A DNA stretch of 64,000 nucleotides from the IMG/VR virus record IMGVR_UViG_3300049846_001316, positions 1-64,000 of that record; one strand, written 5' to 3'. Within the stretch, counting starts at the first letter, position 1. The number at the start of each line of letters is the position of its first letter. Both the position numbers and the translations under genes were made by a program. This document shows positions 1 through 64,000 of the stretch, in pieces. The notes under the pieces were generated by a model. That model was not told the DNA's origin. It was given only the letters and a program-made list of their open reading frames with translations, and ran no database searches. The DNA comes from a virus.

Positions 1-4
1 GTGG

Positions 5-145
5 ACTAGTGCGCCTCGGTGGGCTCGGTCAGGCGCCCGCCCTCGGCGCGCCGCCCTCGGTCGGACTAGTGCGACGGGCGGCGGCGACTAGTGCGGTGCG
101 GTCCGCGCTAGCGGGCGCTAGCGGCGGCGGCGGGCGGGCACTAGT
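5..145. repeat. Cluster of six CTAG-containing palindromic hexamers
   Basis: ACTAGT occurs at 5-10, 65-70, 87-92 and 140-145, and GCTAGC at 107-112 and 117-122. Three of the ACTAGT copies share the longer word ACTAGTGCG. CTAG is usually a scarce tetranucleotide in bacterial and phage DNA, so six copies in about 140 bases is a marked local cluster. It may be an array of protein-binding sites near an origin, a packaging site or a genome end. Confidence 0.7.
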
Positions 146-721
146 GGCGTCGAGGCGGGCGACTTCGGGCGCCGAGTCCGAGCTCGCGGGTCACTTTTCG
201 CCGGCGGGGGCCGGCAGCCTCGAGCGCAATAGACCGGAAGCGATGTGAGTCGAAAATCGCTCGGCGTTCTCTCGTGCCTCTTTCTCTGAGAATCGAGCTC
301 CAGCTCGTCGTCTCGTCGTCGCTCGAGCACATCTTCTCGATGGGATGTTCTTGAGATCGTCTTGAAGAGTCTTGAAGTTCGCTAAGACGACGGATAGCAG
401 GATTGCACTCGGTGGAAACGACTTGATTCCGTCTGAAACCGCTTCACTTCCTGATGGGACCCATTGAGGACTCCCCGCATCCGAGTCAGATCACGCCGGA
501 ACCGTGAGAGCCGGCTCGAGGAGTGCTCGTGCAGCTCCTCGGGGGGGCAGGAGCTCCTCCCCACACTCAGCGTCCACTCACGGTCACTCCGGGGGCGGGG
601 GCGTGCTGGGGGGCCGTCTTGCCCCTCGGGGCGGGGTCGTTCGGCCCCGTGGCCGATTTCACCCAAGAGGGCGATTGGTGAGGGCTCCCTCGCGCGCGTA
701 CGCGCGTGCGCGCGCCTGCGC

Positions 722-750
722 GTAATACACCCCCCTCGTATTCGTATTAC
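722..750. repeat. Inverted repeat GTAATAC/GTATTAC in AT-rich island
   Basis: Seven-base perfect arms (722-728 and 744-750) are separated by 15 bases, next to a direct repeat of CGTATT. It lies in the only clearly AT-rich stretch of the window, so it could be an operator or part of a replication origin. There is no direct evidence for either. Confidence 0.45.
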
Positions 751-1255
751 ATATCAAAGGGTCTGCACCTCACGTATAGAAACTACACTTCTCTAAACCG
801 TTGCACATCTCTGTTTCGTGGAGTTTCCCCGGCGTCATGTTGTGTGTAGTGCATATGTACGTCGATTGTGGGACCAGGGTATAGGGGAAAAAAACTGAGA
901 CACGACTATGACATTTCGGACAGCACCCTTTGCACGTTGCGCACCACTTGTCCGAAGCGCCGATGGAGCGCCGATCCGCCGAGGCGCTGACCCGTCGCCT
1001 GACGGAACGAGGGGTAAATGTCCCTCTTGGGCGCACCCGGCCGTGCCCAAGACGGAGTGCGCCTCGAGCAGCTCCGCCGGCGCCGGCACCTGGAGCTCGA
1101 GCAGCTCGTGCTGGGGGGCTCGGCATCTCCGCGGAGAGGAGAGCACCAACCAGTCGCCCGACTTGGGTGACCGGAGTCCCGTTGCGTCTGGGGCTCAAGT
1201 CGGAGTCAGAACGCGTACTGCCCCCAGGAGCCCTCCAGGGCAGCTCAGGGCAGTC

Positions 1256-1284
1256 AGTAGGGCAAGTAGTCCGATTGCCCTACT
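1256..1284. promoter_or_regulatory. Perfect 10-base inverted repeat upstream of the sigma-like gene
   Basis: AGTAGGGCAA and TTGCCCTACT form 10-base arms around a 9-base loop, ending 31 bases before the ATG of the sigma-like gene. There is no T-run after it, so an operator or RNA hairpin in the leader is as likely as a terminator. The related word GGGCAG is repeated just upstream (about 1238-1253). Confidence 0.5.
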
Positions 1285-1315
1285 TCTCGCCTAGGGCCGT
1301 GCCACGCTCTCTGGG

Positions 1316-1948
1316 ATGGCGCACCACCACCCGAAGCACCCCGGCAACTCGGTGATGGTCGAGGGCCGGCTCGTGAACTTGTTCGGGATGGCGACCGCGC
1401 TCATCAATCGGGAGTTCCCCCGGCTGGCGCCCGCCGGAGTCGAAGACGCGCTGGGCGATGCGCTCGAGGGCGCTGCTCGAGCACTTGCGCAGATCGAGCG
1501 GGGCGAGCACTCCGGGTACGAGGCGACGGTGTTCTTGTGGATGCGGATGCGCAGCTCGGTGAAGGACGGACTCCGCCGGCGGAACTTCCGGCGCAAGCAG
1601 CGCCACTACAAGCCGGGGCTCTCCACGTCGGAGATGCGCTACCACGCCGAGCGGCTCGCGGTGAAGATCGACCGGCTCCCCGACGTGCTGCACCCCGGCG
1701 ACCCGAGTGCCGACGCCGAGCTCGAGCAAGTCGAGCGGAGTGATGTGCTCGAGCGGCTGCCGGACCAGATCGCCAAGATCACTCACAGCAAGGAGATGGG
1801 TCAGATCGTCGCCTGGGTGCTCGAAGGAGTCGAGCATCAGGAGATCGCCCGCCGACTCGGAGTGAGCTACGCGACGATCTACAACCGGTTCCGGAGACTG
1901 GCCATGTCGCCCACCGTGCGGGCACTGCTCGAAGAAGCGTGCCGTTAG
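1316..1948 (+). CDS. Sigma-70-like / HTH transcription factor
   Basis: A 210-residue protein. Residues about 42-85 are helical and basic and could be a region-2-like part. A C-terminal helix-turn-helix (about residues 165-195, with core HQEIARRLGVSYATIYNRF) resembles sigma region 4. It would recruit host RNA polymerase to phage promoters, but a plain DNA-binding regulator is possible because region 2 is weak. The ATG at 1316 has a poor ribosome site; an in-frame ATG at 1355 is an alternative. It stands first in the rightward operon, behind an inverted repeat, which suits an early regulator. Confidence 0.6.
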   Translation: MAHHHPKHPGNSVMVEGRLVNLFGMATALINREFPRLAPAGVEDALGDALEGAARALAQIERGEHSGYEATVFLWMRMRSSVKDGLRRRNFRRKQRHYKPGLSTSEMRYHAERLAVKIDRLPDVLHPGDPSADAELEQVERSDVLERLPDQIAKITHSKEMGQIVAWVLEGVEHQEIARRLGVSYATIYNRFRRLAMSPTVRALLEEACR

Positions 1949-1969
1949 CCAGAAACACACGCATGTAGC

Positions 1970-1998
1970 TCGACACCGCGCGCCGGTCCCGTCATGAT
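1970..1998 (+). promoter_or_regulatory. Candidate promoter TCGACA-N17-CATGAT
   Basis: The -35-like TCGACA (1970-1975) matches TTGACA at five of six positions. It is 17 bases from a -10-like CATGAT (1993-1998). The ATG of the next gene lies 9 bases beyond and lacks a clear ribosome site, so a leaderless or near-leaderless transcript, common in actinobacteria, would fit. Confidence 0.4.
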
Positions 1999-2007
1999 GG
2001 CGGGCCT

Positions 2008-2361
2008 ATGCGAGCCGACGTCAGCATCGAACTGCCCCTCGGCGTCAAGATCGGCAGCAACGTCCCCCTCAACATCGACCGGTCCAGCGGCACTGCTCAG
2101 GCGGAGGTCCAGCTCGTCCGGGCCGAACGCCACTGGGATGGTGGGAGCGTCAACGTCGGCCTCGAGATCGACGTCGACATCGAGATGATCTTCGGTAAGG
2201 ACTCCGGCGAGCGGGCTGGCCTCGGGATCATCGACATCTCGCTCAACCCGTCCGAGCACGAAGCGGCGGTCTACCAACTCGAGCAGTACGTGACCGTGCT
2301 GATCGGCAAGCTCAAGGAGCACGACATCGACGTGCCGCCGAAGGGGACGTACCGCCGGTGA
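2008..2361 (+). CDS. Hypothetical protein
   Basis: A 117-residue protein I do not recognise. It is rich in alternating hydrophobic and charged residues, suggesting mainly beta structure with a final helix (about residues 85-105), and has no signal peptide or membrane segment. Third-position GC is high, so it is very likely real. Its stop overlaps the GTG of the next gene in a GTGA, implying translational coupling. It is the first member of the tightly packed 2008-6600 operon. Confidence 0.75.
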   Translation: MRADVSIELPLGVKIGSNVPLNIDRSSGTAQAEVQLVRAERHWDGGSVNVGLEIDVDIEMIFGKDSGERAGLGIIDISLNPSEHEAAVYQLEQYVTVLIGKLKEHDIDVPPKGTYRR

Positions 2362-3614
2362 CCGAGTACACGTACACCACGGACGGCGATTCGCCGTCGA
2401 TCCCGTGCTCGACGTGCAAGGGGACCGGCGAGTTCCCGCTCCCGACCACGAGCGGCAAGACCAAGATGACCCACTGCGGCATGTGCAACGGCACCGGCCG
2501 GCAGCACCTCGGGGTGGCAGCGGAGTACAAGCCGTTGAAGCTCTCGCACGTCGAGCCGAAGGTCCCGGAGGTCAAGTACGTGAACCCGTGGTACTCCGGT
2601 GACACCCCCGCCTGGAACGAGATCGGGACCGATCACCCGTGCTACAACGCCACCGGCACCACCACCGAGTCCGAGTCGGTGGTGTTCGAGGCGCTCGCCC
2701 GGCAGTTCCAGTTCGAGGTCGGCACCGTCGCGCCGATGCACCTGATCGGCTGGACGTCACTCACCGGCTACGAAATGAAGAAGGACCAACCGCTCCTGTC
2801 CCGTCGTTCCAAGGACTCTGTGTGGGTGCCGGTGCTCTGGCACCTGCGAACCTGGGTCGACCGCAAGCAAGACCGGGACGAGGACAGCAACCTCGTGCTC
2901 CCGTGCGGATGCGACTCGACGGGTGCGTACCTCGACCTGTTCGACGGCGTGACCGACTTCGCTTGGCCGCACCACGACCTGTCGATCCGCGAGCGGCACC
3001 AGCTCGACGCACTCGCCCACCTGCATCACTGGGTGGTGCGCGCCGCCGAGGCGCACCCGGACGGCTCCGTGCAGGTGTACTGGCGCTGCGTCGACCAGTG
3101 CCCCCGGTGCAAGCTCTTCGACGACATGATCAACACGAAGGTCGCGAACAGCATCAAGGTCGGCCAGACGTTCTCGACGGACGGCATCGACGTCACCAAG
3201 GTGGGCGACGCGGTGCACAAGTTCACCAAGGCGATGGAGCCCGCGGCTGCCGGGGTCAAGGACATGCGCACCAGCATCGAGAAGTTGCTCGACGCGCTCA
3301 ACGGAAGCGACGTGGAACCGGACGGGGTGCCGTCTCGCGACGACCCGACCCCCGACGCCTCGGGCCTGCTCCCCTACAGGTACGGGAACGTCGCGTTCGA
3401 CCCGAAGGTCTACAAGCCGCTCATCTCTCCGGCCGGTCATGTCGAGTGGCCCGCGGCGATCACCGCCGCCGGTACCAGTTGGCACAACATCACTCCGGCC
3501 AACCCCTCGGTCGGGGACATCCGCATGACCGACGTCCCTGGCAAGATGGTTCCCGACTACGACGTGTGGGACGGCACGAAGTGGGTTCGCCTCAACATAG
3601 GAAAAGTGGACTGA
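2358..3614 (+). CDS. Hypothetical protein with DnaJ-type zinc motifs
   Basis: A 418-residue protein. Near the N-terminus are two CxxCxGTG units (CSTCKGTG about residues 17-24 and CGMCNGTG about 40-47), the pattern of a DnaJ-type zinc-binding hairpin. A second Cys cluster with CPRC lies near residues 245-255. The middle and C-terminal parts are unrecognised; the end carries a short Trp-rich beta segment (DVWDGTKWVRL). Zinc binding is inferred from spacing. GTG start in a GTGA overlap; its stop shares a TGATG with the next gene. Confidence 0.7.
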   Translation: MTEYTYTTDGDSPSIPCSTCKGTGEFPLPTTSGKTKMTHCGMCNGTGRQHLGVAAEYKPLKLSHVEPKVPEVKYVNPWYSGDTPAWNEIGTDHPCYNATGTTTESESVVFEALARQFQFEVGTVAPMHLIGWTSLTGYEMKKDQPLLSRRSKDSVWVPVLWHLRTWVDRKQDRDEDSNLVLPCGCDSTGAYLDLFDGVTDFAWPHHDLSIRERHQLDALAHLHHWVVRAAEAHPDGSVQVYWRCVDQCPRCKLFDDMINTKVANSIKVGQTFSTDGIDVTKVGDAVHKFTKAMEPAAAGVKDMRTSIEKLLDALNGSDVEPDGVPSRDDPTPDASGLLPYRYGNVAFDPKVYKPLISPAGHVEWPAAITAAGTSWHNITPANPSVGDIRMTDVPGKMVPDYDVWDGTKWVRLNIGKVD

Positions 3615-4342
3615 TGCCCAGAACACTCGTGTGGTTCAGCGCCGGCGCCGCATCGGCCGTCGCAGCCAAGCTCACCCTCGCGGAGACTCCGGACGCCGTG
3701 GTGGCGTACGTGAACCCCGGAAGTGAGCACCCCGACAACGAGCGGTTCCTCGACGACTGCGAGCAGTGGTTCGATCACGAGATCGTCCGCCTGCGGTCCG
3801 AGAAGTACCGCGACACGTGGCAGGTCTACGAGGAGCGTCGGTTCCTCGTCGGCCCGACCGGCGCACTCTGCACCGCCGAGCTCAAGAAGCGAGTGCGGTT
3901 CGCGTTCGAGCGTCCCGACGACATCCAGGTCTTCGGGTACACGAGCGAGGAAGTGCACCGCGCCGAGCGGTTCCGGGAGCAGAACCCCGGCGTCACGCTG
4001 GTGACCCCGCTCGTCGACCGGCTGCTCAAGAAGTCCGACTGCCTCGCCATCGTGCGGAGAGCCGGGATCGAGCTGCCCGAGATGTACAAGCTCGGTTACC
4101 ACAACAACAACTGCATCGGGTGCGTCAAGGGTGGCATCGGCTACTGGAACAAGATCCGTCGAGACTTCCCCGAGACGTTCGAGCGGATGGCCAAGCTCGA
4201 GCGCGAGATCGACCACGCTCTGCTCAAGGACTCGAACGGACCAATCTGGCTCGACGAGCTTGACCCGTCCCGCGGCACCATGGACGACTTGCGCATCGAC
4301 TGCTCGTTGCTGTGCCAGATCGCAGAGGACGAGATCCGTTGA
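3614..4342 (+). CDS. PAPS-reductase-like PP-loop protein
   Basis: A 242-residue protein whose N-terminus VWFSAGAASAVAAKL is the degenerate PP-loop typical of phage phosphoadenosine-phosphosulfate reductase-like proteins. It is followed by AYVNPGSEHPDNERF and later CIGCVKGG, a Cys pair seen in this family. The family belongs to the adenine nucleotide alpha hydrolase superfamily. Members make sulfite, install sulfur (DndC) or modify nucleobases. It sits directly before a cytosine methyltransferase, so a part in DNA modification is plausible, but assimilatory reductase activity cannot be excluded. The start is fixed by the TGATG overlap. Confidence 0.8.
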   Translation: MPRTLVWFSAGAASAVAAKLTLAETPDAVVAYVNPGSEHPDNERFLDDCEQWFDHEIVRLRSEKYRDTWQVYEERRFLVGPTGALCTAELKKRVRFAFERPDDIQVFGYTSEEVHRAERFREQNPGVTLVTPLVDRLLKKSDCLAIVRRAGIELPEMYKLGYHNNNCIGCVKGGIGYWNKIRRDFPETFERMAKLEREIDHALLKDSNGPIWLDELDPSRGTMDDLRIDCSLLCQIAEDEIR

Positions 4343-5712
4343 ACCTCGACATCTTCGCCGGAATCGGCGGCTGGGACATGGGCGCCGTGCTCGCAGAGAT
4401 CGACCCCCTCATCGGGATCGAGTTCGACAGCGCGCCGTGCCGTACTCGGGCTGCGGCCGAGCATCACACCATCCGTGCCGACGTGGCGCAGTACCGCGTC
4501 CCGCACCCGATCTTCGTGCTGACCGGCTCCCCGCCGTGTCAGGCGTTCTCGAAGGCCGGCAAGCGCAAGGGCATCCAAGACGTCAACCAAGTCTTCCAGA
4601 TCGTTCGGGACATCGAGAAGGGTCGCAAGACCAAGAACGTCGCCTGGAACGACGAGCGGAGTGCGCTCGTGCTCGAGCCACTCCGCTACATCTCGGAGGG
4701 GCACGCCACGTACGTCGCGCTCGAGCAAGTGCCGGAAGTGCTCCCGCTGTGGGACGCGTTCGCCATCGTGCTCCGCAAGTGGGGCTACGACGTGGTGACG
4801 GGGCTCTTGAACGCCGCCGACTACGGAGTGCCACAGACCCGGACCCGAGCGATCCTCTTGGCGCGCAAGCGCGAGCTCGGGCTCGGGCCACTCAGCCTGC
4901 CGGAGCCGACGCACGCCCGCGAGCCCCGCGCCGACTTCTTCGGCTCACGGGAGAAGTGGGTCAGCATGGCGGAGGCCCTCGGGTGGCTCGGTGAAGACGC
5001 ACCGGCCCGGACTCTGTGCGGGCACCGGCAGCCCCGGTGGCTGTACAACGACCCGGACGGCTCTCGTGGCCGCATCGTCGGAGTCGGATTCCCGCGCAAG
5101 GCCGACGACAACGGCCCTGCCGACGAGGACGGCTACCGGGCGCGCGACTGGCGCTCACCGGACCAGCCCGCGTTCACCCTCACCGAGAAGGCGCGGAGCT
5201 GGCGAGTCAACACCGGCCGGGACTGGAAGGCGGGCGGCTCCCGTGAGGACGCGCAGACCGTCCCGCTGGACGAGCCCGCCCCGACTCTGCCTGCGGCGAA
5301 GGGCGGTGCGTCGATCTGGAAGCTCGAAGAGATCCAGGCGCACGGCGCGTCGCGCGCCGAGGACGAGCCCGCCATGACCATCACCGCGAGCGCCGACAAC
5401 GGCAACTTCAAGTGGACTGAGGACCGGCCCGCCACCACCGTGGCGTGCGACCCGAGACTCTGGCCACCCGGCCACAAGGTCAACCAGAAGGACCGCGACC
5501 GTCACGGAGACGAAGCCGACGACATCTACGGCGACCGCGCCGGCCGCAACTCGTACAGCCTGCTCGTGGAAGAAGCTCTGGTACTCCAGAGCTTCCCGTG
5601 GAACTACCCCGTGCAGGGCACCAAGACCGAGAAGTTCCGAGGGATCGGCAACGCCATCCCGCCACTGCTCGCGGCGCACTGTCTCGCCGCCGTCCAAGGG
5701 AGAACCCTGTGA
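4339..5712 (+). CDS. C5-cytosine DNA methyltransferase
   Basis: A 457-residue enzyme that would transfer a methyl group from S-adenosylmethionine to C5 of cytosine. The motifs are in canonical order: motif I DIFAGIGGWDMG at residues 4-15; motif IV GSPPCQAFSKAG with catalytic C67; a motif VI variant, EQV instead of ENV (residues about 130-132). Motif VIII is QTRTRAILLAR and motif X is GIGNAIPPLL at the end. The target-recognition region between VIII and IX/X is large. The TTG at 4339, in a TTGA overlap with the previous gene, puts motif I at the N-terminus as usual. No cognate restriction enzyme is visible, so self-protection is the likely role. Confidence 0.92.
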   Translation: MNLDIFAGIGGWDMGAVLAEIDPLIGIEFDSAPCRTRAAAEHHTIRADVAQYRVPHPIFVLTGSPPCQAFSKAGKRKGIQDVNQVFQIVRDIEKGRKTKNVAWNDERSALVLEPLRYISEGHATYVALEQVPEVLPLWDAFAIVLRKWGYDVVTGLLNAADYGVPQTRTRAILLARKRELGLGPLSLPEPTHAREPRADFFGSREKWVSMAEALGWLGEDAPARTLCGHRQPRWLYNDPDGSRGRIVGVGFPRKADDNGPADEDGYRARDWRSPDQPAFTLTEKARSWRVNTGRDWKAGGSREDAQTVPLDEPAPTLPAAKGGASIWKLEEIQAHGASRAEDEPAMTITASADNGNFKWTEDRPATTVACDPRLWPPGHKVNQKDRDRHGDEADDIYGDRAGRNSYSLLVEEALVLQSFPWNYPVQGTKTEKFRGIGNAIPPLLAAHCLAAVQGRTL

Positions 5713-6035
5713 CTGACGACATGCACGAACTGCTCGACGAGCTGGACTTCGATCCGAGCTTCTGGCGGTTCACCGGCCACGACAGTGGCGACCAGACCGA
5801 GATCCGCAAGCGCATCATCGAGGCGCTCACTCTCCTCGAGATCACCGAAGGCGAGGACGAGCCCGACGACGATCGGGGCACCGAGTTCTCGCTCGACAGT
5901 CGGATGCTGGCGATTCTCCAGAGCGAGGTCGATGCCGACCAACTGGTCCTCACGATGCTCTACGTGATCCGTCGCCAGATGCAGGCGCTCAACGACACGC
6001 CCGAGGCGTGGGCGAAGCGGATGCTCGAGTCATGA
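5709..6035 (+). CDS. Hypothetical acidic protein
   Basis: A 108-residue acidic protein, rich in Asp and Glu through residues 1-65, with a predicted helical C-terminal half (residues 65-105). No motif recognised. The GTG start overlaps the methyltransferase stop (GTGA), and its own stop overlaps the next ATG (ATGA). Operon position gives the only hint: it accompanies DNA-modification genes. Confidence 0.65.
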   Translation: MTDDMHELLDELDFDPSFWRFTGHDSGDQTEIRKRIIEALTLLEITEGEDEPDDDRGTEFSLDSRMLAILQSEVDADQLVLTMLYVIRRQMQALNDTPEAWAKRMLES

Positions 6036-6340
6036 GCACCAAGCGACGACCGATCATGCCGCACGAAGTCATTTCCTCGGCGCCGATCAATCAGTGGGCG
6101 GTCGCCACCGTCGAGTTCAGGGTCGGGGAGACGTTCGGGCTCCCGGACGGGGCGATCCCCCTGAGCTTCTCCGCGATGGACGCGAAGAACAACCACTACA
6201 TCATGACGTTCATCGTGAAAGTGCCACAGTGCGGGACGTGCTACGACCAAGGCTGGATCCCCGATGGCTACGGAGACGCCGAACACCAGAACGACACGCG
6301 CCCGTGCCCGGACTGTGAACTCGGCAAGGAGTCCACGTGA
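6032..6340 (+). CDS. Small protein with C-terminal CxxC pair
   Basis: A 102-residue protein starting MSTKRRPIMPHE. The C-terminal third has CGTC (about residues 69-72) and CPDC (about 94-97), a likely zinc ribbon. The ATG at 6032 lies in an ATGA overlap with the gene before; a longer in-frame start at 6008 has no such support. Function unknown. Confidence 0.7.
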   Translation: MSTKRRPIMPHEVISSAPINQWAVATVEFRVGETFGLPDGAIPLSFSAMDAKNNHYIMTFIVKVPQCGTCYDQGWIPDGYGDAEHQNDTRPCPDCELGKEST

Positions 6341-6600
6341 CCGACGCCAACATCACCCAAGCCGTCGAGTTCAAGATCAATGACCCGGCGTACGCTCCGT
6401 GGGTCATCCGGATCGCCCGCGATCGCGGGCTCTCGCGCGACGAGTCCCGTGAGGCGCTCGAGCTGCTTCGGGAGTGGCTGCGAGCCAACCACAACGTCCG
6501 TCTCAACCTGAGCCCGGTGCACCTAGGCTGGGCCATCAACGAGCTCGACTTCATCTGTGATCGCATCATCGACAACCGCGGAGGTCCCGGTGTTCACTAA
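6337..6600 (+). CDS. Hypothetical helical protein
   Basis: An 87-residue protein with long predicted helices (residues 20-55) and no recognised motif. The GTG start follows AAGGAG at good spacing and forms a GTGA overlap with the previous gene. Its 3' end overlaps the glycoside hydrolase start by 11 bases. Confidence 0.68.
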   Translation: MTDANITQAVEFKINDPAYAPWVIRIARDRGLSRDESREALELLREWLRANHNVRLNLSPVHLGWAINELDFICDRIIDNRGGPGVH

Positions 6601-7531
6601 GAATCTGGTCGTTGGCCTGAACGCCGACTGGGACGACAACTCGCAGAGCTTCGCTGCCAAGACCGGTTTCCGGTCGGTGCGCGTCGGGTGGGAGCCGAAC
6701 TGGTCCCGGCCGCAACTCGAGGACATCATCACCCGCGCCGCGGCGAAGGGCTTGATCGTCGACCTCGAGATCGTCGCGACCAAGACCGCGTACGGTCGGT
6801 ACTACTCCGATCCGGGCGTGCGTGACCTCATCGCTTGGGCGGTGCCGAAGTTCCAACTGGGCTCGATCTCGTTCTTCAACGAGGGCAACCACCAGCCGTT
6901 CATCCAGAGCCCCGACCCGTACCAGTGGGCCGACGCCTGCGTCGAACTGCTCGACCTCGTGAAGAAGCTCCGGCCGAAGCTCGCGTGCGCGACGGGTGGG
7001 CTCTCGCCGGAGGCCGGCACGCTCACTCCGGTGGTGTTCCTGCGGGAGGGCATCCTTCACAACCACCGGTTGCTCGAGTTCGACGCGCTCGGGATGCACC
7101 CCTACGAGTTCCCGTACAACCCGCTCGACCCGAACCCGTGGAACTTCGTCCACCAGCTCGACGAGCTCCACCGGATCGTGGCGTACTGCCGCGCGGCCTA
7201 CCAAGTCCGGGCGACCGAGACGATGCCGTTCTGGCTGACCGAGTTCGGCGCGCCGTCCTACGGCACGCAGGAGGATCTGGCCCGGTACCCCGACGCGCCG
7301 TTCAAGTACAACGAAGCCGACCAAGCCAAGTGGGCGCTCTCCTACATCGAGGCGTTCGCCCGCTCGCAGGCGCTCATCGGTCGAGTGCACTGGTACTGCG
7401 ACCGGGACGGTGACCCCGGCACCGGCGCTTCGTGGGAGTCCCACGTTGGGCTCCGGCGTCAGGACGGCACTCCGAAGCCTGCCGCCGCGGTGATGCAGGC
7501 GTTCGCGTGGGGCCACCGGATGAAGAAGTAG
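6590..7531 (+). CDS. TIM-barrel glycoside hydrolase (clan GH-A type)
   Basis: A 313-residue protein with the marks of a retaining clan GH-A barrel. The acid/base candidate is E98 in the strand-4 motif FFNEGN and the nucleophile candidate is E218 in WLTEFGAPS; Trp-rich strands lie between them. It resembles the C-terminal catalytic domain of the tail protein at 39151 in its strand-4 and strand-7 motifs. No signal peptide is visible, so it would need a holin or the virion to reach the wall. GTG start chosen because GGAGG lies six bases upstream. The substrate could be peptidoglycan or another cell-wall glycan; it is not determined here. Confidence 0.8.
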   Translation: MFTKNLVVGLNADWDDNSQSFAAKTGFRSVRVGWEPNWSRPQLEDIITRAAAKGLIVDLEIVATKTAYGRYYSDPGVRDLIAWAVPKFQLGSISFFNEGNHQPFIQSPDPYQWADACVELLDLVKKLRPKLACATGGLSPEAGTLTPVVFLREGILHNHRLLEFDALGMHPYEFPYNPLDPNPWNFVHQLDELHRIVAYCRAAYQVRATETMPFWLTEFGAPSYGTQEDLARYPDAPFKYNEADQAKWALSYIEAFARSQALIGRVHWYCDRDGDPGTGASWESHVGLRRQDGTPKPAAAVMQAFAWGHRMKK

Positions 7532-7675
7532 ATGCACTCCCTCGACACAATCTTGCCGCATCGCCTCGTCAGCGTGAAGCTCGCTATCGAGAGCAACCTG
7601 CCGGGACCGGCGAGCCTGTGCACTCGATGCAAGCAGTTCAACCCGGTCGGGGCGTGCCGGGAGGTCCAGAAGTGA
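7532..7675 (+). CDS. Small Cys-containing protein
   Basis: A 47-residue frame beginning at the base after the hydrolase stop. High third-position GC throughout supports it. The C-terminus contains CTRC and a third Cys nine residues later, perhaps a small metal site. Its stop overlaps the GTG of the next gene (GTGA). There is no family assignment. Confidence 0.55.
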   Translation: MHSLDTILPHRLVSVKLAIESNLPGPASLCTRCKQFNPVGACREVQK

Positions 7676-8037
7676 TCATCCTCATCTTCCTGCTGTTCCT
7701 GCTCCCGTTCGCACTCGCCAGTGCGGCGGTGATCCTCGTGTGCCTGCCCTTCGTGGCTGTGATCGGCTTCTTCGGTGGCGCGGTACGGGGCTTCCACGAG
7801 GGCAAGAACCACCACATCCAGAGTCGGGCGCGCAGAGTCGCTAGGGTGGGTCATTCGACCCAGGAGGACTCCGATGTCCCGATCCCTCAAGCGCCAAGTC
7901 CGGAAAACGACCCGGCGGACGCAACTGCTGGTTTCGTTCACCGTCGTGGTTGCCCTTCTCGGTATCAGCGTCGTTGCTCTTGCCACGACCTCCGGCACAA
8001 GTCAGAATCTCGTCGTCAAGTGCAGTCCGGGGACTGA
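7672..8037 (+). CDS. Small membrane protein (3' end doubtful)
   Basis: The first 50 residues form one long or two short membrane segments (Ile/Leu/Phe-rich residues 1-40) followed by GFHEGKNHH. GTG start with GGAGG upstream and a GTGA overlap. Past about 7840 the codon pattern deteriorates, and the frame runs 164 bases into the next gene, which is unusual in this genome. The true protein may end earlier through an unseen stop or a sequence error, or the long overlap is real. Could be a lysis accessory protein; function unknown. Confidence 0.5.
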   Translation: MIILIFLLFLLPFALASAAVILVCLPFVAVIGFFGGAVRGFHEGKNHHIQSRARRVARVGHSTQEDSDVPIPQAPSPENDPADATAGFVHRRGCPSRYQRRCSCHDLRHKSESRRQVQSGD

Positions 8038-9028
8038 CACCCCGGTCGCTGACGGCCAGGGGGTCATCTCGTGCGTTTCCTCGACAAGCTCGTCGACCAC
8101 ATCGTCGACTTCCTCGAGCACGTCATCGACGTCTTCGAGCAGCACGTCATCAACGACACGCCCGACACTCCCGCCGCCAGCGACGTGCGGCCAACCGACC
8201 GCCCTGTCGATCGTTGGTGATCAGGGCACGTCGTTCTCGGGCTCCGTCCCGGCCCTGAAGTCGATCAACGCCTCGCAGGCGTCGTGGAAGCTGGTCAAGG
8301 TCGGGGACTACGCCGTCTCGGTGTTCAGCGCCAACCTCGGCTCGTGCTGGCGGGGTGGCCAGATCCTCGGCCGGGAGACGAACCCGCTCACCGCCAAGGA
8401 CCCGTGGACGACGTACCACTACCGCGCCGGGTACCGCTTCTCGCAGCCGCAGATGGCGGTCGAGGACGTCGAGTCGAGCTACTACGGCGACGCGTTCAAG
8501 CCCAAGGACGACGGTGGCGGGCACGCAACCGACTGGCTGCTCCGCCACGTGTACTCGGCACACGCCTACGACGACTGCATCGAGAATGACTACCTGCACG
8601 GCGGGCGAGTCGAGGACTCGCTACTGAACTGCTACGTCGGCTACTCCGCTCGAGCAAGTTCGAGCCAGGGGGATGCACCGGACGGAGTGGTCACCTTCGA
8701 CCGGGTGCTCATGCGTCTCGATCCTCAGGTGAACGTCTACAAGGGCACGACCCCTGGCACCGGTGGGTGGTTCAAGCTCAACGACACTTCGCCGGCGATG
8801 ACGCTCTGGAACTCGACGTTCGCGGCCGGGCAGCTCCCCAACCACCAGGACCTCAAACCGCCGTCGAAGCTCTTGGCGTGCAGCGGAGTGACGATCCTCT
8901 GGTACGGATCTGGTTCGTTCCCCGAGGCCGCGGCGTGGAAGTCAGCGTGCCCGGACGTGCGCATCGTCACTGGAGATGCCGCGAAGACCGAGTGGCTCAT
9001 GAAGGCTGTGACTTGGCTGGGTAGTTGA
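7874..9028 (+). CDS. Exported or membrane-anchored protein with Ser/Thr-rich linker
   Basis: A 384-residue protein. A basic N-terminus precedes a hydrophobic segment (about residues 17-40), giving a signal anchor or uncleaved signal. A nearly pure Ser/Thr linker follows (about residues 68-100). The rest is a Cys-containing domain rich in Tyr, Gly and Asp that looks like a beta-helix. The linker suggests display outside the membrane. Start chosen for GGAGG eight bases upstream; a small hairpin (GGGTC-ATTC-GACCC, 7848-7861) lies just before it. Function is unknown. It may act at the host envelope, for example in superinfection exclusion, but that is a guess. Confidence 0.75.
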   Translation: MSRSLKRQVRKTTRRTQLLVSFTVVVALLGISVVALATTSGTSQNLVVKCSPGTDTPVADGQGVISCVSSTSSSTTSSTSSSTSSTSSSSTSSTTRPTLPPPATCGQPTALSIVGDQGTSFSGSVPALKSINASQASWKLVKVGDYAVSVFSANLGSCWRGGQILGRETNPLTAKDPWTTYHYRAGYRFSQPQMAVEDVESSYYGDAFKPKDDGGGHATDWLLRHVYSAHAYDDCIENDYLHGGRVEDSLLNCYVGYSARASSSQGDAPDGVVTFDRVLMRLDPQVNVYKGTTPGTGGWFKLNDTSPAMTLWNSTFAAGQLPNHQDLKPPSKLLACSGVTILWYGSGSFPEAAAWKSACPDVRIVTGDAAKTEWLMKAVTWLGS

Positions 9029-9054
9029 CTCGCTGCCCCCCGAGTTTCTAGGGT
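9025..9054 (+). promoter_or_regulatory. Candidate promoter TTGACT-N18-TAGGGT
   Basis: TTGACT (9025-9030) and TAGGGT (9049-9054) are separated by 18 bases, a good match to a housekeeping promoter. The elements lie partly inside the large hairpin at 9033-9081, so either signal could be fortuitous. It would drive the 9083-10013 genes. Confidence 0.45.
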
Positions 9055-9081
9055 TCCGCAAACCCAGAACTCGGGGGGCAG
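9033..9081 (+). terminator. Large GC-rich hairpin (terminator or attenuator)
   Basis: CTGCCCCCCGAGTT (9033-9046) pairs perfectly with AACTCGGGGGGCAG (9068-9081). The inner GGGTT/AACCC (9051-9055/9061-9065) extends the stem, giving about 21 base pairs with two bulges. It directly follows a gene stop and buries the G-run that would serve as ribosome site of the next ATG at 9083. There is no U tract. Confidence 0.6.
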
Positions 9082-9082
9082 T

Positions 9083-9223
9083 ATGCCGAAGGTCAAAGAG
9101 CCCACGCCGGAAACACGAGTCGGGCGAGTCGCCCACCTCGCGTACGAACCGTGGGATCTCTACGACCCCGGCCCCACGACGGTCACCCGATCCGAGTACC
9201 AGAGGATTCACCGGAACCGATGA
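9083..9223 (+). CDS. Small hypothetical protein
   Basis: A 46-residue protein, basic at both ends, beginning two bases after a six-G ribosome-site-like run that is part of the upstream hairpin stem. Its stop shares ATGA with the next gene. Codon use matches the neighbours. No family recognised. Confidence 0.6.
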   Translation: MPKVKEPTPETRVGRVAHLAYEPWDLYDPGPTTVTRSEYQRIHRNR

Positions 9224-9576
9224 TCCGTCGCATCTTCGACAAGTGGTTCAGGATCGACCACACCATCCGCACTCAGGACACCACCCTCGAGGAGACACTC
9301 ATGTCCCAGGCCAAGCCCATCGACCCGACCATTCGAGTGCGACGCGTGTCGATCTACGAGGACGCCGGCGGCGAGTTCCGGTTCCGCGCGCAGGGCGGCA
9401 ACTGGCGAGTGATCCCCAGTGCGGAGCAGGGGGTCAAGACGAAGCGGTCGTGCATGATCCGGGCACTTCGGACCTACCCGCAGACCGAGGAGCTCGTCGA
9501 TCTCACACTCCCGGACGGCAGCAAGAGCTACATGCTCGACGAGCTCGAGGCGTTGAAGACCAAGCTCTTTGGCTAG
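9220..9576 (+). CDS. DUF1508/YegP-like small protein
   Basis: A 118-residue protein. Residues about 45-80 (EDAGGEFRFRAQ, then SAEQGVKTKRSC) resemble the duplicated DUF1508 (UPF0339, YegP) unit, a small alpha-beta fold of unknown role. The start at 9220 is supported by an ATGA overlap and by good codon use between 9220 and 9300. An internal ATG at 9301 with GAGGAG upstream is an alternative and would give just the domain. Confidence 0.65.
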   Translation: MIRRIFDKWFRIDHTIRTQDTTLEETLMSQAKPIDPTIRVRRVSIYEDAGGEFRFRAQGGNWRVIPSAEQGVKTKRSCMIRALRTYPQTEELVDLTLPDGSKSYMLDELEALKTKLFG

Positions 9577-9644
9577 GTCATTGCGAACTCCTACTTGGAT
9601 CTGTCAGGCTGCCCGGAGTCCCCGGAGCCCACAAGGAGATCCAC

Positions 9645-10013
9645 ATGGAGCCCGTCACGACCGGAACTGCGGTCACCACGGCAGTCGCGTTGCTGCTGTT
9701 CGTGGTGGTCACGAAGCAGCTCACCAACTTCCTCAAGTACCTCCGCGCAGGCGACTGGAACGCAGTCGTCACCAACGTGGTCGGCTTCCTCGTCGCCTTC
9801 GGCGTGGCCCTGCTGTTCGCGAACTCGTCGTGGTCGGACCTCACGCTTCCCGCGCTCGACCGCCCGCTGGCGGACCTCTCCATCGCTGACCTGTTCATCG
9901 TCGGACTCGCCGGCATGAGCGGCGCGGGATTCCTCTACGACCGCGCCAAGGCCATCGACAACTCGCAGTCGGCCGCGACGCCGAGCCTCGTTCCTCCGAA
10001 GAACGACGCCTAG
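9645..10013 (+). CDS. Holin candidate
   Basis: A 122-residue protein with two to three hydrophobic segments (about residues 10-24, 40-60 and 78-97), a charged connecting loop and a polar Pro-rich tail. This is the size and topology of small phage holins, which open the cytoplasmic membrane to let endolysin out. It lies immediately before the NlpC/P60 endolysin. The ATG follows AAGGAG. No sequence family is claimed; the assignment rests on topology and position. Confidence 0.65.
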   Translation: MEPVTTGTAVTTAVALLLFVVVTKQLTNFLKYLRAGDWNAVVTNVVGFLVAFGVALLFANSSWSDLTLPALDRPLADLSIADLFIVGLAGMSGAGFLYDRAKAIDNSQSAATPSLVPPKNDA

Positions 10014-10016
10014 ATC

Positions 10017-10059
10017 GGTCGGGGGGTCGGGGTCCTGAGGGTGGCCCCGACCCCCGACC
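10017..10059 (+). terminator. Strong GC-rich terminator hairpin
   Basis: GGTCGGGGGGTCGGGG (10017-10032) and CCCCGACCCCCGACC (10045-10059) form a stem of about 15 pairs with one bulged G and a 12-base loop, followed by the pyrimidine-rich CTCTTTCCCTC. It lies right after the holin-candidate stop. Note that it separates that gene from the endolysin. Confidence 0.8.
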
Positions 10060-10083
10060 TCTTTCCCTCAGAGGGGTGCACGC

Positions 10084-10917
10084 ATGACGCGCGTTGATCG
10101 ACTGTTCGAGTGGTTCCGCAAGTACGACTACCTCGGCTACTCCGCATCGGGCAACGACTGGGACGGCGACGGCTGGCCCAACCGTGCCGACGTGGATGAC
10201 GGAGACGGCGTGGACTGCTCCGGATCGACGTACCTCGCCTGGGCCTACGCCTGGGAGCCCAACCGGAGTCCGATCCCGCTCACCTCGACCTCGGGACTCG
10301 CGCTCCTGGCCGACCACAACAACTGGTGGGTCGGCCTCAACGATCTCAAGCGTGGCGACATCCTGCTGTACGCCGAGAACGGCGACGTGTTCCACTCGGA
10401 CGGCCCCGGTGGTCACGTCGAGACGTTCGACCAAGTGGTCACGAGCGGCAAGCTGCGCTGCTGGGGCTCGAGCGGCTCGGGGGCCGGAGTCGGCTTCAAG
10501 GACCGCGACCGCTACTGGTGGACTCGGGCGTTCCGGGTCCCCGGCCTGTACGACGACACCCCGCCCATCATCACCCCGGAGCAGTGGGAAGCCCTGCGCC
10601 GCGCACTGGAGGAACTCGACGTGGAACACGGCATGGCCGTCCGAGTCATCAACAACCCCGCCAATCCCCGGCAGGGCTACAAGCTCGACCGGCACGGTGG
10701 AGTCCACGCCTTCGGCGGCGCGGTGCCGGTGCCGAACGTCTCGTACTACCGCAAGGGCGAAGACGTGGCTCGAGACATCATCATCACCAACTGGGCGAAG
10801 GGCCGCGGGTTCGTCATGGATCTCGCCGGTGGTCTGCACCCGTTCAACGGTGAGGCCGAGATGCCCACGGACGGCTACTGGCCCGGCGCCAAGATCGTCC
10901 CCATCACCGAGTACTGA
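10084..10917 (+). CDS. NlpC/P60-type endolysin with DGGV-like repeats
   Basis: A 277-residue protein. Its N-terminal domain (about residues 1-155) has the Cys-His layout of NlpC/P60 or CHAP peptidases: DCSGSTYLAW with catalytic C45, LKRGDILLY, and GGHVETF with H111. Such enzymes cut peptide bonds in peptidoglycan. A helical linker (about 165-187) leads to two repeats (GYKLDRHGGVHAFGG about 197 and GFVMDLAGGLHPFNG about 241). They resemble the DGGV-type repeats of actinobacterial secreted proteins and recur in the tail protein at 35713. The repeats may bind the wall. ATG preceded by GAGGGG. Confidence 0.8.
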   Translation: MTRVDRLFEWFRKYDYLGYSASGNDWDGDGWPNRADVDDGDGVDCSGSTYLAWAYAWEPNRSPIPLTSTSGLALLADHNNWWVGLNDLKRGDILLYAENGDVFHSDGPGGHVETFDQVVTSGKLRCWGSSGSGAGVGFKDRDRYWWTRAFRVPGLYDDTPPIITPEQWEALRRALEELDVEHGMAVRVINNPANPRQGYKLDRHGGVHAFGGAVPVPNVSYYRKGEDVARDIIITNWAKGRGFVMDLAGGLHPFNGEAEMPTDGYWPGAKIVPITEY

Positions 10918-10934
10918 TCGGGTAGCCTGCCGCC

Positions 10935-12254
10935 GTGCGAGCAACTGATGCAGTTCTCCATCTGACGGTCGGGGCGGACTACACACTTCGCCTGGACTTC
11001 GAGGATGAAGCCGGCGCGCCGGCGGACATGTCGGACTGGGCTTTCGACCTGGAGTTCCGTCAGAACCGCCTCACCGATGTGCTCTTCAGCGTTGCCGGCG
11101 ACTACCAGGGCGCAAGTGCCGGAGTCGTCACGTTCGGCGTCACCGACGTGCCGGATTGTCCTGCCGAGAGCATCTTCATTATCCGGGCGGCGATCAACGG
11201 AGTCGAGTGGCCTCCGATCTCGGGACGTGCGCTGTTCTCGGTGAACTGGGCGCAGCCTCCCGGCGAGGCGCTTCTCGTCACGCTCGGCGCAACAGAAGTC
11301 CTTGGCGTCGTGGTTGGTGCCCTCCCCGGCATCCCCGGCGCCAAGGGCGACCCCGGTGACCCCGGCGCGGACGGTGCTCCCGGCGCGGACGGCCCCAGTG
11401 CCTACGAAGTCGCAGTCGCCAACGGGTTCGTCGGAAACGAAGCTGCGTGGCTCGCGTCTCTCGTTGGCGCAGACGGAGCCCCCGGTGACCCCGGCGCGGA
11501 CGGCGCTCCCGGTGCGGACGGCCCCAGCGCCTACGAGGTTGCCGTCGCCAACGGATTCGTCGGGAACGAAGCCGCATGGCTCGCGTCTCTCGTGGGCGCA
11601 GACGGAGCCCCCGGTGCCCCCGGCAACGACGGAGCCCCCGGTGCCCCCGGCAACGACGGAGCCCCCGGTGCGGACGGTCCCAGTGCCTACGAGGTTGCCG
11701 TCGCCAACGGATTCGTCGGGAACGAGGCAGCGTGGCTCGCTTCCCTCGTGGGCGCTGACGGTGCGGACGGCGCACCCGGAGCCGACGGAGCACCCGGAGC
11801 CCCCGGCAACGACGGAGCCCCCGGCGCGGACGGCACCGATGGGGCAACGTGGCGCTCGGGCTCGGGCGTTCCGTCGAACGGCCTCGGCGTGGACGGGGAC
11901 CTCTACTTCCGAACCGCAACGAGTGACGTGTACCTCCGGTCGGCAGGCACGTACTCGATCATCGCCAACATCAAGGGCGCGACGGGTGACCCCGGTGCCG
12001 ACGCCACTCCGGCGATCTCGGATGCGGCGTACGACGCGACCGCCTGGAACGGCGTTGCGGACATCGCCCCCTCGAAGAACGCAGTCCGGGACAAGATCGA
12101 GGCACTTCAGCCGCTTGACACTCAGCTCACCGACATCGCCGCGCTGACTCCGACGAACGGGCAGTTCGTCAAGGGCAACGGCACGACGTTCGTCATGGGA
12201 CCGGCAACCGACTCACCGACCGCTCGTATCCTCAAGCGCCAGTACTTCAGCTAG
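10935..12254 (+). CDS. Collagen-like tail fibre or virion protein
   Basis: A 439-residue protein. A beta-rich N-terminal domain (residues 1-130) may attach to the virion. Then come collagen-like Gly-X-Y runs (GAPGADGAPG types), interrupted three times by SAYEVAVANGFVGNEAAWLA. This is a module common in phage fibres. A final part resembles fibre tips (TQLTDIAALTPTNGQF). It probably forms a trimeric stalk. GTG start with no ribosome site but a TAGCCT element seven bases upstream, so a leaderless transcript is possible. Confidence 0.8.
   Translation: MRATDAVLHLTVGADYTLRLDFEDEAGAPADMSDWAFDLEFRQNRLTDVLFSVAGDYQGASAGVVTFGVTDVPDCPAESIFIIRAAINGVEWPPISGRALFSVNWAQPPGEALLVTLGATEVLGVVVGALPGIPGAKGDPGDPGADGAPGADGPSAYEVAVANGFVGNEAAWLASLVGADGAPGDPGADGAPGADGPSAYEVAVANGFVGNEAAWLASLVGADGAPGAPGNDGAPGAPGNDGAPGADGPSAYEVAVANGFVGNEAAWLASLVGADGADGAPGADGAPGAPGNDGAPGADGTDGATWRSGSGVPSNGLGVDGDLYFRTATSDVYLRSAGTYSIIANIKGATGDPGADATPAISDAAYDATAWNGVADIAPSKNAVRDKIEALQPLDTQLTDIAALTPTNGQFVKGNGTTFVMGPATDSPTARILKRQYFS
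11391..11755 (+). repeat. Three copies of the SAYEVAVANGF module within collagen-like coding DNA
   Basis: Near-identical segments start at about 11391, 11520 and 11676, spaced 129 and 156 bases, separated by Gly-Ala-Pro/Asp repeats of varying number. The differing spacers suggest change by repeat expansion or contraction. Confidence 0.75.
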
Positions 12255-12263
12255 GAGCTTCCT

Positions 12264-12662
12264 GTGGCAACCGATCCGAACTTCACGTACACGCCGAAGG
12301 TGTGGGGCGCGCAGCTCTCCGCGACTGCCGATGGCACGCCCGCGAGCGCGACCCCGACCGGTGGCGTGGTCACCCCGGTGACCGGTGGCGCGAGCGGATC
12401 GAAGGTCGAGGAGATCGCCCTCACGACCTTCGAGACGGCGCTCGACCCCGGCGTGGTCAACGTCTGGCTCCACGACGGGTCCAACTACTTCCTCTACGAC
12501 CAGTTCAAGTTGCTCGGCACGGACGGTTCGACCACTGCGCCGGGAGAACGCTTCAACCGGCAGTACCCGAACCTGCTCATCCCGAACGGCTGGACGCTCA
12601 AGGTCAGCTCGACCGTCGCGAGTCAGGTCGGCTGGGTCGTCTGCCTGGGCGGCGACTTCTGA
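12264..12662 (+). CDS. Small virion-type hypothetical protein
   Basis: A 132-residue, mostly beta protein (Gly/Thr-rich, with WLHDGSNYFLYDQF and a final VGWVVCLGGDF). It lies between the collagen-like fibre and two paralogous virion-like proteins, so a fibre or tail accessory role is likely. GTG start with AGGAG upstream. Family not recognised. Confidence 0.65.
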   Translation: MATDPNFTYTPKVWGAQLSATADGTPASATPTGGVVTPVTGGASGSKVEEIALTTFETALDPGVVNVWLHDGSNYFLYDQFKLLGTDGSTTAPGERFNRQYPNLLIPNGWTLKVSSTVASQVGWVVCLGGDF

Positions 12663-12663
12663 C

Positions 12664-13449
12664 ATGACGGTCAAGGGGATTCGCTCGGGCGTCAGTCGGG
12701 GCGTCTGGCGCAACTACGACCCGATGCTGTTCGGGACCAACGTCTCGGGCACTCCGACGATGCCGGACCTCGGCAATGGCACTCTGCGCGGTCGGTACCT
12801 CGACCATCCGTCCGGACTTGTCGTTGCTCAGGTCGAGCTCGTTCTCGGCTCGAGCAGTTCACTCGGCAACGGGGATGCGCTGATCATCGGACTTCCGAAG
12901 CCGGCGAATCGCTGGACGGCCAACCTCTCGAACAACGCCACCGCCGACCTTCCGATCGGCACCGCGCAGGGCTTCAAGGGCGGAGTCTCTGCGCCGACGC
13001 TCACCATGCCGTTCATGCCGACCCTCGCTGACCCGCTTGCGGGCATCAACCTCCAGACCAACGAGGACAACTTCGCTCACTTCTTCTGCGCCCACTCGAT
13101 CAGCCGGGGCACGGGTGCGGTGATCTCTGGAACGAACACGTTCGTCGACGTGACTCACGACCTCGGCATGACCCCGGTCGCGTCGGACATCCACGTGCAG
13201 CCGGTCAGCCGGAGTGGTACTCCGGCGAGCCCGCGTGCGGTGTACATCGACAACATCACCGCGACGAACTTCCGCATCAACGTCGTCACGGCTCCGGGCG
13301 CGGGTACCTCGATCACCTTCGACTGGAAGATCCGAGCCGAGCCGAACAACTCGGGCGTGAACCTGCCACAGCTCGTCTCCTACCGCCGCCCGTGGGTGTG
13401 GGGCTCGACCGACTGCCTCAAGGCCCAGTTCGTCTACGAGCCGCGCTGA
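12664..13449 (+). CDS. Virion-associated protein, paralogue A
   Basis: A 261-residue protein, probably beta-rich. It opens with SGVSRGVWRNYDPMLF and ends with DWKIRAEPNN, RPWVWGSTD and FVYEPR, each matched in the following gene. A shared THDLGMTPVASDI element (about residue 160) resembles structural modules of fibres. Likely a fibre or decoration component. ATG two bases after the previous stop; its own stop overlaps the next ATG (TGATG). Confidence 0.65.
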   Translation: MTVKGIRSGVSRGVWRNYDPMLFGTNVSGTPTMPDLGNGTLRGRYLDHPSGLVVAQVELVLGSSSSLGNGDALIIGLPKPANRWTANLSNNATADLPIGTAQGFKGGVSAPTLTMPFMPTLADPLAGINLQTNEDNFAHFFCAHSISRGTGAVISGTNTFVDVTHDLGMTPVASDIHVQPVSRSGTPASPRAVYIDNITATNFRINVVTAPGAGTSITFDWKIRAEPNNSGVNLPQLVSYRRPWVWGSTDCLKAQFVYEPR

Positions 13450-14210
13450 TGCCGAACCGGGGCCTGTACTCGGGCGTCTCGAAGAACACGTGGCAGAACT
13501 ACGAGCCACGACTCATCGCCGCGGGCAACGGCTCGGTGGGAGATCCGCCGTACGGCGCGGGGCAGCAGAACCGCGGCCGGTACCTGTACCTGCCGCCGGG
13601 GCTGATGATTGCCCAGCTCCAGATCAGTCGTGGAGTCATGGGAACCGATGGAACGGGCGACTGCTACGTCGCGGAGTTGCCGTTCCCGGCGACGACCTCC
13701 GGCGACATCATCGGTCAGGCGATGAACTACAAAACCGTCACCGCTACCCCGTGGGAGAACTTCGCGACGGTGCTCGTCGCGCGTCCCTGGACGTCACTCG
13801 GTGGTGACCACGAACGCTGGTGCGAGTTCGTGGTGCCGAACATCATCGCCGCGGGCACCGGCACCGTGACGACGGGTGGCTCGGGAGTTGCGAGCTTCAC
13901 TGTGACCCACAACCTCGGCTTCGCTCCCGCCGCGGCCGACATCACTTTCAACTTCACGTCGACCCCCGCGACTGCCGCTGGTGGCGGTGGGCCGCTCATG
14001 ATCCAGAGCATCACCACGACTCAGTTCACCGTGGCGACCGTCACCGGCAACAACATCGTGCCTGCGTCGACCAGTGCGAACTACGGGTGGAAGATCCGCA
14101 TGGAGACGGACAACGAAGCCGATGCGCTGTTCGGACCGAAGCGTCCGTGGCTCCCGAGTTTCGATTCGATCTTCTTCCAGGTGATGTACGAGCCGAAGGG
14201 TGTCGCCTAG
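13449..14210 (+). CDS. Virion-associated protein, paralogue B
   Basis: A 253-residue protein collinear with its upstream neighbour: YSGVSKNTWQNYEPRL at the start, GRYLYLPPGLMIAQ, THNLGFAPAAADI, GWKIRMETDN, KRPWLPSFD and FQVMYEPK at the end. The middle differs, so this is an old tandem duplication. Its TAG stop lies in a 14-base palindrome shared with the convergent helicase gene. Confidence 0.65.
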   Translation: MPNRGLYSGVSKNTWQNYEPRLIAAGNGSVGDPPYGAGQQNRGRYLYLPPGLMIAQLQISRGVMGTDGTGDCYVAELPFPATTSGDIIGQAMNYKTVTATPWENFATVLVARPWTSLGGDHERWCEFVVPNIIAAGTGTVTTGGSGVASFTVTHNLGFAPAAADITFNFTSTPATAAGGGGPLMIQSITTTQFTVATVTGNNIVPASTSANYGWKIRMETDNEADALFGPKRPWLPSFDSIFFQVMYEPKGVA

Positions 14211-14215
14211 GCGAC
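14202..14215. other. 14-base palindrome joining two convergent stop codons
   Basis: GTCGCCTAGGCGAC is perfectly self-complementary. The plus-strand TAG (14208-14210) and the minus-strand TAG (14209-14207) both lie in its centre. With no loop it is a poor hairpin, but it may bind a dimeric protein. Confidence 0.55.
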
Positions 14216-16096
14216 TTCGTATCGTGTGATCTTCTTGGCGTCGAGCGTTTCCTCGATCGCTCCAACTGCGATCAACGCCTTCATGGCTCGCATCATCAAC
14301 TCGGCGTTGAACCGCTTCGGCAGGTTCTTGCGGATGTCGGAGCCGCTGGGGCTCCGCCCGTAGGTGGCCTTGAAGCTCGCGATCGTCTCCTTGATCGAGT
14401 CGCAGCAGTCCTCGAACGGTCCGAACCCGATGCTCTGGTCGGTCACTTGATACGTGTGGATCAGGTACGGGATGAGCTTCGCCGCCCGGTTGATGAGGTC
14501 CGCTTCGACGAGAGTCTGCTTCCGCTCGTTGATGGCGAGGATCAGCACGATCTTCTTGAACAGCAGGTCGAGGCGCTCCATCACCGCCGAGTCCTCGTGG
14601 TCGAGGTTCGGGAAGATGTCGTGGTACACCACATCGGTGAACCGGTCGAGCGCATCGTCGTGGAGCTTCACGAGGCGGGGAGAGCACCACCCTCGCAACT
14701 GCGAGAGCCGCTCTGCTGCCAGTGTCGTGTCGGGTTCTTCCTTGGCGAGTACCACACGAGGCTTCTCGATCGCCTTGGCGAAGATCCACCGGTTCACGAA
14801 TCCGGAGTCCACGTCGGTCCGGGTGAGCAGTTCACGGATGGCCTTCGGCTGTGTGGAGCTGATGACCTGACCGAAGTGATGATCGGCGCGAGCGATGCCA
14901 TGCGTCCGGCTCCGCAAGCTCAAGGTGCTGTCGGAGTCGAACATGTTCATGATCGTGGACTTGAGGGTGTTGCCCTGCCGAGAGGCCCGGACACTGAAGT
15001 CGGTGAACTCCCCGAACTTGATGAGCCCCCGCACCCCCGCGTAGCCGACGATGACTCCGGGGCTCATGTCGTCGTGGACCGGCTTGCAGAAGGCGTCGAT
15101 GAGAGCTTCACCCGATGCGGGGATCTCGGTGAGCATCGTGCCAGTGCTGTCGGGATCATCATGGTCGTAGGGGAGTGCGCTCTCGAGCAGACTCATCAGC
15201 CGACCGATCGCACGGGACTTCCTCGAGCCCGAGGAGCCGAGCAGGCAGACCATGAGATTCGCACGCACGCGTGGCGAGTCCATGAGCATGACGTTGTTCC
15301 CGGCGGCGGTGGCGACGGCCATCATGCCGAGCCACCACATGTACTCGTTGGGCTCGTCGCTGTCGGCGGCGAGCGTCATCCACTCGTGGAGGAAGGTGCC
15401 CTCCGGAACGATCTCCCGCCACGGGATCGACACCTTCATCGGGTCGTAGCCCGGTGCCACGGTCATGCTCCGGCCGAACGGACCGGAGATCACGACCGCA
15501 TCCTCCTCGGCGGGTTCCGAGTCGGAGTCCTTGCTGGCGGTTGCCGGCGAGCTCGCCGGCTCCTCGTCGAGCTCCTCCTCGACTTCCGGGTCGGCATCGT
15601 CGGGGGTCACTGCGATCTTGGAACCACCGAGTGTGGTCCGGATGACCACTCCCAGGTCGCGTGCCATCTGCTCGCGCAGCTTCGGGAACTGACTCGCTTC
15701 CTTGTAGCCCGGCACGGGCATCCCGAACTTGTAGGCGGCGATGTCGTACTTGTCTCCGCCCTCCTGGCAGGTTCCGCAGAACCAAGTGCCCTTGTCGAGG
15801 TTGAGCCACGCACTCGGGTGCGAATCGCGGTGGTCCGGCTTCGGACACGACACCATGATCGACTCGCGCTTACCCTTGGGGTCGGGCTCGCTCTTTCCGC
15901 ACCAACGCCGGTACGCCTCGAGAATGTTTACCCGGTCGATGATCGGGGTAAGGGCATCCTCGCGGGCCTCCGGCTCCGGGACGACCGGGATCAAGTCGTC
16001 GTCCCAGGTGGACTCCGGTTCGGGCGCAGACTCCTGCTTGGGGGCGGACTTCGCCGCCTCCATGCGTGCGCGGAGTTCTGCGTCGAGGTCGCTCAC
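14207..16096 (-). CDS. Primase-helicase-like ATPase with zinc ribbon
   Basis: A 629-residue protein. After a charged N-terminal segment comes a primase-type zinc ribbon (SCPKPDHRDSHPSAW then WFCGTCQEGG, about residues 80-115). An acidic linker precedes a P-loop ATPase domain with GSSGSRKS (about residues 286-293) and sensor-like STQPK. The C-terminal end looks like a winged helix (about 570-625). This matches DUF3987-like phage helicases. It probably unwinds DNA alongside the primase upstream, whose stop overlaps this GTG start (GTGA); a longer start at 16108 lacks coupling. Confidence 0.75.
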   Translation of the reverse strand: MSDLDAELRARMEAAKSAPKQESAPEPESTWDDDLIPVVPEPEAREDALTPIIDRVNILEAYRRWCGKSEPDPKGKRESIMVSCPKPDHRDSHPSAWLNLDKGTWFCGTCQEGGDKYDIAAYKFGMPVPGYKEASQFPKLREQMARDLGVVIRTTLGGSKIAVTPDDADPEVEEELDEEPASSPATASKDSDSEPAEEDAVVISGPFGRSMTVAPGYDPMKVSIPWREIVPEGTFLHEWMTLAADSDEPNEYMWWLGMMAVATAAGNNVMLMDSPRVRANLMVCLLGSSGSRKSRAIGRLMSLLESALPYDHDDPDSTGTMLTEIPASGEALIDAFCKPVHDDMSPGVIVGYAGVRGLIKFGEFTDFSVRASRQGNTLKSTIMNMFDSDSTLSLRSRTHGIARADHHFGQVISSTQPKAIRELLTRTDVDSGFVNRWIFAKAIEKPRVVLAKEEPDTTLAAERLSQLRGWCSPRLVKLHDDALDRFTDVVYHDIFPNLDHEDSAVMERLDLLFKKIVLILAINERKQTLVEADLINRAAKLIPYLIHTYQVTDQSIGFGPFEDCCDSIKETIASFKATYGRSPSGSDIRKNLPKRFNAELMMRAMKALIAVGAIEETLDAKKITRYEVA

Positions 16097-16827
16097 CCGA
16101 GCGTCCACGGGAGGTCCGAACCGGCCATGGCCGTCTCGGGGTCCTGCTCCGTGAACGTCGTGGGGGGCGGACTCGTCTTGATGAAGAAGGTCCGCTCACC
16201 GCTCTTGCGGTTGATCCCCAGCGGCAACCGCATGAGGTTGCCGAGATCCTTGCCTTCGAGGGACGCCTGCTTCGGGAACGTCTCGACCTCGACGGTCGGG
16301 AACGTCCCGGAAGGGTCCCGAAAGAAGTTCGTACCGCGACTGGGCTCCCAGCCGAAATGCTCCATCGTCGCTTGCGCCATGAACATCGCCACGTCCGCGC
16401 CGATGCCCTCCCCCGGTAGTGCGTACACGTGCAGCCCCTTGTTGCCTGAGTAGTGGACAGCGACAGGGAGGCTCGTGAGCTTGTGCAGTCGGACGGCGAA
16501 CCCGGTCGCGAGAAGTTGAAGATGCATAGTGAGGCGATCCGACAGCTCGTGGTCGGTGCGCCAAATGTCCCGTGGGACGATCAGGTCGCCGTCGACCTCA
16601 ACCTCGTGGTTCACGAGATCCAGGTCGAGGGCGATCACCCTCGTCTTCCCTTCGGGGGAAACGAGATAATGCCCGAGCGACACCTTCCCGGAAAGATGAT
16701 CCCGGATGTCGCTCATTGTCCAAGGTGTCCGGTCGGGACGGTACGAGCCGTCCGCATTCTGGACCGCCTTGACGTCACGGCGCTCGATGAAAGTCTTTCC
16801 GAGCAGGGCCGCAAGCTCCGTGGGCAT
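16093..16827 (-). CDS. Archaeo-eukaryotic primase (AEP/PrimPol) domain protein
   Basis: A 244-residue protein with the three AEP signatures: VIALDLDL with metal-binding D68 and D70; HYSGNKGLHVYAL with the S127-x-H133-type motif; and GNLMRLPLGINRKSGERTFF, the basic third motif. It would synthesise primers, perhaps with polymerase activity. The ATG has GGAGG upstream. It forms an operon with the helicase and is read from a minus-strand promoter candidate at 16915-16887. Confidence 0.85.
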   Translation of the reverse strand: MPTELAALLGKTFIERRDVKAVQNADGSYRPDRTPWTMSDIRDHLSGKVSLGHYLVSPEGKTRVIALDLDLVNHEVEVDGDLIVPRDIWRTDHELSDRLTMHLQLLATGFAVRLHKLTSLPVAVHYSGNKGLHVYALPGEGIGADVAMFMAQATMEHFGWEPSRGTNFFRDPSGTFPTVEVETFPKQASLEGKDLGNLMRLPLGINRKSGERTFFIKTSPPPTTFTEQDPETAMAGSDLPWTLG

Positions 16828-16886
16828 CCTGCCTCCGTTCTGCTATGGCGTGGCTGGCCGAAGGGGGGGTGTGCGAGGGGGTCGCC

Positions 16887-16915
16887 AACATACACGCGTG
16901 TGATTCGCCGGTCCA
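16887..16915 (-). promoter_or_regulatory. Leftward promoter candidate for the primase operon
   Basis: On the minus strand TGGACC (16915-16910) and TATGTT (16892-16887) are 17 bases apart. A perfect 10-base palindrome ACACGCGTGT (16892-16901) starts on the last -10 base and covers the adjoining spacer, a plausible operator. The leader would be about 50 bases. Confidence 0.5.
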
Positions 16916-16928
16916 CCCTTGTGCGGGC

Positions 16929-16957
16929 TTGTCATTCGGCGCGCCGCGGCGTATGCT
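16929..16957 (+). promoter_or_regulatory. Rightward promoter candidate for the structural operon
   Basis: TTGTCA (16929-16934) and TATGCT (16952-16957) are 17 bases apart, one of the best housekeeping-type matches in the window. It is back-to-back with the primase promoter and would give a leader of about 115 bases before the ATG at 17080. Confidence 0.6.
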
Positions 16958-17023
16958 TGGACCTTAGCTGGACGCCGGTCGAGCTTCACGCTGCGGACCG
17001 GGCTTGCTATGGCCGATCGGGAG

Positions 17024-17047
17024 CCGGGTCACCTGCGGGTGGCCCGG
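17024..17047 (+). promoter_or_regulatory. Leader hairpin upstream of the packaging genes
   Basis: CCGGGTCACC (17024-17033) and GGTGGCCCGG (17038-17047) form ten pairs, including one G-U, around the tetraloop TGCG. It lies between the promoter and the first gene of the structural operon. No U-run follows, so it may act as an attenuator, an antitermination signal or an mRNA-stabilising hairpin. Confidence 0.45.
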
Positions 17048-17079
17048 CTTCCGTGGTTCTTGAGACATACTCGACTCTC

Positions 17080-18489
17080 ATGGAGACGCAGGTATGGGCT
17101 CGAAACCCACTCAAGTGCGTACGCGAAGCATTCGAGGTCGGCATCACGAACTTGGTGTGGGATGCCTCGTTCTTGCTCGCCAAGGACATCTACCCCGACT
17201 CGTACATCCTCGATCAGTGCGGCGCCGGCGCGGACTACCTCAACCTCGTGGTCGGGGAGGAGTGGGCTTCGCTCTACCTCCCGATGATGCACGACAAGCA
17301 GAAGCCGAGTGCGACCTGGCCGGTCTGGACTCCGGACTCGCCGGGCGGGATGGACTACCTCGAGGAGCTGCTGGCGCACCCGGTCGCGCAGGATGAGGAA
17401 CTCTGCGCATCACTTCCGGCAACGCAGCGCCCCAAGAAGGATCAACCCAACCTCGTGGTGATCGACCACTTGCCGGACCTAGGTACAACACTCGGCCGGC
17501 GAGTGGTCTACCTCCTAAACGAAGTGCAGAAGGGGCACCCTCACGCCGCGCTGCACATCCACGGCAGCTACTCCTGGCGCACGCTGTTCGGGCTCACGTT
17601 CCCCTCGGTCGACTTTGAGTTCTTCGAGGGTGCTCGCAAGGGAACCGTCTTCCTGCCCAACGGTCGAATGCTCAAGGGTCTGAGCAAAGATCAGAGCGCA
17701 GCCAAGCGACACCAGAAGTGGGTCGAGCTCTGTGGCCACGAGATCAGCAGTCTCGCGATCCCTCGAGAGCGGTGCCTCTACCAGATGCGCGCCGCGCAGT
17801 GGGCGGCGAAGCACTACAAGGAGAACGTGAACTTCCGGGTGTCCGGGAAGGAAGACCCTGATCCCGATGACCCCAACTCGCCCCCCTCGGATGGCCACGA
17901 TGAGACAGCCAGTCGGCTCTCACGTGACCGTGCAGGTATGGTCGAGGGCGACAAGTTCCTCTGCGATGTATGCTCCGTGCAGTCGACCTGCAAGTACTTT
18001 CGCTCCGGGGGGGTGTGTTCGATTCCTGACACTGAGCCGGCACGCCTAGCGAACTTGTTCCAGACCCGTGACGCCGACACGATCGTCACCGCTCTCGGAA
18101 CCCTGCTATCTACTCACAGCAACCGGCTCGAGCGCGCCCTCGAGGAGGAGACGGCGCTCGGCGGCAACGATGGCCCCCTCGACCCCGAAGTCACCAAGCT
18201 CATCAACTCCGTGTTCGACCGCGGCGTGGAGCTGGCCAAGCTCCTGAACCCGGAGCTACGGGCTCCCCGTGGGCGCCCGGTGACGGTCGGCGTGCAGGTC
18301 AACAACGGCAGCGCCGCAGGGGCGGTGGCCGGAGCCACTCCGCAGGCCGCAGTCGCGGCGGTCTATGCCGAACTCGAGGGTCGTGGGATCTCCCGCGACC
18401 AGATCACACCGGAGATGGTGGCGGGCCTGCTCACCCAGCGCGCTTCCGCGGTCGACGTCGCGGCGCTCCCCGGCGTGGTGGTCGAGTGA
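17080..18489 (+). CDS. Protein preceding large terminase; possible small terminase
   Basis: A 469-residue protein of unrecognised family. The N-terminal half (residues 1-250) has alternating strands and helices (for example PNLVVIDHLPDLG). A Cys cluster C295-x2-C298-x5-C304-x8-C313 suggests a metal or Fe-S site. The C-terminal part is helical (about 325-390) followed by an Ala-rich tail. Its place at the head of the morphogenesis operon, overlapping the large terminase by GTGA, makes a packaging role plausible. But it is long for a small terminase. ATG 17080 chosen because it lies past the promoter and leader hairpin. Confidence 0.6.
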   Translation: METQVWARNPLKCVREAFEVGITNLVWDASFLLAKDIYPDSYILDQCGAGADYLNLVVGEEWASLYLPMMHDKQKPSATWPVWTPDSPGGMDYLEELLAHPVAQDEELCASLPATQRPKKDQPNLVVIDHLPDLGTTLGRRVVYLLNEVQKGHPHAALHIHGSYSWRTLFGLTFPSVDFEFFEGARKGTVFLPNGRMLKGLSKDQSAAKRHQKWVELCGHEISSLAIPRERCLYQMRAAQWAAKHYKENVNFRVSGKEDPDPDDPNSPPSDGHDETASRLSRDRAGMVEGDKFLCDVCSVQSTCKYFRSGGVCSIPDTEPARLANLFQTRDADTIVTALGTLLSTHSNRLERALEEETALGGNDGPLDPEVTKLINSVFDRGVELAKLLNPELRAPRGRPVTVGVQVNNGSAAGAVAGATPQAAVAAVYAELEGRGISRDQITPEMVAGLLTQRASAVDVAALPGVVVE

Positions 18490-20300
18490 CCTCCGTCGAC
18501 CCGGCCAAGATTGCTGCCGAGGCGAAGTGGCTCAGTGAGCATCCCGACTTCCTTGAGCGACCGGCGACCATCGAGGAGTTCCTCGGTCCCGACTACCTCA
18601 ACATCCGGGAGCGGATGCGTGAGCGCATCGTCGATGAGCTCGTCACGATCATCGGTGACGAGGTGGACGGCGAGCGCATCACCAAGTACCCGCTGGCGAT
18701 GATCACGGGCGGCATCGGCATCGGCAAGACCACTGTCGCATCGGTCGTGCTCCCGTACCTCGTGCACTGGTGCTTGTGCCTCAAGGACCCGCAGGGCTTC
18801 TTCGGGTTGCTGCCCGGTACCCGCATCGCGTTCATGCAGATGTCGACCTCCGAGGGTCAGGCCCTTGAAGTCGTGTTCGGTGACATCAAGGCTCGCATGG
18901 AGCATTCGCCGTGGTTCAAGAACCACCCCACCGACCCGAAGTTCAAGAACCAGATCCGGTTCCCGGACAAGGACATCTGGATCATCCCCGGTGACTCGGC
19001 CGAGACGACGTTCGAGGGGTACAACATCCTCGGCGGAATCCTCGACGAGGCCGACTCACACAAGGTCACCGAGAACAAGGACTACGCCGACCAGGGCTAC
19101 GACACGATCTCGAACCGCATCAGTTCCCGGTTCCAAGACCGCGGCTTCCTGCTCGTCATCGGGCAGATGAAGAGCGCCACTGGATTCGCTTCCCGCAAGT
19201 TCCGGGAGTTCAGCGGCCGGGACGACGCGCACGCCGTCCGCCTCACGATTTGGGAGGCGATGGGCAAGGACTTCTACCGGGACAAGGTGACCGGCGAATA
19301 CGAGACGTTCCACTACGACACCAAGCGGAAGCAGATCGTCCCGTCCGGCGTGGCTGGCCTACTCAGCAGCGAGAGCATCCTCGAGATCCCCAAGGTCTAC
19401 GAGAAGGAGTTCGTCAACAACCCGGAGAAGGCGCTCAAGGACCTTGCCGGCGTCCCGCCCGTCGTGGGCGATCCGTTCATCAGCCTCGTGTTCAAGATCG
19501 AAGAGGCGATCGAGCGATGGGAGAAGTCTCACGACGGACTGCCCAACCCCTGCAACGAGAAGGGCGTGTTCGAGCGGTGGTTCACCGCCCGAGACAGCGT
19601 GCCGCGGGTTGCGCACCTCGACATCGCGTACTCCGCCGAGGGCGACGCGCTCGGGCTCGCGATGGGTCACGTCAAGGGCGTGGTGGACATCGACGGCGAG
19701 ATGAAGCCGTACATCGTCATCGACTTCGTGATGAGGCTCAAGGCCCCCGCCGGCGGCGAGATCTTCCTGGCCGACGTTCGGCACAAGATCTACGCCCTCA
19801 AGAACGACATGAAGTTCAAGCTCAAGAAGGTCACCATGGACGGCTTCCAGTCCACCGACACGGAGCAGCAGCTCCGCAAGCGTCGGTACGACACGGAGTA
19901 CGTCTCGGTCGACAAGGACCTTCTGCCCTACTACGACCTGAGAGAGGCGATCTACGAGGATCGCATCGAGATCCCTCCCCTGTGGGTTAGTCTCCGGCCA
20001 GGTGAATCGGAGAAGGTCAACATCCCGGCCAAGGAACTCTCCGAGCTCGTGGACAACGGAAAGAAGATCGACCACCCTGAGGGAGGGTCAAAAGACGTAG
20101 CAGACTGCCTCGCTGGCATCACGTTCACGCTCATGGGTGACCGGTCCTATCGCCGCAAGGTGACACGCCTGGATGCCTACCGTCAGCAAGAGCGCGTGGC
20201 AGCGGCAGTCGGTGGAATCCAACACCCAGCACTCCGTGGCCCCGGAACCATGTCTGCTCCCGTGCCGCCGAGTCTGATCGACTGGAGAAACCAGAGTTGA
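18486..20300 (+). CDS. terL: Terminase large subunit
   Basis: A 604-residue packaging motor. Walker A is GGIGIGKT with K81, and Walker B is GGILDEAD with D187 and catalytic E188. The C-terminal RNase-H-like nuclease begins at HLDIAYS with metal ligand D379. It cuts concatemers and pumps DNA into the prohead. GTG start in a GTGA overlap. Length and domain order are normal for the family. Confidence 0.92.
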   Translation: MTSVDPAKIAAEAKWLSEHPDFLERPATIEEFLGPDYLNIRERMRERIVDELVTIIGDEVDGERITKYPLAMITGGIGIGKTTVASVVLPYLVHWCLCLKDPQGFFGLLPGTRIAFMQMSTSEGQALEVVFGDIKARMEHSPWFKNHPTDPKFKNQIRFPDKDIWIIPGDSAETTFEGYNILGGILDEADSHKVTENKDYADQGYDTISNRISSRFQDRGFLLVIGQMKSATGFASRKFREFSGRDDAHAVRLTIWEAMGKDFYRDKVTGEYETFHYDTKRKQIVPSGVAGLLSSESILEIPKVYEKEFVNNPEKALKDLAGVPPVVGDPFISLVFKIEEAIERWEKSHDGLPNPCNEKGVFERWFTARDSVPRVAHLDIAYSAEGDALGLAMGHVKGVVDIDGEMKPYIVIDFVMRLKAPAGGEIFLADVRHKIYALKNDMKFKLKKVTMDGFQSTDTEQQLRKRRYDTEYVSVDKDLLPYYDLREAIYEDRIEIPPLWVSLRPGESEKVNIPAKELSELVDNGKKIDHPEGGSKDVADCLAGITFTLMGDRSYRRKVTRLDAYRQQERVAAAVGGIQHPALRGPGTMSAPVPPSLIDWRNQS

Positions 20301-22114
20301 ACGACGGCCTCGTCATCGCGGACCGATACGGCAGGGAACAGAGCAACTTCAAGCGAGGGAAGCAGCCCAAGCTCGGACCGGCGCACGGCTACTGGTCGGG
20401 CGAGCGGGTCCAGAGTGACATCAAGGCCCCGTTCGGGGGACTCGGAGCGATGCTCCAGTTCAACCTCGACAGCCTCACGCTCTCGGACTACCGGCAGATG
20501 CGTGACCACTATCAGGTCAACGCCTCCATGACTCTGCTTACCTTCATGCTGCACCAGATGGACTGGTCGCTGGAGTGTGACAACAAGAAGATCAAGGAGG
20601 AGATGGAGGAGATGATGCGGGGCTTCTGGACCCGCATGATCCGAGCCCTCTCGCAGGCGTTCTGGGCAGGCTTCTCCCCGATGGTGCTCGAGTTCGACAA
20701 CCACGAGCGCCTCGACAACCGCGTCACGATCTCGAAGTTCAAGGACCTCGTGCCCGAGCGCACGCGGGTCAACTGGAAGGAAGTCAAGGGCGCGCGCCCG
20801 CCGGGGGCCACGGGCATCAAGAACAAGTTCTACGTCTACGACGGGATCAAGCAGGACGGCCGGTGGGAGGTTCCGGTCGAGTACACGTTCTGGTACCCGC
20901 TCCTGATGGAGAACGGGAACTACTACGGCAAGAAGCTCCTGCGCCCGGCGTTCCCGTCCTGGTTCTTCAGCCAGCTCATGCACCTGTTCTCCAACCGCTA
21001 CTTCGAGCGGTTCGGTGAGCCGGTCCCGATCGGTCGTGCGCCGTTCGAGGACGAGATCGAACTGGGCGATGGCACCACCATCGACGGCCGCACGGCGATG
21101 GAGAACATCCTGACCCAACTGCGGAACCGCTCCGTGGTGGTCCTTCCCGACAACGCCAGTGGACCGGTTGGTCCGAGCGGGCGACGGGACTTCGACTACC
21201 AGATCGAGTACCTCGAATCGCAGATGCGCGGTGCGGACTTCGACCGCTACATCGAGCGCCTCGACGAGGAGATCTCCCTCGCGCTCATGACCCCGGTGAT
21301 GCTCATGCGCACCACGAGTGGCGGCGGGGGCTACAACCAAGGCGTCCAGCACCTCCAGACCTACCTGTGGCTGCTGAACGCGTTGCAGGGCGACATCAAG
21401 GAGTACGTCGACCGCTACGTGCTCCGGCGCCTCAAGGACATCAACTACGGCCCCAAGGCCGCACCGGTCACCCTCAAGCCGCGTGCCATGGGCCGGGAGA
21501 ACGTCGAGACGGTCCGGGCAATCGTGCAGGAGCTCGTGCGCGGCGGCGCGGTCAAGCCCGATGTCTTCGAACTCGGGCAGGCGGTCGGCCTCAAGCTCGA
21601 GGAGCTCGGAGAGTTGCAGATCGTCGACCCGGTGAAGCTCGCGGAGATCGACGCCAAGAACCAGCAGGCGATGGCGGAGCAGAAGGCCAAGGAGGCTGCC
21701 GCGGCTGCTGCCGCCAACCCCAACGGTCCGGCCGACTCGCGGGTCGGTGGTCCGCCTCGGGACAAGCCCAAGCGGTCCGGCCCCCGTGGAGTGAACCAGC
21801 CCCGGCAGACCACCCGGAACATCGCCGCCCGCATCGCCCCACAGGTGACCAAGGCGTTCTCCTCCGATCGTTCGTGGGAGGACTCGCACCTGAGCCTCGG
21901 GTACCAGAAGGCCATGGTCGACGCGTACGTGGCCGAAGGCGCCGACCCGGACCGGGCTCGGGAGCTGGTCACCGGCATGTACGAGTCCGTCAACAAGTGG
22001 TGGGACGACGTGCGGTCGGTGCCCCGCCAGGAGTTCGAGGGGCCGGAGCAACTGGTGGAGATGGTGACCAACGTCCTCGACGGCAACATCGACGCCCATG
22101 TCGAGCCCAGCTGA
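20297..22114 (+). CDS. Portal protein (DUF935/Mu gp29-like)
   Basis: A 605-residue protein. It has the layout of DUF935-type portals: an N-terminal alpha-beta region with helical segments (about 85-130), a central wing with KFKDLVPER and WYPLLMENGNYYGKKLL, and the hinge EISLALMTPVMLMRTTSGGG. The C-terminal tail is Ala-rich and charged (about 450-605). Twelve copies form the DNA entry pore. TTG start in a TTGA overlap with terminase. Confidence 0.85.
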   Translation: MNDGLVIADRYGREQSNFKRGKQPKLGPAHGYWSGERVQSDIKAPFGGLGAMLQFNLDSLTLSDYRQMRDHYQVNASMTLLTFMLHQMDWSLECDNKKIKEEMEEMMRGFWTRMIRALSQAFWAGFSPMVLEFDNHERLDNRVTISKFKDLVPERTRVNWKEVKGARPPGATGIKNKFYVYDGIKQDGRWEVPVEYTFWYPLLMENGNYYGKKLLRPAFPSWFFSQLMHLFSNRYFERFGEPVPIGRAPFEDEIELGDGTTIDGRTAMENILTQLRNRSVVVLPDNASGPVGPSGRRDFDYQIEYLESQMRGADFDRYIERLDEEISLALMTPVMLMRTTSGGGGYNQGVQHLQTYLWLLNALQGDIKEYVDRYVLRRLKDINYGPKAAPVTLKPRAMGRENVETVRAIVQELVRGGAVKPDVFELGQAVGLKLEELGELQIVDPVKLAEIDAKNQQAMAEQKAKEAAAAAAANPNGPADSRVGGPPRDKPKRSGPRGVNQPRQTTRNIAARIAPQVTKAFSSDRSWEDSHLSLGYQKAMVDAYVAEGADPDRARELVTGMYESVNKWWDDVRSVPRQEFEGPEQLVEMVTNVLDGNIDAHVEPS

Positions 22115-22358
22115 GATCCGCTGCTTCTGTTCGAGCAAGCCCTTGCTCGCGAAGACCGGCCGCGACTCGCGCGGCCGGACGTTCCTGCACGTCAAGGTCT
22201 TCAAGCAGCGCCGGCTCTACACCGAGATCATGGCGCTGTCGGGGGTCGTTCGGATCTGCTGCCGGGAGTGCTTCCGGTGGCACGAAGTGGTGATTCGGGA
22301 CCCCCTCGAACGACGAGAAGTGCCCCAACCACAGGAGTTGGAGCACTCCCAAGCCTGA
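22098..22358 (+). CDS. Com-like zinc-ribbon protein
   Basis: An 86-residue protein with an N-terminal CFC and a CCREC cluster (about residues 55-59), matching a zinc-ribbon layout near the Mu Com family. Com is a small zinc-binding translational regulator of Mu. It overlaps the portal gene by 17 bases. The regulatory role is inferred only from resemblance. Confidence 0.55.
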   Translation: MSSPAEIRCFCSSKPLLAKTGRDSRGRTFLHVKVFKQRRLYTEIMALSGVVRICCRECFRWHEVVIRDPLERREVPQPQELEHSQA

Positions 22359-22364
22359 GGGTGC

Positions 22365-22394
22365 TTGCATCGGACCGACTTGGGTGTCTAACTT
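22365..22394 (+). promoter_or_regulatory. Candidate promoter TTGCAT-N18-TAACTT before the protease gene
   Basis: TTGCAT (22365-22370) and TAACTT (22389-22394) are 18 bases apart. The ATG at 22403 follows the -10 element by only eight bases and has no ribosome site, pointing to a leaderless mRNA. It would boost capsid-gene expression inside the long operon. Confidence 0.5.
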
Positions 22395-22402
22395 GTCGCC
22401 CG

Positions 22403-23473
22403 ATGGGCAAGACGACTGCGCAGCCGCAGATCCGCTACTTCGGCAAGGCTCCCGATGAACTCGACATCGAGCGCCGTCCGGACGGCACTGCCCTCGTGCG
22501 GGGATTCCGCATCTTCAAGGTCGGCTCCTTCGCGGACTCCAAGGGTCGTCGTTCGACCTGGACCGCGGCGCACCTGGCCGAGATGGTGTACAACTTCCGC
22601 CAGCTTCGTTCCTCGGGCATCTTCCCGGACGTTCCCGTCCGCGTCGATCACTCCGAGAGTGCGGACAAGGTGGTCGGCTACTTCGCGGACATGCGTGCGG
22701 ACGATCAGTTCCTCTACGCGGACCTCGAGATCACCGAGCCCGACGCCGCCGACAAGATCGAGCGCAAGACCTACCGAGGCCGCTCCGCCGAGATCGGCCT
22801 CTACGAGTCAAACGACGAGGAACTGTTCTGGCCCGTCACTCGGGGAGTCGCATTCGTCGACTTGCCCGCGGTGGAGGGCCTATACTCCAAGAACCGGGGC
22901 GAGATCCCGGACGTGATCGACGAGGAGATCCAAGTGCACACCTTCACCATCAACGGCCAGAAGACCGACGACCCGGCTGTGGTCGAGGCGTACATCGCCA
23001 CGGTCGAGGCCAAGCTCGCCGCTGCGCCCACCGAGACGGCGACGTTCCGGGTGAACGGTGCCGACGAGAGCGACTTCGCGAAGGTGCAGACGCACATCGC
23101 GGCTCTCGAGGCGGCTCGTGACGAGGCCGGCAAGCTGGCCCGCGCCGACTTCGTGAAGCAGATGATCGACACGAAGAAGATCCCCGCCTCCGCCAAGGAC
23201 GCGACGGAGAAGCTCGTCGACTCGCTGTCGGACGAGCAGTTCGCGGCCTACCGCGAGGCGACCGAGGCGATGCCGCAGCACAACCTCTTCGCCATCCACG
23301 GCGCCGACCACCGGGGCGACGACAACCCGGACGGCTCCAACGACACGATCGAGCAGATCGACGTCGACCGTGGAGTCGTCGCCAACCACCGTCGCGCCGG
23401 GCTGTCCGACGAGAAGGTCAAGGAGACGCCCGCCTACAAGCGCCTCGCCGCCGCGGGCGAAGCGCCGTTCTAG
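22403..23473 (+). CDS. Capsid maturation protease and scaffold (Mu I-like)
   Basis: A 356-residue protein. The N-terminal half (about 20-175) has the pattern of Mu gpI-type serine proteases: GFRIFKVGSFADSKG, FPDVPVRVDHSESADKVVGYF with a likely catalytic His, YRGRSAEIGLY with a likely catalytic Ser, and GVAFVDLPAVEGL. The C-terminal half is acidic and helical, with long predicted helices (about 200-300), like a fused scaffold. It would shape the prohead and then cleave itself and the scaffold. The ATG is supported by the promoter just upstream. Confidence 0.8.
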   Translation: MGKTTAQPQIRYFGKAPDELDIERRPDGTALVRGFRIFKVGSFADSKGRRSTWTAAHLAEMVYNFRQLRSSGIFPDVPVRVDHSESADKVVGYFADMRADDQFLYADLEITEPDAADKIERKTYRGRSAEIGLYESNDEELFWPVTRGVAFVDLPAVEGLYSKNRGEIPDVIDEEIQVHTFTINGQKTDDPAVVEAYIATVEAKLAAAPTETATFRVNGADESDFAKVQTHIAALEAARDEAGKLARADFVKQMIDTKKIPASAKDATEKLVDSLSDEQFAAYREATEAMPQHNLFAIHGADHRGDDNPDGSNDTIEQIDVDRGVVANHRRAGLSDEKVKETPAYKRLAAAGEAPF

Positions 23474-23520
23474 AAGCCCGAACGAGTCCCAACCGGACCT
23501 GATCCCCAGGAGCACAGAAG

Positions 23521-23994
23521 ATGCCCACCCAGTCCCTCGGTCCGAACTACCGGACCCCGTTCGGCAAGAACGTCTACCTCCGCTCGACCGACCCGAAGCC
23601 GCGCACGGAGTCGTACACCTGCGCGAAGTCCACGGTCCCGACCGTCACCATCGACGGCCACACGGACCAGAAGGTGCTCCAGCCCGGCACCGTGATGGCG
23701 AAGATCACGTCGGGCACGGACTCCGGCAAGGTCGGTCCGTACGACGACGCTGCGACGGACGGTCGCCAGACCGAGACGAACATCGTCGGCATCAACGACA
23801 CGTTCCTCCCGTGGCAGCTCATGGAGCGGGACGTGGAGATCGCGGTCGTGTACGACGCGGCCGTCATCACCGACCGCTGCTACGAGCTCGCGAGCGGGGC
23901 GTTCACCGCCCTCACCACGGCTGCGGCGAAGTCGGCGCTCAAGAGCAACCCCGGCCTCAACATCACCCTGCACACCGCCTCGACCGAGGTCTGA
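23521..23994 (+). CDS. Head decoration protein
   Basis: A 157-residue beta-rich protein. KVLQPGTVMAKITSGTDSGKVGPYDDAATDGRQ follows the lambda gpD-type pattern (a Gly-Thr-Val strand, then Pro-Tyr-Asp and DGR). Such proteins trimerise on the mature capsid and stabilise it. It stands between protease and major capsid genes, as usual. AGGAG precedes the ATG. Confidence 0.78.
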   Translation: MPTQSLGPNYRTPFGKNVYLRSTDPKPRTESYTCAKSTVPTVTIDGHTDQKVLQPGTVMAKITSGTDSGKVGPYDDAATDGRQTETNIVGINDTFLPWQLMERDVEIAVVYDAAVITDRCYELASGAFTALTTAAAKSALKSNPGLNITLHTASTEV

Positions 23995-24037
23995 GCGGTT
24001 CCGTAACGGCTAGACCCACGAGGAGAAAGAGACTCAG

Positions 24038-25135
24038 ATGACCGCTCTGTCGCAGGACCGCCTGGTCCGCAAGGAAGTGGCCCTCGGCACGATCCGGGAG
24101 TTCGAGCTTCCGCAGAGCCACATCGGCCTGCGCGAGTTCGCGCCCTTCATGGACGTGCAGTCGGACGACGTGATCTTCGAGTACATGCTCGGGCTCACGG
24201 ACGGTCTGGCGCCCGCTCGGGCGGAGGACGCCGAGGCCGAGATGGCCCGCAAGGACGAGACGATGGGTGAGGGTCGCGCCTCGATCATCGACTGGTCCGT
24301 CAAGGACCACTACACGACCTCGGACGTGACCCGGTATCGGGAGTCGATCTACCTCAACGGGCAGCTCGGCAACTCGCTCCCGCTGTCGGTCACGAGCATC
24401 AAGGACGGGTTCGAGCAGGTGCTCGCTCGCGACACCCTCCTGCGGCGCCGCAAGCTCGACAACCGGCTCGAGTGGCTCATCCAGCAGGCGCTCTGGACCG
24501 GCGCGGTGTCGTACAACGACGGGAAGATCAAGTTCTCCGTCGACTACGGCCGGCCCTCGGCCCAGCAGAACGCGTCGGTGACGACTCCGTTCGACGACAC
24601 GGGCAGCGACCCGATCCAGGAGATGCTCGACGTACAGGAGTACATGTACGACGAGAAGTCCGTCACCATCACGCGGGCCGTCTGCTCCCGCAAGGTGTTC
24701 CGGAACCTGATGAAGTCGAGCAAGTTCGCCAACGACCTCATCGGCTCCAACCCGCTCTACACCGTGGGCGGTTGGGGACCGGAGAAGGCGGCGATGATCG
24801 TCTCCGAGGTCACCGGCATCCAGTTCGAGATCTACGACTCGGTGTACCGCACGCGGGCGCTCGGGTCGGAGACGGTCACGAACACCCGGTTCTCGCCGGA
24901 GGACAAGATCCTGTTCCTGCCGTCGCAGTCGGACATCGACGCCATCGACGACATGATCGGGTTCGGCAAGACCCTGACCTCGCCGCACGTCGCCGGTGGC
25001 TGGACCCCCGGCTACTACGAGTGGGAGAAGGACCTCGGCCAGGACCCGTGGGGCTACGACGTCGGCAACGGCATCAAGGCGTTCCCGATCTTCCCGCACC
25101 TCGACCTCACGTACGTCCTCAAGGTGCTCGCCTAG
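24038..25135 (+). CDS. Major capsid protein
   Basis: A 365-residue protein resembling the lambda gpE family of the HK97 fold. The N-terminal arm (residues 1-60), then REFAPFMDVQSDDVIFEY, a long spine helix (about 125-150, LLRRRKLDNRLEWLIQQAL), an insertion, and a Tyr/Trp/Pro-rich C-terminus ending LDLTYVLKVLA. GAGGAG precedes the ATG and a strong hairpin terminator follows the stop, as expected for a highly expressed gene. Confidence 0.85.
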   Translation: MTALSQDRLVRKEVALGTIREFELPQSHIGLREFAPFMDVQSDDVIFEYMLGLTDGLAPARAEDAEAEMARKDETMGEGRASIIDWSVKDHYTTSDVTRYRESIYLNGQLGNSLPLSVTSIKDGFEQVLARDTLLRRRKLDNRLEWLIQQALWTGAVSYNDGKIKFSVDYGRPSAQQNASVTTPFDDTGSDPIQEMLDVQEYMYDEKSVTITRAVCSRKVFRNLMKSSKFANDLIGSNPLYTVGGWGPEKAAMIVSEVTGIQFEIYDSVYRTRALGSETVTNTRFSPEDKILFLPSQSDIDAIDDMIGFGKTLTSPHVAGGWTPGYYEWEKDLGQDPWGYDVGNGIKAFPIFPHLDLTYVLKVLA

Positions 25136-25157
25136 GCCGCGAGCAACGACCCGTGGA

Positions 25158-25191
25158 AGAGGGGCGGTGGGCGTGCGCCTGCCGCCCCTCT
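25158..25191 (+). terminator. Hairpin after the major capsid gene
   Basis: AGAGGGGCGG (25158-25167) and CCGCCCCTCT (25182-25191) form a perfect ten-pair stem with a 14-base loop, 22 bases after the capsid stop. There is no U-run. It may end or stabilise capsid mRNA and lower expression of the connector genes. Confidence 0.65.
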
Positions 25192-25209
25192 GCGCGCTAG
25201 GAGTGGATG

Positions 25210-25686
25210 ATGTCGGTGACGGTGTACTCGGAGGTCGAGGATCTGATGATCGCTGACCTCATGGTGCCCGATCCCGACATCAAGTTCCGCTACCTGATCA
25301 GCGCCGCACGGGAGATCAACGCCGTGGTTGGCGCCACCTACGTGGTGCCCCTCAACCTCGACGAGCTCGAGCCCAACTCGCTCGCGCTGATTCAGCTCCT
25401 CAGTACGAAGATCGCCTCGGCCCGACTCCTCATGTCGCTGGCCATCCCCGGCGAGGACAACCGGCCCAACGCGTACGCCCGGTACCTGCTCCGCGAAGCC
25501 CAGGACCAACTCGAGCTGATCCAACTGAAGAAGATCCCGTTGGAGGGCGCGACCCTCCGGGACGACAAGATCACGTACACCGGCCCCGGCGTGATCAACC
25601 GCGACGAGGAGTCCCCGCTTGAGGCGTTCGAGAACGCCTTCATGCGTGGCGGCACCCCGTGGACGTGGGCACCGGGGCCGCTCTGA
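25210..25686 (+). CDS. Head-tail connector (gp6-like)
   Basis: A 158-residue mostly helical protein (VEDLMIADLMV, then FRYLISAAREINAVVG, then a long helix about 60-110). It sits directly after the capsid gene, in the slot of head completion or connector proteins. ATG 25210 is favoured over 25207 because TAGGAG then has better spacing. The role is inferred from position and helical pattern. Confidence 0.65.
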   Translation: MSVTVYSEVEDLMIADLMVPDPDIKFRYLISAAREINAVVGATYVVPLNLDELEPNSLALIQLLSTKIASARLLMSLAIPGEDNRPNAYARYLLREAQDQLELIQLKKIPLEGATLRDDKITYTGPGVINRDEESPLEAFENAFMRGGTPWTWAPGPL

Positions 25687-26210
25687 TGGTCAGCGTCGAG
25701 ATCAACGTCACGGGTTGGGAGCAGACGGAGGCATCACTCGAACGGGTGATGCTCGCCCTGAGTCCTCCGAGCCTCGCCGGGATGCTTGCCGGCCCGGTGG
25801 CCGAGTGGCACAACAAGAAGGTCGAGCAGCGGTTCGCTTCCGAGTCGGACCCCGCCGGGCGCGGCTGGACCCCACTGGCCTGGAACACCCAGGAGTACCG
25901 CGAGAAGTCGGGTTACGGTCGGGAGCACCCCATCCTGATCAACACCGGATCGCTCTTCAACTGGCTCTCGTCCGGTGGCGATGTCGACACGCTCGGCGGA
26001 AGCGGCGCGCAGATCTCCTGGCCTCGCAACGGTGCGAGCGCCGAGGACATCGTGAAGTACGTGACGAACCAGCGGGGGACCAAGAGCAACAACTTCGGAT
26101 GGCCAGTGCCAGCCCGCCCGATGCTCGGGTTCGTTCCCGGCGACGTGCTTGAGGTCGCCGCACTCGTCCTCGAATGGTTCGAGTTCCAGTCAGGGCTGAT
26201 CAATGGCTGA
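25686..26210 (+). CDS. Head-tail completion / virion morphogenesis protein (Mu gpG-like)
   Basis: A 174-residue protein with the gpG-family layout: VAEWHNKKVEQRFASESDPAGRGWTPLAWNTQEY, then ILINTGSLFNWLS, and the end segment PARPMLGFVPGDVLEVAALVLEWF. The family acts in joining head and tail. The TGATG overlap fixes the start. Confidence 0.75.
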   Translation: MVSVEINVTGWEQTEASLERVMLALSPPSLAGMLAGPVAEWHNKKVEQRFASESDPAGRGWTPLAWNTQEYREKSGYGREHPILINTGSLFNWLSSGGDVDTLGGSGAQISWPRNGASAEDIVKYVTNQRGTKSNNFGWPVPARPMLGFVPGDVLEVAALVLEWFEFQSGLING

Positions 26211-26691
26211 CAGCTTCTTCCCCGCGAACGTGTGCGACCTCATCGTGGCCCAAGTCCCGACTTGGACCGCCTACCCTCTGGCCGACACCGGGTCACTCGC
26301 TGACCGGGTGATCGACCGCCCACTCCAGCCCAACGATGCGGACGGCGCCGTGGGCGTCTACGCCGGCGAGTGGACCCCCTCCGAGTACGAAATCGGAGGG
26401 TCCGAGCCCACCATGCAGCGGTACACGCTGCTCGTGGAGAACATGACGAAGGGGGCGAACACCCCGGAAGTTCGGGCAGTTCATTCCCGGAGGGCCAAGA
26501 TCCTTCGGGCAATGCTGTACCGCGACGGAGATCTTCGTGTAGCTTTGGGCGAACTTGCAGAGGAGCTCGGTGGGGTCACCGAACGATTCGGCAGGTTCGG
26601 CGTGACAAGGCAACGGTTCTTCACGAGGGAAGTGTCGGGCACGTTCCTTCACCTAGCCCAGGCGGAAGTCTGGGTCGAAACCAACTCATAG
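26203..26691 (+). CDS. Tail terminator-like protein
   Basis: A 162-residue alpha-beta protein (PQRYTLLVENMTKG-type strand near residue 70, basic helix about 90-105). Its position between the gpG-like gene and the tail-tube gene is that of tail terminators, which cap the growing tube. It overlaps the previous gene by eight bases. No firm sequence family; assignment is positional. Confidence 0.6.
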   Translation: MADSFFPANVCDLIVAQVPTWTAYPLADTGSLADRVIDRPLQPNDADGAVGVYAGEWTPSEYEIGGSEPTMQRYTLLVENMTKGANTPEVRAVHSRRAKILRAMLYRDGDLRVALGELAEELGGVTERFGRFGVTRQRFFTREVSGTFLHLAQAEVWVETNS

Positions 26692-26703
26692 GAGCAGCGC
26701 AAG

Positions 26704-27714
26704 ATGGGATTCCAGAGTCAGGCCGGTCACGTCGGCATGAAGACCCAGGCCGCGAAGGGCACGTTCGAGGACGTGATCAACGGCCTGTTCTTCCGCACGA
26801 AGTCCGGCGCCATGGGTGGCTCCCGCGAGCTGCTCATCCCCGACCCGGAGATCGGCGGCGGTCGTGACGTGCCGGACGCGTACCTCGGTCCGATCGCCTT
26901 CAAGGGGTCGTACGACTTCTACGCCCGCATGGAGATGCTGTCGCTGCTCCTGTGGGGCGCCCTCGGCGTCAAGCAGGCGGCGACCTCGGGCGGGGTCACC
27001 ACCCACACGATCACTCCGACCGACACGAGCCTCCCGTGGTTCTCGGTCGAGGAGCGCATCGGTGACGGCTACGAGGCGTTCAAGTACACCGACACGAAGG
27101 TGTCGAGCTTCCACCTGGAGGCGGAGGCCAACGGCTACCTGATGGGCACGGTCGAGCTCATCGCTCTCCAGCAGGAGTCGGTGGGCGCGAGCTTCACGCA
27201 GCTCGGTGACCGCGAGTACGACACGACCCCGATGGTCGTCGGCTCGAACATCATCGTCGAGTTCGGCGGCGTGGCGCTGCCGGCGAAGTCGTTCAGTCTC
27301 GACATCAACAACAACCTCGAGGACGACGACTTCCGCCTCGGCTCCTTCTTCCTGGGCGACCTCGTGGAGAAGCGCCGGGAGTTCACGCTCGGCGTGACCA
27401 TCCGTCCGGAGGACGGCGACCTGTGGCGGCTCGCCACCTACGGTGACGCCAACGCCACCACGGCGCAGGGCACGATCGTCAAGGACGACGTGCACATCCT
27501 CTGCCAGACGTACGAGACGATCCCCGGTTCGTCTCCGGCCACCCTGTACGAACTGGACATCGCCGTCCCGACCGCTGCGATCGCGCCGTTCGAGGTCAAC
27601 CCCTCGGGAGACGACGTGCTCCAGCACGACCTCGAGATCCGGTGCCTGCGTCCGGACCCGGCCATCGACATCGTGGAGTTCGCGGTCAAGAACGCCCTCA
27701 CCGCGATCCCGTAG
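26704..27714 (+). CDS. Major tail (tube) protein
   Basis: A 336-residue beta-rich protein with few helices, long for a tube protein but within the range of actinophage tube proteins. It has an N-terminal arm (QSQAGHVGMKTQAAKGTFED) and alternating strands such as TKVSSFHLEAEANGYLMGTVEL and KSFSLDINNNLEDD. It lies directly before the frameshifting chaperone genes, and a very strong hairpin follows its stop. Hexameric rings would stack to form the tail tube. Confidence 0.82.
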   Translation: MGFQSQAGHVGMKTQAAKGTFEDVINGLFFRTKSGAMGGSRELLIPDPEIGGGRDVPDAYLGPIAFKGSYDFYARMEMLSLLLWGALGVKQAATSGGVTTHTITPTDTSLPWFSVEERIGDGYEAFKYTDTKVSSFHLEAEANGYLMGTVELIALQQESVGASFTQLGDREYDTTPMVVGSNIIVEFGGVALPAKSFSLDINNNLEDDDFRLGSFFLGDLVEKRREFTLGVTIRPEDGDLWRLATYGDANATTAQGTIVKDDVHILCQTYETIPGSSPATLYELDIAVPTAAIAPFEVNPSGDDVLQHDLEIRCLRPDPAIDIVEFAVKNALTAIP

Positions 27715-27722
27715 ATCAGCCC

Positions 27723-27764
27723 CTCGGGCGGCGGCGGCAACCCTGTCGGCTGCCGCCGCCCGAG
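27723..27764 (+). terminator. Strong hairpin after the tail-tube gene
   Basis: CTCGGGCGGCGGC (27723-27735) and GCCGCCGCCCGAG (27752-27764) give 13 perfect pairs, with a loop of 16 bases, nine bases after the stop. It probably limits read-through from the abundant tube mRNA into chaperone and tape-measure genes. Confidence 0.75.
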
Positions 27765-27814
27765 CGTTCGTTCCACCCTGAAAAGTCAACCCAAGAGCAC
27801 AGGAGGCTCACCAA

Positions 27815-28390
27815 ATGACAAGCACCGAAATCGAAGGCACCCCCGTCACCTCGGTTCCCGAGGGCGTCCCGCAGCCGGGAGTCATCCCCGGCCACACGGT
27901 CGACAACACCCCGCAGCCGGTCCAGGCCGACTACTTCGGCGTGGACGTCACCGAGAAGCACATGCTCCCGGACGGCATCTCGTACCTGCTGCTCCAGAAG
28001 CTCGACGAGGGCGCGCGCCGGCTCTACCTGAACAAGACCAACTCCGACGTCCTGCTCGAGCGCGCCAGCGGCAACGCCCGCATCAAGTCCGAGCGCGGTG
28101 AGGAGCGGCGCATCCTCTTCGAGGCCGCGATCGTCGGATGGAACCTCGCCCGCGAGGGTCGCCCGGTGCCGTTCTCGAACAACGGCCGGGGCTCGGAGCT
28201 GGGCAAGTTCCTCGATCACGCCGACCCGACCCTCATGGACGACGTGGAGAAGCACATTCGGCTCATGAACCCGTGGCTGCTCACGGACATGACCGTCGAG
28301 GCGATCGACAAGGAGATCGCGAGTCTCGAGGAGATGCGCGCCAAGCTCGTGGAGCAGGAGGAGGGAAACGGCTCTTCCGGCGACAAGTAA
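27815..28390 (+). CDS. Tail assembly chaperone (G analogue)
   Basis: A 191-residue protein in the slot of lambda gpG, between tail tube and tape measure. Polar N-terminus, then KHMLPDGISYLLLQKLDEGARRLY and a helical C-terminus ending in a Glu-rich run. A slippery heptamer eight codons before the stop lets some ribosomes enter the -1 frame and make the longer G-T form. GGAGG precedes the ATG. It would coat the tape measure during tail assembly. Confidence 0.82.
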   Translation: MTSTEIEGTPVTSVPEGVPQPGVIPGHTVDNTPQPVQADYFGVDVTEKHMLPDGISYLLLQKLDEGARRLYLNKTNSDVLLERASGNARIKSERGEERRILFEAAIVGWNLAREGRPVPFSNNGRGSELGKFLDHADPTLMDDVEKHIRLMNPWLLTDMTVEAIDKEIASLEEMRAKLVEQEEGNGSSGDK

Positions 28391-28662
28391 TCCAGTGGGT
28401 TCACGGGCAGGAGCCGGAGGGACCCATCACCGAGTCCCTCCGGCTCTTCGCCCTGTGCTCCAACATGAAGTGGCAACACCTGCCGTTGCCGGGCGGCTTG
28501 TACGATCAGGACCCTCAACTGCTTGAGAACTTTTCCTTCATCTTCGGCGAGATCGCCAAGAAGACGGCGGAGGAGGACGAAAAGCGGGAACGTGAAATGA
28601 AGAAGCAGCAGATGGCCTCGGGGAACACGACCCGGACCGGACGCAGATACTCAAGGACGTAG
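27815..28662 (+). CDS. Tail assembly chaperone, -1 frameshifted G-T form
   Basis: After the shift at 28363-28369 translation continues in the -1 frame as RLFRRQVIQWVHGQ onward to a stop at 28662, adding about 97 residues. The added part has an amphipathic centre (LRLFALCSNMKWQHLPL) and a Glu/Lys-rich helix. It is the T-domain equivalent that recruits the tail tube. The frame has no good start of its own, which supports frameshift expression. Confidence 0.8.
28363..28369 (+). promoter_or_regulatory. -1 programmed frameshift site GGGAAAC
   Basis: The heptamer is in the correct phase: zero-frame codons GGA AAC, preceded by G, can re-pair as GGG AAA. It lies in the last codons of the G frame, as in many siphoviruses. 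Confidence 0.85.
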
Positions 28663-28677
28663 AGGGGGTCGAGGCGC

Positions 28678-31600
28678 ATGAACGCAAGGATGAACGTCGT
28701 CCTGCGAGTCATGGCCTCGAACAAGCAGGAGATCGCTCAGATCGAGCAGGCTCTCCGCCGCGTCCAGAACGTCCAGACGAGTGCCGCCCGGACGATGGCC
28801 GCAACGAGCTCCAAGCTCGGCGGCGCCGGGGCCTTCGGTGGGTTCTTCGCCGGCATCGAGCGGGGCTTCAACTCCCTGGAGAAGTTCGGCAAGAACCTCC
28901 AGTGGACTGGTCGACAGGTCGAGTTCCGGTTCACGCTCCCCCTCGTGGCTGCCGGGCTCGCCGCGACCAAGTTCGCTCTCGACAACGAGCGGGCGATGAC
29001 CAACGTCCGCAAGGTCTACGGCGACCTGAACACCACCTCCGCCGAGACGGCCCGTGACATGAAGATCCTCAAGGGGATCTTTGAGTCGCTGTCGGAGATC
29101 TTCGGCGTTCAGCAGAAGGAAGTCATCGACATCGCCGCCGCCTGGGCTGCCGCCGGCGCGCAGGGTCCCGCACTCGCTCGAGCAACTCGAAACACCCTCG
29201 AGACGATGGTCCTCGGTGAGATGGACGCCACCGAAGCGACTCAGGCGCTGATCACGGTTCAGCAGCAGTACGGGCTCTCCACCAAGGAAGTCCGTGGAGC
29301 CCTGGCTGCCCTGAACGTCGTGGAGAACGAGTCTGCGATCCGGTTGCAGGACCTCATCGAGGGCTTCGTCCGCGGTGGTGCGAGTGCCCGGTCCGCAGGC
29401 GTGGACGTCAAGCACATGGCGGGACTCCTCGCCGTCCTTGTCCCGGCCCTCGGTTCCGGCGCCACCGCCGGTAACGCCCTCAAGACGATCTTCTCCCGGC
29501 TGCTCGCTCCGACGAAGCAGAGCGCCGACGCGCTCGCGGAAATCGGCATCAACATCGACGAGGTGAGCTGGAACTCGAAGAACGGCGCGCAGCGCCTCGA
29601 GGAAGTCGCCGGCGCCTTCCAGAAGCTCACTCCGGCGCAGCGGGCGTGGGCGTCGGCGCAGATCGCCGGTCGGTTCCACGTCGCCCGCTTCGACCAGATC
29701 ATGCGTGATGTGGTCAACACGCAGGGGGAGTACCAGAAGGCACTTCGGAACACCTCCGACGACACGAAGAACCTCGCGATCTACCAGCGTGAGCTCGGGA
29801 TCGTCTTGTCGTCGCAGCCGAAGGCGTTCGACATCCTCAAGGTCCAGCTCCAGAACGCACTCGCCAAGATCATGGTGCCGCTCATCCCGGCCATCCTGAA
29901 CGTCGCGCACGCGTTCGTGAAGTTGGTGCAGGCGTTCACGAACCTCTCGCCACACACGCAGCAGTTGGTCATGGGCTTCCTCGCCCTGCTGGCCGTCACC
30001 GGTCCGCTGTTCGCCTACATCGGTACCACGCTGACTCTGATCGGTCGCCTCGGTGCCGGCTTCTCCTTCCTCGGTCGCATCATCTTCGTCGTTGCAGGCT
30101 GGCTGTTCGGGTTCGGCAAGACCGCCGAGACGGAGGCGGCAAAGATGGCCTCCGCCGTCACCGCCGCTGCCGGACAGATGGCCTCGGCTGCCGGTGGAGT
30201 CGGACAGACGTGGACCGTCGCGATGGGCACGGTGCAGTCCTCGATCGTGAGTGTGCTCAACCAGATCCTCGCGGCCGTTCAGGCAATGGCACTCGATCTG
30301 GAACGCATCATCGCTCAGATGAGTGCTTCGATGGTTCAGAGTACCCAAGCGGCGGGCTCGATGATCGTCGAAGACTGGGCGATGGTGGCAGCCGCGGTCA
30401 CCAACATCATGGCGGGGCTTCCCGCCGAGTGGGGCACGGTCAACGCCATCATGGCGGGCCAGTCGGCCGCAGCCGCGGGCACCATGCTCGCTACGTTCTC
30501 GATGTCGGCCGCGGGCTACAAGCTCACGTTCAACATGATCCGGGCGAACCTCGAAGCACTCGCCCCCGCCGCCAAGGCCGCGTTCGCCGTCAACGCCGCA
30601 GGCGTGGTCGAGCTCGTTGCCGAGTCTGAGGCGGCGATGGCGGCGCTGCCGGTCGCGGCGAGTGCCTCGGTGGTCGAGACGCAGGCGGTCACCACCGGAG
30701 CGGTGGGTGCGATCGAAGCGTGGACCGCCGCGGTCGTCGGCCGGATCAACATGATCTTCTCCGGCATCCCGATCTTCTTCTCGATGGTGTGGAACCGGGT
30801 CCTCGCGTTCTTCGAGACGCTCATGGCGCCGTTCGCTGCCGCCGGGAGCGCGATCGGTGGCGCCATCACGTCGGCGTTCGCCACGGCATCCGAGTTCGCC
30901 GCCCTCGTGTGGGGGCGCGTCCTCACCTTCATCGAGACGCTTGCCGGCCCCTTCGCTCGTCTTGGGCAGATCCTTGGCGCCGCGATCACTTCGGCGTTCC
31001 AGATCGCCTCGGCGGTCGCCTCGGGCGTGTGGGGCCTGATCCTCACCGCCATCGCCGCCCTCCAGCCCGCCTTCTCCGCGGTCGGTGGTGCCCTCGGTGC
31101 AGGCATGGCGGCGGCGTTCGACGCGGCGGTCGTCGTGTTCTCCAACCCGGTCACCCTCATCGCCGCCGCCGTGGCCGCAGTCGCCGTGCTCGCGATCGTG
31201 TTCCGCAAGCAGCTCGCTCAGGCGTTCTCGTGGATTCCGGGCTTCTTCCACAACGTGTGGTCCGCACTGCCGAAGTCGGTGCAGGGTGCGATCCAGGCGG
31301 TCATCAACATTCTCGAGCGGGGCATGGAGATCGTCTACGACCTCCTCTCCTACCTGAACCCGTTCGCTCACCACTCGCCGTCGATCGTCGAGCAGGTCAT
31401 TGCCGGTGTCGACCTGATCGCTCGCAAGTACGCGAGTCTGAGCGGCATCGGCAACGACCTGCGTGGCGCCATCAGTGCGCTCAAGGAGTTCAACGACGCC
31501 GCCGCGATGCAGGGCCTCGACTCCAAGACGATCGAGCTCAAGCAGAACCGCACCACCGTCTCGGAGAACGCTCCGCAGATGTTGCCGGACTTCGACAAGC

Positions 31601-34600
31601 TCGCGGCAGTCCTGCCGGGGCTGCGAGCCGATCTCGCTCGGGTCAACGCCGAGTTCCAGGCGCAGGGCTCCATCGTGGCCGCACTCGAACAGGATCTCGC
31701 TCGGGTCAACGCCGAGTACGAGCAGGCCAACGCAGTGCTCGGGCAACTCGAGAAGACAGCCTCCGCTGCCCGGACTGCCCTCGACGATGCCCAGGCCGCG
31801 CTCGAAGCCACCGCCAACACTCCCATCAAGGGCATGAAGGCGATGGACGACCAGATCTTCGCCGTCACCATGCAGCAGAAGAAGCTCCGGCTCGAAATGC
31901 TGAAGATGGAGGAGGCCGGGCAGGCGATCTCCAACACGCAGGATCGACTCGCTGCGCTCAACGGCGAGCTCGAGATGCTCAACGGCAAGAAGATCGACCT
32001 CCAGATGGCGGGCGCCGGCTCGGACGTACTCGGTCCGCTCAACGACCGGATGCGCGAGCTCGAGAATCAGCGGGGCACGCTCGAGACGACCACCAACGCC
32101 TACGAGAAGCTCCAGAAGCAGCTCGATGACCTCCAGCGGCGTGCGGAGATGCTCGACCTGGAGAAGGCGCTCAAGTTCGACCCGCTCACCAAGCAGATCG
32201 AGGACTTCACCAACAAGGCGAAGGAACTGCCGTTCGAGACGATCATGGCCAACCTCCGCAAGGAGCAGGCCGAGGTCGACCGCCTCAAGAAGGTGTGGGA
32301 GGACGCGCAGAACGCCGTCGACCGGCAGCAGCAGGTGGTGGACGCACTCAAGGAGCGTCGCGACGCCGTACAGGCGACCTACGACGCCGAGAAGGAGAAG
32401 CTCGACCAGCTCGGGGCTGCGTACGACGCCCTGGAGCAGCAGATCAACGACATCACGAGTGCGCTCTCCGGGATGGCGTCGGCGGCACAGCAGGCCGCGC
32501 AGGCGGCGAAGGAAGCAGGCGGCGGTGGCGGCGGGATGCCCGGAGGCGGCGGCTCGTTCGACATCCCCGGCGGCAAGGGAGTCAAGCTCGGCAAGGAGGG
32601 CGGCAACCTCCAGTCCATCGCGGACAAGTGGGCCAAGGAAGCGTCGAAGGCGTTCGGGGACTTCAACCCGCTCAAGGACTTGCAGCAGGGCCTCAAGGAC
32701 GCGTGGCAGAGCATCGTCGACTGGTTCTCCGACGCTTGGGACTCGATCGTCGGCGTGTTCAGCGGCAAGAGCCTCAACCTCGACTGGGCCGAGATGTTCC
32801 GTCCGATCACGGACTTCCTCAAGTCCATCGGCATCGACGTGTCCGCGGTCAGCCGCACCATCGGCAGCGAACTGTCGAAGTGGGGCGACATGTTCTCGAG
32901 CCTCGGGGACACGTTCGGCAACGTGCTCTCCGACCTCAAGCCGATCTTCGACATCATCCTCGGTGCCATCAAGTTGTTCCTGATCAACTGCCGGGTCCTG
33001 TGGGAAGCAACCTGGCCGGTGTTCAAGAACACGGTCGTCGTCGTGTGGAACCTGATCCTCGGCGTCATCCAGCACGCGCTCCAGATGATCCGTGGCGTCA
33101 TCGAGGTCTTCGACGGCCTGCTCTCGGCCGACTGGCACAAGGTGTGGGACGGCATCTCCGACATCGTTGGCGGCGCGTTCAACCTCGTGGTCGACATCGT
33201 GAAGGGCACGCTCGGACTTGCCTACGGGATCATCAAGGGGATCATCGAAGGCATCATCAACGTCTTCAAGTACCTGTACGACATCCTCGTCGGGCACTCG
33301 ATCATCCCGGATCTCGTCAACGCGATCATCGACTGGTTCTACAAGCTCGCTGCCCCGGTCGAGGCGGCGTGGAACCTCGTCAGCGACATCATCACCGGCG
33401 CGGTCGAGTGGTTCACGGGTGCGGTCGAGACGGGCGTCAGCGCCGTGGTCGGCTTCATGACTTCGCTGCCGGGCAAGATCATCAGCGCGCTGGCGGGCTT
33501 CGGCTCCCTGCTCCTCGGCCTCGGCAAGGATCTTCTCGACGGGCTCCTGAACGGCATTCGCAACGGATGGACGACCGTCTCCGGCTGGCTCGGCACGATC
33601 AACCAGCTCATCATGAACGCGGTCGGCAACGTGGGTGACGCACTCGTTTCGATCGGCCGCGACCTGATCCAGGGCTTCCTCAACGGCCTCAAGTCGATGT
33701 GGGGCTCCGTCAAGGACTGGGTGAGCTCGCACTTCGAGGATCTGCTCGGCACCATCGGTGACGTGCTCGGGATCGGCTCGCCGTCGAAGAAGACCTACGA
33801 GATGGGCAACTGGCTCATGGAGGGCCTGACCAACGGAGCGAACGACGGCTACCGCCGCTCGGGTCAGCGGTTCCGTGTGCTCGGCTCCGAAGTCATGAAC
33901 CAGTTCAACGCAGGGATGCAGAGCGGCGCGCCGGTCGTCGACAAGACGTGGAACACCTTCGTGAACGGGATGCAGGTTCCCGAGGGTTGGGCCAGTGTCA
34001 ACTCGAAGAAGTACAAGGACGGCGTGAAGGAGATGACCGATGGCATGACGCAGGCCATGAACTCGGCCTTCCCCGAGATCAACAACCTGTTCTCAAGCAT
34101 CGGTGCAGACGCCGACCTCGAGGGGCTGAAGAAGACTCTCCAGGATGCGACCACCAACGTCGGTACGTTCCAGGCGGACCTGAGTCAGATCATCACCAAC
34201 GGCAACCCGATGCTCGCCCAGCAGATCGCGGCGCTCGGCCCCGAGGCCGGGGCACAGCTCGCGGCCCAACTCGTGAGCCAGGGGCCGGACGTTCAGAAGT
34301 CGTGGGAGACGATGATCGTCACCTACAACACGGCGATCGAGAAGGCCAAGGCGGACATCCGGGCAGCCGGTCCGGCGTTCGGCTTCCTGACTTCGGCGTG
34401 GGCGACGGCGGCGAACACGCAGTTCGGCACCACGATCGACTTCGCCGGGATCACCAAGGGCGAAGTGGACGCTGCTGCCATCGCCGTGGCGGCGAACCCG
34501 CACGTCGAGCAGGAGGCGTTCAAGAAGGGCGGCGCAGTCAAGGACGCCTACAAGAGTGCGCTCACCATGACCGGCGTGACGCAGGAGCAGATCGCCGGCG

Positions 34601-35709
34601 CCCAGGCGATCATGCTGGCCGACTCCACTCTGCCTGAGGGTGCGCGCACGCTGTCCGGGAGTGCGGCCGACAAGTTCCAGCAGGCGCTGATCTTGGCGGG
34701 TGCGACCCAGACCGAAGTGTCGACGGCGGCGCTCCTGTTCACGCAGGACACGAGCATCGAGACGGCTGCCGGCGGGGCCAGTCTCCGGACCAGCCTCAAG
34801 TTCCTCGAGAACCTCGGAATCGACGGTGCCACCAAGTCGAAGATCAACGCGGCTGCCGAGGAGATCAAGAACGACCCGACGCTTCCGCACGCCGGTCTGA
34901 TCAAGGGTGGCGAAGTCACCGACGAGTACCGGAACGGCCTGCTCTGGAACGGGGTCAACGAGGACCAACTGACCCTCGCTCGGGCTATCTTTGAACACGA
35001 CAACAGCCTCCCGGCGTCCGCTCGGGTCCTTTCCGGCTCGGCCACCGATCGGTACAACGAGGCGCTGAATCTGGCGGGCGTGACGACCCTCCAGATGATC
35101 GGCGCGGCCGGGGCGATCACGAACAGCAACCTTCCCGGAGAGGCGGACACCAAGGGCCACGACACCGGGTGGGCGTTCGGCACCGGCTTCGGCCGCGGCA
35201 TCGACGACTCGGCCTACATCCCGATCATCGCTGCGCAGGCGGTGGCTGACCGTGCGATCCAGGCCGCGAAGGACAAGGCCGGGATCGAGTCGCCGTCGAA
35301 GGTCATGCGCGAGGTCGGCAAGTACATGAGCCTCGGTCTGGCGCAGGGCATCACCCGCACCACGCCGGAGGCGGAGCGTGCGGCTCGGGCGCTGGCGAAC
35401 ACGATCACGACCACGCTCAAGGACGGGCTCAAGTCGAAGATCGTTCCGAACGTGCAGGTCGACCGCGTGCAGGTTCCGAAGCTGCCGACCACCTACCGGG
35501 ACGTCGCGAAGATCCCGGCCACGATCACGCCGATCGACTCTGCCGTGTCGGGCAAGAAGCGGAACGCCGCCGGCATGGCCACCTCGAGCGGAGGCTCGGG
35601 TGGTCCGACCATCATCGAGAACCACTTCCACGGCGATCTCGTGTTCCCCGAGGTCAAGGACGGCGACGACGCCGAAGCGTTCATCAAGCACCTCGAAAGG
35701 ATCTCGTAG
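28678..35709 (+). CDS. Tail tape measure protein
   Basis: A 2343-residue protein, the largest in the window. N-terminal TP901/PhageMin-type core (about 90-340), several hydrophobic stretches (about 407-470, 660-740, 825-845) that may insert in the host membrane during DNA ejection. Then a long coiled coil (about 975-1265) and a Gly-rich joint near 1280. Two SPSK motifs (GSPSKKTYEMGNWL about 1700 and ESPSKVMREVGKYM about 2202) are typical of tape-measure C-terminal parts. No lysozyme or peptidase motif is evident. At the usual length per residue a tail of roughly 350 nm is expected (inference). Confidence 0.92.
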   Translation: MNARMNVVLRVMASNKQEIAQIEQALRRVQNVQTSAARTMAATSSKLGGAGAFGGFFAGIERGFNSLEKFGKNLQWTGRQVEFRFTLPLVAAGLAATKFALDNERAMTNVRKVYGDLNTTSAETARDMKILKGIFESLSEIFGVQQKEVIDIAAAWAAAGAQGPALARATRNTLETMVLGEMDATEATQALITVQQQYGLSTKEVRGALAALNVVENESAIRLQDLIEGFVRGGASARSAGVDVKHMAGLLAVLVPALGSGATAGNALKTIFSRLLAPTKQSADALAEIGINIDEVSWNSKNGAQRLEEVAGAFQKLTPAQRAWASAQIAGRFHVARFDQIMRDVVNTQGEYQKALRNTSDDTKNLAIYQRELGIVLSSQPKAFDILKVQLQNALAKIMVPLIPAILNVAHAFVKLVQAFTNLSPHTQQLVMGFLALLAVTGPLFAYIGTTLTLIGRLGAGFSFLGRIIFVVAGWLFGFGKTAETEAAKMASAVTAAAGQMASAAGGVGQTWTVAMGTVQSSIVSVLNQILAAVQAMALDLERIIAQMSASMVQSTQAAGSMIVEDWAMVAAAVTNIMAGLPAEWGTVNAIMAGQSAAAAGTMLATFSMSAAGYKLTFNMIRANLEALAPAAKAAFAVNAAGVVELVAESEAAMAALPVAASASVVETQAVTTGAVGAIEAWTAAVVGRINMIFSGIPIFFSMVWNRVLAFFETLMAPFAAAGSAIGGAITSAFATASEFAALVWGRVLTFIETLAGPFARLGQILGAAITSAFQIASAVASGVWGLILTAIAALQPAFSAVGGALGAGMAAAFDAAVVVFSNPVTLIAAAVAAVAVLAIVFRKQLAQAFSWIPGFFHNVWSALPKSVQGAIQAVINILERGMEIVYDLLSYLNPFAHHSPSIVEQVIAGVDLIARKYASLSGIGNDLRGAISALKEFNDAAAMQGLDSKTIELKQNRTTVSENAPQMLPDFDKLAAVLPGLRADLARVNAEFQAQGSIVAALEQDLARVNAEYEQANAVLGQLEKTASAARTALDDAQAALEATANTPIKGMKAMDDQIFAVTMQQKKLRLEMLKMEEAGQAISNTQDRLAALNGELEMLNGKKIDLQMAGAGSDVLGPLNDRMRELENQRGTLETTTNAYEKLQKQLDDLQRRAEMLDLEKALKFDPLTKQIEDFTNKAKELPFETIMANLRKEQAEVDRLKKVWEDAQNAVDRQQQVVDALKERRDAVQATYDAEKEKLDQLGAAYDALEQQINDITSALSGMASAAQQAAQAAKEAGGGGGGMPGGGGSFDIPGGKGVKLGKEGGNLQSIADKWAKEASKAFGDFNPLKDLQQGLKDAWQSIVDWFSDAWDSIVGVFSGKSLNLDWAEMFRPITDFLKSIGIDVSAVSRTIGSELSKWGDMFSSLGDTFGNVLSDLKPIFDIILGAIKLFLINCRVLWEATWPVFKNTVVVVWNLILGVIQHALQMIRGVIEVFDGLLSADWHKVWDGISDIVGGAFNLVVDIVKGTLGLAYGIIKGIIEGIINVFKYLYDILVGHSIIPDLVNAIIDWFYKLAAPVEAAWNLVSDIITGAVEWFTGAVETGVSAVVGFMTSLPGKIISALAGFGSLLLGLGKDLLDGLLNGIRNGWTTVSGWLGTINQLIMNAVGNVGDALVSIGRDLIQGFLNGLKSMWGSVKDWVSSHFEDLLGTIGDVLGIGSPSKKTYEMGNWLMEGLTNGANDGYRRSGQRFRVLGSEVMNQFNAGMQSGAPVVDKTWNTFVNGMQVPEGWASVNSKKYKDGVKEMTDGMTQAMNSAFPEINNLFSSIGADADLEGLKKTLQDATTNVGTFQADLSQIITNGNPMLAQQIAALGPEAGAQLAAQLVSQGPDVQKSWETMIVTYNTAIEKAKADIRAAGPAFGFLTSAWATAANTQFGTTIDFAGITKGEVDAAAIAVAANPHVEQEAFKKGGAVKDAYKSALTMTGVTQEQIAGAQAIMLADSTLPEGARTLSGSAADKFQQALILAGATQTEVSTAALLFTQDTSIETAAGGASLRTSLKFLENLGIDGATKSKINAAAEEIKNDPTLPHAGLIKGGEVTDEYRNGLLWNGVNEDQLTLARAIFEHDNSLPASARVLSGSATDRYNEALNLAGVTTLQMIGAAGAITNSNLPGEADTKGHDTGWAFGTGFGRGIDDSAYIPIIAAQAVADRAIQAAKDKAGIESPSKVMREVGKYMSLGLAQGITRTTPEAERAARALANTITTTLKDGLKSKIVPNVQVDRVQVPKLPTTYRDVAKIPATITPIDSAVSGKKRNAAGMATSSGGSGGPTIIENHFHGDLVFPEVKDGDDAEAFIKHLERIS

Positions 35710-35712
35710 GTC

Positions 35713-38553
35713 ATGGCGATCCGCACCGGCCGGTATGGCATCAACTACACGCAGGCATCCGGTGCTCTCACGGATGTCGACGTCAACCCGGCCGACTCGA
35801 ACATGCAGATCGCGCTCGGCATGGACGGCGCGCTCGGCTACAAGGGTGCCGCACCGACGATCACGACGACCGGCATCGCCAGCTTCGCTGCGCTCGCTCG
35901 CAAGATCCAGATTGTCGACTGGGGTTCAGGTGCCGGGTACATCCTCTACGCCGATGGAGTCGTCAAGGGCATCAACGGCAAGAGCAACCCGTCCGGGACC
36001 CCGCTCACGATGGCGGCGAGCGAGGTCTGCGTCGACTTCGCGATGGACCCCACCGGGAACGGACAGGGTTACGTCCTGACCAACCGCGGCCGAGTGCGTG
36101 CCATCGGCGGCATCGCCGCTCCGACGATCCCCGACTTCGGGCTCACCCCGTACATCGGTCGAGCCATCTGGGTCAACTGGGCGGGCGGAGCTCCGTACCG
36201 GTACGTCGTGCTCGACGGCTTCGGTGCGCTGCACTTCTCGAACCCCGGCGGGCAGAAGGGCGCGACGTTCTACTCGTCGTACTGGGGTCCGGGCTCCAAG
36301 GCCGGTGGCACGAACGGGTGGGACATCGCCCGCGACGTGATCGTCTCCGACGTGGCGGGCTACTGGGAGGGCTACGTTCTCGACGGCTACGGCGGGCTGA
36401 GTCCGTTCTGGACGAGCGGCGAAGGCAAGCCGCCGAGCATCTCGACCGCAGGCGCGTACGTGACCTCGGACATCTTCCGGGTTGTACGTGAGACGTTCGA
36501 CTTCAGTCGGGTCCTCGTCGCCACCAGCGATGCTCGCTACTGGGACTACGACCGGGGCTCACCGGTCTACGAGATCACAAGCGTCACCGCTCCGACCGGA
36601 GTCCAGACCACGCGTCGCCCCACGGTCACCTGGAAGCCCGCACTCGTCGCGGGAACCGCGTCCCCTCCCGATACCGTGTTCTTCCGCGTGTTCGTGGACA
36701 CCGTGTACAACGCGGGCCAGTTCGATCCGAACGACGCGCTCAACGCGCAGTACGACAGCGGTCCGCTCTCCAAGACGCAGACACTCGGCGCCAACGCGTC
36801 GATGCAGTTGCCGGTCGACATCCCGAACGGCACGTGGAAGGTGTACGTCGCCGTCGCCAAGAGGAACACGGACGGCACCTACGAGTCGTCCGACTGGGTG
36901 GCATCACCTGAATGGTCGATTGCGGGGACGCTGCCGGTGCCGACCAACGTGACTCCCGCCGCGGGTGCGCTCGTGAACACCGACCTGCCGGGACTCGGCA
37001 TGACGCTCACCGCGGACCCGCTCGGCTCGTCGGTCGCCGGACAGTGGCAGATCGCACAGGACGCTGCCTTCACGGCGGGCCTCAAGGAGATCTCGGACCA
37101 GCTCGGGGACTTCAAGAAGAGCGGCCTCACCACGGAGCCAATCCCGCTTCCGCTCGCCCTGTCGCAGGGCACGTGGTTCATCCGCGGTCGAGAGGTCAAT
37201 CTGCTGCTCGACTCGTCCGAATGGACGACCCCGCAGAGCTTTGTCGTCTCGCACCCGCCGACGACGAACGGTCACTCGCCCTCGGGCGGACAGGCGATCC
37301 CGTACGAAGCCGGCGGGAACGTCTCGTTCCACTGGACGTTCTCGGACTCGAGTCCGGTCGACTACCAGACGGCGTACCAGATCGAGGTGCTCGAGAACGA
37401 CACCAACAACTTCGTCGCGACCTCCGGCATCGTGGACAGCACGGTCGGAGTGGGCACGGTGGTGATCCCGCCGACCGCGGCGAACATCGAGCTCAAGTGG
37501 CGCGTCCGGGTCTTCGACAGCGACAACGTGTTCGGTGACTTCTCCGACTGGAACGTGTTCAAGGTCGTCGAGTCTGCGAACCTCACGATCACGAGCCCGA
37601 GCGGTGGAGTCGACAACCCGCAGCCGACGATCACCTGGACGTACTCCGCCAGCGGACGCGTGCAGGTCGCCTTCCGGGTGGTGATCACCCGAGCGAACGA
37701 CGGCGTGGTCGTGTTCGACTCCACGCAGCTCGCCGGGTCCTCGTCGAGCTACCAACTCCCGGACCCGATCCTCGACAACAACACGCTCTACACGCTCTCG
37801 GTGACGGTCTACGACAACGGTGGACTTGCGTCGACTCAGATTGAGCAGTTCACGACTGCGTGGATTCCGCCGACGCCGGGCGGCAGCGTGACCTTCGACT
37901 CTTCGCACTACGAAGAGGAGGGGTACCTGATCATCAACTGGGACGACGCGGCGACCGATGGTGACTTCCGGGCGTGGCGGATCTACCGGGGCAACGCCGT
38001 GCAGGTGTACTCCGGCACGTCCGTGCTCGTGGATGAGATCGACAACGGTCCCTTCAACGACTACTCGGCGCCGGCGAACGATGAGGTGTTCTACGCGGTC
38101 GTGCAGGTCGCGAGTCGCTTCGGGGTTGACGTCGAGTCGGACAAGGTGTTCTACAACGTCACCCTCTCCGGGACGCACTACTGGCTCGTGTCGAACGAGC
38201 TTCCGAGTCTGTCGCTCCGACTGGCTCACGTCGTGTCGGACTCGTTCACCAACGAGCTCGAGCGCGAGAGCTACGTCATCAAGGGCCGGGGTCGCAAGGT
38301 CGACCAGGGAGTCCGGCTCGGCAAGAACGGAACCCTCACGTGCGAGTTCAACGACATCCTCGATGGACCCACGGCGCGCCAGCAGCGGCAGAAGCTCGAG
38401 CTGCTCCAAGAGCAAGCGACCGACATCTACTTGCGCAACCCGTTTGGCGATGTGTGGAAGGTGTCTCCCACTAACATCCAGGTCGAGCGCGTCGCGGGTG
38501 TGGGCGTCAAAGAGTACGCCAAGGTCACGATTCCGTACGAAGAGGTGGTCTGA
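35713..38553 (+). CDS. Distal tail / tail-tip protein with DGGV-like repeats and Ig-like domains
   Basis: A 946-residue protein. N-terminal region with four repeats around residues 75, 119, 163 and 220 (YILYADGVVKGING, YVLTNRGRVRAIGG, YVVLDGFGALHF, YVLDGYGGLSPF). These form a propeller-like set also present in the endolysin. Residues about 290-830 look like a chain of fibronectin/Ig-type beta domains. The C-terminal 115 residues resemble a distal-tail ring domain (LTCEFNDILDG, IYLRNPFGDVWKVSP). It follows the tape measure, as distal tail proteins do. Probably ring plus host-surface contacts. Confidence 0.7.
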   Translation: MAIRTGRYGINYTQASGALTDVDVNPADSNMQIALGMDGALGYKGAAPTITTTGIASFAALARKIQIVDWGSGAGYILYADGVVKGINGKSNPSGTPLTMAASEVCVDFAMDPTGNGQGYVLTNRGRVRAIGGIAAPTIPDFGLTPYIGRAIWVNWAGGAPYRYVVLDGFGALHFSNPGGQKGATFYSSYWGPGSKAGGTNGWDIARDVIVSDVAGYWEGYVLDGYGGLSPFWTSGEGKPPSISTAGAYVTSDIFRVVRETFDFSRVLVATSDARYWDYDRGSPVYEITSVTAPTGVQTTRRPTVTWKPALVAGTASPPDTVFFRVFVDTVYNAGQFDPNDALNAQYDSGPLSKTQTLGANASMQLPVDIPNGTWKVYVAVAKRNTDGTYESSDWVASPEWSIAGTLPVPTNVTPAAGALVNTDLPGLGMTLTADPLGSSVAGQWQIAQDAAFTAGLKEISDQLGDFKKSGLTTEPIPLPLALSQGTWFIRGREVNLLLDSSEWTTPQSFVVSHPPTTNGHSPSGGQAIPYEAGGNVSFHWTFSDSSPVDYQTAYQIEVLENDTNNFVATSGIVDSTVGVGTVVIPPTAANIELKWRVRVFDSDNVFGDFSDWNVFKVVESANLTITSPSGGVDNPQPTITWTYSASGRVQVAFRVVITRANDGVVVFDSTQLAGSSSSYQLPDPILDNNTLYTLSVTVYDNGGLASTQIEQFTTAWIPPTPGGSVTFDSSHYEEEGYLIINWDDAATDGDFRAWRIYRGNAVQVYSGTSVLVDEIDNGPFNDYSAPANDEVFYAVVQVASRFGVDVESDKVFYNVTLSGTHYWLVSNELPSLSLRLAHVVSDSFTNELERESYVIKGRGRKVDQGVRLGKNGTLTCEFNDILDGPTARQQRQKLELLQEQATDIYLRNPFGDVWKVSPTNIQVERVAGVGVKEYAKVTIPYEEVV

Positions 38554-38556
38554 GCA

Positions 38557-39147
38557 ATGACATTCTGGGGCGACTTCGAGCTCGAGTCCTTCCCGGTGAG
38601 CGGTGATCTTGATGGCCTCACACTCGAGGAGGCATTCCACCGCAGCCTCCACACCAACATCGGTGAGTTCCTCACTGAGATGCAGTTCGCCCTGATGGTG
38701 CCGCGTTCGTGGACGCCGGTGCTGCACACGGACGGATCTCCGGACTTCCAGCGCGGCACGGGCGGCGGTGGAGTGCGAGGCCAGTCCTGGGGGATCTACT
38801 TCCAGATGGGCAAGTGGGTGTGGGGACAGGGCACCATCCGTCTCGGAGACACGGGATGGAACAAGGGCAACGGCAACTACTACATGACGCTGCCGGTGCC
38901 GGGAGTGATGCCGCCCACGGAGATGCCCCGCATCGGAGAAGCCACCATCGGGTCCGGTGCGAACTTCAAGCACTACAACTGGGGCCTGCACATGGGCCGA
39001 GTGAACGCTCCTGACGAGACGCAATACTGCTGCTTCACCCCGGACGACGGGGTGTTCATGTGGGCGACGGGCGGGCTCTACATCCCGGACTTCACTTCCG
39101 CGGGCGGCGACATCCACACTCGCTTCGGGCCGTACCTGGCGGCGTAG
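38557..39147 (+). CDS. Minor tail protein
   Basis: A 196-residue beta-rich protein with many Trp/Tyr/Gly (GIYFQMGKWVWGQGTIRLGD). No recognised family. It sits within the tail-tip operon, three bases after the previous stop, so a tail-tip role is likely. The final QYCCF gives it two adjacent Cys. Confidence 0.65.
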   Translation: MTFWGDFELESFPVSGDLDGLTLEEAFHRSLHTNIGEFLTEMQFALMVPRSWTPVLHTDGSPDFQRGTGGGGVRGQSWGIYFQMGKWVWGQGTIRLGDTGWNKGNGNYYMTLPVPGVMPPTEMPRIGEATIGSGANFKHYNWGLHMGRVNAPDETQYCCFTPDDGVFMWATGGLYIPDFTSAGGDIHTRFGPYLAA

Positions 39148-39150
39148 CCC

Positions 39151-41661
39151 ATGGCCACCGACTTCGATGCCCCCATCGACTTCGACGCCGCTGTCGACTT
39201 CGATGGTGGCGGCGGGTCCACCCCCGGCGGTCCCTCCGAGCTGACCCCTGCGCAGTTCCGGGCAGCAGCAGCGGAGGCGATCAACGCTGCGGTCACCACG
39301 GTCCTGTTCCGAGTCGACATCTACGAGCGTGACGCCACGACGATCTGGATGCGGGACGCGCCCCTCATCGGCGGCAACATCAACATCTCGAACAGCCGGG
39401 ACGAGCGCCGCACTCTCGACCTCAAGCTCGACAACTACGACGGGCGCCTCAAGCACTACCCCGGAGGCTTCTGGTACGACAAGGTGATCAAGCCCTACCG
39501 CGGCGTCCGCACGCCCGTGGGCGACTACCTGTTGCAGCAGGGCGAGTTCATCCTCGACTCGATCAGCCGCGACGACTTCCCGAACCACGTCACGCTTGCC
39601 GGCCGGGACTACACCGCGCACCTTCTGTCGAGTCAGTTCGAGCGGCCAGTGTCGTTCGCGCAGGGCCAGTCGCTCGACCAGATCGTCCGGGCCATCGCTC
39701 TCAATGCGGGCATCCGCAAGCTCAACATCCCGCCGACGAACGTGCTCGCCTACAAGGTGTTCTTCTTCGACGCCGGGACGACGCGGTGGGAGGCCATCAA
39801 GCAGATCACCGAGCCCCACGGGTATCAGGTGTTCTTCGACCGCTACGGGTACCTGACGATGGCTCCGTTCCCGGACCCGGCCACGGGTGCCGAGGAGTGG
39901 ACGTTCCGCGGCTACGCGTCCGCCAGCGGCGACCCAAACCTCGCGAGCTACTCCAAGGCGGTGTCCACCGCACGCCTGCGCAACCACCTGATCGTGAAGG
40001 GCGACTCCTCGACGAACGGCAACGTGTTCATCGAGCTCAAGGTCCCGGAGTCGAGCCCTATCGCCATCAGCAAGATCGGTGACCGCATCGAGGTCTACCA
40101 GTCCGGCTTTTTCAAGGACAACGCCGAGGCGCTCGCGTTCGGCAACAAGTACCTGCCGACGCTCGCCATGGAGGACTACGAGATCCAGACCGAGAGCCCG
40201 GTGATCCCGTGGCTCGACGCCAACGTGATCGTGCGCTTCGAGGACCCGGACCCGGACCCGATCGACCCGGCTCGGTTCTTGCTCACCGACATCGACATCC
40301 CCATGGAGCTCGGAGTCATGCGCGCCACGTCGAAGCGCATCACTCTGATCAAGGACTACCGGGACAACACCAACGTCGGCACCCGGATCGCTGTCCCGAA
40401 CCTCAGTGGCAAGACTCTGACTGAGGCCAACGCGGCGCTGCTCGCCTCGGGCCTGCGCTCGACTGTCTCGTACGTGGTGAGCACCGCGGCGAACGTGGGC
40501 AAGGTGCTGGGGCAGAACCCCGGTCCGGGCGAGCTGGTCATGCGGGACTCGTCGGTGTCGCTGACGGTCGGCAAGACCGGCACGGCCGCACAGGTGAAGC
40601 TCGGGGAGTACGCCGGCGCGAGCTACTGGCCGTCCGACGCGAACATCTCGCAGAACAAGGCGCTCGGGGCGAAGTGGTGCCGGTTCGGTCCCGAGTGGCA
40701 GTGGTACGACACGGACGGCAACTTCGACGACACTGAGATCCGGGACGGTCTGGCTCGCCTGCACGCTGCCGGCCAGCGGGCGATCATCGTCGCGTTCGGA
40801 CTTCCCGACTACGTGCACCCCGGAGCAAGCTCACTCCCGCACCCAAACCACGTGCTCCCGGCCACCGACGCCGAGTGCCTCCTCTACGTCGGATGGCTCG
40901 TCAAGGTCGCAAAGTTGATGGACCCGGCAAAAGATATTCTCGAAATCTGGAATGAGCCCAACATTCAAGATTTCAACAACATCTCGGGCACCGACATCAA
41001 CGACATTCTCAACGCGGCGAAGTATTGGGGACGTTCGGTCGCGTGGGCAGCCCAGGCGATTGCCGGCGAGGTTCCCGGACTCCGAGTCATCGCGGGCTCC
41101 GTTGCGTCTCGATCGAACTACTACGACACCGGTGGCGAATACGAGTGGTCGATGCCCCGGTTCATGCGGCACGCGGTCGAGCAGAACCCGGAGCTGATCA
41201 CCCTCGCGAACTCCGGCGCTCTGTGGGGCTTCGGATCTCACCCGTACTGCCGTGACGCCTCCACCAACAATGGCGACCCGCGTGCAGAAGTCGGATGGAA
41301 CGGGCACGTGCAGAACCAGGAGACGTGGAGCTACCTCAAGTCGGTCGGCGTGGTGAACCCTCGCATGATCGCGACCGAGTGGGGTGAGGCGTCGTACAAC
41401 CTCGGTGACGGGGCGTGGTCGGAGGCGTGGCAGCAGTCCCACTTCCTGCTCGAGAAGGACGTCATGGGCTTCCGTCGGGCGCTCGGGCACTACCACTACC
41501 CGTTCATGACGTTCAACAACCAGGACTGGAAGTCCTACGCCGAGAACGGCTTCATGGACGCCTACATGGGCATGTACAAGCTCGACGGGAGTGCCAAGCC
41601 GAAGAAGAACGACTACGTTGCGTGGCTCGCTACCAACGTCGATCAGGTGGACTACCTGTGA
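39151..41661 (+). CDS. Tail hub protein fused to PASTA domain and glycoside hydrolase
   Basis: An 836-residue protein with three parts. Residues 1-405 resemble a baseplate hub (RRTLDLKLDNYDGRL, RDYTAHLLSSQF, AGIRKLNIPP). Residues about 410-476 form a PASTA domain (AVPNLSGKTLTEANAALLASG, VLGQNPGPGE), which binds peptidoglycan. Residues about 483-836 are a clan GH-A barrel with acid/base E602 (EIWNEPN) and nucleophile candidate E743 (ATEWGEASY). The fusion would bind the wall and open a local hole during infection. It is related in motifs to the free hydrolase at 6590. Confidence 0.85.
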   Translation: MATDFDAPIDFDAAVDFDGGGGSTPGGPSELTPAQFRAAAAEAINAAVTTVLFRVDIYERDATTIWMRDAPLIGGNINISNSRDERRTLDLKLDNYDGRLKHYPGGFWYDKVIKPYRGVRTPVGDYLLQQGEFILDSISRDDFPNHVTLAGRDYTAHLLSSQFERPVSFAQGQSLDQIVRAIALNAGIRKLNIPPTNVLAYKVFFFDAGTTRWEAIKQITEPHGYQVFFDRYGYLTMAPFPDPATGAEEWTFRGYASASGDPNLASYSKAVSTARLRNHLIVKGDSSTNGNVFIELKVPESSPIAISKIGDRIEVYQSGFFKDNAEALAFGNKYLPTLAMEDYEIQTESPVIPWLDANVIVRFEDPDPDPIDPARFLLTDIDIPMELGVMRATSKRITLIKDYRDNTNVGTRIAVPNLSGKTLTEANAALLASGLRSTVSYVVSTAANVGKVLGQNPGPGELVMRDSSVSLTVGKTGTAAQVKLGEYAGASYWPSDANISQNKALGAKWCRFGPEWQWYDTDGNFDDTEIRDGLARLHAAGQRAIIVAFGLPDYVHPGASSLPHPNHVLPATDAECLLYVGWLVKVAKLMDPAKDILEIWNEPNIQDFNNISGTDINDILNAAKYWGRSVAWAAQAIAGEVPGLRVIAGSVASRSNYYDTGGEYEWSMPRFMRHAVEQNPELITLANSGALWGFGSHPYCRDASTNNGDPRAEVGWNGHVQNQETWSYLKSVGVVNPRMIATEWGEASYNLGDGAWSEAWQQSHFLLEKDVMGFRRALGHYHYPFMTFNNQDWKSYAENGFMDAYMGMYKLDGSAKPKKNDYVAWLATNVDQVDYL

Positions 41662-43463
41662 GCGGAACGAAGACGTGGACTGACCCCGCAATCGCGGCAC
41701 GACTCCGTGATGTGGTCAAGCGGATCGCCAGAGAGGAAGTCCGGGCGCTGGTGCCTCGGCCGGTCCACGGGCAGATCAGCGCGATCGACCTCATCAACGA
41801 GGTGGCGGTGGTCGACCTCGCGGACGGCTCGCAGATCGAGGTGGGTGTCCCCGCAGACACGACTCTGACGGTCGGTGTGACCGTTCGGGTGTCCGGAACC
41901 CCCGGTGACCGCTACATCGAGGGCGCGGGCTTCGTGGGCTCTTACACGGGGCCTCCGGGCAACCCTCACGGCTCAGGGTGGGACCCGACCGAAGTGGTGC
42001 CGCATTCGATGCGGTTCCGGATCGCGACCACCAACCTGCTGGGACCGTCGACCGCCGACGAGCTGGCCGTCGCGCACTTGATCTTGAACGGCACCGAGGA
42101 TGCTGCCTTCATCAACTACGTCCTCGCACTCGGGATGTTCGACAACCCGATCGACACCATCTGGCTCGACATGGGCTCCGGCTTCTACCGCTTCAAGTCG
42201 CCCATCGACATCCCCGGTGGCGGCGCGCTGATCGTGAAGGCTGCGATGCCCACCCACCAGTTCGAGGGCTCCGGCCACACGACTCTGTGGGTGGGTCAGG
42301 GCTTCCCGGACGGTGAACCGATCTTCCGTACGGACGGACCGAGCACGAACCTGAACGTCGATGGCGTCAACATCACCGTCGAGCCCGGTTCCCCCCTGCT
42401 CGACGCCAAGGAGTACGAGCTCACCAACTGCAACCTCGTGACACTCGACGACGTGAGCGCGGGGCAGGGCGGGGTGTGCAAGCGCATCTGGAAGCCGGAC
42501 TACACCACGGGTCAGTCCATCTTCATCGCTCGACGGAGCTTCCTGCGAGGCGACTCCACACTGGCGCTGATCCGAGCCGGGTACGGGACCGACGCCACCG
42601 CTTCGATGGCGGACAAGGTGCTGGTGCAGGACTCCACCGTCGCCAACGAAAGCGGACCGGCCGTCCGTATCGCCTGCGAGAACTTCGACATCAGCCGAAG
42701 CGTCGTCAAGTCGGTCGGTGCCGCTGCCGTTGACATCGACATCCCTGCCTCCAGTTCGGCTCCGTCCTCGTACGTGCGGGGACTCAGCCGCAACCTGATC
42801 GAGACACACCCGACCACGGAGGGGTCGATCACGCCGACCGCAGCTCCGTTCGTGGTGCTCAACAACGCTCGCGGTGTTCTCGTGAAGGACAACCTCGGCG
42901 TCTTCGTCAACTACGACTCCGGGACCGCGGCGCACTACCCCACGGACGGCAACCTCGTCGTCTTGTCCGGGCACAGCGTCGGCAATGACTTCACCGGGAA
43001 CTCGTGGACGAGCCTCTCCGGCGACGACTGGTCGACCTCCGGCAACGGCACCTACGCCCCCGGCAAGATCAGCGTTGGCCCCGCGTGCTCCGGGAACCGG
43101 TTCAGCGACTCTCACCAACTGCTCATCGACGAGGGGCAGAACAACGAGTACCCGATCGAATCGTACGTGTTCTCGAAGTCCGGGACGTTCGATCCTGGTC
43201 CCACCGGTCGCTTCCTCATCCGCAAGCGCGGGTACTTGTACGAAGCGGTCGGCACACTCACCGAAGCCGGAACCGCCGACACGCAGATCGACGTGATCCA
43301 CGAGAACTTCACCATCGGGACGCTGATCATTCCCGCCGGCGACCTCGAGGCAGTTCTTGCACTCGATCTCACGCAGGTCAACGTGGGTGACAGTCTCTAC
43401 ATCGACGTCGTGTCCGTCAACACGGGTGACCGCGACCTCGTGGTCGGAGTACGCTCCCGCTGA
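41658..43463 (+). CDS. Tail protein with beta-helix (tail fibre or spike)
   Basis: A 601-residue protein. The first about 100 residues start with a helix (DPAIAARLRDVVKRIAREEV) followed by an OB-like beta part (GQISAIDLINEVAVVDLADG). From about 125 on, repeated short strands and Asn/Gly/Ser turns look like a right-handed beta-helix. A small beta cap closes the C-terminus. Likely a receptor-binding or glycan-degrading fibre; no catalytic residues recognised. GTG start in a GTGA overlap. Confidence 0.65.
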   Translation: MSGTKTWTDPAIAARLRDVVKRIAREEVRALVPRPVHGQISAIDLINEVAVVDLADGSQIEVGVPADTTLTVGVTVRVSGTPGDRYIEGAGFVGSYTGPPGNPHGSGWDPTEVVPHSMRFRIATTNLLGPSTADELAVAHLILNGTEDAAFINYVLALGMFDNPIDTIWLDMGSGFYRFKSPIDIPGGGALIVKAAMPTHQFEGSGHTTLWVGQGFPDGEPIFRTDGPSTNLNVDGVNITVEPGSPLLDAKEYELTNCNLVTLDDVSAGQGGVCKRIWKPDYTTGQSIFIARRSFLRGDSTLALIRAGYGTDATASMADKVLVQDSTVANESGPAVRIACENFDISRSVVKSVGAAAVDIDIPASSSAPSSYVRGLSRNLIETHPTTEGSITPTAAPFVVLNNARGVLVKDNLGVFVNYDSGTAAHYPTDGNLVVLSGHSVGNDFTGNSWTSLSGDDWSTSGNGTYAPGKISVGPACSGNRFSDSHQLLIDEGQNNEYPIESYVFSKSGTFDPGPTGRFLIRKRGYLYEAVGTLTEAGTADTQIDVIHENFTIGTLIIPAGDLEAVLALDLTQVNVGDSLYIDVVSVNTGDRDLVVGVRSR

Positions 43464-46400
43464 TGGGCGAGATCTTCGTAGTCCCCACGTCGATCAACGA
43501 CCCGACTGACCCGACCGGCCTCGGCATGGTCGCAGGCAACGGCGGATGGATCTTCGGTGGCGAGCCGAAGTACTTCCCCGGCCACGCGAACTACGTGGTG
43601 TCGGAAGTGCCGCTGCCCGACGACACCGCCAACAACACCCGAGTCGGCTCGTACACCACGAAGCCGGTGGGTGGCTCGGCGCTCACGTGGACGTTCAACT
43701 ACGGAGTCCTGAACCTTCCCTCGAGCGCGCCGCCGACTCTGCTCACGCCGACCATCGTGGTCACCTGGGACTTCGGCGACGGCAGCCCCCCCGAGACGGG
43801 CCTCTCGGTCACGCACACGTTTCCGGAGGACAACTACTACATCGTCACGATGTACGTGGAGCACGTCGGCAAGGCGGACTCCAACCCGCGCCTCGCGTCG
43901 AAGCCGACCCACATGATCTTCAAGTCGGCTATCACCTACGCCATCACCGCGGACACCGGCATCACTGTGCTCGATCAGTCGTTCACGAAGATGGTGCTCC
44001 CGAACATCTCGGACGCATTCCTCTGGTGGTTCTGTTACGGCTGGGACCCGGCGAACCCGCTCGTCCAGCACAACATCGACGGCTTCATCAGCTCGCGCTC
44101 GGGGGTGAGCCCGTCCGACCGGAACACGGTTCGACTCCGAGGGCCGGGGTACTTCTACGCATTCGAGTACGCCCTCCGGTGGGGGTTGGCGGGTCCGTAC
44201 GCGTTCACCGACGAGTACGGAAACACGATCTCCGGCATGACCGTCACGAACGGCACCACCGTGGCACCCGACTGGGTGGAACCGTTCTGCGTGAAGAACC
44301 TTGACTTCGATTTCTACGGGTCGATGGTGGTGCAACAGGACAGCCGGATCAAAGGCGCTCCCCGCATCCCTCTGCGCGGCCAGTTCACCCGGTTCGGGAA
44401 TCTGATCGACCAGATCGACCTCAAGACTCGTACAGGTGATGCGGCGATCCTTCTTCCTGCCTGGGTGGATCGAAAGCTCTCGGCCACCATCGCGGACCGG
44501 CCGATCATCGGCAGCACCGGCACACCGATCAAGGGCGACTTCACCAAGGGCGACCGCATCGTTCGGAACGTCGACACGCCGCTGCGCGCAGGCTGGGTGA
44601 ACACCCTCATCGCCGTCGCTTCGGCGTTCGGACTTCCGGACGGCACCTACGTCTCCGAGATCGGACCCAACGTCGGCCTCGGACTCGGCTCGAGCGACAT
44701 CCGCCTGAGTCAGGCATACCAGGGTGTCACGACGACTCAGTTGACGGCGATGATCGCTCGACTCCCGTACCAGGACGATCTCACCAAGCGCAACAACACC
44801 GTTCTGATCCACAACAACTTCACGACGCCGGAGTCTTACGCCCGCAACAACATCACGCTGGTCAGCACTCCGGGCAGCAACGTCCTCACCAACGTGAGTG
44901 AGCCGGTCCACGACGGCTGGCTTGAGCTCGACATCGCCGGCGGCGGACTTGGTGGTCTGAGCACCACGACGACACTCGCCTGCTCGGACGTGCAGACTTC
45001 GCTCCCCTCGACCATCACGGCGGCGGGCGGTGACTTCAGCAACGCCGGCATCCCGAGTGCCGGCCGCATCAAGATCGCGACGACCTACCTCGATCAGAAC
45101 GGCAACACGCAGAAGTCGTTCGCCATCATCGCCTACACCGGCAAGTCGACCTCACCGAAGCAGTTCACCGGCTGCACGCTCGTGTGGGGGCGGGGTGCGT
45201 TCGTCTCCGGCGCGGCGCTCGACTTCATCGTGCACATCCTCGAGATCGACGCATCGAACCCGGCGAACCAGAAGCTCACGGTCAGCAGCCTCCCGGTGGC
45301 GACGACGACCGCGAGTCGCAACGCCACGATCCCGTGGACCGCGTTCGCCACCGATCAGCTCCTGATCGAGCGGCCGATCAACGGACTCGACCCGATCACC
45401 ACCAAGACGTTCGTCATGGGCGGCTCTCGCATCACCGACGTGGACGCAGCGACCCGGCTCGCTACCGTCGCCCCCGACGACGACTACATGACCGTCTCCG
45501 GAACGTGGCAGTTGGCGGTCGGCACGTCGACGTGGATCACCGACATCTCAGTTCCGGTGGACTCGAACTGGCTCGGCAAGACCGTGACCAACCCCAACGG
45601 TGGAGTCACGGCGAACACCGTCGTGCTTGAGGTCGACACGGTGCTGAACCGCATCCGAGTCCAGAAGCAGCCGAACACGAACGTGGTCGTCAAGAACTTC
45701 CGCATCGGATTTTCGTACGGCTCGTTCCTCAGTGCGGTCACCCGGTGGGGCGGCGCGACCAGCCCTGCGATTCGAGAGCGGTTCCAACTGCCGGGCACCG
45801 CGGTGATCTCTTCCGCAACGGTCGGAGCGGTCAGCGACGCTACCAAGCAGATCACATTGAAGTCGCCCAAGGTGGCTGCGCTCACGTCACCGTTCCGGTA
45901 CGCGGGCTTCACCATGCAGGTCACCGCAGGCTCCCGCAAAGTGAAAGTGCTGTCGCTGGCGGACAGCCGGCCCCAGGGCGCCATGACCTCGAAGTGGATT
46001 GGACTTCGACTTGAATGCATCACAGCAGGGCTGATCCCCGCCTCCCCAACTGACACCCGCGTAGTGGCGGTGGGTCCCGATGTCGGGCTCGGGCTCGCCA
46101 CGGACGAGTTTCTGATCGACAATGACCCCCTAGCGGCCGGGACCTCGCAGGGGTACGTACGTGTCGACTTGAAGCAAGCGGTCGACGTGATCCTCGACGC
46201 GGCCTTCGTGCAGAAGGTCGGCGGCGTGCAGTTGCTCACGTTGTCCTCGCCGGGAACCGCACCGCCCGCGCTCGGGTACGACCCGTCCACCGGGCGCTAC
46301 GACTACGACTACGCGGGCAAGAAGCTGCTCGGAATGAAGGCCACGGCGAACATCGCTTCGGGCGACCCGACCGTCCGCAAGACCCTCACCACGTGGCGCA

Positions 46401-48802
46401 CCCGCATCGGGGCCAACGTCAACGCCACCTTCCCCATCAGCGCATCATGGGCGGGCAAGTACATCACCGACCCGGCCGGGAAGCTCGCCCCCCTCACCAA
46501 GATTGTCTCGGTCAACGTGAGCGCCGGAACGGTGCTGCTCGACCGCGAGCCGCTCGTCAGCGGCGTCATTGGATCGTTGAGCATCTTCGGGCAGCCGGGG
46601 ACCCTCACCACCGAATACTGCGACTTCTACGACAGCCTCAGTGGGATCGCCGGTCCGAACCCGGACGCTGGTGGCCTCATGGGTGACAACATCAACTTCA
46701 CCGACGCCACCTACCTCGACTGGGACTCCTGGCACGGCGTCGACTTCGGAGCCTGCAAGAACATCACGCTTCGGAACATGTCGCTCTGGTACCTGTGGGG
46801 AGACTTCTTCTTCTTCAAGCCGTACGACCCCTACGGTCAGTCGCAGCACCAGAGCATGAAGGGTTCGCAGGCGCAGCCGGACACCATCAACATCCATCAG
46901 GTGTACGGCCGCGGGTGCGGCCGTCACGCGTTTACGTGGCAGGCCGGAGTCCGCCTCGACGTGGACAGCGGCGACTACTCCGGCATCGCGCACTGGTTCA
47001 TCGACAACGAGCCACTCCAGAACGCTCGGATGCTCAAGTGCCGCTGGGCGAACTGCGCGGCCGGTGGTTCCGGGAGCCCGTACCACTACCTCTCGAAGGG
47101 TCCCGGCTCGGTCGTCAACGGCGACGTGCCCCGGCTCATCACTGGAGTCCAGATCACGCAGGGTTCGCCCATCGCCAAGATCGTCACCGGCGAAGGAACC
47201 GGTTGGGAGAAGGATCTCAACGGCACGTTCATCTACGGCAACTGGTTCGACGGTTCGTACCAGGGCTGCCAGCTCTCGCTTCCGAGCGACACCGGACTCG
47301 CCAACTGGACGTACCTGTTGCAGTGGCGCAACTTCGATGAGATCGAGATGTCGCAGAACGCTGACTGGGGGGCCGCACCGGGGACCACCAAGACCGTCTC
47401 CATGCTCATGAAGGGCACCGGTCAGATCCACGATCTGATGTTCGAGTACAACCGGCTCACCCAGGGTCAGTTCATCATCGACATCGACTCGCAGACGACC
47501 AAGCCGACGCAGACTTCATTCTCGAGGATCAACTTCCGGGTCACCGCGACCGCCGGCACTCCGTACGTGCAGATCACGAGCATGGACGCACGAGCGGACG
47601 GCACGAGCTACGAGCCTGATTCGACTTGGATCAATCAGGTGTTCCGTCCCTCGGTCGCCAACTACTTCCCGTCGCAGCCTGCTCCGAAGATCCTGGAGAT
47701 CGGTCCGAGCCTCACGGACCCGAACCTGCCGACCAAGTTCCACATGAAGCTCGACCGCAACACGCTCAAGAGTGTGACCGGGATGTTGTGCTCGATCGCC
47801 CCGCTGTTGGAGTGGCACCGCGGGTTCACGTTCCAGTACAACTGCCAAAGTGCGACGGGCTCCTACGACGGCGACACCGGAGCTCCCGGCCTGCCGCTGC
47901 TGCGCCTCGGGCGGGGGTGGACTGATGTACTTGTACGTGGGAACATCATCCCGTTCGTCGAGCGCACCGACCCGGCGACTCGGAGCTACCTGCTCGGCTG
48001 GCTGAACAACTCTCGTCAGGCACGGATGTTCACCCGCGACGGCGCGCCGCCCAACCTGCCGGCCGGAACTTCGTGGCAGGAGTACGACAACTACCTGCCG
48101 GGCGCGGCCGACAACGACCTCACGCCGAGCGGCACGATCACCGCCGCAATCACGTTCGATCAGAACCCGCACTCGAACCTGACTCCGGTCACCTACACCG
48201 TGACGCTCACCAGCTCCACCGGCGACCCGGTGGACGGGTATGTCTCGATCCTCGAAACGACGAACGCCTCGGACACCACACCGCCCGTGCTCAACAACGC
48301 TGGACAGGTCAAGTTGGTCGGCGGCGTGGCGACGTTCACGACGGCCGCACCGAAGCCTGACGGCACGTACTACGTCAGAGTCCGCTACAACGGCGGCTGC
48401 TCCCCGCAGGATCAGCGGTACCAGTCGCCCACTGCAACGACCCTCACCGTGGGCACGGTGGCGACCAAAGAGGACACGATCACGACGGCGACGGCGAGCC
48501 CCAACCCGCCGATCGACGGCCAGCCCGCGAGCGTCGGCGCGACGGTCACCGGGATCACGAGTCAGCCCACGGGTACCGTGCGCCTGAGCGGAACCGCGGT
48601 CGGGACTCCGGTCGACCTTGTGCTCGTCGGCGGACAGGTGTCACTCAACCGGACCTTCGACCCAGGCACATACACACTGCTCGCGGAGTACCTGGGGGAC
48701 AATCTCCACAACCCGAGCTCGAGCACCATCACGTTCACCGTGGAGGAAGTGATCGTCGTGCAGAACGGCGAGGAGTGGACTGCCGGCAGGGTCGGGTCTT
48801 GA
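43463..48802 (+). CDS. Large tail spike/fibre with PKD and Ig-like domains
   Basis: A 1779-residue protein. A PKD domain (about residues 96-145, TWDFGDGSPPETG and THTFPEDNYYIVTMYV) comes early, then a long repetitive beta region with several SDIRL/DEFLI-type segments. A beta-helix-like middle (about 1050-1300) has NITLRNMSLWYLWG. Two Ig-like domains end the protein (about 1555-1670 and 1680-1770). Probably the main adhesion device. TGATG overlap with the gene before. Catalytic sites were not identified. Confidence 0.72.
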   Translation: MGEIFVVPTSINDPTDPTGLGMVAGNGGWIFGGEPKYFPGHANYVVSEVPLPDDTANNTRVGSYTTKPVGGSALTWTFNYGVLNLPSSAPPTLLTPTIVVTWDFGDGSPPETGLSVTHTFPEDNYYIVTMYVEHVGKADSNPRLASKPTHMIFKSAITYAITADTGITVLDQSFTKMVLPNISDAFLWWFCYGWDPANPLVQHNIDGFISSRSGVSPSDRNTVRLRGPGYFYAFEYALRWGLAGPYAFTDEYGNTISGMTVTNGTTVAPDWVEPFCVKNLDFDFYGSMVVQQDSRIKGAPRIPLRGQFTRFGNLIDQIDLKTRTGDAAILLPAWVDRKLSATIADRPIIGSTGTPIKGDFTKGDRIVRNVDTPLRAGWVNTLIAVASAFGLPDGTYVSEIGPNVGLGLGSSDIRLSQAYQGVTTTQLTAMIARLPYQDDLTKRNNTVLIHNNFTTPESYARNNITLVSTPGSNVLTNVSEPVHDGWLELDIAGGGLGGLSTTTTLACSDVQTSLPSTITAAGGDFSNAGIPSAGRIKIATTYLDQNGNTQKSFAIIAYTGKSTSPKQFTGCTLVWGRGAFVSGAALDFIVHILEIDASNPANQKLTVSSLPVATTTASRNATIPWTAFATDQLLIERPINGLDPITTKTFVMGGSRITDVDAATRLATVAPDDDYMTVSGTWQLAVGTSTWITDISVPVDSNWLGKTVTNPNGGVTANTVVLEVDTVLNRIRVQKQPNTNVVVKNFRIGFSYGSFLSAVTRWGGATSPAIRERFQLPGTAVISSATVGAVSDATKQITLKSPKVAALTSPFRYAGFTMQVTAGSRKVKVLSLADSRPQGAMTSKWIGLRLECITAGLIPASPTDTRVVAVGPDVGLGLATDEFLIDNDPLAAGTSQGYVRVDLKQAVDVILDAAFVQKVGGVQLLTLSSPGTAPPALGYDPSTGRYDYDYAGKKLLGMKATANIASGDPTVRKTLTTWRTRIGANVNATFPISASWAGKYITDPAGKLAPLTKIVSVNVSAGTVLLDREPLVSGVIGSLSIFGQPGTLTTEYCDFYDSLSGIAGPNPDAGGLMGDNINFTDATYLDWDSWHGVDFGACKNITLRNMSLWYLWGDFFFFKPYDPYGQSQHQSMKGSQAQPDTINIHQVYGRGCGRHAFTWQAGVRLDVDSGDYSGIAHWFIDNEPLQNARMLKCRWANCAAGGSGSPYHYLSKGPGSVVNGDVPRLITGVQITQGSPIAKIVTGEGTGWEKDLNGTFIYGNWFDGSYQGCQLSLPSDTGLANWTYLLQWRNFDEIEMSQNADWGAAPGTTKTVSMLMKGTGQIHDLMFEYNRLTQGQFIIDIDSQTTKPTQTSFSRINFRVTATAGTPYVQITSMDARADGTSYEPDSTWINQVFRPSVANYFPSQPAPKILEIGPSLTDPNLPTKFHMKLDRNTLKSVTGMLCSIAPLLEWHRGFTFQYNCQSATGSYDGDTGAPGLPLLRLGRGWTDVLVRGNIIPFVERTDPATRSYLLGWLNNSRQARMFTRDGAPPNLPAGTSWQEYDNYLPGAADNDLTPSGTITAAITFDQNPHSNLTPVTYTVTLTSSTGDPVDGYVSILETTNASDTTPPVLNNAGQVKLVGGVATFTTAAPKPDGTYYVRVRYNGGCSPQDQRYQSPTATTLTVGTVATKEDTITTATASPNPPIDGQPASVGATVTGITSQPTGTVRLSGTAVGTPVDLVLVGGQVSLNRTFDPGTYTLLAEYLGDNLHNPSSSTITFTVEEVIVVQNGEEWTAGRVGS

Positions 48803-48930
48803 TGATCCCTCAGATTGGAGAACACGTAGGTAGGATGTTTCCGTTTCCGGGTACACCCTCACTCGTGACCGAACCCCGAAGGGAAGCGCGCAAAGTGGGC
48901 TGCATCACTGCGGCAATGAAGGACGAGCCG

Positions 48931-49527
48931 ATGCCGAGAGAATCGCACCACTTGGAGCGAGCTCAACGAGCATTGAAGTGGTCGATCGTCTTCGCCGCCG
49001 TGGCCATGCTGTTCCTGCTCGGCGCCTTCGTGCAGCACAACTACTTGGAGCCTGGGCCATGGGACCCGCTCGGTGACTACCCCATGCAAGTGGTGATGAA
49101 CGATCAGCGGGTGATCGACCCCGGCGAGACGGTCTGGATTCGTGCGGTCAAGTGCGTCGACAGCTCGAAGCCGGTTGTGGTCGAGGGCCACTCCCAGTGG
49201 CAGTCAGTCCTCCCTCCCGGCACCATCGTTCCGAACGGCAACGGCACCGCGACTCGCTATCCTGCAGGTGTGCGCGCACCGAAGCTCCACGGCATCAACC
49301 AGCCGCAGCCGGACAAGAACGGCTGCACGACGTACGAGTACGAGAACGTGCTGCCGGACATCGTGTTCGACCGGGCAGCCGAGGTGTGCAAAGCCACTGG
49401 GCACTCGAGCCTGTGGAGGCTCACGGGGGCGGAGACGCCGGTGCGCGATGGCGAAGAAGGTGTGACGCGGGCATGGGAGTCGCAGGCGTTTCGCATCGGA
49501 TGTCTTGGGGACACAGGGGGACAGTGA
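48931..49527 (+). CDS. Single-pass membrane protein
   Basis: A 198-residue protein: short charged N-terminus, membrane anchor (about residues 15-36, SIVFAAVAMLFLLGAF), and a Cys-containing exterior part with C64-like and CTTYEYENVLPDIVF segments. Start chosen for AAGGA upstream and because the frame between 48802 and 48930 has third positions unlike phage genes. A TGATG-coupled start at 48802 would add 43 residues. Location after the tail genes suggests a lysis or envelope role, otherwise unknown. Confidence 0.6.
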   Translation: MPRESHHLERAQRALKWSIVFAAVAMLFLLGAFVQHNYLEPGPWDPLGDYPMQVVMNDQRVIDPGETVWIRAVKCVDSSKPVVVEGHSQWQSVLPPGTIVPNGNGTATRYPAGVRAPKLHGINQPQPDKNGCTTYEYENVLPDIVFDRAAEVCKATGHSSLWRLTGAETPVRDGEEGVTRAWESQAFRIGCLGDTGGQ

Positions 49528-49530
49528 GGC

Positions 49531-49770
49531 GTGCAGCAAATCCCACGCAGTCAGCGGCGGCAGTCGCTGCCGGACGCGCTCCGACTTCAGCTCGCCGAAG
49601 ATGATCTGGACGACATGGAATCCAACATGGAGAAGCTCATCGCTTCGGTCGACCACCAGATCGACGAGTTCCGCGCCGCCGCCGCCAAGAACACCGCGGT
49701 GCTCGTCGGCATCCTCGTGTCCGTAGCGACGGCGGCGATCCTGCTGGCCATCAACCTCGTCACGCAGTAG
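49531..49770 (+). CDS. Small C-terminally anchored membrane protein
   Basis: A 79-residue protein with a helical, charged N-terminal half (residues 15-50, likely coiled coil) and one C-terminal membrane segment (about 55-76). This shape occurs in small holin-like and XhlA-type haemolysin proteins. It is the last rightward gene. GTG start after an AG-rich stretch. Assignment as lysis protein is tentative. Confidence 0.55.
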   Translation: MQQIPRSQRRQSLPDALRLQLAEDDLDDMESNMEKLIASVDHQIDEFRAAAAKNTAVLVGILVSVATAAILLAINLVTQ

Positions 49771-49780
49771 ACCTCGTTCT

Positions 49781-49794
49781 CTGAGGCCCCTCAG
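49781..49794. terminator. Small hairpin between convergent operons
   Basis: CTGAG GCCC CTCAG lies across the end of the leftward operon, 11 bases after the rightward stop. Five pairs with a four-base loop; a weak bidirectional terminator at best. Confidence 0.35.
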
Positions 49795-50891
49795 GCGCTC
49801 TGAGCGGCCAGATCGGTGTAGGCGTCGATCCAGTCGCTCCAACGCTGCCTCACGTCAAGCTGGGCCACGGAGACGAGCCCTTCGGCGCCGATCCGCTCCC
49901 GCTCCGCGGGGTCCGCGAGGCGCTCTAGGTGCTTTGTCCAATCTGCCGGTTTCCGAGCGAGCAGCCCGAGGCCATGCTCCCGGTGGAGCCATTCGTACTC
50001 CGGGGTGGCCTGCGCCACGAACGGGATGCCCGAGGCGGCGTACTCCATCCCCTTGATCGAGCTCTTGGCCAGGTTGAAGGGCGAGTTCGACAGCGGCACG
50101 AGTCCGATGTTGATGCCCTCGAACAACTCGGGGTACCGCTCGATGCCGCACATGGGCTTTGTGAAGACCCGCGCGCCACCCGGCAGCTTCATCGCCGCCT
50201 CGATCGAAGTGGCGGTCGGCCGGGGGTCGTGCCCTCCGTGGTAGAGACGTGCTCTCGGGTGACGAGCCAAGAACTGCTTCACCGCCCACCCGATCGTTTC
50301 GAGATCTCCGGACCGGAATCCAGTTGCTCCGACCCAGCCCAAGTGCGGCTCGCCGGCGAGCGGCTGTGGTGTCCACCGCTCCAAGTCGATGGCGTTGCGC
50401 ACCACCGCGATCGGCTTGTCCGGGAACTTCTGCTGGTACCGCTCCTTCAAGTACGGAGTGCTCACTGTGATGGCGCTTGAGGCAGCGATGTTGCGCTGAT
50501 AGAACTCCCGATTCGATCTCGGGTTGTGGTGCGGGTGAGTCGCTTTCCAGGCGTAGTTCCGCGGGTCGAGTCCGGGATACCAGTCGTCGATGTCTTGGAT
50601 GACGATTTGCCCGTACGCTCGAGCGCGGAGGAGCCCCTTGACTCCATCTTCCATCCATCGTTGGATGACGATGACGTCGAACCCGTCGAACTCGTTGCCT
50701 TCCCAGTCAACGAGCACGAGTTCACCACTCGGCCGCTGGTTCACCGCACCGAACTGCCGGGTGTAGATCCCGTTCAACCGAAGTTGCCGGGACGGGAGTC
50801 CGATGCGGTACCAGCCGGCTCCGCCCAGGGTGGGGTGGCCTTCTGCGTCTCGCGTGTTGGAGTAGTCGACGGTCGCGAAGCCGATCTTCAC
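49791..50891 (-). CDS. Glycosyltransferase, GT-B fold (group 1-like)
   Basis: A 366-residue protein. The N-terminal half has an acceptor-type Rossmann region (DVIVIQRWMEDGV, IVIQDIDDWYPG). The C-terminal half has the donor-site pattern (HLGWVGATGFRSGD, GLVPLSNSPFN, KGMEYAASGIPFVAQ) of group 1 glycosyltransferases. It transfers a sugar from a nucleotide donor; the acceptor could be virion protein, DNA or host glycan. Start GTG 50891 forms a GTGA with the upstream small gene; a TTG at 50906 is less likely. Confidence 0.82.
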   Translation of the reverse strand: MKIGFATVDYSNTRDAEGHPTLGGAGWYRIGLPSRQLRLNGIYTRQFGAVNQRPSGELVLVDWEGNEFDGFDVIVIQRWMEDGVKGLLRARAYGQIVIQDIDDWYPGLDPRNYAWKATHPHHNPRSNREFYQRNIAASSAITVSTPYLKERYQQKFPDKPIAVVRNAIDLERWTPQPLAGEPHLGWVGATGFRSGDLETIGWAVKQFLARHPRARLYHGGHDPRPTATSIEAAMKLPGGARVFTKPMCGIERYPELFEGINIGLVPLSNSPFNLAKSSIKGMEYAASGIPFVAQATPEYEWLHREHGLGLLARKPADWTKHLERLADPAERERIGAEGLVSVAQLDVRQRWSDWIDAYTDLAAQSA

Positions 50892-51010
50892 CGCACGAAT
50901 CTCCAAACGACGAAGATCACAAGGCCGACCGCGGCGTACACGCCGAGTGAGATCATGCAGCCGTTGTACAAGCCGCGCGCCTCACGGAGAGGGTCCTTGA
51001 GTTCGTCCAT
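50888..51010 (-). CDS. Small single-pass membrane protein
   Basis: A 40-residue protein: charged helix (MDELKDPLREARGLY) then one membrane segment (about residues 19-37). Both ends overlap neighbours (TGATG at its start, GTGA at its end), which argues that it is translated. Function unknown. Confidence 0.55.
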   Translation of the reverse strand: MDELKDPLREARGLYNGCMISLGVYAAVGLVIFVVWRFVR

Positions 51011-51180
51011 CAGTACGTATGGATCTTCACGAACTTGCCGCCCATGTGCGAGCTGCCGTCCTGACAGAGGCGGACTTCACGGATCTCGCGCATCGCGGTC
51101 GGGGAGACTCCCACCATGACCTGCGCGCCGTCGTGCTCGTTGATGTCCATGAGCGCCTGGATCAACTCGTCGATGTTCAC
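51010..51180 (-). CDS. Small hypothetical protein
   Basis: A 56-residue alpha-beta protein (MNIDELIQALMDINEHDG, VRLCQDGS). It resembles in size and pattern the 53-residue protein at 61051, both starting with a helix ending in a Gly/Asp turn followed by strands. GTG start in a GTGA overlap, stop in a TGATG. Confidence 0.58.
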   Translation of the reverse strand: MNIDELIQALMDINEHDGAQVMVGVSPTAMREIREVRLCQDGSSHMGGKFVKIHTY

Positions 51181-51890
51181 CGCTTCATTCCCCCATACTT
51201 CTTGTTGAATCGAACAAGGTCGTCGTACTTGGTCTGGTGGAGCTCTGGTACCTGTTGGGCAGAGTATTCGCCCATGTGGTCGACCGGAAGTCCGGTCACG
51301 ATGGCGGGCTTGGCGCCGGCGATCTCGAGTTGACGCACGAGGTCGTCGTCTCCGCACCACCACTCGAACTGCGGGTCCACGAAGGGCACTCCGCGCGTGG
51401 TGTGCCACTCCGCGGCGAACATGAAGGCCCAGCCGCAGATCCCGTGGTTGCGGTAGGTCCCGCGCACGAGATCAGGCCCGTGGTGCACCGAGTGCGCCGA
51501 CAGCGGAAGTCGGTAGTCCGGGCACACGATCCCGCGATCCGGGTCAGCTCGCAGCTCCTCTGCCAGAGGAGCGAGGAACTCCTGAGTCGGAATCGTGATG
51601 TCGTCGTTGAGGAACGCGAGATTGATCTCCTCGTCCGGGTACGACTCCAGCAGCATCGACCAGGCGAAGTTCCACATCCCGTAGAGGTCGTGATGTAGGT
51701 GCGCCGGAGGATGCCAGACTTCGAGCTTCGGGTCGCGCTCGTCCTCGGGCAGCCAATGGCGGAGGCGCTGATCGTCGGTGTCATCGAGAACGATGACGAG
51801 ATCGTGCTCGTCCAGATAGCGCAGGTCCACGAGGAGTTGGCGGAACGTGTCCGGGACGAACCGAGTCGGGATGGCAGCGATTGTTTTCAC
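51177..51890 (-). CDS. Glycosyltransferase-like protein, GT-A type
   Basis: A 237-residue protein with a GT2-like arrangement: IAAIPTRF at the N-terminus, a first strand LVIVLDD, then INLAFLNDDITIP holding the metal-binding acidic motif. Later RNHGICGWAFMFAAEW and WWCGDDDLVRQLEIAG give the acceptor/second acidic site. It is one of three glycosyltransferases in this block. Acceptor unknown. GTG start in a GTGA overlap. Confidence 0.75.
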   Translation of the reverse strand: MKTIAAIPTRFVPDTFRQLLVDLRYLDEHDLVIVLDDTDDQRLRHWLPEDERDPKLEVWHPPAHLHHDLYGMWNFAWSMLLESYPDEEINLAFLNDDITIPTQEFLAPLAEELRADPDRGIVCPDYRLPLSAHSVHHGPDLVRGTYRNHGICGWAFMFAAEWHTTRGVPFVDPQFEWWCGDDDLVRQLEIAGAKPAIVTGLPVDHMGEYSAQQVPELHQTKYDDLVRFNKKYGGMKR

Positions 51891-52345
51891 TCTTCATCCT
51901 CCCCAAACTCGGTGCCGCACCAGTCGCAGCGGTCGTGGGTCCACGAGTGGTTGCAGTGGTGGCCGCACGGACGCTTGCTCTCCGGGCACTCGTTGAGTGG
52001 GTACGTCTCGTGCGTCGGGTCTTCGGTGCAGGTGTCGCAGGACTCGGAGTCATCGCTCACCTCGTCGATCTGGGCCGGCACCTCGTCGACCTCGGGTTCC
52101 TCCTCGATCCGAGTGCGCGAGTTCCGGTGCTCGAAGCCGTCCTCCTTCGCAGAGTTGACGATCTGCTTGGCAACGACTTCGATTGCTTCCCGGTCGGACG
52201 GGTTGAGCACGAGTCCACCCGCCATGCGGCGGGCGAGCTCGATGCTCGGAACGTGGCCCTGCGCGGCGCACTCGCAGATGTCCGATCCGCACGAGTGGTG
52301 ATTCAGCGACCCGCAGTGGCCGCAGATGTACAGGTTCTTCTTCAC
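51887..52345 (-). CDS. Zinc-ribbon protein with two Cys clusters
   Basis: A 152-residue protein. N-terminal CGHCGS...CGSDICEC (about residues 8-25) and a C-terminal cluster CDTC, CPES, CGHHCNHSWTHDRCDWCG (about 103-145) give two likely zinc sites separated by an acidic helical part. GTG start in a GTGA overlap with the gene upstream. Function unknown; could bind nucleic acid or partner enzymes. Confidence 0.65.
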   Translation of the reverse strand: MKKNLYICGHCGSLNHHSCGSDICECAAQGHVPSIELARRMAGGLVLNPSDREAIEVVAKQIVNSAKEDGFEHRNSRTRIEEEPEVDEVPAQIDEVSDDSESCDTCTEDPTHETYPLNECPESKRPCGHHCNHSWTHDRCDWCGTEFGEDEE

Positions 52346-52614
52346 GCTTCCTCGCACTCCCCTTCCAGGTTCTCCTCGTCCTCGCAGGTGCAGATGCTCT
52401 GGTTGTGAGTCAAGCACCACTGGAACGGGTAGGCCATCTTCTTCTCGGGTTCGGGGAGCACGCGCAGGCGCATGATCTCGACGGGATTCTCCTCGTCGGT
52501 CAGCATGTCCTCGATGTCACCCCAGTCGTTCTCGCCGTAGCAGGCGAAGAACGTGTACTCACCGATGTCCTCGCCATCGGCGCGCATGACGATGTGGCTC
52601 GGGATCTTCCTCAT
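52342..52614 (-). CDS. Small acidic protein
   Basis: A 90-residue acidic protein with a beta-type N-terminal half (IVMRADGEDIGEYTFFACYG) and a Cys triad CLTHNQSICTC near the end. Overlaps both neighbours (ATGA and GTGA). No family recognised. Confidence 0.62.
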   Translation of the reverse strand: MRKIPSHIVMRADGEDIGEYTFFACYGENDWGDIEDMLTDEENPVEIMRLRVLPEPEKKMAYPFQWCLTHNQSICTCEDEENLEGECEEA

Positions 52615-53387
52615 CGGTAGTACGTCCTGTCCGCGTCGCGCTCCTCGACTCCGACGAGGGGCTCGACGTGGGTGCCCACGACGTCGTGCCGCACCCACGT
52701 CTGGCCGAATCCGAACTCCTGCGCGTCGGCCTGGAAGCACGGATCGTCGGTCGAGCCGGACTGCAAGTCCCAACGCCACCGCATCTTCCGGAACACGTCT
52801 CGACGCACCATCATGAACCCGGCGGTCGTCCAGTGCTCCTGGAGATCCATGTCCCGGTACTCCGGGTTCGGGACCTTCGGCCCGGAGTGCGCGTAGTTCG
52901 GCACGTGCCCGCAGACGATCCCGTGGTCGACCTCGAGGAGTCGGTTCACCGAGTCGGCCGGCACGCTGGTGTCGGTGTCGATGAACAGGATGTGCGAGAT
53001 GCTGAAGTCCGACTGCGCGTACTCGTGGGCGAGGTTGCGTCCGGCGCAGATGCGGTGCAGCCGACTCCGGCCGTCGAACTCCTGGATCAGATCATCGACC
53101 CGGAACTGCCACGTCACCACGTCCCACGCGGGGTCGGCCGCAGCCTTGACCTCGCACAGACGATCTTCGAGCGCGTCGTACGGCTCCATGCCGCGGCCGT
53201 CGACCTCGGCGGCGAGGAAGTGGGTCAGGCGGATGCCCGCGTCCTCGGCACGCATCAGGCGTTCCTCGGCGCGGTCGAGCCACGCCAGCTCACCGACGCC
53301 GTTGCACTTCCACGGCGCGCACGTGGTCGCAACGAGCACGTGCGGTGTCTCAGGCGGTGGCGTTCGTACGATGTCCACGAGGGTCAT
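52611..53387 (-). CDS. Glycosyltransferase, GT-A type (GT2-like)
   Basis: A 258-residue protein. HVLVATTCAPWKC starts the first strand; ISHILFIDTDTSVP (about residues 132-145) supplies the DxD metal site; TTAGFMMVRRDVFRKM and STDDPCFQADAQEFG are the acceptor-side and second acidic motifs usual in GT2 proteins. It probably modifies phage or host surface, or modified DNA bases; the acceptor is unknown. AGGA-type ribosome site before the ATG. Confidence 0.78.
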   Translation of the reverse strand: MTLVDIVRTPPPETPHVLVATTCAPWKCNGVGELAWLDRAEERLMRAEDAGIRLTHFLAAEVDGRGMEPYDALEDRLCEVKAAADPAWDVVTWQFRVDDLIQEFDGRSRLHRICAGRNLAHEYAQSDFSISHILFIDTDTSVPADSVNRLLEVDHGIVCGHVPNYAHSGPKVPNPEYRDMDLQEHWTTAGFMMVRRDVFRKMRWRWDLQSGSTDDPCFQADAQEFGFGQTWVRHDVVGTHVEPLVGVEERDADRTYYR

Positions 53388-53398
53388 GAGGGTCCTTC

Positions 53399-54010
53399 CT
53401 AGGTCCAGAGATTGAACTCGGGGTTGGCTTGGTTTCTATCGAGCCACCGGAGCAGCTTGGGGAGATTCGTGTCGGGGCCGAAGCCAAGGTAGGTGCCGTC
53501 CGCGGTCGCGCACCCCAGCGAGTCGGCGTACTTGAGGCGGCTGAACGAGTTGACCCGGCCCATGTGGACCGGCATCCCCCGCCGCACGCCCTCGGTGATC
53601 AGTGCCCGAGCATCGGGACTGAGCTTCCATTCGGTCGAGCCGCCAATGAAGAGGGTGTGCGCCTCGTCCCACGGGATCGACTCGATGGTGGCACCGTCTT
53701 GCAGAACGATCGCGCGTGGCCACGCGTGGAGGTAGTCGCACCAGTCCCGCCACGACGCGAGTGTCGCTTCCCAGTCGTACAGGACGTCAGGGACAGCCAC
53801 GAAGAGACAGCCCGCCATGAACGGGCGATACGCCTCGAGAGCAGAAAGATACGCGTCCTCGTCGAAGCCCGCGTACGCACCGTTGTCGAGTCCCCACTTC
53901 CACCCGTGGCGGACCTTGTTACGGGTCGCAGGGGTGACGAACGCACCGAGTGTGCCTTCGGTGATGAGGCCCTTGACCACATCGTTATGCGGAGTCACGA
54001 GGTACAGCAC
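53399..54010 (-). CDS. dpdA: DpdA-type DNA transglycosylase (7-deazaguanine insertion)
   Basis: A 203-residue TIM-barrel-like protein of the tRNA-guanine-transglycosylase superfamily, phage DpdA type. Visible motifs: WGLDNGAY (residues 39-46), FVAVPDVLYD (70-79), IVLQDGAT (101-108), LFIGGSTEWKL (120-130), VHMGRVNSFSRLKYA (148-162) and TADGTYLGFGPD (169-180), with D171 a candidate catalytic Asp. DpdA proteins replace guanine in DNA by preQ0 or a derivative. GTG 54010 keeps the first strand LYLVTPHN; it overlaps the QueF-like gene by 26 bases. Recognition is by motif memory, not a search. Confidence 0.78.
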   Translation of the reverse strand: MLYLVTPHNDVVKGLITEGTLGAFVTPATRNKVRHGWKWGLDNGAYAGFDEDAYLSALEAYRPFMAGCLFVAVPDVLYDWEATLASWRDWCDYLHAWPRAIVLQDGATIESIPWDEAHTLFIGGSTEWKLSPDARALITEGVRRGMPVHMGRVNSFSRLKYADSLGCATADGTYLGFGPDTNLPKLLRWLDRNQANPEFNLWT

Positions 54011-54263
54011 ACTCGATCCCCATGCCGGCGGTTGACCACTCGGTCGTGATGTCCGCGTGCGGGTAGTAGTTGTGGAGCTCGGCGGTGAGTCGCTCGTGGG
54101 TGATCCTGCGAGCAGCAAACTCGTCGAGGTGGGTGCGGAGATCATGGAACTCAATCTCTCCGTCGTCCGGGTTGTACGTGAGGGTGACCGTGCCGTAGTC
54201 CGTCTCGTCTCGGAAGGGGCACAGGTGAACGATGGGTGCGGTCACACGGACTTGCAGGTTCAT
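53985..54263 (-). CDS. queF: Minimal QueF-family T-fold protein
   Basis: A 92-residue protein that lines up with the catalytic core of QueF. HLCPFRDETDYGTVTLTY holds C15 and D22 in the same seven-residue spacing as the active-site Cys and Asp of QueF. E38 and the H56-E57 pair (RITHERL) match the substrate-binding Glu and the His-Glu motif. QueF reduces preQ0 to preQ1. The QueF NADPH motif (ESKSLK type) is replaced here by EFHDLR, nearer to the archaeal amidinotransferase QueF-L, so the product could be preQ1 or an archaeosine-type base. ATGA overlap upstream. Very short for the family. Confidence 0.75.
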   Translation of the reverse strand: MNLQVRVTAPIVHLCPFRDETDYGTVTLTYNPDDGEIEFHDLRTHLDEFAARRITHERLTAELHNYYPHADITTEWSTAGMGIECAVPRDSA

Positions 54264-54799
54264 GCGACTGCCCGCCGGCGAAGTCGGAACGGAGCGATGA
54301 CGATGAGCGCCGGGAGGATCATGAGGGTCTTGAGCCAGAACTGGCCCCACAGAAAGTCGAGCGAGTGGAAGGCGAGCCAGAGGAACACCACCGAGTCGAC
54401 CAGGCTCCCGACCGTGTTCGAGAGCACCACGCCCCACGTCCACTTGCCTCGCTCCGCGAGCGGCGTGTACACCGCCCAGTCGAGTCCTTCCCCGAGCAGG
54501 AACGCGCACCCCGACGCCCACGCCAGAGACGGGGCAACGAGGTAGGACAGCGCGGCGCCGACCACGATGGCAGCGGCGATCTTCCACTTGCCGAGGGCGA
54601 GCTGGGCGCCGTCCCGCAGACTGAACGACAGACCGACGAACAGGACCCCACTCGGGGCCGTCCACGGGCCGATCGTGACGGTGTGCGGACCGCCGGGGAA
54701 CGGCACGGTGCCCCAGTGCTGGATGGCGTAGTTGGCGAGGAAGATGCACCCGATGAATCCGGCGAGGCAGATCCACCCGAGCTTGCGGTTGAGGGTCAT
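54260..54799 (-). CDS. yhhQ: YhhQ/VUT-family queuosine-precursor transporter
   Basis: A 179-residue membrane protein with about five to six segments. The segment CAFLLGEGLDWAVYTPL (about residues 97-113) followed by SNTVGSLVDSVVFLWLAF (about 126-143) matches the hallmark of the YhhQ/VUT (DUF165) family, which imports preQ0 and preQ1. It is somewhat shorter than cellular YhhQ. AGGAGA precedes the ATG, and the stop overlaps the QueF-like gene (ATGA). It would raise the pool of precursor for DpdA. Confidence 0.85.
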   Translation of the reverse strand: MTLNRKLGWICLAGFIGCIFLANYAIQHWGTVPFPGGPHTVTIGPWTAPSGVLFVGLSFSLRDGAQLALGKWKIAAAIVVGAALSYLVAPSLAWASGCAFLLGEGLDWAVYTPLAERGKWTWGVVLSNTVGSLVDSVVFLWLAFHSLDFLWGQFWLKTLMILPALIVIAPFRLRRRAVA

Positions 54800-54806
54800 G
54801 GTTCTC

Positions 54807-55388
54807 CTATTGCTTCCAGGCGAGGGCCTGCACGTCCCCGCGGTGAAGTGTGTTGATCTCGTGACGAGCGAAGTTGTAGAGGAGCGTGTCCTCGAGTGCC
54901 TTGGGGTCGACGTTGGCGTAGTACTCCACTCCGTGCGGAACGAACGTCTCTGATCCCCGTGGGCCGGGGTCATCCGTGAGGAACTTGTCCGTGTACTCCT
55001 CGGGCTCCATGTTGTGCCCGTCCACGGCTGAGTGCGGAGCCCGCGGGTCGCACGCCGCGGTCATGATCGCGATGCCGTCGACCTTGAGGAACTTCGCCAT
55101 GTTGGCGACGATGTTGCGCCACTCGGGAGTGTGCTCGAAGACCTCGAGGCACAGCACCACGTCGAACGTGAGATCGCGCGCCGTCGTCCAAGTGGCAGCG
55201 TTGCCCACGTGGTCGACTCCGGGACCGGGCACGATGTCGACGCCCATGTACTCGGCGTCGGGGAACAGATCCCGGACACCGCCGTTGATGTCGAGGGAAC
55301 CGAACTCGAGCACGCTGAGTCCCTTCCACGACTTGAGGTTGCACCGCTTCACAGCGGCCTCCACGAACCATCGACACTCCGCGTGCAT
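54807..55388 (-). CDS. SAM-dependent methyltransferase (class I)
   Basis: A 193-residue protein. Motif I SVLEFGSLDINGG (about residues 25-37), acidic motif II YMGVDIVPG, and motif IV FDVVLCLEVFEHTPEW (about 75-90) are those of Methyltransf_11-type enzymes. Small molecules or sugars are the usual targets. It sits just upstream of the deazaguanine trio, so methylation of a modified base or of a sugar are both possible. TGATG overlap with the nuclease gene. Confidence 0.8.
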   Translation of the reverse strand: MHAECRWFVEAAVKRCNLKSWKGLSVLEFGSLDINGGVRDLFPDAEYMGVDIVPGPGVDHVGNAATWTTARDLTFDVVLCLEVFEHTPEWRNIVANMAKFLKVDGIAIMTAACDPRAPHSAVDGHNMEPEEYTDKFLTDDPGPRGSETFVPHGVEYYANVDPKALEDTLLYNFARHEINTLHRGDVQALAWKQ

Positions 55389-56536
55389 CAGGACTCCTTC
55401 TCGAGCTTGGTGATTGGCTTCACCTTGAGGGTTGGGTTCCCGAACCCCTGCCGGATGGAGGCACGGAGTTCGTTCTTCTGATCGAGCGACAGTTCGTCGC
55501 CCTTGAGCAAGTCGTCGATGTCGCCCAGGTTCAGCTTGCCGTAACGCGACATGATCTCAGGGCCGACGATCTCCGAGACGGTGAGCGGGTCGACGTTGCG
55601 ACGGGAAGAGGCGGTTACCGTGATCCGGTTCGACTCGCCCTCGAGTTCCATCAGCCCTTCCTCCTCCATCACCTTGAGGAGGTGGGTGCGGATCTCGTCG
55701 GCCGCAGTCTCGGCAGCCTTCTTCACGTACTCCAGTTCGGAGAGGCGGTCCGCCATCTGCTCCGGCGGCAGCGACAGGACGCCGCCCATGTTCTCCACCA
55801 TGCGGACCGAGCGGCACACGTGGTTGCGGACGCAGTACCGGCAGTTCGGGCCGAGCTTCTCTTCCTTGCCGTCCGAGGCGAGGATGCGGTCGAGCGTGCG
55901 CTTGAGATAGCTCCACGTCTCCAGCAGTTCGTCGCGGGTGTAACTGATCGAGATGGGCTCCCACCGCAGCAGATCGAACGTGATCCAGATGCGGGGCGCG
56001 TCCGGGTACAGGATCGCTGCCGCGAGTCCGTACATGCGCGCCTGGATGCGATGCTTGAGATCGCCGGGCTGCATCGGCGCCATGTACGTCTTGTAGTCGA
56101 CGACCTCGATGTTGCCGTTGTCGAGTCGGTCGCACCGGTCGAAGATGTAGTTGAACGGGACCTCAAGCCCGGACGTGCTCTTGACCGGGAAGCTCAACTT
56201 CTGCTCGGCCGCGAGGACCGTGCGGCCCTCCCAGTCCTGTCGGACGTACCACTTCTTCAGGAGGTCGACGCCCTCCTGCCGGCGTCCGTCGTGGGAGAAG
56301 AGCTTGTCGTACTCCTCGTGCCAGAACCCCTCCATCACCGAGAACGGAGTCTGGGGGTCAGTCTTGTAGAGCTCACCGACGACCCAACGCTCGAGCACGG
56401 AGTGGCATCCGGTGCCGAAGTTGGCGGCTTCGCCGGAGTCTCGGGGGGGCCGGTCACCGATGTACTTGGCGGCGTATCCGGCGGGGCAATCCTCGAAGTC
56501 TTGGATCGCGGTCGCGGAGAGAGAACGTGGCTTCAA
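55388..56536 (-). CDS. RecB/Cas4-type PD-(D/E)XK nuclease with Fe-S cluster
   Basis: A 382-residue nuclease. Motifs: LSATAIQDFEDCP with C17, FGTGCHSVLE (GxxxHxxLE), FDRCDRL and EVVDYKT (active-site Asp-Glu-Lys type residues). The C-terminal CRYCVRNHVC (CX2CX5C) together with C17 forms an AddB/Cas4-like 4Fe-4S staple. The C-terminal 120 residues are helical. Probably an exonuclease for recombination or host-DNA processing. TTG start with AGGAAGGA upstream; no ATG is available. Confidence 0.85.
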   Translation of the reverse strand: MKPRSLSATAIQDFEDCPAGYAAKYIGDRPPRDSGEAANFGTGCHSVLERWVVGELYKTDPQTPFSVMEGFWHEEYDKLFSHDGRRQEGVDLLKKWYVRQDWEGRTVLAAEQKLSFPVKSTSGLEVPFNYIFDRCDRLDNGNIEVVDYKTYMAPMQPGDLKHRIQARMYGLAAAILYPDAPRIWITFDLLRWEPISISYTRDELLETWSYLKRTLDRILASDGKEEKLGPNCRYCVRNHVCRSVRMVENMGGVLSLPPEQMADRLSELEYVKKAAETAADEIRTHLLKVMEEEGLMELEGESNRITVTASSRRNVDPLTVSEIVGPEIMSRYGKLNLGDIDDLLKGDELSLDQKNELRASIRQGFGNPTLKVKPITKLEKES

Positions 56537-56587
56537 GAGGAGGGTTCCTTCCTGGGAGTAGAAGGTGCTGCGAGAGGGTGAAGAGAA

Positions 56588-56653
56588 CCCCGGTCGGGCG
56601 GCTCGCTCGGGGCTGGGGGCCTGCGAGCTGGAGTAGGAGCTACCCGACCGGGG
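56588..56653 (-). terminator. Branched GC-rich terminator
   Basis: Outer arms CCCCGGTCGGG (56588-56598) and CCCGACCGGGG (56643-56653) enclose an inner GCTCGC/GCGAGC stem (56601-56606/56623-56628) and an AGCT/AGCT stem (56626-56641 region), giving a possible three-way form. On the minus strand a U-rich TTCTCTTC follows. It ends the unit that finishes with the 48-residue gene. Confidence 0.7.
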
Positions 56654-56660
56654 GACTGGG

Positions 56661-56807
56661 TTACTTGGTCGGGGTCTGGTTCCCGGTCCGTGCGGACTGC
56701 TGCATCCGGGGCGTGCTGCCCTTGCTGCTCACGCGCTTCGGGACCATCTTCCCGCCCTGCGCCATGTTCTTGCGGATCGGGCCTCCGCCCTTCCCCTTCA
56801 TCGCCAT
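56661..56807 (-). CDS. Small basic protein
   Basis: A 48-residue Lys/Arg/Gly-rich, probably disordered protein (MAMKGKGGGPIRKN) that may bind nucleic acid. ATG begins two bases after the methyltransferase stop, with GGAG upstream. Longer in-frame starts up to 56894 lie inside the upstream gene and are unlikely. Confidence 0.55.
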   Translation of the reverse strand: MAMKGKGGGPIRKNMAQGGKMVPKRVSSKGSTPRMQQSARTGNQTPTK

Positions 56808-56808
56808 C

Positions 56809-57540
56809 TCATGCTCCGTTTTCCGTGAAGAAGGTTGGGCGTGCCAACCGGGACCGTGCTGCATCAGCGTAGCCGGAATCGACCTCGATGCCAATGCCTC
56901 TTCGACCCAAGTTCATCGCCGCGACGACGGTGGAACCGGACCCGGCGAAGGGGTCCACGACCACTTCGCCCCGCTCTGTGCTCATCTCCACGAGGCGCTC
57001 GATCAGGGCGACCGGCTTCTCGGTGGGATGGATGTGCTGCTTGCTCCCGAGCTTGTCGACGTGGATGATGGCGGAGCGGCGGTATGGGACTTCGCGGCGC
57101 CCCTTCTTGAAATACATGATCAGCTCGTGGCCGCAGCCCCAGTTGCCGTCGAGGTCGCCCATGCCGGGGATGCCCTTGTCCCACACCAACAGCATCTTGT
57201 ACAAGAAGCCGTAGTCTTGCATCAGGGGGACGAGGGCCGACTCCCACTCGTGGAGGCAGTCCCATTTGGTGAAGACGTAGAGGTCGCACTGCTCCCGAGT
57301 CTTCGGCAGGAGCAGTTGCATGGCCTCCCCGAACAGCGCCAGGGCGCCGGCCATGTCGCCGTCGTTCTCGATCTCCTTCACGAACCGCTTGCCCTGCGGA
57401 GTCGTGGCTCGGAAGCTCTTGAACGCCACGCCGTAGGGCGGGTCCGTGATGATGCACGGAATGTTGTCAGGGAGGGTCGGGATCAGATCCCGGCAATCCC
57501 CGTTGAGGATCTCTGAGCGACCCACGTTGACGCGCTTCAC
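56809..57540 (-). CDS. DNA amino-methyltransferase (N6-adenine or N4-cytosine)
   Basis: A 243-residue protein with DPPYG at residues 33-37 (catalytic motif IV) and VVVDPFAGSGSTVVAA near the end (motif I). The DPPY-before-FxGxG order is the beta class. VYVFTKWDC and the Gly/His-rich part between may form the target site. GTG 57540 forms a GTGA with the upstream membrane-protein gene; two further GTG codons upstream are in frame. Likely protects phage DNA from restriction. Confidence 0.88.
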   Translation of the reverse strand: MKRVNVGRSEILNGDCRDLIPTLPDNIPCIITDPPYGVAFKSFRATTPQGKRFVKEIENDGDMAGALALFGEAMQLLLPKTREQCDLYVFTKWDCLHEWESALVPLMQDYGFLYKMLLVWDKGIPGMGDLDGNWGCGHELIMYFKKGRREVPYRRSAIIHVDKLGSKQHIHPTEKPVALIERLVEMSTERGEVVVDPFAGSGSTVVAAMNLGRRGIGIEVDSGYADAARSRLARPTFFTENGA

Positions 57541-57722
57541 GCCCACGCCCACTCGATCCCCTTCCAGATGATGCCGCCGATCAGCACCGCCAGCAGGATC
57601 GCGAGCAGCGCGATGACGACCATCGTGGAGTTGACGGCGATCTTCATTGCCGTGGACATCGGCTTCTTCGGCTCGGGGACGACCATCTCGTACGTCTCCC
57701 GGTCGAATGGGTTATCGGACAT
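57537..57722 (-). CDS. Small single-pass membrane protein
   Basis: A 61-residue protein with a polar N-terminal half ending KKPMSTAMKIAV and one C-terminal membrane segment (about residues 32-55, MVVIALLAILLAVLIGGIIW). It overlaps the resolvase gene by 11 bases and the methyltransferase by four. Function unknown; a holin-like or envelope role is possible. Confidence 0.62.
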   Translation of the reverse strand: MSDNPFDRETYEMVVPEPKKPMSTAMKIAVNSTMVVIALLAILLAVLIGGIIWKGIEWAWA

Positions 57723-58212
57723 GACTCACCACCTTCGATTCCTCGGTTCCGGTCACCGCGATCGGGTGGCTCGACACCAACGACTCGATGAAGTCGCTGA
57801 CGCGGATTCCGATGGCGGGAACCGTCTCCTGGTCCTGTTGCACGATCGTCGAAGTGATCCTGCGGACCTGGCTGTCGTTCTTGAACAGGATGCCCTGACA
57901 GGCGTCCTCGAGTGCCTTCTGCATGTTGGTCGCATCGGCAGCCTGCTTCACCACTCGCCGGGTCTTGCCCTGATACGAGTCACGCAGGCGCCAGAAGAAG
58001 AACTGCACGTCCACCGCCCCGGTGAACATCCGGAAGTCCTCGCCCTTGAGGATGAGCTCCAACTCAGCCTTGACGGCCTGCTGGTACATGTCGAGTTCCG
58101 CATCCTTGAATGCGGTGGGGTAGGGCTTGCCCTTCGCTCGACCGATGCCGAGTGAGGGTGCCTTCCACGGGACCGGGTTGATGCCGGCGAGATACAGCTC
58201 GATGACGGGCAC
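57712..58212 (-). CDS. rusA: RusA-type Holliday junction resolvase
   Basis: A 166-residue protein. GINPVPWKAPSLG at the N-terminus, VDVQFFFWRLRDSY in the middle, then KQAADATNMQKALEDACQGILFKNDSQVRRI, which matches the RusA core with acidic metal ligands (D-x-x-N-x-x-K-x-x-x-D and ND). RusA resolves four-way DNA junctions. GTG start with AAGGAG upstream. Confidence 0.82.
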   Translation of the reverse strand: MPVIELYLAGINPVPWKAPSLGIGRAKGKPYPTAFKDAELDMYQQAVKAELELILKGEDFRMFTGAVDVQFFFWRLRDSYQGKTRRVVKQAADATNMQKALEDACQGILFKNDSQVRRITSTIVQQDQETVPAIGIRVSDFIESLVSSHPIAVTGTEESKVVSHVR

Positions 58213-58237
58213 TGGGACTCCTTGAGGGTAGAGGGTT

Positions 58238-58312
58238 CTCGACGGTCGGCCCCGGCCTCCCGGCCGACCCCACTATGAGTAGTGGAAGTGCGAACCGGAG
58301 CCGACCGTCGAG
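58238..58312 (-). terminator. Terminator region with two competing hairpins
   Basis: CTCGACGGTCGG (58238-58249) and CCGACCGTCGAG (58301-58312) form 12 perfect pairs around a 51-base loop. Part of the same arm, GGTCGGCC (58244-58251), can instead pair with GGCCGACC (58262-58269), giving a tight 8-pair hairpin. It lies just after the Rpf-domain gene on the minus strand. Confidence 0.65.
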
Positions 58313-58317
58313 AGGCT

Positions 58318-58866
58318 TTATCCGTAGGCGCGACAGCCCCATCCGGACAGACCGTACTTGGCATACACCCGCTCCGCAACGATGATCTGCTGCTCACGAG
58401 TGGCGTGACCGGCGAAGTCAGCGAACTCGCGTCCGCCGAAGCCGTTCCACGTGGTGTTGGCGAAGCCGAGCCCACCGCTGAAAGTGCGCCCGACCATCCC
58501 CCAGTCTCCACCCGTCTCGCAGCGAGCGATGCCGTCCCAGTTCACGCCGCCGGAACGACGCGGAGTTGGAGTGCTCTGTGCTCGAGCCGCTCGAGCTCGC
58601 TCCTGGGCGGCTCGAGCCGCTTGCACTTCGACTTCGTGCTGCTTCTGAGCGGCGAGCCACAACTGGCGGTTGTGCTCGTCGATCTCGTGGGTGCGAGCGA
58701 TGACCGCCGCCTGCACGATGGGGGACTTGCTCATCCCCTCCATCGAGACGGTCGGCTGGTTCATCGTCACCGGGGCCTCGGCTGACGCATCGGTCGCAAC
58801 GACGGAACCCACGGCTCCGACGACCGAGACGACAGCGAGGAACGCAACGCCCATGATTCGAGTCAC
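58318..58866 (-). CDS. Secreted Rpf-domain muralytic protein
   Basis: A 182-residue protein: N-terminal signal peptide (about residues 1-28, ending ATDASA), a helical Ala/Gln-rich linker (about 55-90), and a C-terminal Rpf domain. WDGIARCETGGDWGMV carries the catalytic E117. C116 and C178 match the disulfide of RpfB-type domains. Rpf enzymes are lysozyme-like transglycosylases acting on actinobacterial peptidoglycan. It may be a second endolysin with its own export route. GTG 58866 forms a GTGA with the gene upstream. Confidence 0.85.
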   Translation of the reverse strand: MTRIMGVAFLAVVSVVGAVGSVVATDASAEAPVTMNQPTVSMEGMSKSPIVQAAVIARTHEIDEHNRQLWLAAQKQHEVEVQAARAAQERARAARAQSTPTPRRSGGVNWDGIARCETGGDWGMVGRTFSGGLGFANTTWNGFGGREFADFAGHATREQQIIVAERVYAKYGLSGWGCRAYG

Positions 58867-59177
58867 TTCTTCTTGCCTTCGTTCGGGGACAGGTCCTCGA
58901 CCAGCTGCTTGAGCGAGTCGGCCGACCCCGTTGCGATGCAACGGAGTCCTTCCTTCGGGACGACGCTCCTGACGCAGAGCATCGCCCGAAGACCTCGGGT
59001 CGTTCCGACGCTGGCGACCACGAACTCGTGGTTGTGGTTGCCCTGCTTCTCGACGGCCTCCATGATCATCTTGGCGTCCGCCACGTCGTCGCAGAACGCG
59101 ATCACGTCGTGGTTGAACGTGTCGAAGCAGGCGATGTACGCCTTCCGGCCGCGACGAATGAGTGTGTAGTCGGTCAT
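58863..59177 (-). CDS. Hypothetical protein
   Basis: A 104-residue alpha-beta protein (YTLIRRGRKAYIACFD; EFVVASVG) with a Lys-rich C-terminus. No family recognised. ATG preceded by a GGGGGT ribosome site, 31 bases after the preceding gene, with a TAATAC element close by that might be a weak promoter. Confidence 0.62.
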   Translation of the reverse strand: MTDYTLIRRGRKAYIACFDTFNHDVIAFCDDVADAKMIMEAVEKQGNHNHEFVVASVGTTRGLRAMLCVRSVVPKEGLRCIATGSADSLKQLVEDLSPNEGKKK

Positions 59178-59208
59178 GCTGGTATTACCCCCAACTGGTT
59201 TGAGAAGT

Positions 59209-59412
59209 TTACGCCGTCAGAGAGACGACGTTGCGTATCTGCTTGCCTTTGCATCCCGGACAGGGCGATACGCTGAAGATTGTCCGGGGCACGGTCTGAT
59301 CGTCCCAATACTTCCGATCAGCCTCGCGCTTGGAGTTGTCACGACGTTCTTCCCACGCCGCCGGCGCATCGCACTCGTGGCCGCAGTCGAACGTGACAAC
59401 CCACTCGTTCAC
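59209..59412 (-). CDS. Small zinc-ribbon protein
   Basis: A 67-residue protein with CGHEC (residues 10-14) and CPGCKGK (51-57), a standard two-knuckle zinc ribbon. GTG start overlapping the clamp stop (GTGA), so it is coupled to replication genes. Function unknown. Confidence 0.65.
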   Translation of the reverse strand: MNEWVVTFDCGHECDAPAAWEERRDNSKREADRKYWDDQTVPRTIFSVSPCPGCKGKQIRNVVSLTA

Positions 59413-60515
59413 TTCGTGTCCACCACCGGCATGATGGTGCACTCGTAGCCGGTGCCGTCCGACACCTTGAACTGCTTGTCGGACGTGGGACCGAACTCGA
59501 ACAACGTCTCGGTGCCGGGCTCGATCACCTGGAGTGCACCGATCAGCGACTGCGGGGCGACCGCGGCGTCGAACGCCTCGGTCGGTCCGTCGCTCACGGA
59601 GAACGTCAACTCGGACTCCCCGATCTCGGGCAGCGTGAGCTTGACCTTGAGCTCCGTCTTGGTGATCCGGAGATACGCCTTCGGGTACCGCTCGTTGCGG
59701 GCGACCACCAGCAGGGAGCTGATTCCCTGCGCGACCTCCTGCGGATCGAGCAGGCACGAACCGCCGAAGTCCTTCTGCACCACGGCACGGAGGTTCGGGT
59801 ACGGGTGCTCGTAGATCGACGTGGAAGTCTGCGTGTCCTTGTCGAGCGTGAGCAGCAGCCGGTCGTTCTTGACCCCGAGCTTCACGTCGTGCGATTCCGC
59901 GACGAGGGCACCGAGCGCGGCCATCGGGACCGTGATCGGCTTCGCCACGGGGACCTCACACGGCACGAATGCGGCCTTGTAGCCGTCACACCCGTAGAGG
60001 AACTCTCCGTCGATGTGGACGCCCGTGAGGGGCGCACGCTGCGCCTCGGTGGCCACCGCCCACGCCACCCGCCGGAACCGCTCCGACAGGTGCTCCACCG
60101 CGGCGAGCCCGCGGGTGCTGTACCGGTCGGTCAGCACGAAGGGGTAGTCGTCGTGCAGGATCGGACGGATCTTCGAGTGCGACCGGCCGTGCTTGAAGTG
60201 GATGTACCCGTCCTTCTGCTTGGTGATCTTGACGGTCTGTCCGGCGCCGGTCGCGTAGTTGTTCGTGATGCCGGCGAGCAAGAACGCCGGCAGGCGCCAA
60301 AACTCCGCCTCGGAGTCGTCGCTGACCTCGGCCTCGACCTGCTGGCTGAACGCCGACTCGAGGTCGGTGGCGAGCAGCCGCAGTCCGACACCCGGCAGGA
60401 CTTCGATGATCAGTCCCTGCGCGCGGTCGAACGCGTTCCCCTTGACGGGGCACACTCGAGCTGCACGCTGCACGGCATCCACGAAGGTGCCTGCTTCAAC
60501 GGTGAGGGTGGTCAT
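59409..60515 (-). CDS. dnaN: DNA polymerase III beta-subunit-like sliding clamp
   Basis: A 368-residue protein with the three-domain pattern of bacterial beta clamps: an N-terminal domain (LTVEAGTFVDAVQRAARVCP), a central one (YPFVLTDRYSTRGLAAVEHL; QRAPLTGVHIDGEF) and a C-terminal one ending GYECTIMPVV. A dimeric ring would hold a polymerase on DNA. Phage beta-type clamps are unusual because most phages borrow the host clamp. ATGA overlap with the exonuclease gene. Confidence 0.82.
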   Translation of the reverse strand: MTTLTVEAGTFVDAVQRAARVCPVKGNAFDRAQGLIIEVLPGVGLRLLATDLESAFSQQVEAEVSDDSEAEFWRLPAFLLAGITNNYATGAGQTVKITKQKDGYIHFKHGRSHSKIRPILHDDYPFVLTDRYSTRGLAAVEHLSERFRRVAWAVATEAQRAPLTGVHIDGEFLYGCDGYKAAFVPCEVPVAKPITVPMAALGALVAESHDVKLGVKNDRLLLTLDKDTQTSTSIYEHPYPNLRAVVQKDFGGSCLLDPQEVAQGISSLLVVARNERYPKAYLRITKTELKVKLTLPEIGESELTFSVSDGPTEAFDAAVAPQSLIGALQVIEPGTETLFEFGPTSDKQFKVSDGTGYECTIMPVVDTK

Positions 60516-61054
60516 GCCTGGAAGATCTCCTCCATGTAGTGCTGCGCTTCCGCGAGCGTTGCCCGGATGTCGTCGATGGCGCGGTGAGTCTTCTTGCCGC
60601 GCGGCTGCCACGCCGGGATGTCCGGGCGCCACCGGGGCAGCAGTTCCTTGATCGTGGAGATGTCGATGTTGCGGTAGTGCAACGCCTCGGTCGTCAGCGG
60701 CATGTGGCGCTCCATGAAGCCGCGGTCGAAGTGAACCGACGAGCCCCCGAGCGGGAGCTTGACCGCACCGCACGTGTGGTGCAGGAAGTTGGCCACCGTG
60801 TCGTCCACCGACTCGATGTCCGGTGCGTTGTCGTGCTGGGCGCGGAGCACCGCGTCGAACAGGCCCGAGTTCTGATGCATGAGGAGTACGTCGTCCTTCA
60901 TGCGGGTGACCCAGTGGTTGTCCCGCGGAGCCACGACCGTGGCGAGTTGGTCGATGAGCTCGAGTCGGTCACCGGTCACGATGAACGCGACCTCGAGGAT
61001 CTCGTCCTCGTAGGCGTCGAGCCCGGTTGTCTCGATGTCGCACCAGACGATCAC
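60512..61054 (-). CDS. DEDDh exonuclease, oligoribonuclease-like
   Basis: A 180-residue protein. WCDIETTGLDAYEDEILEVAFIV is Exo I with the D-x-E pair; SSVHFDRGFMERHMPL is Exo II with its Asp; HRAIDDIRATL is Exo III with His and Asp. FHYR-type ALHYRNIDISTIKELLPRW matches oligoribonuclease. Possible roles are degrading short RNA or DNA pieces, or proofreading with the clamp. GTG start after GGGGGAGGAC, in a GTGA overlap. Confidence 0.83.
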   Translation of the reverse strand: MIVWCDIETTGLDAYEDEILEVAFIVTGDRLELIDQLATVVAPRDNHWVTRMKDDVLLMHQNSGLFDAVLRAQHDNAPDIESVDDTVANFLHHTCGAVKLPLGGSSVHFDRGFMERHMPLTTEALHYRNIDISTIKELLPRWRPDIPAWQPRGKKTHRAIDDIRATLAEAQHYMEEIFQA

Positions 61055-61212
61055 GCGTCCTCCCCCACGGTGATGTGGACCGTGCCCATGAAGGTGTCCA
61101 CGTCGAGTTCGTAGTAGCGGTCGTCGTCGGCCTCGATGTTCGAGACGGCAACGCACACTTCCAGGTCGTTGGAGTATCCGGCGAGGATCTCCTTGAGCTG
61201 ACCAACGGTCAT
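61051..61212 (-). CDS. Small hypothetical protein
   Basis: A 53-residue acidic alpha-beta protein (MTVGQLKEILAGYSND, VAVSNIEADDD). Similar in size and pattern to the 56-residue protein at 51010. GGAGAAG lies upstream of the ATG, and the stop overlaps the exonuclease start. Codon use is normal for the phage. Confidence 0.6.
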   Translation of the reverse strand: MTVGQLKEILAGYSNDLEVCVAVSNIEADDDRYYELDVDTFMGTVHITVGEDA

Positions 61213-61227
61213 TGAGGGTTCTTCTCC

Positions 61228-61419
61228 TTATCCGAACTTGCGGTTGCCGAGGTCGACGACCGCGGACTTCGGGACCCGCCAGCGGTTCCCGATCTTGATG
61301 GCGGTGAGCTTGCCCTCCTTGATCCACGTCCGGATGGTCGAGGGCTTCATGGAGAAGAGTTCCGCGACCTCCTCCGGCGAATACATCTTCTCCGGCTCGG
61401 CGTCCGGTGCGGTGGTCAT
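61228..61419 (-). CDS. Excisionase/MerR-like HTH DNA-binding protein
   Basis: A 63-residue protein with a helix-turn-helix of the HTH_17 excisionase type: YSPEEVAELFSMKPSTIRTWI, then KLTAIKIGNRWRVPKSAV. It could be an excisionase-like factor, an origin-binding protein or a repressor. No integrase is present, so a regulatory or replication role is more likely. Strong AAGGAGG before the ATG. Confidence 0.78.
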   Translation of the reverse strand: MTTAPDAEPEKMYSPEEVAELFSMKPSTIRTWIKEGKLTAIKIGNRWRVPKSAVVDLGNRKFG

Positions 61420-61514
61420 CGGTCCTCCTTCTTCTTGTGTCGGGCACAGGTGTGCCGCAGGATCGGGTTCACGCTGACCGTGCACCCGCAGACGAGTCGA
61501 TAGAACGCCTTCAC
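61416..61514 (-). CDS. Very small Cys-containing protein
   Basis: A 32-residue frame, MKAFYRLVCGCTVSVN, with CGC and a later Cys, and a basic tail. Overlaps the helicase stop (GTGA) and the HTH start (ATGA), which supports translation. Otherwise unproven. Confidence 0.45.
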   Translation of the reverse strand: MKAFYRLVCGCTVSVNPILRHTCARHKKKEDR

Positions 61515-62941
61515 GATTCCTCCCCTCGCAGGGCCTTGTATACGGCCCGCTTCCAGTCGGACTCCTCGATCACGGCGTCCTTCATTTCGAGCTTCTTCTT
61601 GATGATCTGCCGGACTCGGTATTCGACCGTGCCCTTGCAGAGGAACCGGTAGTACTCCACGCTCTCGCCCTCGGCGCCGATGCGGTGGATACGGTCCTCG
61701 GCCTGCTGGTTCATCATCGGGGACCACAACTCGTCCACGAAGAACGCCACCGAAGCGGCGGTCATGTTCAGGCCGGCAGCCGCGACTTGCAACATGCAGA
61801 CGATCGGCTTCGGGTCCGGGTCGTCAGACCACTCCCTGACCACGCTCGCGCGGTCCGCGCTGTTCACGTCTCCATGCAGCACGGGGATGCCCCCGATGCC
61901 AGCGACGTTGAGCCGTTGTACGAGTGCATACAGCACGTCCCGGAACTGGGTGAAGATGACGACCTTGCGGCCGGTGTTGTACAGCTCCATGGTCCGCGCG
62001 ACCACTTCGTCGAGCTTCTCGGACGAGTCCTCGTAGCCGGGGATCGTCGCGGTGGTGCCGCATATCTGCTTGAGCTTGAGAGCTTTGACCAGGCTGTTCT
62101 CGAGCTCCATGGGCTCGGGCTCGCCCGGCAAGTCGATCTGGAGCTCGGACTCAGCCTGGGCGTAGAGCCGTTCCTGCAACTCGGAGAGGCCGACCACGAT
62201 GTCGATGTGACGCTTCTCGGGCAGGTCGAGCACGTCCTCTTTCCGCCGGCGGATCATCACCGACGCCACTTCGGCACGTAGCTCGCTCTCGTTCTTGATG
62301 CCGACGACCTGCTTGTCCTTGAAGCCACCGAACATCGCGTACCGGTTCATGAACCGGAAGTAGTTGTTCCAGCGCCGCGGGTTGATGCGGTGGAGTTGCC
62401 CCCACAGGTCGCCCACGTTGTTCAGCATCGGAGTCCCGGTCACGAGCAGGAACCGGTCAGCCACGAGCTTGTGGGTGGCCTTGGTCCGCACGGACTTGTA
62501 CCCCTTGATGTAATGGGACTCGTCGAGGATGACGATGCCGAAGCCCATGGTGTTGAGCCGGTCGACGTACTTGGGCAGGAGTTCGTAGTTGATGATGGTC
62601 ACGTCGAACACGAACTCGCCGTCAAGGAGTTGGGCTTCACGCTTCTTGGGCGTGCCGTCCACCACGACGTAGGAGAAGTTCGTGTGCTTGGCGATTTCTT
62701 CGGCCCAGTTGCCCTTGAGCGTGGCGGGGCAGACGATCAGCAACTTCTTGGCCCGACCCATTTCGAAGTCGATGCCGGCGAGGGTCAGCGCCTCGAGGGA
62801 CTTGCCGAGGCCCATGTCGTCAGCGAGGAGCCACGAGTCTCGGGTCTTGGCCATCTGGCGGATGGCTTCGAGTTGGTGGGGGTAGTAGGTGATCGTGTCC
62901 TTGATCTTGCTCAGTGATCCTCGACCATGCGGTGCAGCCAT
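61511..62941 (-). CDS. SNF2-family DNA helicase/translocase
   Basis: A 476-residue protein with all main SF2/SNF2 motifs: Walker A ADDMGLGKS, motif Ia LLIVCPATLKGNW, Walker B LDESHYIKG (DESH), motif III LVTGTPMLNN, and C-terminal motifs IV-VI with VVIFTQFRDV, LHGD and QAEDRIHRIGAEG. Roles in origin melting, replication or repair are likely. ATG 62941 chosen because AAGGAGG lies at better spacing than for the ATG at 62950. It overlaps the upstream gene by 31 bases. Confidence 0.88.
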   Translation of the reverse strand: MAAPHGRGSLSKIKDTITYYPHQLEAIRQMAKTRDSWLLADDMGLGKSLEALTLAGIDFEMGRAKKLLIVCPATLKGNWAEEIAKHTNFSYVVVDGTPKKREAQLLDGEFVFDVTIINYELLPKYVDRLNTMGFGIVILDESHYIKGYKSVRTKATHKLVADRFLLVTGTPMLNNVGDLWGQLHRINPRRWNNYFRFMNRYAMFGGFKDKQVVGIKNESELRAEVASVMIRRRKEDVLDLPEKRHIDIVVGLSELQERLYAQAESELQIDLPGEPEPMELENSLVKALKLKQICGTTATIPGYEDSSEKLDEVVARTMELYNTGRKVVIFTQFRDVLYALVQRLNVAGIGGIPVLHGDVNSADRASVVREWSDDPDPKPIVCMLQVAAAGLNMTAASVAFFVDELWSPMMNQQAEDRIHRIGAEGESVEYYRFLCKGTVEYRVRQIIKKKLEMKDAVIEESDWKRAVYKALRGEES

Positions 62942-63372
62942 GCGTGCCATGCCTCCTTCACTCGCTCGAGGTACGTGGGTGACGCGAGTCGGAGTTCCTG
63001 ATCTCCGGCGCCCGGCTGGCTCTCCCGAATCTCATCCTGGGGGATCTGGAGATCACGACTCTGACTCGGGATGGTGTGGCCGATCAGCGCCTCGTTCGGG
63101 AGCGCGCCTGCGTGGTCCTCGCCACAGTCGAGACACCACCCGAACCGCAGGTGGTTCGCCGTGCGAAGGGTGGTCTGGAAGTTCATGAGCACCGCGATCC
63201 CGCCGTTGCCGATCGCGTGCAAGAGCAGCTCCACGTTGCGCGCGGTGTGGTCATCCGTGGTGGTGAGCCACTCGCGCAGGTGTCCGCTGTCGATGGTGTT
63301 CCGGACAGTCGCCGCAGCATTCGCCTCAAGGGCGGCGCGGATCGGCTCCGGGAGATCTTCGGGATTCATCAT
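62911..63372 (-). CDS. Hypothetical protein with a Cys pair
   Basis: A 153-residue protein. The N-terminal half is helical (residues 5-60) and a CLDCGEDH site (about 85) may bind metal. The last third is Gln/Glu-rich with a helical end. A strong terminator lies upstream of the gene, so it probably begins a new transcription unit. ATG 63372 or 63369 both fit. Confidence 0.62.
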   Translation of the reverse strand: MMNPEDLPEPIRAALEANAAATVRNTIDSGHLREWLTTTDDHTARNVELLLHAIGNGGIAVLMNFQTTLRTANHLRFGWCLDCGEDHAGALPNEALIGHTIPSQSRDLQIPQDEIRESQPGAGDQELRLASPTYLERVKEAWHAWLHRMVEDH

Positions 63373-63400
63373 GTACACAGTGGCCCCTAGAAGAGAAGAA

Positions 63401-63471
63401 GCCCGGTCGCGGGGCTCGAACGAGTGCGTATGCCAGCGAAGCACCACTCGTCCGAGCCCCGCGCCGGGGGC
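63401..63471 (-). terminator. Strong terminator with U-rich tail
   Basis: CGCGGGGCTCG (63408-63418) and CGAGCCCCGCG (63453-63463) make 11 pairs, extended inward by ACGAGTG/CACTCGT (63420-63426/63445-63451) and outward by GCCCGG/CCGGGGGC. On the minus strand TTCTTCTCTT follows, an authentic U-rich tail. It ends the unit that enters from the right edge. Confidence 0.82.
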
Positions 63472-63485
63472 CTCACGGACGACGA

Positions 63486-64000
63486 CTAGAAGGGAACCTC
63501 GTCGTCGTCGCCCGAGTCCGTCGAGCCCGTCGCCGCCGGAGTCGCGGGCTCCTCGGGAGCCTGGTCGTTGGCGGGCGGGGTGTGCAGGAAGTCGCGGATC
63601 TGCCGGTACTGGGCGACGTACTCGCCCCACTCGGCCTCGGCCGTGTCCCCCGTGCGCACGAACGCCGGGACCGCGTACTCCACCGAGCCACGCTTCTGCG
63701 CGGTGAGGGTGATCGTCGTGGTCGCGGTGAACGCGGGCTGCTTCGCCCGCATGAACCCGGAGAAGTACGCGTTCACCGGACGGATGCTCGACCGCTGGAG
63801 GGTGAGCAACGCCGGGGCGAGCGAGTCCGTACCGGGCACGGGCGCGAGGATGATGAGGGTCTTCTGGTCGGCGCACCACGGGGACTCCTTCCCCGGCATG
63901 GTGCCCCACTCCTTGAGCTTGCAGTCGGCGCACGAGATGCGCGGCACCTCGTCGTCGAAGTCGGACGCCGCGAGCCCCGCCTGCTTCCACGGGAAGGTCT
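63486..64000 (-). CDS. Hypothetical protein with Cys cluster (5' end off window)
   Basis: At least 171 residues, cut by the window edge; the frame remains open to 64000. The visible part has CADCKLKEW and WCADQKTLII, a Cys cluster that may bind zinc, then a beta-rich core and an acidic Pro/Asp-rich tail ending DSGDDDEVPF. That kind of acidic end recalls single-stranded-DNA-binding proteins, but no such claim can be made from this fragment. A GTG at 63947 is an internal alternative start. Confidence 0.6.
   Translation of the reverse strand, partial: TFPWKQAGLAASDFDDEVPRISCADCKLKEWGTMPGKESPWCADQKTLIILAPVPGTDSLAPALLTLQRSSIRPVNAYFSGFMRAKQPAFTATTTITLTAQKRGSVEYAVPAFVRTGDTAEAEWGEYVAQYRQIRDFLHTPPANDQAPEEPATPAATGSTDSGDDDEVPF

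Follow-up and report, generated by a model that had tools for sequence, protein, structure and literature searches.

Why would a phage join the hub of its tail, a PASTA domain and a clan GH-A glycosidase domain in a single polypeptide? The question is raised by an open reading frame on the plus strand at positions 39151-41661 of the window, by which we mean the whole 64,000-nt stretch of viral DNA analysed here, itself part of a source virus record of 78,169 bases. The frame opens with an ATG and encodes 836 amino acids without an internal stop, and the gene as a whole was judged from the ORF itself, Pfam, PHROG and third-position GC. Hubs with a C-terminal enzyme are already known from the Tal proteins, at least as these are portrayed in PMC6115969; the version with PASTA and GH-A is rare. 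The Tal proteins of Gram-positive siphophages possess a gp27-like N-terminal domain, as described in portions of PMC6115969 and PMC9692632, and many of them end in a peptidoglycan hydrolase according to the account of Tal in the former.

The gene lies in a conventional tail region. Upstream is a tape measure protein (28678-35709, plus strand) that matches PHROG 5448 over its first 1276 amino acids (E 8.5e-246) and Pfam PhageMin_Tail. This is followed by a minor tail protein with Rha78A-like Ig domains (35713-38553, plus strand; PHROG 5287, 2.7e-94; Pfam), which has relatives at 49 other loci among the 85 examined and occupies the position expected of a distal tail protein; judged by that position, it may well be the Dit of this phage. 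One gene of 196 amino acids then precedes the hub at 39151, so that the order runs from tape measure (28678) through minor tail protein (35713) to hub. The next gene of the tail region (41652-43463, plus strand) resembles, over its N-terminal ~100 residues, the ORF found directly after the hub at three related loci, L004 (identical to L080), L077 and L078. A consensus scan of positions 38500-42000 returned no promoter-like sites, and one terminator-like site where 1.8 were expected. An assembly chimera was considered as the source of the fusion and is unsupported: third-position GC is 0.92 in the hub, 0.91 in the PASTA domain and 0.85 in the glycosidase domain, and a chimeric frame is not suggested because these values resemble those of the surrounding tail genes (0.85-0.89).

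Residues 1-403 (39151-40359, plus strand) are a baseplate hub of the gp27/gp44/VgrG type, the type to which the Tal N-terminal domain belongs, on the evidence of PHROG, AlphaFold, Foldseek and VIA-align. PHROG 1887 (tail protein) matches residues 127-403, with an E-value of 4.7e-77 for the whole protein, and PHROG 177 (baseplate hub) matches residues 146-237 (E 5.4e-7); the second domain of gp44-like proteins appears in Pfam as a hint below the cut-off. An AlphaFold model of the hub, built with 24 sequences, has block means of pLDDT between 76 and 97 over residues 31-400. When this model was submitted to Foldseek, it retrieved the hubs of contractile injection systems, Mu gp44, T4 gp27, VgrG and the tail-associated lysin of phage NF5. 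Superposition by VIA-align gave a Z of 21.7 to a Neisseria tail protein (rmsd 3.5 over 279 residues), 20.3 to Mu gp44 (1wru; rmsd 3.9 over 299), 17.5 to T4 gp27 and 17.0 to the NF5 Tal. The predicted fold of residues 1-403 is thus gp27-like, and the order of the genes, with the hub placed after the tape measure and a distal tail gene, is that of Tal. In both respects the protein is like the Tal of TP901-1, Tuc2009 and NF5, and it is like them also in carrying C-terminal modules after the hub, which in Tal often include an enzyme. It is unlike them in the enzyme itself, a clan GH-A barrel placed after one PASTA domain, with no recognised peptidoglycan hydrolase such as M23. We describe the protein as a Tal-type hub with a new C-terminal fusion because the hub fold and gene order are those of Tal and the enzyme differs.

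The relatives of the hub point to the likely host. At an E-value of 1e-5, 126 of 50,697 phage records contain a relative, and the hosts of these records are Gordonia (105), Tsukamurella (6), Rhodococcus (6), Streptomyces (6), Geobacillus (2) and Nocardia (1). With hub relatives at 32-47% identity, the phage is probably a siphophage of actinobacteria. The hubs of phages TIN4, GTE7 and Hollow, which infect Tsukamurella or Gordonia, are ~34-36% identical to the window's hub and sit in a similar gene order, but the relatives examined stop at the hub end, without PASTA or GH-A. The full-length protein used as a query matches 124 phage records, none of which covers 80% of it at one place, and a search of genome contigs for hub relatives found 19 stretches, none of which was confirmed.

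How rare is the fusion? Our survey of the hub comprised 49 ORFs beyond the window's own, drawn from 44 contigs or records distinct by name, some of which may represent the same phage. All but two of these relatives (47 of 49) end between 3 residues before and 17 residues after the end of the window's hub, and the remaining two (L060, L063) are truncated where their contigs stop. Set against these 49, the window's ORF is alone in extending past the hub end, by 433 residues. Neither the PASTA model nor the glycosidase profile matched anything in the 44 other records with hub relatives, an absence that is no proof because some of the records are fragments. The relatives have additions of other kinds: six of seven aligned relatives have a large insert opposite residues ~119-125 of the window's hub, and three of ten relatives tested contain a carbohydrate-type module, LamG/ConA-like in L004 and CBM_4_9 in L051 and L056. 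The hub family is thus one that acquires carbohydrate-type modules. It is the C-terminal site and the kind of module, PASTA plus GH-A, that are so far unique to the window's hub among the relatives examined.

The first of the two added parts is a single predicted PASTA domain at residues 414-475 (40390-40575, plus strand), assigned from Pfam PF03793 and the sequence profile. The preliminary description had proposed such a domain, and the search bears it out: PF03793 aligns over profile positions 2-64 of 64, scoring 43.4 bits within the full sequence and 49.1 bits for the isolated stretch, against a cut-off of 23.2, which makes this a match to the full-length profile. The NCBIfam PASTA-kinase model scores 30.6 bits on the same residues, against a cut-off of 450 intended for whole proteins. 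Among solved structures, PASTA chains of PknB come closest in sequence, with a weak match (E 0.022). The fold typical of PASTA is a three-stranded sheet with a helix packed against it. In two AlphaFold models, whose alignments were without PASTA homologues, the block means of pLDDT here range from 31 to 67, and in one of the alignments (A2) the N-termini of some glycosidase rows lie under the PASTA columns and may have spoiled the first model at this point. The PASTA domain accordingly stands on sequence, because both models are of low confidence there.

Counterparts of this domain were sought in bacterial genomes. In 197 genomes of the class to which the Rhodococcus rhodnii genome (L094, identical to G044) belongs, matches at E 0.001 occur in 130, the best at 6.2e-8 and 43% identity, and no match reaches E 1e-8. 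A scan of three of the six loci with the best hits identified each of their proteins as a PASTA-bearing Ser/Thr kinase, in keeping with the earlier statement that PASTA domains are at home in host kinases. By this genome search the window's PASTA is most like the repeats of actinobacterial Ser/Thr kinases. It resembles those of PknB-type kinases in particular, with 43% identity at the best E-value and at most 45% among the matches listed, but differs from them in having no kinase part and in having one PASTA domain where 3-4 were scored in each of the three scanned kinases. The PASTA stretch found six of the 50,697 phage records by tblastn, the best with a non-significant E of 0.9. A scan of viral contigs with a PASTA pattern gave two matches, of which one (L096) is a true multi-PASTA protein; this is no census, because the pattern was strict. 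The titles and abstract openings of the papers listed on this subject describe no PASTA domain in phage tail proteins, nor does PASTA appear in PMC12363180 as far as its main text is concerned.

The second part, residues 485-836 (40603-41658, plus strand), is a domain of the clan GH-A (beta/alpha)8 type that we call PslG-like, on the evidence of a profile made without the domain itself, a structure model, a fold search and a profile of aligned relatives. Pfam gives nothing above cut-off, the GH39 model (PF01229) reaching 11.3 bits (E 0.15, 19 residues aligned) against a cut-off of 26, and NCBIfam gives no match; across the protein, neither Pfam nor NCBIfam recognises a peptidoglycan hydrolase domain. 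Searched with phmmer against solved structures, the domain has a best E of 0.23, to a hyaluronidase, to which we attach no weight. Relatives were likewise absent from the 50,697 phage records by tblastn at E 0.01 and from the 197 genomes at 1e-6 (a search that had no positive control), and a single-sequence search for related loci returned two stretches, neither of them confirmed. GH39 membership is rejected on the Pfam result, and the domain is filed as clan GH-A, PslG-like, because it fails the GH39 cut-off.

The motif EIWNEPN occurs at 34 loci in viral contigs, and a profile of ~29 of these viral proteins, from which the window's sequence was left out, matches the domain with 76 bits over residues 4-340 of a 358-residue piece; the set includes two pairs that look identical and one protein that is probably a chance hit. 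A masking control matters here, because the motif by which the set was found contributes part of the score. Once the 19 residues at and about the motif are masked, the domain still scores 40 bits; the highest score from 200 shuffled copies is 2.0, and the eight matches listed do not include the reversed copy. In an alignment of 21 rows (A1, which includes the window's own domain), the domain is 14-22% identical to its 20 viral relatives, and no row departs from EIWNEPN, H219, Y221 or E265 (domain numbering). The Arg of the signature, NEP, His, Tyr and the second Glu are the same in every row, and the Thr before the second Glu is nearly so. As a profile against solved structures, A1 finds PslG best (1.6e-44), followed by GH39 beta-xylosidases, among the best 60 of 380 matches. 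The WNEPN and TEWG of PslG share columns with those of the A1 profile, and their glutamates are presumably E165 and E276 of PslG. These two residues are the key catalytic residues of the enzyme in what PMC7237758 reports of it.

The same profile was also used to look for related loci, and recovered 2 of 34 viral stretches and at least 7 among 594 genome stretches. Four of those seven genome ORFs, one of them truncated by a contig end, were scanned with Pfam, and none has a PASTA domain. Seven viral proteins, six with GH-A together with L096, all lack a PHROG tail label, and we make no claim that GH-A recurs in tail proteins because of this. The phage itself has a second GH-A gene at 6557-7531, found by the A1 profile at 2.1e-21. 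A recent duplication of that gene was considered as the source of the glycosidase domain and rejected, as BLASTP detects no meaningful similarity between the two (best E 0.091).

Clan GH-A enzymes carry an acid/base Glu after strand 4, within NEP, and a nucleophile Glu after strand 7. The AlphaFold model that contains the domain is of moderate confidence (mean pLDDT 67.1, pTM 0.72, 135 of its 433 residues below 50), with blocks of 82-98 around the barrel core and loops below 50, and eight barrel strands could be assigned in it by eye from DSSP; the modelled fold is the (beta/alpha)8 barrel of the clan. Glu602 of WNEPN (40954-40956, plus strand), the predicted acid/base, is model residue 199 and follows strand 4 (193-196), and Glu743 of TEWG (41377-41379, plus strand), the predicted nucleophile, is model residue 340 and follows strand 7 (336-338); both were placed by alignment and model, and each shares a profile column with its counterpart in PslG. 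His697 of SHPY (41239-41241, plus strand), invariant in the 21 rows, lies at the end of strand 6 in the model. The preliminary description had spoken of a hub, a PASTA repeat and a GH-A barrel in one polypeptide, the barrel with two well-placed Glu residues, and this much holds: PHROG and fold support the hub, PF03793 the PASTA, and the profile made without the domain the barrel, while both Glu residues are invariant in the alignment and, in the moderate-confidence model, come after strands 4 and 7.

Foldseek places PslG first for this model (3.9e-13) among the best 50 of 485 matches at E 0.001. VIA-align aligns 305 residues of it with PslG (Z 25.2, rmsd 3.7), which is tied with GH1 beta-glucosidases (Z 24.6-25.8) among the matches listed. 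PslG of Pseudomonas aeruginosa (PDB 5bx9, 9g17) and the window's domain have the WNEPN and TEWG signature in common, but identity is ~16%, and PslG, as far as PMC7237758 characterises it, is a bacterial enzyme with a carbohydrate-binding domain of its own and no tail hub. It disrupts the exopolysaccharide matrix, again in the account of PMC7237758. Against viral structures the first places go to phage proteins annotated as glycoside hydrolase family 5 or as glycosyl hydrolase (2.9e-11 and 2.0e-10, for example A0A6J5PWD3 and A0A2K9VCN9 of Lactobacillus phage Bacchae), and yet these best viral matches are also ~16% identical to the domain.

Taken together, we consider it probable, if well short of assured, that the protein is a Tal-type tail-tip hub that has gained PASTA and GH-A domains and cuts polysaccharide at the host surface, that is, a depolymerase. 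The hub of a tailed phage would have gained, at its C-terminus, a PASTA domain and a clan GH-A glycosidase, and three copies of the product would be suspended beneath the tail tip as a Tal-like trimer. At contact with the host, the glycosidase may cleave a beta-linked polysaccharide, whether capsule, exopolysaccharide or wall-attached glycan, by a retaining mechanism with two Glu residues in which E602 would act as acid/base and E743 as nucleophile. The role of the PASTA domain may be to dock the protein close to the wall or to keep the enzyme at a distance from the hub. Any naming of the substrate is guesswork, because the glycosidase domain is without close relatives in the collections used.

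The preliminary description had gone further and called the protein a self-targeting wall drill, in which PASTA would bind peptidoglycan or nascent wall and GH-A would cut a wall glycan, either the peptidoglycan backbone or an arabinogalactan-like polymer, to let the tail pass. We regard this as unlikely. The resemblance to actinobacterial kinase PASTA would suit it, as would the binding of specific muropeptides by the extracytoplasmic domain, with its PASTA repeats, of M. tuberculosis PknB in the experiments that PMC3145798 summarises, and so would the peptidoglycan hydrolase activity at the C-terminus of many Tal (PMC6115969, where it treats these proteins) and two weak rows named lysozyme among the viral structures (E 8.5e-3 and 1.8e-2, ranks 31 and 43). 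But the best matches are to PslG, beta-xylosidases, glucosidases, a mannosidase and an endoglucanase, and no peptidoglycan hydrolase is among the matches to solved structures listed by Foldseek, VIA-align or A1. A lone PASTA, moreover, may not bind muropeptides: that of M. tuberculosis PonA2, titrated with two of them, gave no significant interaction in the experiments of PMC6151718 that concern it. Muropeptide binding thus varies among PASTA domains, to go by these parts of PMC6151718 and PMC3145798, and peptidoglycan as the substrate has little support beyond the presence of the PASTA domain.

It is quite unlikely that the barrel keeps its catalytic residues but works mainly as a carbohydrate-binding receptor head, with PASTA as a spacer. 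The carbohydrate-binding-type inserts in other hub relatives speak for such a role, as do the CBM and receptor-binding domains of lactococcal Tal proteins in the description given by parts of PMC9692632, but the invariance of the signature residues in all 21 rows speaks for an enzyme. Distinctly improbable, in our estimation, is an enzyme that acts on actinobacterial wall glycan and penetrates the wall at the tail tip, steered by a captured kinase-type PASTA that reads a muropeptide signal of the host. Very improbable indeed is a PASTA-GH part without any role in the virion, cleaved off or, as a recent fusion, freed as a soluble enzyme, for which one might cite the partial processing of Tal2009 and TP901-1 Tal, with C-terminal hydrolase domains freed in some particles (PMC6115969, in its passages on these two), and the occurrence of the fusion, among the records examined, in the window's record only, but against which stand the intact frame, the lack of a stop and the hub-like third-position GC.

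The tail hubs of phages that infect Gram-positive bacteria help to settle passage through the surface layers of the host. If the depolymerase reading is correct, this hub family would add sugar-directed modules at the C-terminus as well as within the hub, and a PslG-like glycosidase would sit where Tal often has a peptidoglycan hydrolase, accompanied by a PASTA domain of the host-kinase type. To our knowledge, few virion enzymes directed against actinobacterial surface glycans have been described, and the protein is a candidate depolymerase for such glycans.

The relatives of the hub protein carry inserts that differ from one to another (L004, L051, L056 and other hub loci), a variable site. 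One big insert lies around residue 120 and resembles a flavodoxin by eye only, and further inserts are of the LamG type, in the hub of L004, and of the CBM_4_9 type, in those of L051 and L056.

The hub gene is separated from the minor tail gene by a 196-aa gene (38557-39147, +), whose product has no relative in 84 other loci, where ORFs of at least 80 aa were compared, and gives no match to either Pfam or PHROG. Further downstream in the tail region, a protein of 1779 aa (43463-48802, +) with Pfam matches to PKD and Big_3_5, and with no relative among the loci compared, is possibly a receptor-binding or depolymerase protein.

The window also holds a second, separate GH-A-like gene of 324 aa (6557-7531, +), matched by the profile of the 21-row GH-A alignment (2.1e-21); NEG and TEFG glutamates are visible by eye in its product, and Pfam and PHROG searches both returned no match. 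Those searches were equally without match for a 417-aa protein (7775-9028, +) with an N-terminal hydrophobic stretch and a linker rich in Ser/Thr, which by eye appears to be secreted and whose single relative among the loci compared is in L014.

A viral-contig protein of 770 aa (L096:4769-7078) contains five PASTA stretches (2.5e-44) and has no match in a PHROG search; PASTA domains are therefore also found elsewhere in viral contigs, there in an unexplained protein.

Follow-up and report, generated by a model that had tools for sequence, protein, structure and literature searches.

A YhhQ, QueF-like and short DpdA-like gene cassette in a putative actinobacterial phage and its probable role in salvage-based 7-deazaguanine modification of DNA

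Phages with DpdA but without preQ0 synthesis genes have been described, and the host or an exogenous supply has been proposed as their source of preQ0 (Hutinet 2019, PMC6884629). The same study noted YhhQ in some phages, uncorrelated with any phage group, and left it as an open question whether the phage proteins have QueF or QueF-L activity. It also reported that the DNA of phage Orion, which has DpdA alone, is unmodified in M. smegmatis, a host having no preQ0 pathway. The haloviruses HCTV-1 and HCTV-16 are reported to have YhhQ as well as a preQ0 pathway (PMC8651126), and YhhQ is found in about 9% of the bacterial dpd islands (PMC11888242).

Here we describe a locus in virus record IMGVR_UViG_3300049846_001316 (78,169 bp). 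The stretch analysed, referred to as the window, corresponds to positions 1-64000 of this record (64,000 nucleotides) and the last 14 kb were analysed as L006. No close relatives of the window DNA were found among GenBank phages. The best relatives of the terminase and the major capsid protein belong to Rhodococcus, Gordonia and Tsukamurella phages of 75-84 kb, and the record is therefore probably near full length, with an actinobacterium as the presumed host. An earlier note, made from the letters of the window, had reported three adjacent, overlapping and co-directional genes. This matches exactly the arrangement on the minus strand, where three ORFs fill positions 53399-54799:

54260-54799, minus strand: YhhQ/VUT (COG1738)-family transporter, 179 aa, ATG at 54799 with AGGAG upstream (Pfam PF02592)
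54260-54263, minus strand: ATGA overlap of the YhhQ stop and the QueF-like start (from the sequence)
53985-54263, minus strand: QueF-like T-fold protein, 92 aa (PF14489, TIGR03139, AF2 model, residue table)
53985-54010, minus strand: 26-nt overlap of the QueF-like end and the DpdA-like start (from the sequence)
53399-54010, minus strand: short DpdA-like protein of the TGT superfamily, 203 aa, GTG at 54010 (phrog_15826, AF2 model)

The overlaps are operon-like, and the ATGA sequence likely couples translation of the YhhQ and QueF-like genes.

Like the DpdA-only phages (group 3 in PMC6884629, i.e. Salmonella phage 7-11 and Mycobacterium phage Orion), the window has a DpdA-like gene without detectable preQ0 synthesis genes; however, the paper defining that group describes no YhhQ-QueF-DpdA cassette, and Orion is absent from the matches to the window DpdA-like protein. 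Arthrobacter phage Aoka (gp38-gp40) carries these three genes with order and direction unchanged; its QueF-like protein is 49% identical and no synthesis gene was found, although its genome is 36.7 kb compared to 78 kb here and gp38 and gp39 are annotated as membrane protein and hypothetical protein, respectively. Streptococcus phage Dp-1, which has dPreQ1 in its DNA, also clusters QueF and DpdA with a Q-precursor transporter, but it adds QueC, QueD, QueE and FolE, its transporter is QueT, and its QueF is a canonical reductase (ESKSLK, PRGG). Escherichia phage CAjan and other Seurat-like phages (dPreQ0 in DNA) share with the window DpdA and a YhhQ-family "putative preQ0 transporter", while they differ in having the full synthesis pathway, a long DpdA (306 aa) and no QueF annotated in the cluster. 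Bacterial dpd islands likewise encode a TGT-superfamily enzyme that inserts preQ0 into DNA (S. Montevideo DpdA, 7ui4), some of them with YhhQ, but the DpdB, DpdC (dADG) and restriction operon of the islands (PMC11888242) are all missing from the window cassette. The literature searched does not describe the YhhQ-QueF-DpdA cassette or a reductase-less QueF-like clade; this search was incomplete and an earlier description is possible. The idea that phages import preQ0 dates from earlier work (Hutinet 2019); what is new here is the minimal three-gene combination and the reductase-less QueF-like clade.

We consider it probable that the cassette is that of an actinobacterial tailed phage and serves as a minimal salvage-type 7-deazaguanine DNA modification system. 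The YhhQ-type transporter would import preQ0 into the infected cell, and the short DpdA-like enzyme would replace guanine in the phage DNA by preQ0, with a covalent Asp intermediate like that of TGT. Cys15 of the QueF-like protein would then attack the nitrile to form a thioimide, and ammonia would complete the reaction once the base is in DNA, most likely giving 2'-deoxyarchaeosine (dG+), such that the modified DNA would be hidden from restriction enzymes. That all of these parts combine into a biosynthesis-free three-gene route to archaeosine in the DNA of a bacterial virus (imported preQ0, a miniature DpdA and a phage QueF-L yielding dG+) is a possible extension, though less likely than not. 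If true, the phage QueF-L would be the first tunnelling-fold amidinotransferase shown to act on DNA. Counting against the salvage proposal are that Orion DNA is unmodified in M. smegmatis, that ammonia turnover by Pyrobaculum QueF-L is reported only on preQ0-tRNA, and that the short DpdA-like protein has no significant sequence match to the DpdAs of 9g, CAjan or Dp-1. The cassette itself is genuine and coherent, and it can be tested in a cultured phage.

The order YhhQ, QueF-like and DpdA is found in the window, in Aoka, in the IMG/VR loci L015, L018, L021, L031, L041 and L056, and on a Nocardia farcinica contig (L096), while L027 has QueF-like and DpdA genes without YhhQ upstream. A YhhQ gene is present at 54 viral DpdA loci, which is most of the loci examined, and it is nearly always directly adjacent to DpdA. 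With an alignment of ten QueF-like sequences as query, a scan of 2.9 million viral contigs gave six loci, every one of them (6/6) beside a short DpdA and already in the DpdA set; a two-sequence QueF-like query gave no matches in viral and genome contigs. The association of the three genes is beyond chance. In the DpdA tree, where many nodes are weakly supported, the QueF-carrying loci require six changes versus 10.7 in shuffles. Most QueF carriers fall in one clade, and since the window, L058, L041 and L056 are placed elsewhere the QueF-DpdA association appears to have arisen or been retained more than once. Gene order, protein families and recurrence thus bear out the earlier view that the transporter, the QueF-family protein and the TGT-superfamily protein form one cassette.

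The window transporter matches Pfam Vut_1 (PF02592; 2.3e-8) with 35 bits, above the curated cut-off of 27.2, and scores below the equivalog cut-offs of TIGR00697 (5e-7, 29.8 bits; cut-off 50.95) and NF008406 (26.3 bits; cut-off 252). Comparison of the transporter family with the "putative preQ0 transporter" of CAjan (gp41) using hhalign gave 99.5%, and on these grounds it is a probable preQ0 importer. The same role could apply to the transporter gene left unannotated beside DpdA in many actinobacterial phages, cultured ones included.

The suggestion in the earlier note that the precursor is imported rather than made agrees with our data in that preQ0-synthesis genes went undetected in the 78-kb record and, in other phages, the DpdA-like family has links to preQ0 chemistry. 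Specifically, family searches of the 78-kb record gave no match to QueC, PTPS/QueD, FolE or canonical TGT, and phage QueC, QueD, QueE and FolE queries had no match in this record or in the complete Aoka genome. Among full-length representatives, at least two synthesis genes were present at 0 of 41 loci with YhhQ compared to 5 of 23 without (Fisher p 0.004), with p 0.02-0.04 by other ways of counting. The test was based on deduplicated viral loci and genes within about 5 kb of DpdA, such that more distant genes could be missed. L058, with QueC and YhhQ, is the single partial exception. YhhQ and preQ0-synthesis genes hence tend to exclude each other, which supports that import replaces synthesis; if true, actinobacterial phages would commonly rely on a YhhQ-DpdA pair for "import" in place of encoding preQ0 synthesis themselves.

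As regards host supply, QueC was detected above cut-off in three of the 121 genomes of the N. farcinica family and in 7/20 genomes carrying a related DpdA, and most such hosts therefore probably could not make preQ0. The low count in the host family agrees with the condition named in the earlier note, namely that the system would need preQ0 from host or environment. Given that QueC is rare in the sampled host family, modification of the phage DNA would, if the proposal is true, depend on a nutrient from neighbours. The N. farcinica genome holding L096 has its own QueC, so import may not always be needed and this strain might supply preQ0; among the 20 genomes there was no correlation between host QueC and lack of phage YhhQ. 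We also observed that in Cellulomonas sp. KH9 (G002, the genome of L097) a YhhQ-like gene is located some 2 kb from QueC on contig C2 (near 309-312 kb), perhaps as a separate 7-deazapurine cluster, with another YhhQ-like match on a different contig.

The 203-aa protein had been recognised as DpdA from its motifs. This assignment has support from predicted fold, motif order, genomic context and GenBank naming, but not from sequence profiles, where there is no significant match to TGT or to validated DpdAs. Thus, no Pfam family was matched, Pfam TGT included, and profile-profile and HMM comparisons of the short DpdA with the DpdAs of 9g, CAjan and Dp-1 gave nothing significant. The sole bridge by sequence profile is a weak one (E 0.006-0.007) to Sonali gp87, annotated as queuine tRNA-ribosyltransferase. 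The protein matches phrog_15826, of unknown function (E 8e-52), and has relatives in 24 GenBank phage records, many of which are named "DpdA-like tRNA-guanine transglycosylase". An AlphaFold (AF2) model built from 42 relatives (pLDDT 95.4, pTM 0.90) gave 73 PDB matches below 1e-3 with Foldseek, and among the matches listed most are TGTs (E about 2e-4), with S. Montevideo DpdA (7ui4) at E 7e-4. The two best E-values belong to other TIM barrels of the ThiG (thiazole-synthase) type, and hence the fold alone is not specific for TGT/DpdA. The protein resembles TGT/DpdA in the order of motifs (DNGx, PDxxxD, IGG, HxGRVNS and GCxSxDG), and Asp42, Asp75 and Asp171 are invariant across 45 sequences. By motif, not by superposition, we infer that Asp171 serves as the nucleophile and corresponds to TGT Asp280 (for the role of Asp280 see PMC3660597).

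The genomic context ties this family strongly to 7-deazaguanine genes: it adjoins QueC/QueD/QueE in L032 (phage Sonali), L037, L039, L050 and L076, and in L058 the short DpdA lies beside YhhQ, QueC and, between YhhQ and DpdA, a canonical QueF (ETKSLK, RGG). The ThiG-like top matches and the missing profile link to validated DpdA would also fit another TIM-barrel enzyme using a 7-deazaguanine or purine, with a cassette that, for example, scavenges or detoxifies preQ0-like metabolites; we regard this as improbable in view of the TGTs, DpdA 7ui4 included, that predominate among the matches listed below E 1e-3, the motif order, and the linkage to YhhQ, QueF and QueC/QueD/QueE. Equally hard to favour is that the cassette acts on RNA, with the short TGT-like enzyme placing salvaged 7-deazaguanine in host or phage tRNA and thereby aiding translation. 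While the superfamily includes tRNA modifiers and GenBank relatives bear the name tRNA-guanine transglycosylase, the protein is about 200 aa, lacks conserved zinc-site cysteines and a TGT family match, and its family accompanies phage sets of QueC/QueD/QueE that resemble the ones in phages whose DNA is modified; moreover, none of QueA, QueG and QueH of the later Q pathway was among the families matched in the general family search. We therefore place the 203-aa protein, with the qualification that the fold is predicted, as DpdA-like.

Related short DpdAs are also present in other arrangements. In L054 (3-8819) as well as in L035, L055 and L074 the short DpdA domain is located within very long ORFs; that of L054 (2,939 aa) has InPase and Kinase-PolyVal domains, a make-up of injected "polyvalent" phage proteins, and DpdA might be delivered together with the phage DNA in proteins of this type. 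The relative in Erythrobacter phage ZS04 is annotated as a DarB-like antirestriction protein. L050 (1-3960) has three DpdA-family ORFs, two QueC-like ORFs lying among or next to these, and Arthrobacter phage Sonali (L002, 3510-7606) has a short DpdA (gp81) and the longer TGT/DpdA-like gp87 beside QueC, which suggests two transglycosylases with different targets.

In the profile search proposed in the earlier note for the three proteins, the transporter thus exceeded its Pfam cut-off and the 203-aa protein had no significant match to validated DpdAs, while the QueF-like protein scored slightly under the Pfam cut-off (PF14489; E 9e-5, 23 bits, cut-off 27.3) and gave E 6.5e-7 with TIGR03139. PF14489 is matched by all ten QueF-like members (best 5.9e-22), and a profile of these ten retrieves structures of both QueF and QueF-L, at about 1e-12 to 3e-10. 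The window protein has the catalytic residues Cys15, Asp22, His56 and Glu57; Cys15 and Asp22 are invariant, and the Cys, Asp, His and Glu are kept in 9/9 of the aligned short QueF-like proteins. Both the QueF motif E[SL]K[SA]hK and the C-terminal RGG element are absent in all nine, the window having EFHDLR and STAGM; His replaces the motif Lys, and A-[GSD]-[ML] replaces Arg-Gly-Gly with Ala at the position of the Arg. In V. cholerae QueF, the position aligned with this Arg carries the R262L mutation (entry 3s19). The AF2 model (pLDDT 94.9) has the archaeal QueF-L of Pyrobaculum calidifontis (5jyx/5k0p) as its best PDB match (5jyx, E 3.6e-6, TMq 0.89), and B. subtilis QueF matched more weakly (E 6.7e-4). 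With respect to membership as an archaeosine synthase QueF-L, the closest structural relative of the predicted structure and the lost reductase motifs thus both agree. The similarity to archaeal QueF-L extends to size, fold, the catalytic Cys and the loss of the NADPH motifs, but the archaeal enzyme acts on preQ0-tRNA, shares about 20% identity with the window protein, and is without the QueF-motif Glu that the latter keeps (E38).

Both QueF and QueF-L use Cys and Asp to reach a thioimide, described as a stable intermediate, and they differ in the second nucleophile, which is hydride from NADPH or ammonia, respectively; Pyrobaculum QueF-L showed ammonia turnover only on preQ0-tRNA (PMC5485725). 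The earlier view that a QueF-family enzyme changes the nitrile is compatible with the kept catalytic residues, but with both NADPH-reductase motifs lost, reduction to preQ1 is probably not what is meant. Since these motifs are lost and the predicted structure is closest to archaeal QueF-L, NADPH reduction appears unlikely, ammonia would be the likeliest second nucleophile, and dG+ formed after insertion would be the likeliest of the known outcomes, a choice to which we give somewhat less than an even chance. Its main rival is dPreQ1, with the same salvage cassette and a QueF-like protein that reduces preQ0 to preQ1 before or after insertion. The tested QueF-family proteins of Dp-1 (gp01) and HVTV-1 (gp82), viruses having dPreQ1, had been predicted to be QueF-L and proved to be reductases yielding dPreQ1 (PMC6884629). 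Together with the canonical QueF of L058 and the retained Cys, Asp, His and Glu this keeps the alternative in play, although as an unlikely one: Dp-1 gp01 and HVTV-1 gp82 retain E[SL]KSLK and PRGG, while the short QueF-like proteins have neither the motif Lys nor the Arg-Gly-Gly with the Arg mutated in 3s19, and the predicted fold is nearer to QueF-L than to QueF.

Other possible products are dADG or something new. Hydrolysis of the DNA-bound nitrile to the amide (dADG) by the QueF-like protein could proceed from the thioimide in principle, and dADG is present in phages 7-11 and MED16, which have DpdA without synthesis genes (PMC6884629, PMC8306585). However, no QueF-like gene has been reported for these two phages and the reported stability of the thioimides (PMC5485725) also speaks against it, so we assign this outcome a low probability. 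The cassette, for which we prefer salvage-type modification of DNA, is a small test bed for the question raised in PMC6884629, i.e. whether a phage QueF-family protein is a reductase or an amidotransferase and whether it acts before or after insertion.

Encoded on the strand of the cassette and flanking it are glycosyltransferase-like genes (49791-50891, 51177-51890 and 52611-53387) and a SAM methyltransferase gene (54807-55388). We rejected these as cassette parts because they are not conserved at the other cassette loci; this phage may nevertheless have glycosylated or methylated base derivatives. The window also encodes a C5-cytosine methylase and an N4/N6 methylase (4339-5712 and 56809-57552), and the phage seems to have several independent DNA-modification routes. 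Genes for PAPS-reductase-like proteins (N-type ATP pyrophosphatases) are present near short DpdA in L004 (4212-5129), L026, L033, L051, L052, L110 and L115, several directly adjoining, and the window has one at 3629-4342, far from the cassette; these may reflect a possible extra chemistry step, or chance. Finally, the last 14 kb of the record encode an AEP-TOTE primase domain together with AAA and CobT-like VWA domains, and a phage integrase family match was obtained in a protein set taken mostly from this part, so the phage may be temperate.

Follow-up and report, generated by a model that had tools for sequence, protein, structure and literature searches.

QueF and archaeal QueF-L are described as forming a common thioimide intermediate and as differing in the nucleophile that resolves it, which is hydride in the former and ammonia in the latter (PMC5485725). 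The substrate of QueF-L is preQ0-tRNA, which reacts with NH4+ through a thioimide on Cys21 to give G+-tRNA, and a conserved thioimide Cys and acid/base Asp are given in the same paper as characteristic of QueF-L (PMC5485725). In QueF, the active-site residues are Cys55, Asp62, Glu97 and Glu78, while the QueF motif E(S/L)K(S/A)hK(L/Y)(Y/F/W) serves NADPH binding (PMC5372742). QueF and QueF-L are reported to be hard to distinguish by sequence, and for phages that carry DpdA and no biosynthesis genes the modification status is called difficult to predict (PMC6884629). Here we describe a protein of this superfamily, designated mini-QueF, that is encoded in the window analysed, a stretch of 64,000 nucleotides belonging to a viral contig of 78,169 bases with ~65% G+C. 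The gene is an ATG-started open reading frame of 92 codons at 53985..54263 on the minus strand. The carrier is an actinobacterial phage; the closest named DNA relatives at this locus are phages of Rhodococcus, Arthrobacter and Streptomyces.

Homology, family members and predicted fold of mini-QueF

Taken alone, the window protein matched the NCBIfam QueF-II model with E 6.5e-7 and 29.2 bits, below the equivalog cut-off of 86.9 bits, and the Pfam QueF-like protein family (PF14489) with E 9.2e-5 and 23 bits, below the gathering score of 27.3 bits. Its relative gp39 of Arthrobacter phage Aoka reached 35.7 bits with QueF-II, also below the cut-off, and the other members scored with PF14489 gave 16.7 (viral contig L104), 27.3 (L098, Nocardia farcinica, equal to the cut-off), 29.5 (Aoka) and 33.5 bits (viral contig L103). 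Once relatives were added, the sequence comparisons placed mini-QueF firmly in the QueF superfamily: profile-profile alignment of nine family members with 13 canonical QueF sequences gave a probability of 98.7% and E 1.7e-16 over 93 columns, and in a profile search of solved structures archaeal QueF-L came out best (E 3e-7), followed by Vibrio cholerae QueF (8.7e-6). A chance reading frame is ruled out by this match together with the conservation of the family.

We found 12 members of the family, namely the window protein, Aoka gp39, a protein on a Nocardia farcinica contig and nine proteins on further viral contigs. They measure 92-111 residues, all but the window protein falling between 104 and 111, and include proteins whose identity to the window protein is as low as 31-43%; the size of the N. 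farcinica member is approximate, its start having been taken at an in-frame position near the VUT overlap. Aoka gp39 (ON755180, annotated 'hypothetical protein') has 109 residues, with a longer N-terminus than the window protein, and 87% of the query aligned to it at 45.3% identity. It was recovered by a QueF query, and the N. farcinica, L103 and L104 members by family-profile scans; scanning viral contigs with an alignment of the neighbouring DpdA yielded 80 loci, seven of which encode mini-QueF. Scans of viral contigs and of genomes with the single protein or a small alignment returned no relatives, and a plasmid search gave weak matches only. Applied to 396 Actinomycetota genomes, the family profile had matches in 50 of them with E no higher than 1e-3, and the one strong match was N. 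farcinica (1.8e-30); the next best stood at 1.8e-12, and the 19 next-best loci encode canonical-type QueF. Among the listings of a literature search covering openly accessible papers, we found no publication naming the family. Mini-QueF forms a new subfamily, both its superfamily and its kind of pathway being known.

A structure was predicted with AlphaFold2 from an alignment of eight family members. The best of five models had a mean pLDDT of 93.3 and a pTM of 0.83 (two others had mean pLDDT values of 71.0 and 67.7), and consists of strands at residues 5-14 and 21-30, helices at 39-51 and 56-66, and strands at 70-78 and 81-87, which is the complete beta-beta-alpha-alpha-beta-beta arrangement of a T-fold. 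Its closest solved fold is archaeal QueF-L from Pyrobaculum calidifontis (PDB 5jyx/5k0p), which aligned to the model with Z 14.7, rmsd 2.0 and 20% identity over 92 residues (5k0p_B) and was also ranked first by Foldseek (E 4.9e-6). Human GTP cyclohydrolase I followed with Z 12.2 and rmsd 2.0 over 91 aligned residues, and Bacillus subtilis QueF (4f8b) with Z 12.0 and rmsd 1.6 over 92. Unnamed small viral proteins of 83 and 88 residues were also among the structural neighbours. From the model, mini-QueF can confidently be described as a single complete T-fold homologous to QueF, so the kinship to QueF and QueF-L put forward in the original prediction was borne out. Its statement that flanking parts are missing is correct for the additional segments at the ends of canonical QueF and does not extend to the T-fold, which is whole; likewise, its view that the protein is far shorter than known QueF is right against the 165-residue chain of B. 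subtilis QueF and does not carry over to QueF-L, with 109 residues, or to the QueF-L-like gp33 of phage MMDA13, with 98 (PMC7472734). A fused second T-fold domain is ruled out, because the neighbouring VUT and DpdA genes overlap mini-QueF on either side and leave no space for one.

Residue signature and phylogenetic position

To define the residue signature, the 12 mini-QueF proteins were aligned by MAFFT with 25 canonical QueF rows. The equivalents of Cys55, Asp62, Glu78 and Glu97, and also of His96, are present in 12 of 12 members, so that the thioimide Cys, the acid/base Asp and the preQ0-anchoring Glu are unchanged throughout the family; in the window protein these residues are C15, D22, E38, H56 and E57, exactly those that the original prediction had equated with the QueF active site. 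It had further noted a non-canonical cofactor motif, and indeed none of the 12 proteins fits the published QueF motif (PMC5372742), the corresponding region reading EFHDLRTH in the window protein and ELHSLRxY in the family. With EFHDLR, the window protein therefore shows its own variant of a motif, ELHSLR, that the family conserves, and not random decay. Within this region, the position of Lys80 is His in all 12 members, where canonical rows have Lys (22) or Arg (3), and the position of Lys83 is Arg in nine members and Ala in three, where all 25 canonical rows have Lys; Leu82 is kept and position 85 is aromatic in most. The Arg of the RGG element, which we assume to function in NADPH binding, is found in all 25 canonical rows, while its column holds Ala in every mini-QueF in the MAFFT alignment and faces a gap in the profile-profile alignment, an Arg appearing in mini-QueF in neither. 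Moreover, four residues are new and invariant in the family: H13 and E20, which lie on the loop that carries the catalytic Cys and Asp, H40 and W76. The family consensus reads HLCPF..E.D.G ... ELHSLR.Y ... SHE.LT ... W.TAGM. Among canonical QueF itself, His96 is replaced by Ala in eight of the 25 rows, as in the canonical-motif QueF proteins of six Actinomycetota loci (L122, L123, L125, L127, L129 and L130), and by Cys in the canonical-motif QueF gp2 of phage Funsized (L005:1296-1694).

Compared with the solved enzymes, mini-QueF shares the T-fold and the matched Cys55, Asp62, Glu78 and Glu97 with the unimodular preQ0 reductase of B. subtilis (PDB 4f8b), and unlike it lacks the QueF motif, the RGG Arg and the additional terminal parts. 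With archaeal QueF-L it has in common a short single T-fold, the catalytic Cys and Asp and the HE pair, as well as the loss of the QueF motif and the RGG Arg. However, QueF-L, for which one sequence was compared, has Ala at Glu78 where mini-QueF keeps Glu, and it contains none of H13, E20, H40 and W76. MMDA13 gp33 carries Cys and Asp at positions matching those of mini-QueF but has Met in place of His96, and its hhalign comparison with the mini-QueF family was not significant; it adjoins a deazaguanine pathway, in a phage that encodes the full preQ0 pathway, unlike the mini-QueF phages as judged by QueC and QueD.

In a superfamily tree of 40 rows and 101 columns, in which archaeal QueF-L is represented by a single, fragmentary sequence, the 12 mini-QueF proteins formed one side of a branch with support of 90/75, which is under the program's star level, and the terminal branches of QueF-L and MMDA13 gp33 exceeded six changes per column. 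The sequences thus weakly support a clade of its own for mini-QueF, beside QueF and QueF-L, the two groups with which a phylogeny had been called for, and inside neither. We refrained from filing the family as QueF-L, since the tree, with its one archaeal sequence, neither joins the two nor rejects a constraint uniting them (AU p 0.341). Filing it as a standard QueF reductase was rejected, since both the QueF motif and the NCBIfam equivalog cut-off are missed, and reduction survives as a rival chemistry.

Gene neighbourhood of mini-QueF

The most telling evidence on the function of mini-QueF is provided by its neighbours. The gene directly upstream (54260..54799, minus strand) encodes a VUT/YhhQ-type transporter of 179 residues, whose stop codon overlaps the mini-QueF start as ATGA. 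It matched Pfam Vut_1 with 35 bits, above the cut-off of 27.2, and the NCBIfam queuosine precursor transporter model (TIGR00697) with 29.8 bits, under the equivalog cut-off of 50.95; judging by these matches, it likely imports preQ0 or a related 7-deazapurine base. The 3' end of mini-QueF is overlapped by a GTG-started gene (53399..54010, minus strand) for a short, 203-residue DpdA-type 7-deazaguanine DNA transglycosylase, relatives of which are annotated DpdA-like in phages Aoka and Sonali. For this protein we found no Pfam TGT (PF01702) match (G000; P0018), while 14 of 14 controls matched. Its structure model (pLDDT 94.4) has a TGT-type fold, TGT entries filling all 50 of the structural matches listed, the best with Z 14.6 and rmsd 3.1 over 193 aligned residues. 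In the DpdA encoded by one viral contig (L104:5312-6010), the domain is interrupted midway by a cysteine-rich insertion that resembles a zinc ribbon.

DpdA lies directly downstream of mini-QueF in 12 of 12 members, a count that is biased for the seven found via DpdA and unbiased for Aoka, N. farcinica, L103 and L104. VUT lies directly upstream in 11, giving the order VUT / mini-QueF / DpdA, which Aoka shares with the window; in the remaining locus, L033, one query detected no VUT within 5 kb upstream. VUT proteins of the same family also adjoin DpdA in other phages: in ReqiPine5 (gp03-gp04) and GreaseLightnin (gp54-gp55), the same two gene families are adjacent with no mini-QueF between them. 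Across the 80 DpdA loci, which include near-identical contigs and truncated ends, a VUT match occurred somewhere in the fetched stretch in 53, in four of these downstream. On a DpdA tree of 72 distinct sequences (from 88 rows, with loci truncated upstream scored as lacking mini-QueF), the scatter of mini-QueF corresponds to six changes, of which starred branches force only one, and repeated gain or loss was not shown.

Phage-encoded preQ0 synthesis was considered and rejected, since neither QueC nor QueD, the two searched for out of QueC, QueD, QueE and FolE, was matched in any of 10 phage records, of which Aoka is the sole complete isolate genome; among the control genomes QueC was matched in 12 of 14 and QueD in 9 of 14. 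In N. farcinica, QueC and QueD occur together on one contig, and the genome contains no second QueF match. The same genome (G001) carries on contig C898:124-1287 a strong match to host-type TGT with one internal TAG, which is either a pseudogene or a sequencing error.

Further genes on the minus strand surround the cassette in the window. A SAM methyltransferase gene (54807-55388) lies directly upstream, and downstream follow another protein gene (52611-53387) and two glycosyltransferase-like genes (51177-51890 and 49791-50906). From their sequence assignments, it is conceivable that the flanking methyltransferase and glycosyltransferase-like proteins decorate the modified base further. Nearby, a gene at 56809-57552 encodes an N6/N4 DNA methylase (PF01555, E 1e-28), likely a second DNA modification in the same phage.

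Candidate chemistries and possibly related families

Based on these observations, we tentatively propose, at somewhat less than an even chance, that mini-QueF performs the tailoring in a 7-deazaguanine DNA salvage cassette of three genes, in which ammonia would likely resolve the thioimide to give dG+. The VUT protein would import preQ0 from the surroundings, for which a preQ0-making host would also suffice, and the short DpdA would swap preQ0 for guanine in phage DNA. Before or after this insertion, Cys15 would capture the nitrile of preQ0 as a thioimide with Asp22 as acid/base, and Glu57, perhaps with Glu38, would hold the base in an active site that we infer to lie where T-folds meet in a ring-shaped assembly. 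Given the remodelling of the NADPH-binding residues, a small nucleophile would most likely resolve the thioimide, with ammonia first in line to yield archaeosine, as in archaeal QueF-L. The salvage cassette is suggested by the conserved gene order and by the absence of QueC and QueD matches from the phage records. Amidination is suggested by the position of QueF-L as nearest structure, ahead of QueF, by the loss of the QueF motif and RGG Arg in every member as in QueF-L, by the invariant thioimide Cys, Asp and Glu, and by the precedent of QueF-L with NH4+; on the opposing side stands the tree, which does not join the two families, although it does not reject their union either. We rank the chemistries as amidination, reduction and hydration in this order, archaeosine being a first guess. 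The three alternatives of the original prediction, a QueF-L-like amidinotransferase, an unusual reductase and an enzyme making a new deazaguanine, all keep a place among the readings.

It is unlikely, though to be taken seriously, that mini-QueF is instead a minimal QueF reductase, in which His40 and Arg43 would replace the two Lys in NAD(P)H binding and the preQ1 formed would appear in DNA as dPreQ1. Reduction gains some probability from Glu78, which is Ala in the one QueF-L compared and is kept in all 12 members, and from the basic residue, Arg, at position 83 in nine; Leu82 and the mostly aromatic position 85 are retained as well. There is also precedent for phage proteins first called QueF-L, by HHpred, in phages whose DNA carries dPreQ1, namely Dp-1 and HVTV-1 (PMC6884629). 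However, in the sequences of the Dp-1 protein and of a protein of the halovirus HCTV-16 we found the canonical motif intact, so these provide no precedent for a motif-less reductase, and if the canonical motif predicts reduction in such phages, a rule drawn from few cases, then its loss in mini-QueF argues against reduction. The loss of Lys80 and of the RGG Arg throughout the family and the Ala at position 83 in three members weigh on the same side.

Less probable again is a nitrile hydratase or hydrolase, in which water activated by His13, Glu20 or His40 would lead to dADG or dCDG, or the formation of another, unreported 7-deazaguanine. Such an activity could account for the four family-specific invariant residues, two of which share a loop with the catalytic Cys and Asp, and dADG is present in phage 7-11, its enzyme being given as not known in PMC6884629. 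On the other hand, structure searches disclosed no solved superfamily member with this activity, and PMC5372742 characterizes the thioimide of QueF as very stable. We consider it quite improbable that mini-QueF is a non-enzymatic, chaperone-like T-fold that binds preQ0 and passes it from the transporter to DpdA: the tight coupling of the three genes and the very small size would suit such a role, yet all the residues of thioimide chemistry are kept at the low sequence identity noted above. Hardly credible is an identity or kinship with DpdL, which Cui et al. are said to have described in 2023 as a 7-carboxy-7-deazaguanine decarboxylase, as its sole attraction is that DpdL, too, reportedly tailors a 7-deazaguanine for phage DNA, while QueD and QueC gave no match in the phage records and a decarboxylase has no evident use for the conserved thioimide Cys.

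Returning to mini-QueF as the tailoring enzyme of the salvage cassette, it may be, with a probability we place at about a third, that the family stands as a third branch within the QueF superfamily, beside the NADPH-dependent nitrile reductase and the ammonia-using QueF-L. Its distinctive active site would be composed of His13, Glu20, His40 and Trp76 along with Cys and Asp, and it would perform the sole tailoring step of a salvage-only cassette, making either dG+ by an independent route or a 7-deazaguanine unreported from the superfamily. The product is so far not predictable from sequence. The family offers a clean test case, with a defined residue signature and a three-gene cassette in an isolated phage, Aoka, whose host is Arthrobacter globiformis. 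Its product would reveal which residues decide whether hydride, ammonia or water acts as the nucleophile on a common thioimide and would also tell whether phages make modified DNA purely from scavenged base.

In the course of the analysis we also observed an even smaller family, comprising 75 distinct sequences of 77-84 residues with invariant CPxD and HE-like motifs, examples being encoded in Rhizobium phage RHph_X2_30 (L009:4784-5017), Microcystis phage Mae-JY30 (L133:3001-3240) and Pseudomonas phage Epa33 (L134:3001-3246), with further matches in L135-L214. All 83 loci examined contain a relative of a ~230-residue gene of P0012/P0009 type, labelled transglycosylase in phage Pam5, and VUT is also present in four of them. 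An hhalign comparison of the family gave 26% and E 7e-4 over 52 columns, and its sequences had no match in the PDB; the 77-residue RHph_X2_30 protein gave no significant comparison with the mini-QueF family. A kinship to QueF is thus suggestive only. Finally, on a Natronosalvus halobius plasmid (L110:2944-4006), a QueF-like gene of 113 codons with the motif ESRSLKLW overlaps a DUF6610 gene, possibly another pairing with a transglycosylase in haloarchaea.

Follow-up and report, generated by a model that had tools for sequence, protein, structure and literature searches.

What would a virus gain from a secreted Rpf enzyme encoded among its replication genes? This question is raised by an open reading frame (ORF) on the minus strand, at positions 58318–58866, of the 64,000-nucleotide stretch analyzed here (the window), which is contained in a 78,169-base virus record (IMG/VR IMGVR_UViG_3300049846_001316) that may itself be a fragment. 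An initial annotation had described a phage-encoded Rpf protein that is expressed with the replication genes rather than with the holin, and had suggested that it might stimulate slow-growing hosts early in infection instead of, or as well as, lysing them.

The phage rpf gene starts with GTG and encodes a 182-residue protein that is predicted to be secreted. Residues 108–177 (58336–58545) match the Rpf catalytic domain PF06737 (E = 6.2e-19; 68.9 bits against a Pfam cut-off of 27), and PHROG 29757 ("transglycosylase") also matches the protein (E = 8.6e-21). These E-values rule out a chance ORF, and the gene is the sole PF06737 match within the record. When solved structures were searched with phmmer (E ≤ 0.001), the eight distinct sequences that matched were all RpfB, RpfC, or RpfE (best E = 5e-13). 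Alignment with solved Rpfs identified Glu117 (codon 58516–58518) as the counterpart of the catalytic Glu, and Cys116 (58519–58521) and Cys178 (58333–58335) as the counterparts of the disulfide pair; all three are invariant in the 48 aligned sequences (48/48). The initial annotation, which gave no strand, was therefore right about both the Rpf ORF and its intact catalytic residues. Residue 134 is Gly, and Gln is found there in 32 of the 48 sequences; because Gly also occurs at this position in five aligned chromosomal relatives, loss of activity is unlikely. Third-position GC content is lower in this gene (0.76) than in the average gene (mean 0.87, SD 0.044). With a domain above the curated cut-off, the catalytic glutamate, a cysteine pair bracketing the domain, and a predicted secretion signal, all of them features of the Rpf family, the product looks like an intact Rpf-type glycan-cleaving enzyme.

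Signal peptides were called throughout by hydropathy, and some by eye. Residues 1–29 (58780–58866) form a predicted Sec signal peptide, as had been claimed for this ORF: R3 is followed by a hydrophobic core and by ASA before E30, in the n/h/c form (cleavage site by eye), and hydropathy averages 2.37 over residues 4–22. Only 4 of the 64 called genes of at least 100 codons in the whole record, rpf among them, were positive by this rule. An AlphaFold2 model built from 48 sequences (mean pLDDT 84.7, pTM 0.54) consists of a 49-residue helix, a linker at residues 49–97 (58576–58722; block pLDDT 93–98 over residues 51–90), and a compact domain. This domain superimposes on the crystal structures of RpfB, RpfC, and RpfE with an rmsd of 1.1–1.4 Å over 71–76 columns, and on two NMR entries with an rmsd of 2.0 and 2.6. 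The Mycobacterium tuberculosis proteins (4emn, 4ow1, 4cge) have the same catalytic fold, Glu, and disulfide pair; the phage protein differs from them in placing the domain at the extreme C terminus, after the helical linker, and in having Gly at the usual Gln of GGLQF, and unlike full RpfB it contains no other Pfam domain. In a library of viral structure models, the best matches were "Transglycosylase-like" proteins of uncultured phages, one unnamed protein, and the Rpf-core protein of Barnyard.

The genes around rpf are all on the minus strand. Its start codon overlaps by 4 bp the stop of the preceding 104-aa gene (58863–59177), which has no family match, and the two genes are likely to be translationally coupled. 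Farther upstream are a small Cys-rich ORF that is zinc-ribbon-like by eye (59209–59412; missed by our gene calls, which came from our own script rather than a standard gene finder), a DNA polymerase sliding clamp (59409–60515; phrog_947, E = 4.8e-40 on the longer ORF 59409–60773), a DnaQ/RNase_T-type exonuclease (60512–61054; PF00929, E = 4.5e-15 on the longer ORF 60512–61447), a small HTH-type protein (61228–61419; matched in four of the five syntenic relatives described below and annotated as HTH or DNA-binding in three), and an SNF2-type helicase (61511–62941; PF00176, E = 4.1e-43 on the ORF 61511–62950). Downstream are a RusA-like resolvase (57712–58212; PF05866, E = 8.1e-11), a 61-aa protein with a single predicted transmembrane (TM) segment and no family match (57537–57722), an N6/N4 DNA methyltransferase (56809–57552; PF01555, E = 1e-28), and a PDDEXK/Cas4-like exonuclease (55388–56536; PF12705, E = 3.1e-20). 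The placement of rpf among replication genes in the initial annotation thus stands; its expression with those genes is what we infer from this position.

A 77-nt hairpin (58237–58313, minus strand) separates rpf from rusA, which makes their co-transcription uncertain. The 126-nt stretch that holds it has a minimum free energy of −58.6 kcal/mol (z = −3.07) and no T tract, and the hairpin may act on the rpf transcript as a terminator or as a site of processing. Scans for promoters (1 found, 0.9 expected) and terminators (7 found, 5.1 expected) returned numbers near chance. A 12-base piece of the hairpin arm recurs exactly once, at 16288, which chance could explain. Toward the end of the minus-strand block are glycosyltransferase-like genes (49791–53387), the third of which (52611–53387) was called by a weak match, and a membrane protein of the VUT family (Vut_1, PF02592; 54260–54799), a family linked to uptake of a queuosine precursor; Vut_1 also matches 1 of 85 neighbors of other viral rpf genes.

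The lysis genes lie elsewhere. A holin-like protein with three predicted TM segments and no family match (9645–10013) and a probable endolysin (10084–10917) are encoded on the plus strand, about 47 kb from rpf. The endolysin has an NlpC/P60-like N terminus (motifs by eye; Amidase_5 match of E = 0.035, below the cut-off) and a C-terminal repeat; a CHAP search over the record gave no matches. The separation of rpf from the holin, noted previously, is therefore confirmed, with the holin called from its TM segments. As rpf is not encoded with the holin in a lysis cassette and carries its own predicted export signal, we rejected Rpf as the main endolysin. We also rejected it as a virion part, because it is a standalone 182-aa ORF and profile searches found no PF06737 domain in the tape measure protein of the record. 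The strongest rival to the reading that we prefer, remodeling of the wall before lysis, is an accessory lysis role, in which Rpf would be a second exported lysin that makes a glycan cut that the NlpC/P60-like endolysin lacks, so that the wall collapses faster once the holin fires. The look of the window's endolysin, judged from a weak match, fits this idea; the signal peptide, which would export Rpf without the holin, and the distance and opposite strand of the holin speak against it, as does the fact that isolated Rpf domains are generally weak lysins. We regard an accessory lysis role as possible, but as a tentative explanation.

Evidence bearing on the same alternative comes from related phages. 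Of 50,697 annotated phage records, 64 contain a match to the clamp, and we examined five syntenic relatives among them (Gordonia phages GMA7 and Jumbo and Rhodococcus phages Perlina, Mbo2, and Trogglehumper). The helicase, exonuclease, clamp, RusA, and PDDEXK genes are matched in the same order in all five, and rpf, the 104-aa gene, and the small Cys-rich ORF have no match (E 1e-3) in the compared stretches. In three of the five, the block itself includes a gene for an envelope hydrolase, in addition to the lysis genes on the plus strand: GMA7 Orf42 (L141 9362–10261), which is annotated as an endolysin, is a cutinase-family, lysin-B-like protein (PF01083, E = 6.9e-9) with 29% identity to the lysin B of Perlina; the Perlina gene encodes that lysin B (PF01083, E = 2.9e-6); and the Mbo2 gene encodes an NlpC/P60 protein (PF00877, E = 1.9e-15). 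No hydrolase is annotated in the block of Jumbo or Trogglehumper, and the lysin B gene of Jumbo lies just beyond the block on the other strand. Genes for wall enzymes thus turn up repeatedly in this block, and position by itself cannot separate early remodeling from lysis. The argument that a location in the replication block speaks against lysis is accordingly weak in this phage group, two of the three hydrolases found there being lysin-B-like. What distinguishes the window's Rpf from the three block hydrolases is its export signal, since none of the three (0/3) has a signal-like start.

The origin of the gene provides a different line of evidence. The closest sequences found are on contigs of Acidimicrobiia metagenome-assembled genomes (MAGs), with 82% identity over residues 107–182 (L020) and 53% over residues 49–182 (L021). 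Matches to rpf were found in 31 of the 58 genomes of the order to which L021 belongs, two of them near the threshold. One match in this order is 54% identical over residues 17–182 (G057), so that the phage protein has both its linker and its domain in common with it; another is 61% identical over residues 75–182. Short chromosomal Rpfs of the order (e.g., in MAGs Chersky_806 and 3_4_m_bin14) have the same linker and C-terminal Rpf domain, and L021 and L023 also have a signal-like start. They lie in bacterial contigs (L020 and L023 match no other gene of the window, and L021 has only repeat-like matches), whereas the phage gene lies in a replication block.

Phylogenetic analysis of 79 Rpf domains placed the phage protein within a set of 26 rows (23 from the host order, two other phages, and itself) with support of 97/90. 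The tree rests on 81 columns and 79 rows, has many unresolved forks, and omits the long-branch rows L009, L101, L102, L139, and L140, as well as L041 (no domain by the rule used), L029–L035, and L037–L040. Its starred branches force at least five changes of phage–host label, indicating several transfers of Rpf between hosts and phages, and the viral sequence L003 pairs with the chromosomal L126 (support 100/99). These similarities suggest that the phage rpf was probably captured from the chromosome of an Acidimicrobiia host. The host-like sequence would also suit a remnant or neutral passenger left by recombination with the host chromosome; we consider this close to negligible, given the full-length ORF, the intact active site, and the occurrence of Rpf as a standalone gene in a further 53 viral clusters.

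The endolysin points to the same hosts. Its residues 171–276 share 53% identity with a protein from this Acidimicrobiia order, with matches in 12 of the 58 genomes; its C-terminal part has no match in the 50,697 annotated phage records, and of its possible relatives in IMG/VR, two stretches matched and none was confirmed. As Rpf and the C-terminal repeat of the endolysin are both related to Acidimicrobiia proteins, the host is likely to belong to this one order, and wall-gene similarity thus provides a lead to the host of the phage. The portal protein is nearest to those of Gordonia phages GMA7 and GTE7 (41%) and had no match in the 58 genomes of the host order in a search run without a positive control.

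To place this gene among other viral Rpfs, we surveyed two collections. In the annotated phage records, tblastn matches to Rpf occurred in 194 of 50,697. Among the matches listed (the 60 best and 60 spread across the 194, overlapping), most came from Mycobacterium and Gordonia phages, in genes for the tape measure. Other labels were carried by the matching genes of Rhodococcus phages NiceHouse, Trina, Weasels2, Dorin, and Francesca and Streptomyces phages Alone3, pSt2308, and BRock; we inspected the ORF itself in Trina (as L007), Weasels2, Dorin, pSt2308, and BRock. Two scans of IMG/VR, the second of which confirmed 160 places and retained the best 80, gave 87 loci, with patterns derived from standalone proteins that make the survey lean toward standalone genes. 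L070 and L076 had no called start and were excluded. Of the remaining 85 loci, 79 are standalone genes of less than 300 aa (53 clusters at 80% identity) and six are long ORFs, tape-measure-like by length. A signal-like start was found in 72 of the 79 standalone proteins. Because our choice of start favored signals, we applied the same choice to 243 neighboring control genes, of which 22 were positive, and also used neutral starts, with which 42 of the 48 rpf clusters (of 53) that had a gene-caller ORF of 120–260 aa were signal-like. Several of the homologs have lipobox-like starts by eye.

The "transglycosylase" or hydrolase genes of Weasels2, Trina, and Dorin (Rhodococcus) and of BRock and pSt2308 (Streptomyces) are likewise phage-encoded and standalone with a signal-like start. 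Their Rpf domain directly follows the signal and precedes a tail or LysM-like end (by eye), whereas in the window's protein the helical linker precedes the domain, and L007 and L043 (taken as Trina and Weasels2) group elsewhere in the tree. The genes of Weasels2 and Dorin lie near thymidylate synthase and methyltransferase genes. In BRock (L113 6398–7480) and pSt2308 (L115 6433–7483), a signal-bearing NlpC/P60 gene directly precedes the signal-bearing rpf (signals by eye), the gene annotated as endolysin comes third after rpf, and the Rpf protein has a LysM-like end (by eye), an arrangement that favors an accessory lysis role. The host proteins RpfB and RipA are wall-cutting partners, and the order of NlpC/P60 and rpf in these two phages resembles that partnership; synergy between RipA and Rpf is cited in a paper on a RipA-type protein (PMC7472734). 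The window's rpf has no direct NlpC/P60 neighbor, its NlpC/P60-like protein being the plus-strand endolysin.

The surroundings of viral rpf genes fall on both sides of the question. A large terminase was detected in 25 of the 36 records of at least 30 kb. In 11 of these records (8 of 18 clusters), rpf and the terminase share a strand and are no more than 5 kb apart; in the other 14 (10 of 18 clusters), rpf is far from the terminase or on the opposite strand, two of these 14 being same-strand at 5.5–5.7 kb. There is therefore no single early or late rule for phage rpf genes. Together, the terminase adjacency and the block hydrolases of the relatives mean that a lysis role fits many Rpf homologs and that a replication-block location does not exclude one. 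We also scanned 85 chosen neighbors of viral rpf genes (roughly 120 aa and above, no more than three genes away), with families taken from the first 25 of 38 and the first 25 of 161. Among those listed, the recurrent Pfam families are mostly those of DNA metabolism (C5 and N6/N4 methylases, PDDEXK, Thy1, primase-polymerase, AAA_25, and DUF2786), and terminase, amidase, and peptidoglycan-binding families each appear singly; the large-terminase PHROG family is matched by 3 of the 85 neighbors.

An integrase is encoded at 66707–67570 of the record, beyond the window, indicating that the phage is probably temperate, and this raises the further alternative that rpf is lysogen cargo (a moron), an extra copy that would aid growth of the lysogen or its exit from stationary phase. 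The overlapping 104-aa partner and the flanking hairpin could form an independent unit, and the deviating third-position GC would also suit cargo. Replication genes, among which rpf is buried, are normally silent in a lysogen. Furthermore, the integrase family PF00589 is present in only 3 of the 36 long viral rpf records (some of which may be fragments), all in one cluster, so carriage of rpf does not depend on a temperate lifestyle, and we consider lysogen cargo very unlikely. No tRNA was found in a scan of record stretch L002. In the same stretch, PHROG names a pair at record positions 70054–74499 (L002 11885–16330) as a cobalamin biosynthesis protein and an ATPase, which we take to be CobT/CobS-like. 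Within the window, a PAPS-reductase-like protein (3614–4342; phrog_424, E = 7.5e-53) adjoins a DNA methyltransferase (4339–5712), and a 313-aa protein (6590–7531) without a Pfam or PHROG match has the look of a TIM-barrel glycosidase by eye (NEGN and TEFG motifs).

Rpf domains have been described in other phage proteins, and host Rpf has been linked to infection by two phages. The Barnyard tape measure is reported to bear an Rpf motif, and the mt3 motif of the TM4 tape measure, a wall-hydrolase motif other than Rpf, helps infect stationary cells (PMC1796659); PF06737 TG domains are described in eight Cluster A mycobacteriophage lysins (PMC3314691). The domains in these lysins and in the tape measures of Barnyard and many Mycobacterium and Gordonia phages are of the same PF06737 type as ours; they are parts of virions or lysins, whereas the window's Rpf stands alone. 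Phage-encoded PF06737 wall enzymes are thus already known, and what is new is the wider pattern, in which hosts and phages have exchanged secreted Rpf repeatedly; our search of the open-license PMC literature listed no work on the function of a standalone Rpf from a phage. Two further papers report that phages MontyDev and Bora infect Rpf-deficient strains of their host less well (PMC12908700) and that WC1 infection raises the expression of four of the six host rpf genes (PMC10986025).

A resuscitation role proper, in which the released enzyme or its muropeptide products would wake dormant neighboring hosts and enlarge the productive pool, would agree with the intact domain and with the repeated phage–host exchange in the tree. 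It would also agree with a study in which the recombinant Rpf of a soil Micrococcus was active on diverse dormant bacteria from soil, an activity that depends on the catalytic Glu (PMC12090717). A benefit to neighbors is a public good, which is harder to select, and the lipobox-like starts of several homologs would hold the protein at the producing cell. We consider this role unlikely. Release of Rpf to neighboring dormant cells is possible, as is the stimulation of slow-growing hosts proposed in the initial annotation.

The interpretation that we favor, with a probability of just under one-half (about 0.48), is that the gene encodes a Sec-exported, host-derived Rpf wall glycosidase that acts on the peptidoglycan of the infected cell before lysis. 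Rpf would be produced along with the early or middle genes of the minus strand and exported via Sec without waiting for the holin, and it would act from outside the membrane on the cell's own peptidoglycan. By loosening or remodeling the wall, as host Rpf does for growth, it may keep a slow or stationary host productive, and the weakened wall may ease the later holin/endolysin step; release to neighbors is not needed. This interpretation is based on the intact domain and its superposition on RpfB, RpfC, and RpfE, the prevalence of signal-like starts (72/79 versus 22/243), the block context with the 4-bp overlap, the separate lysis pair, the DNA-metabolism families that recur next to viral rpf genes, and the nesting among Rpfs of the host order, as well as on the reported importance of host Rpf for infection by two phages (PMC12908700). 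We count against it the envelope hydrolases that relatives keep in this block, the terminase-adjacent rpf of 11 of 25 records, the hairpin after rpf, Gly134, the third-position GC of 0.76, and the large-terminase matches of 3 of the 85 neighbors.

Many soil actinobacteria are thought to grow slowly or lie dormant, conditions under which phages multiply poorly. A broader and more doubtful proposal is that actinobacterial phages have repeatedly captured the secreted Rpf of their hosts, together with a RipA-like partner in the Streptomyces phages, to control wall remodeling and exit from dormancy, in effect a wake-up signal under the control of the virus. If phages do carry the growth-promoting wall enzyme of their hosts, viral control of dormancy would be testable with the isolated phages Weasels2, Trina, Dorin, and BRock.
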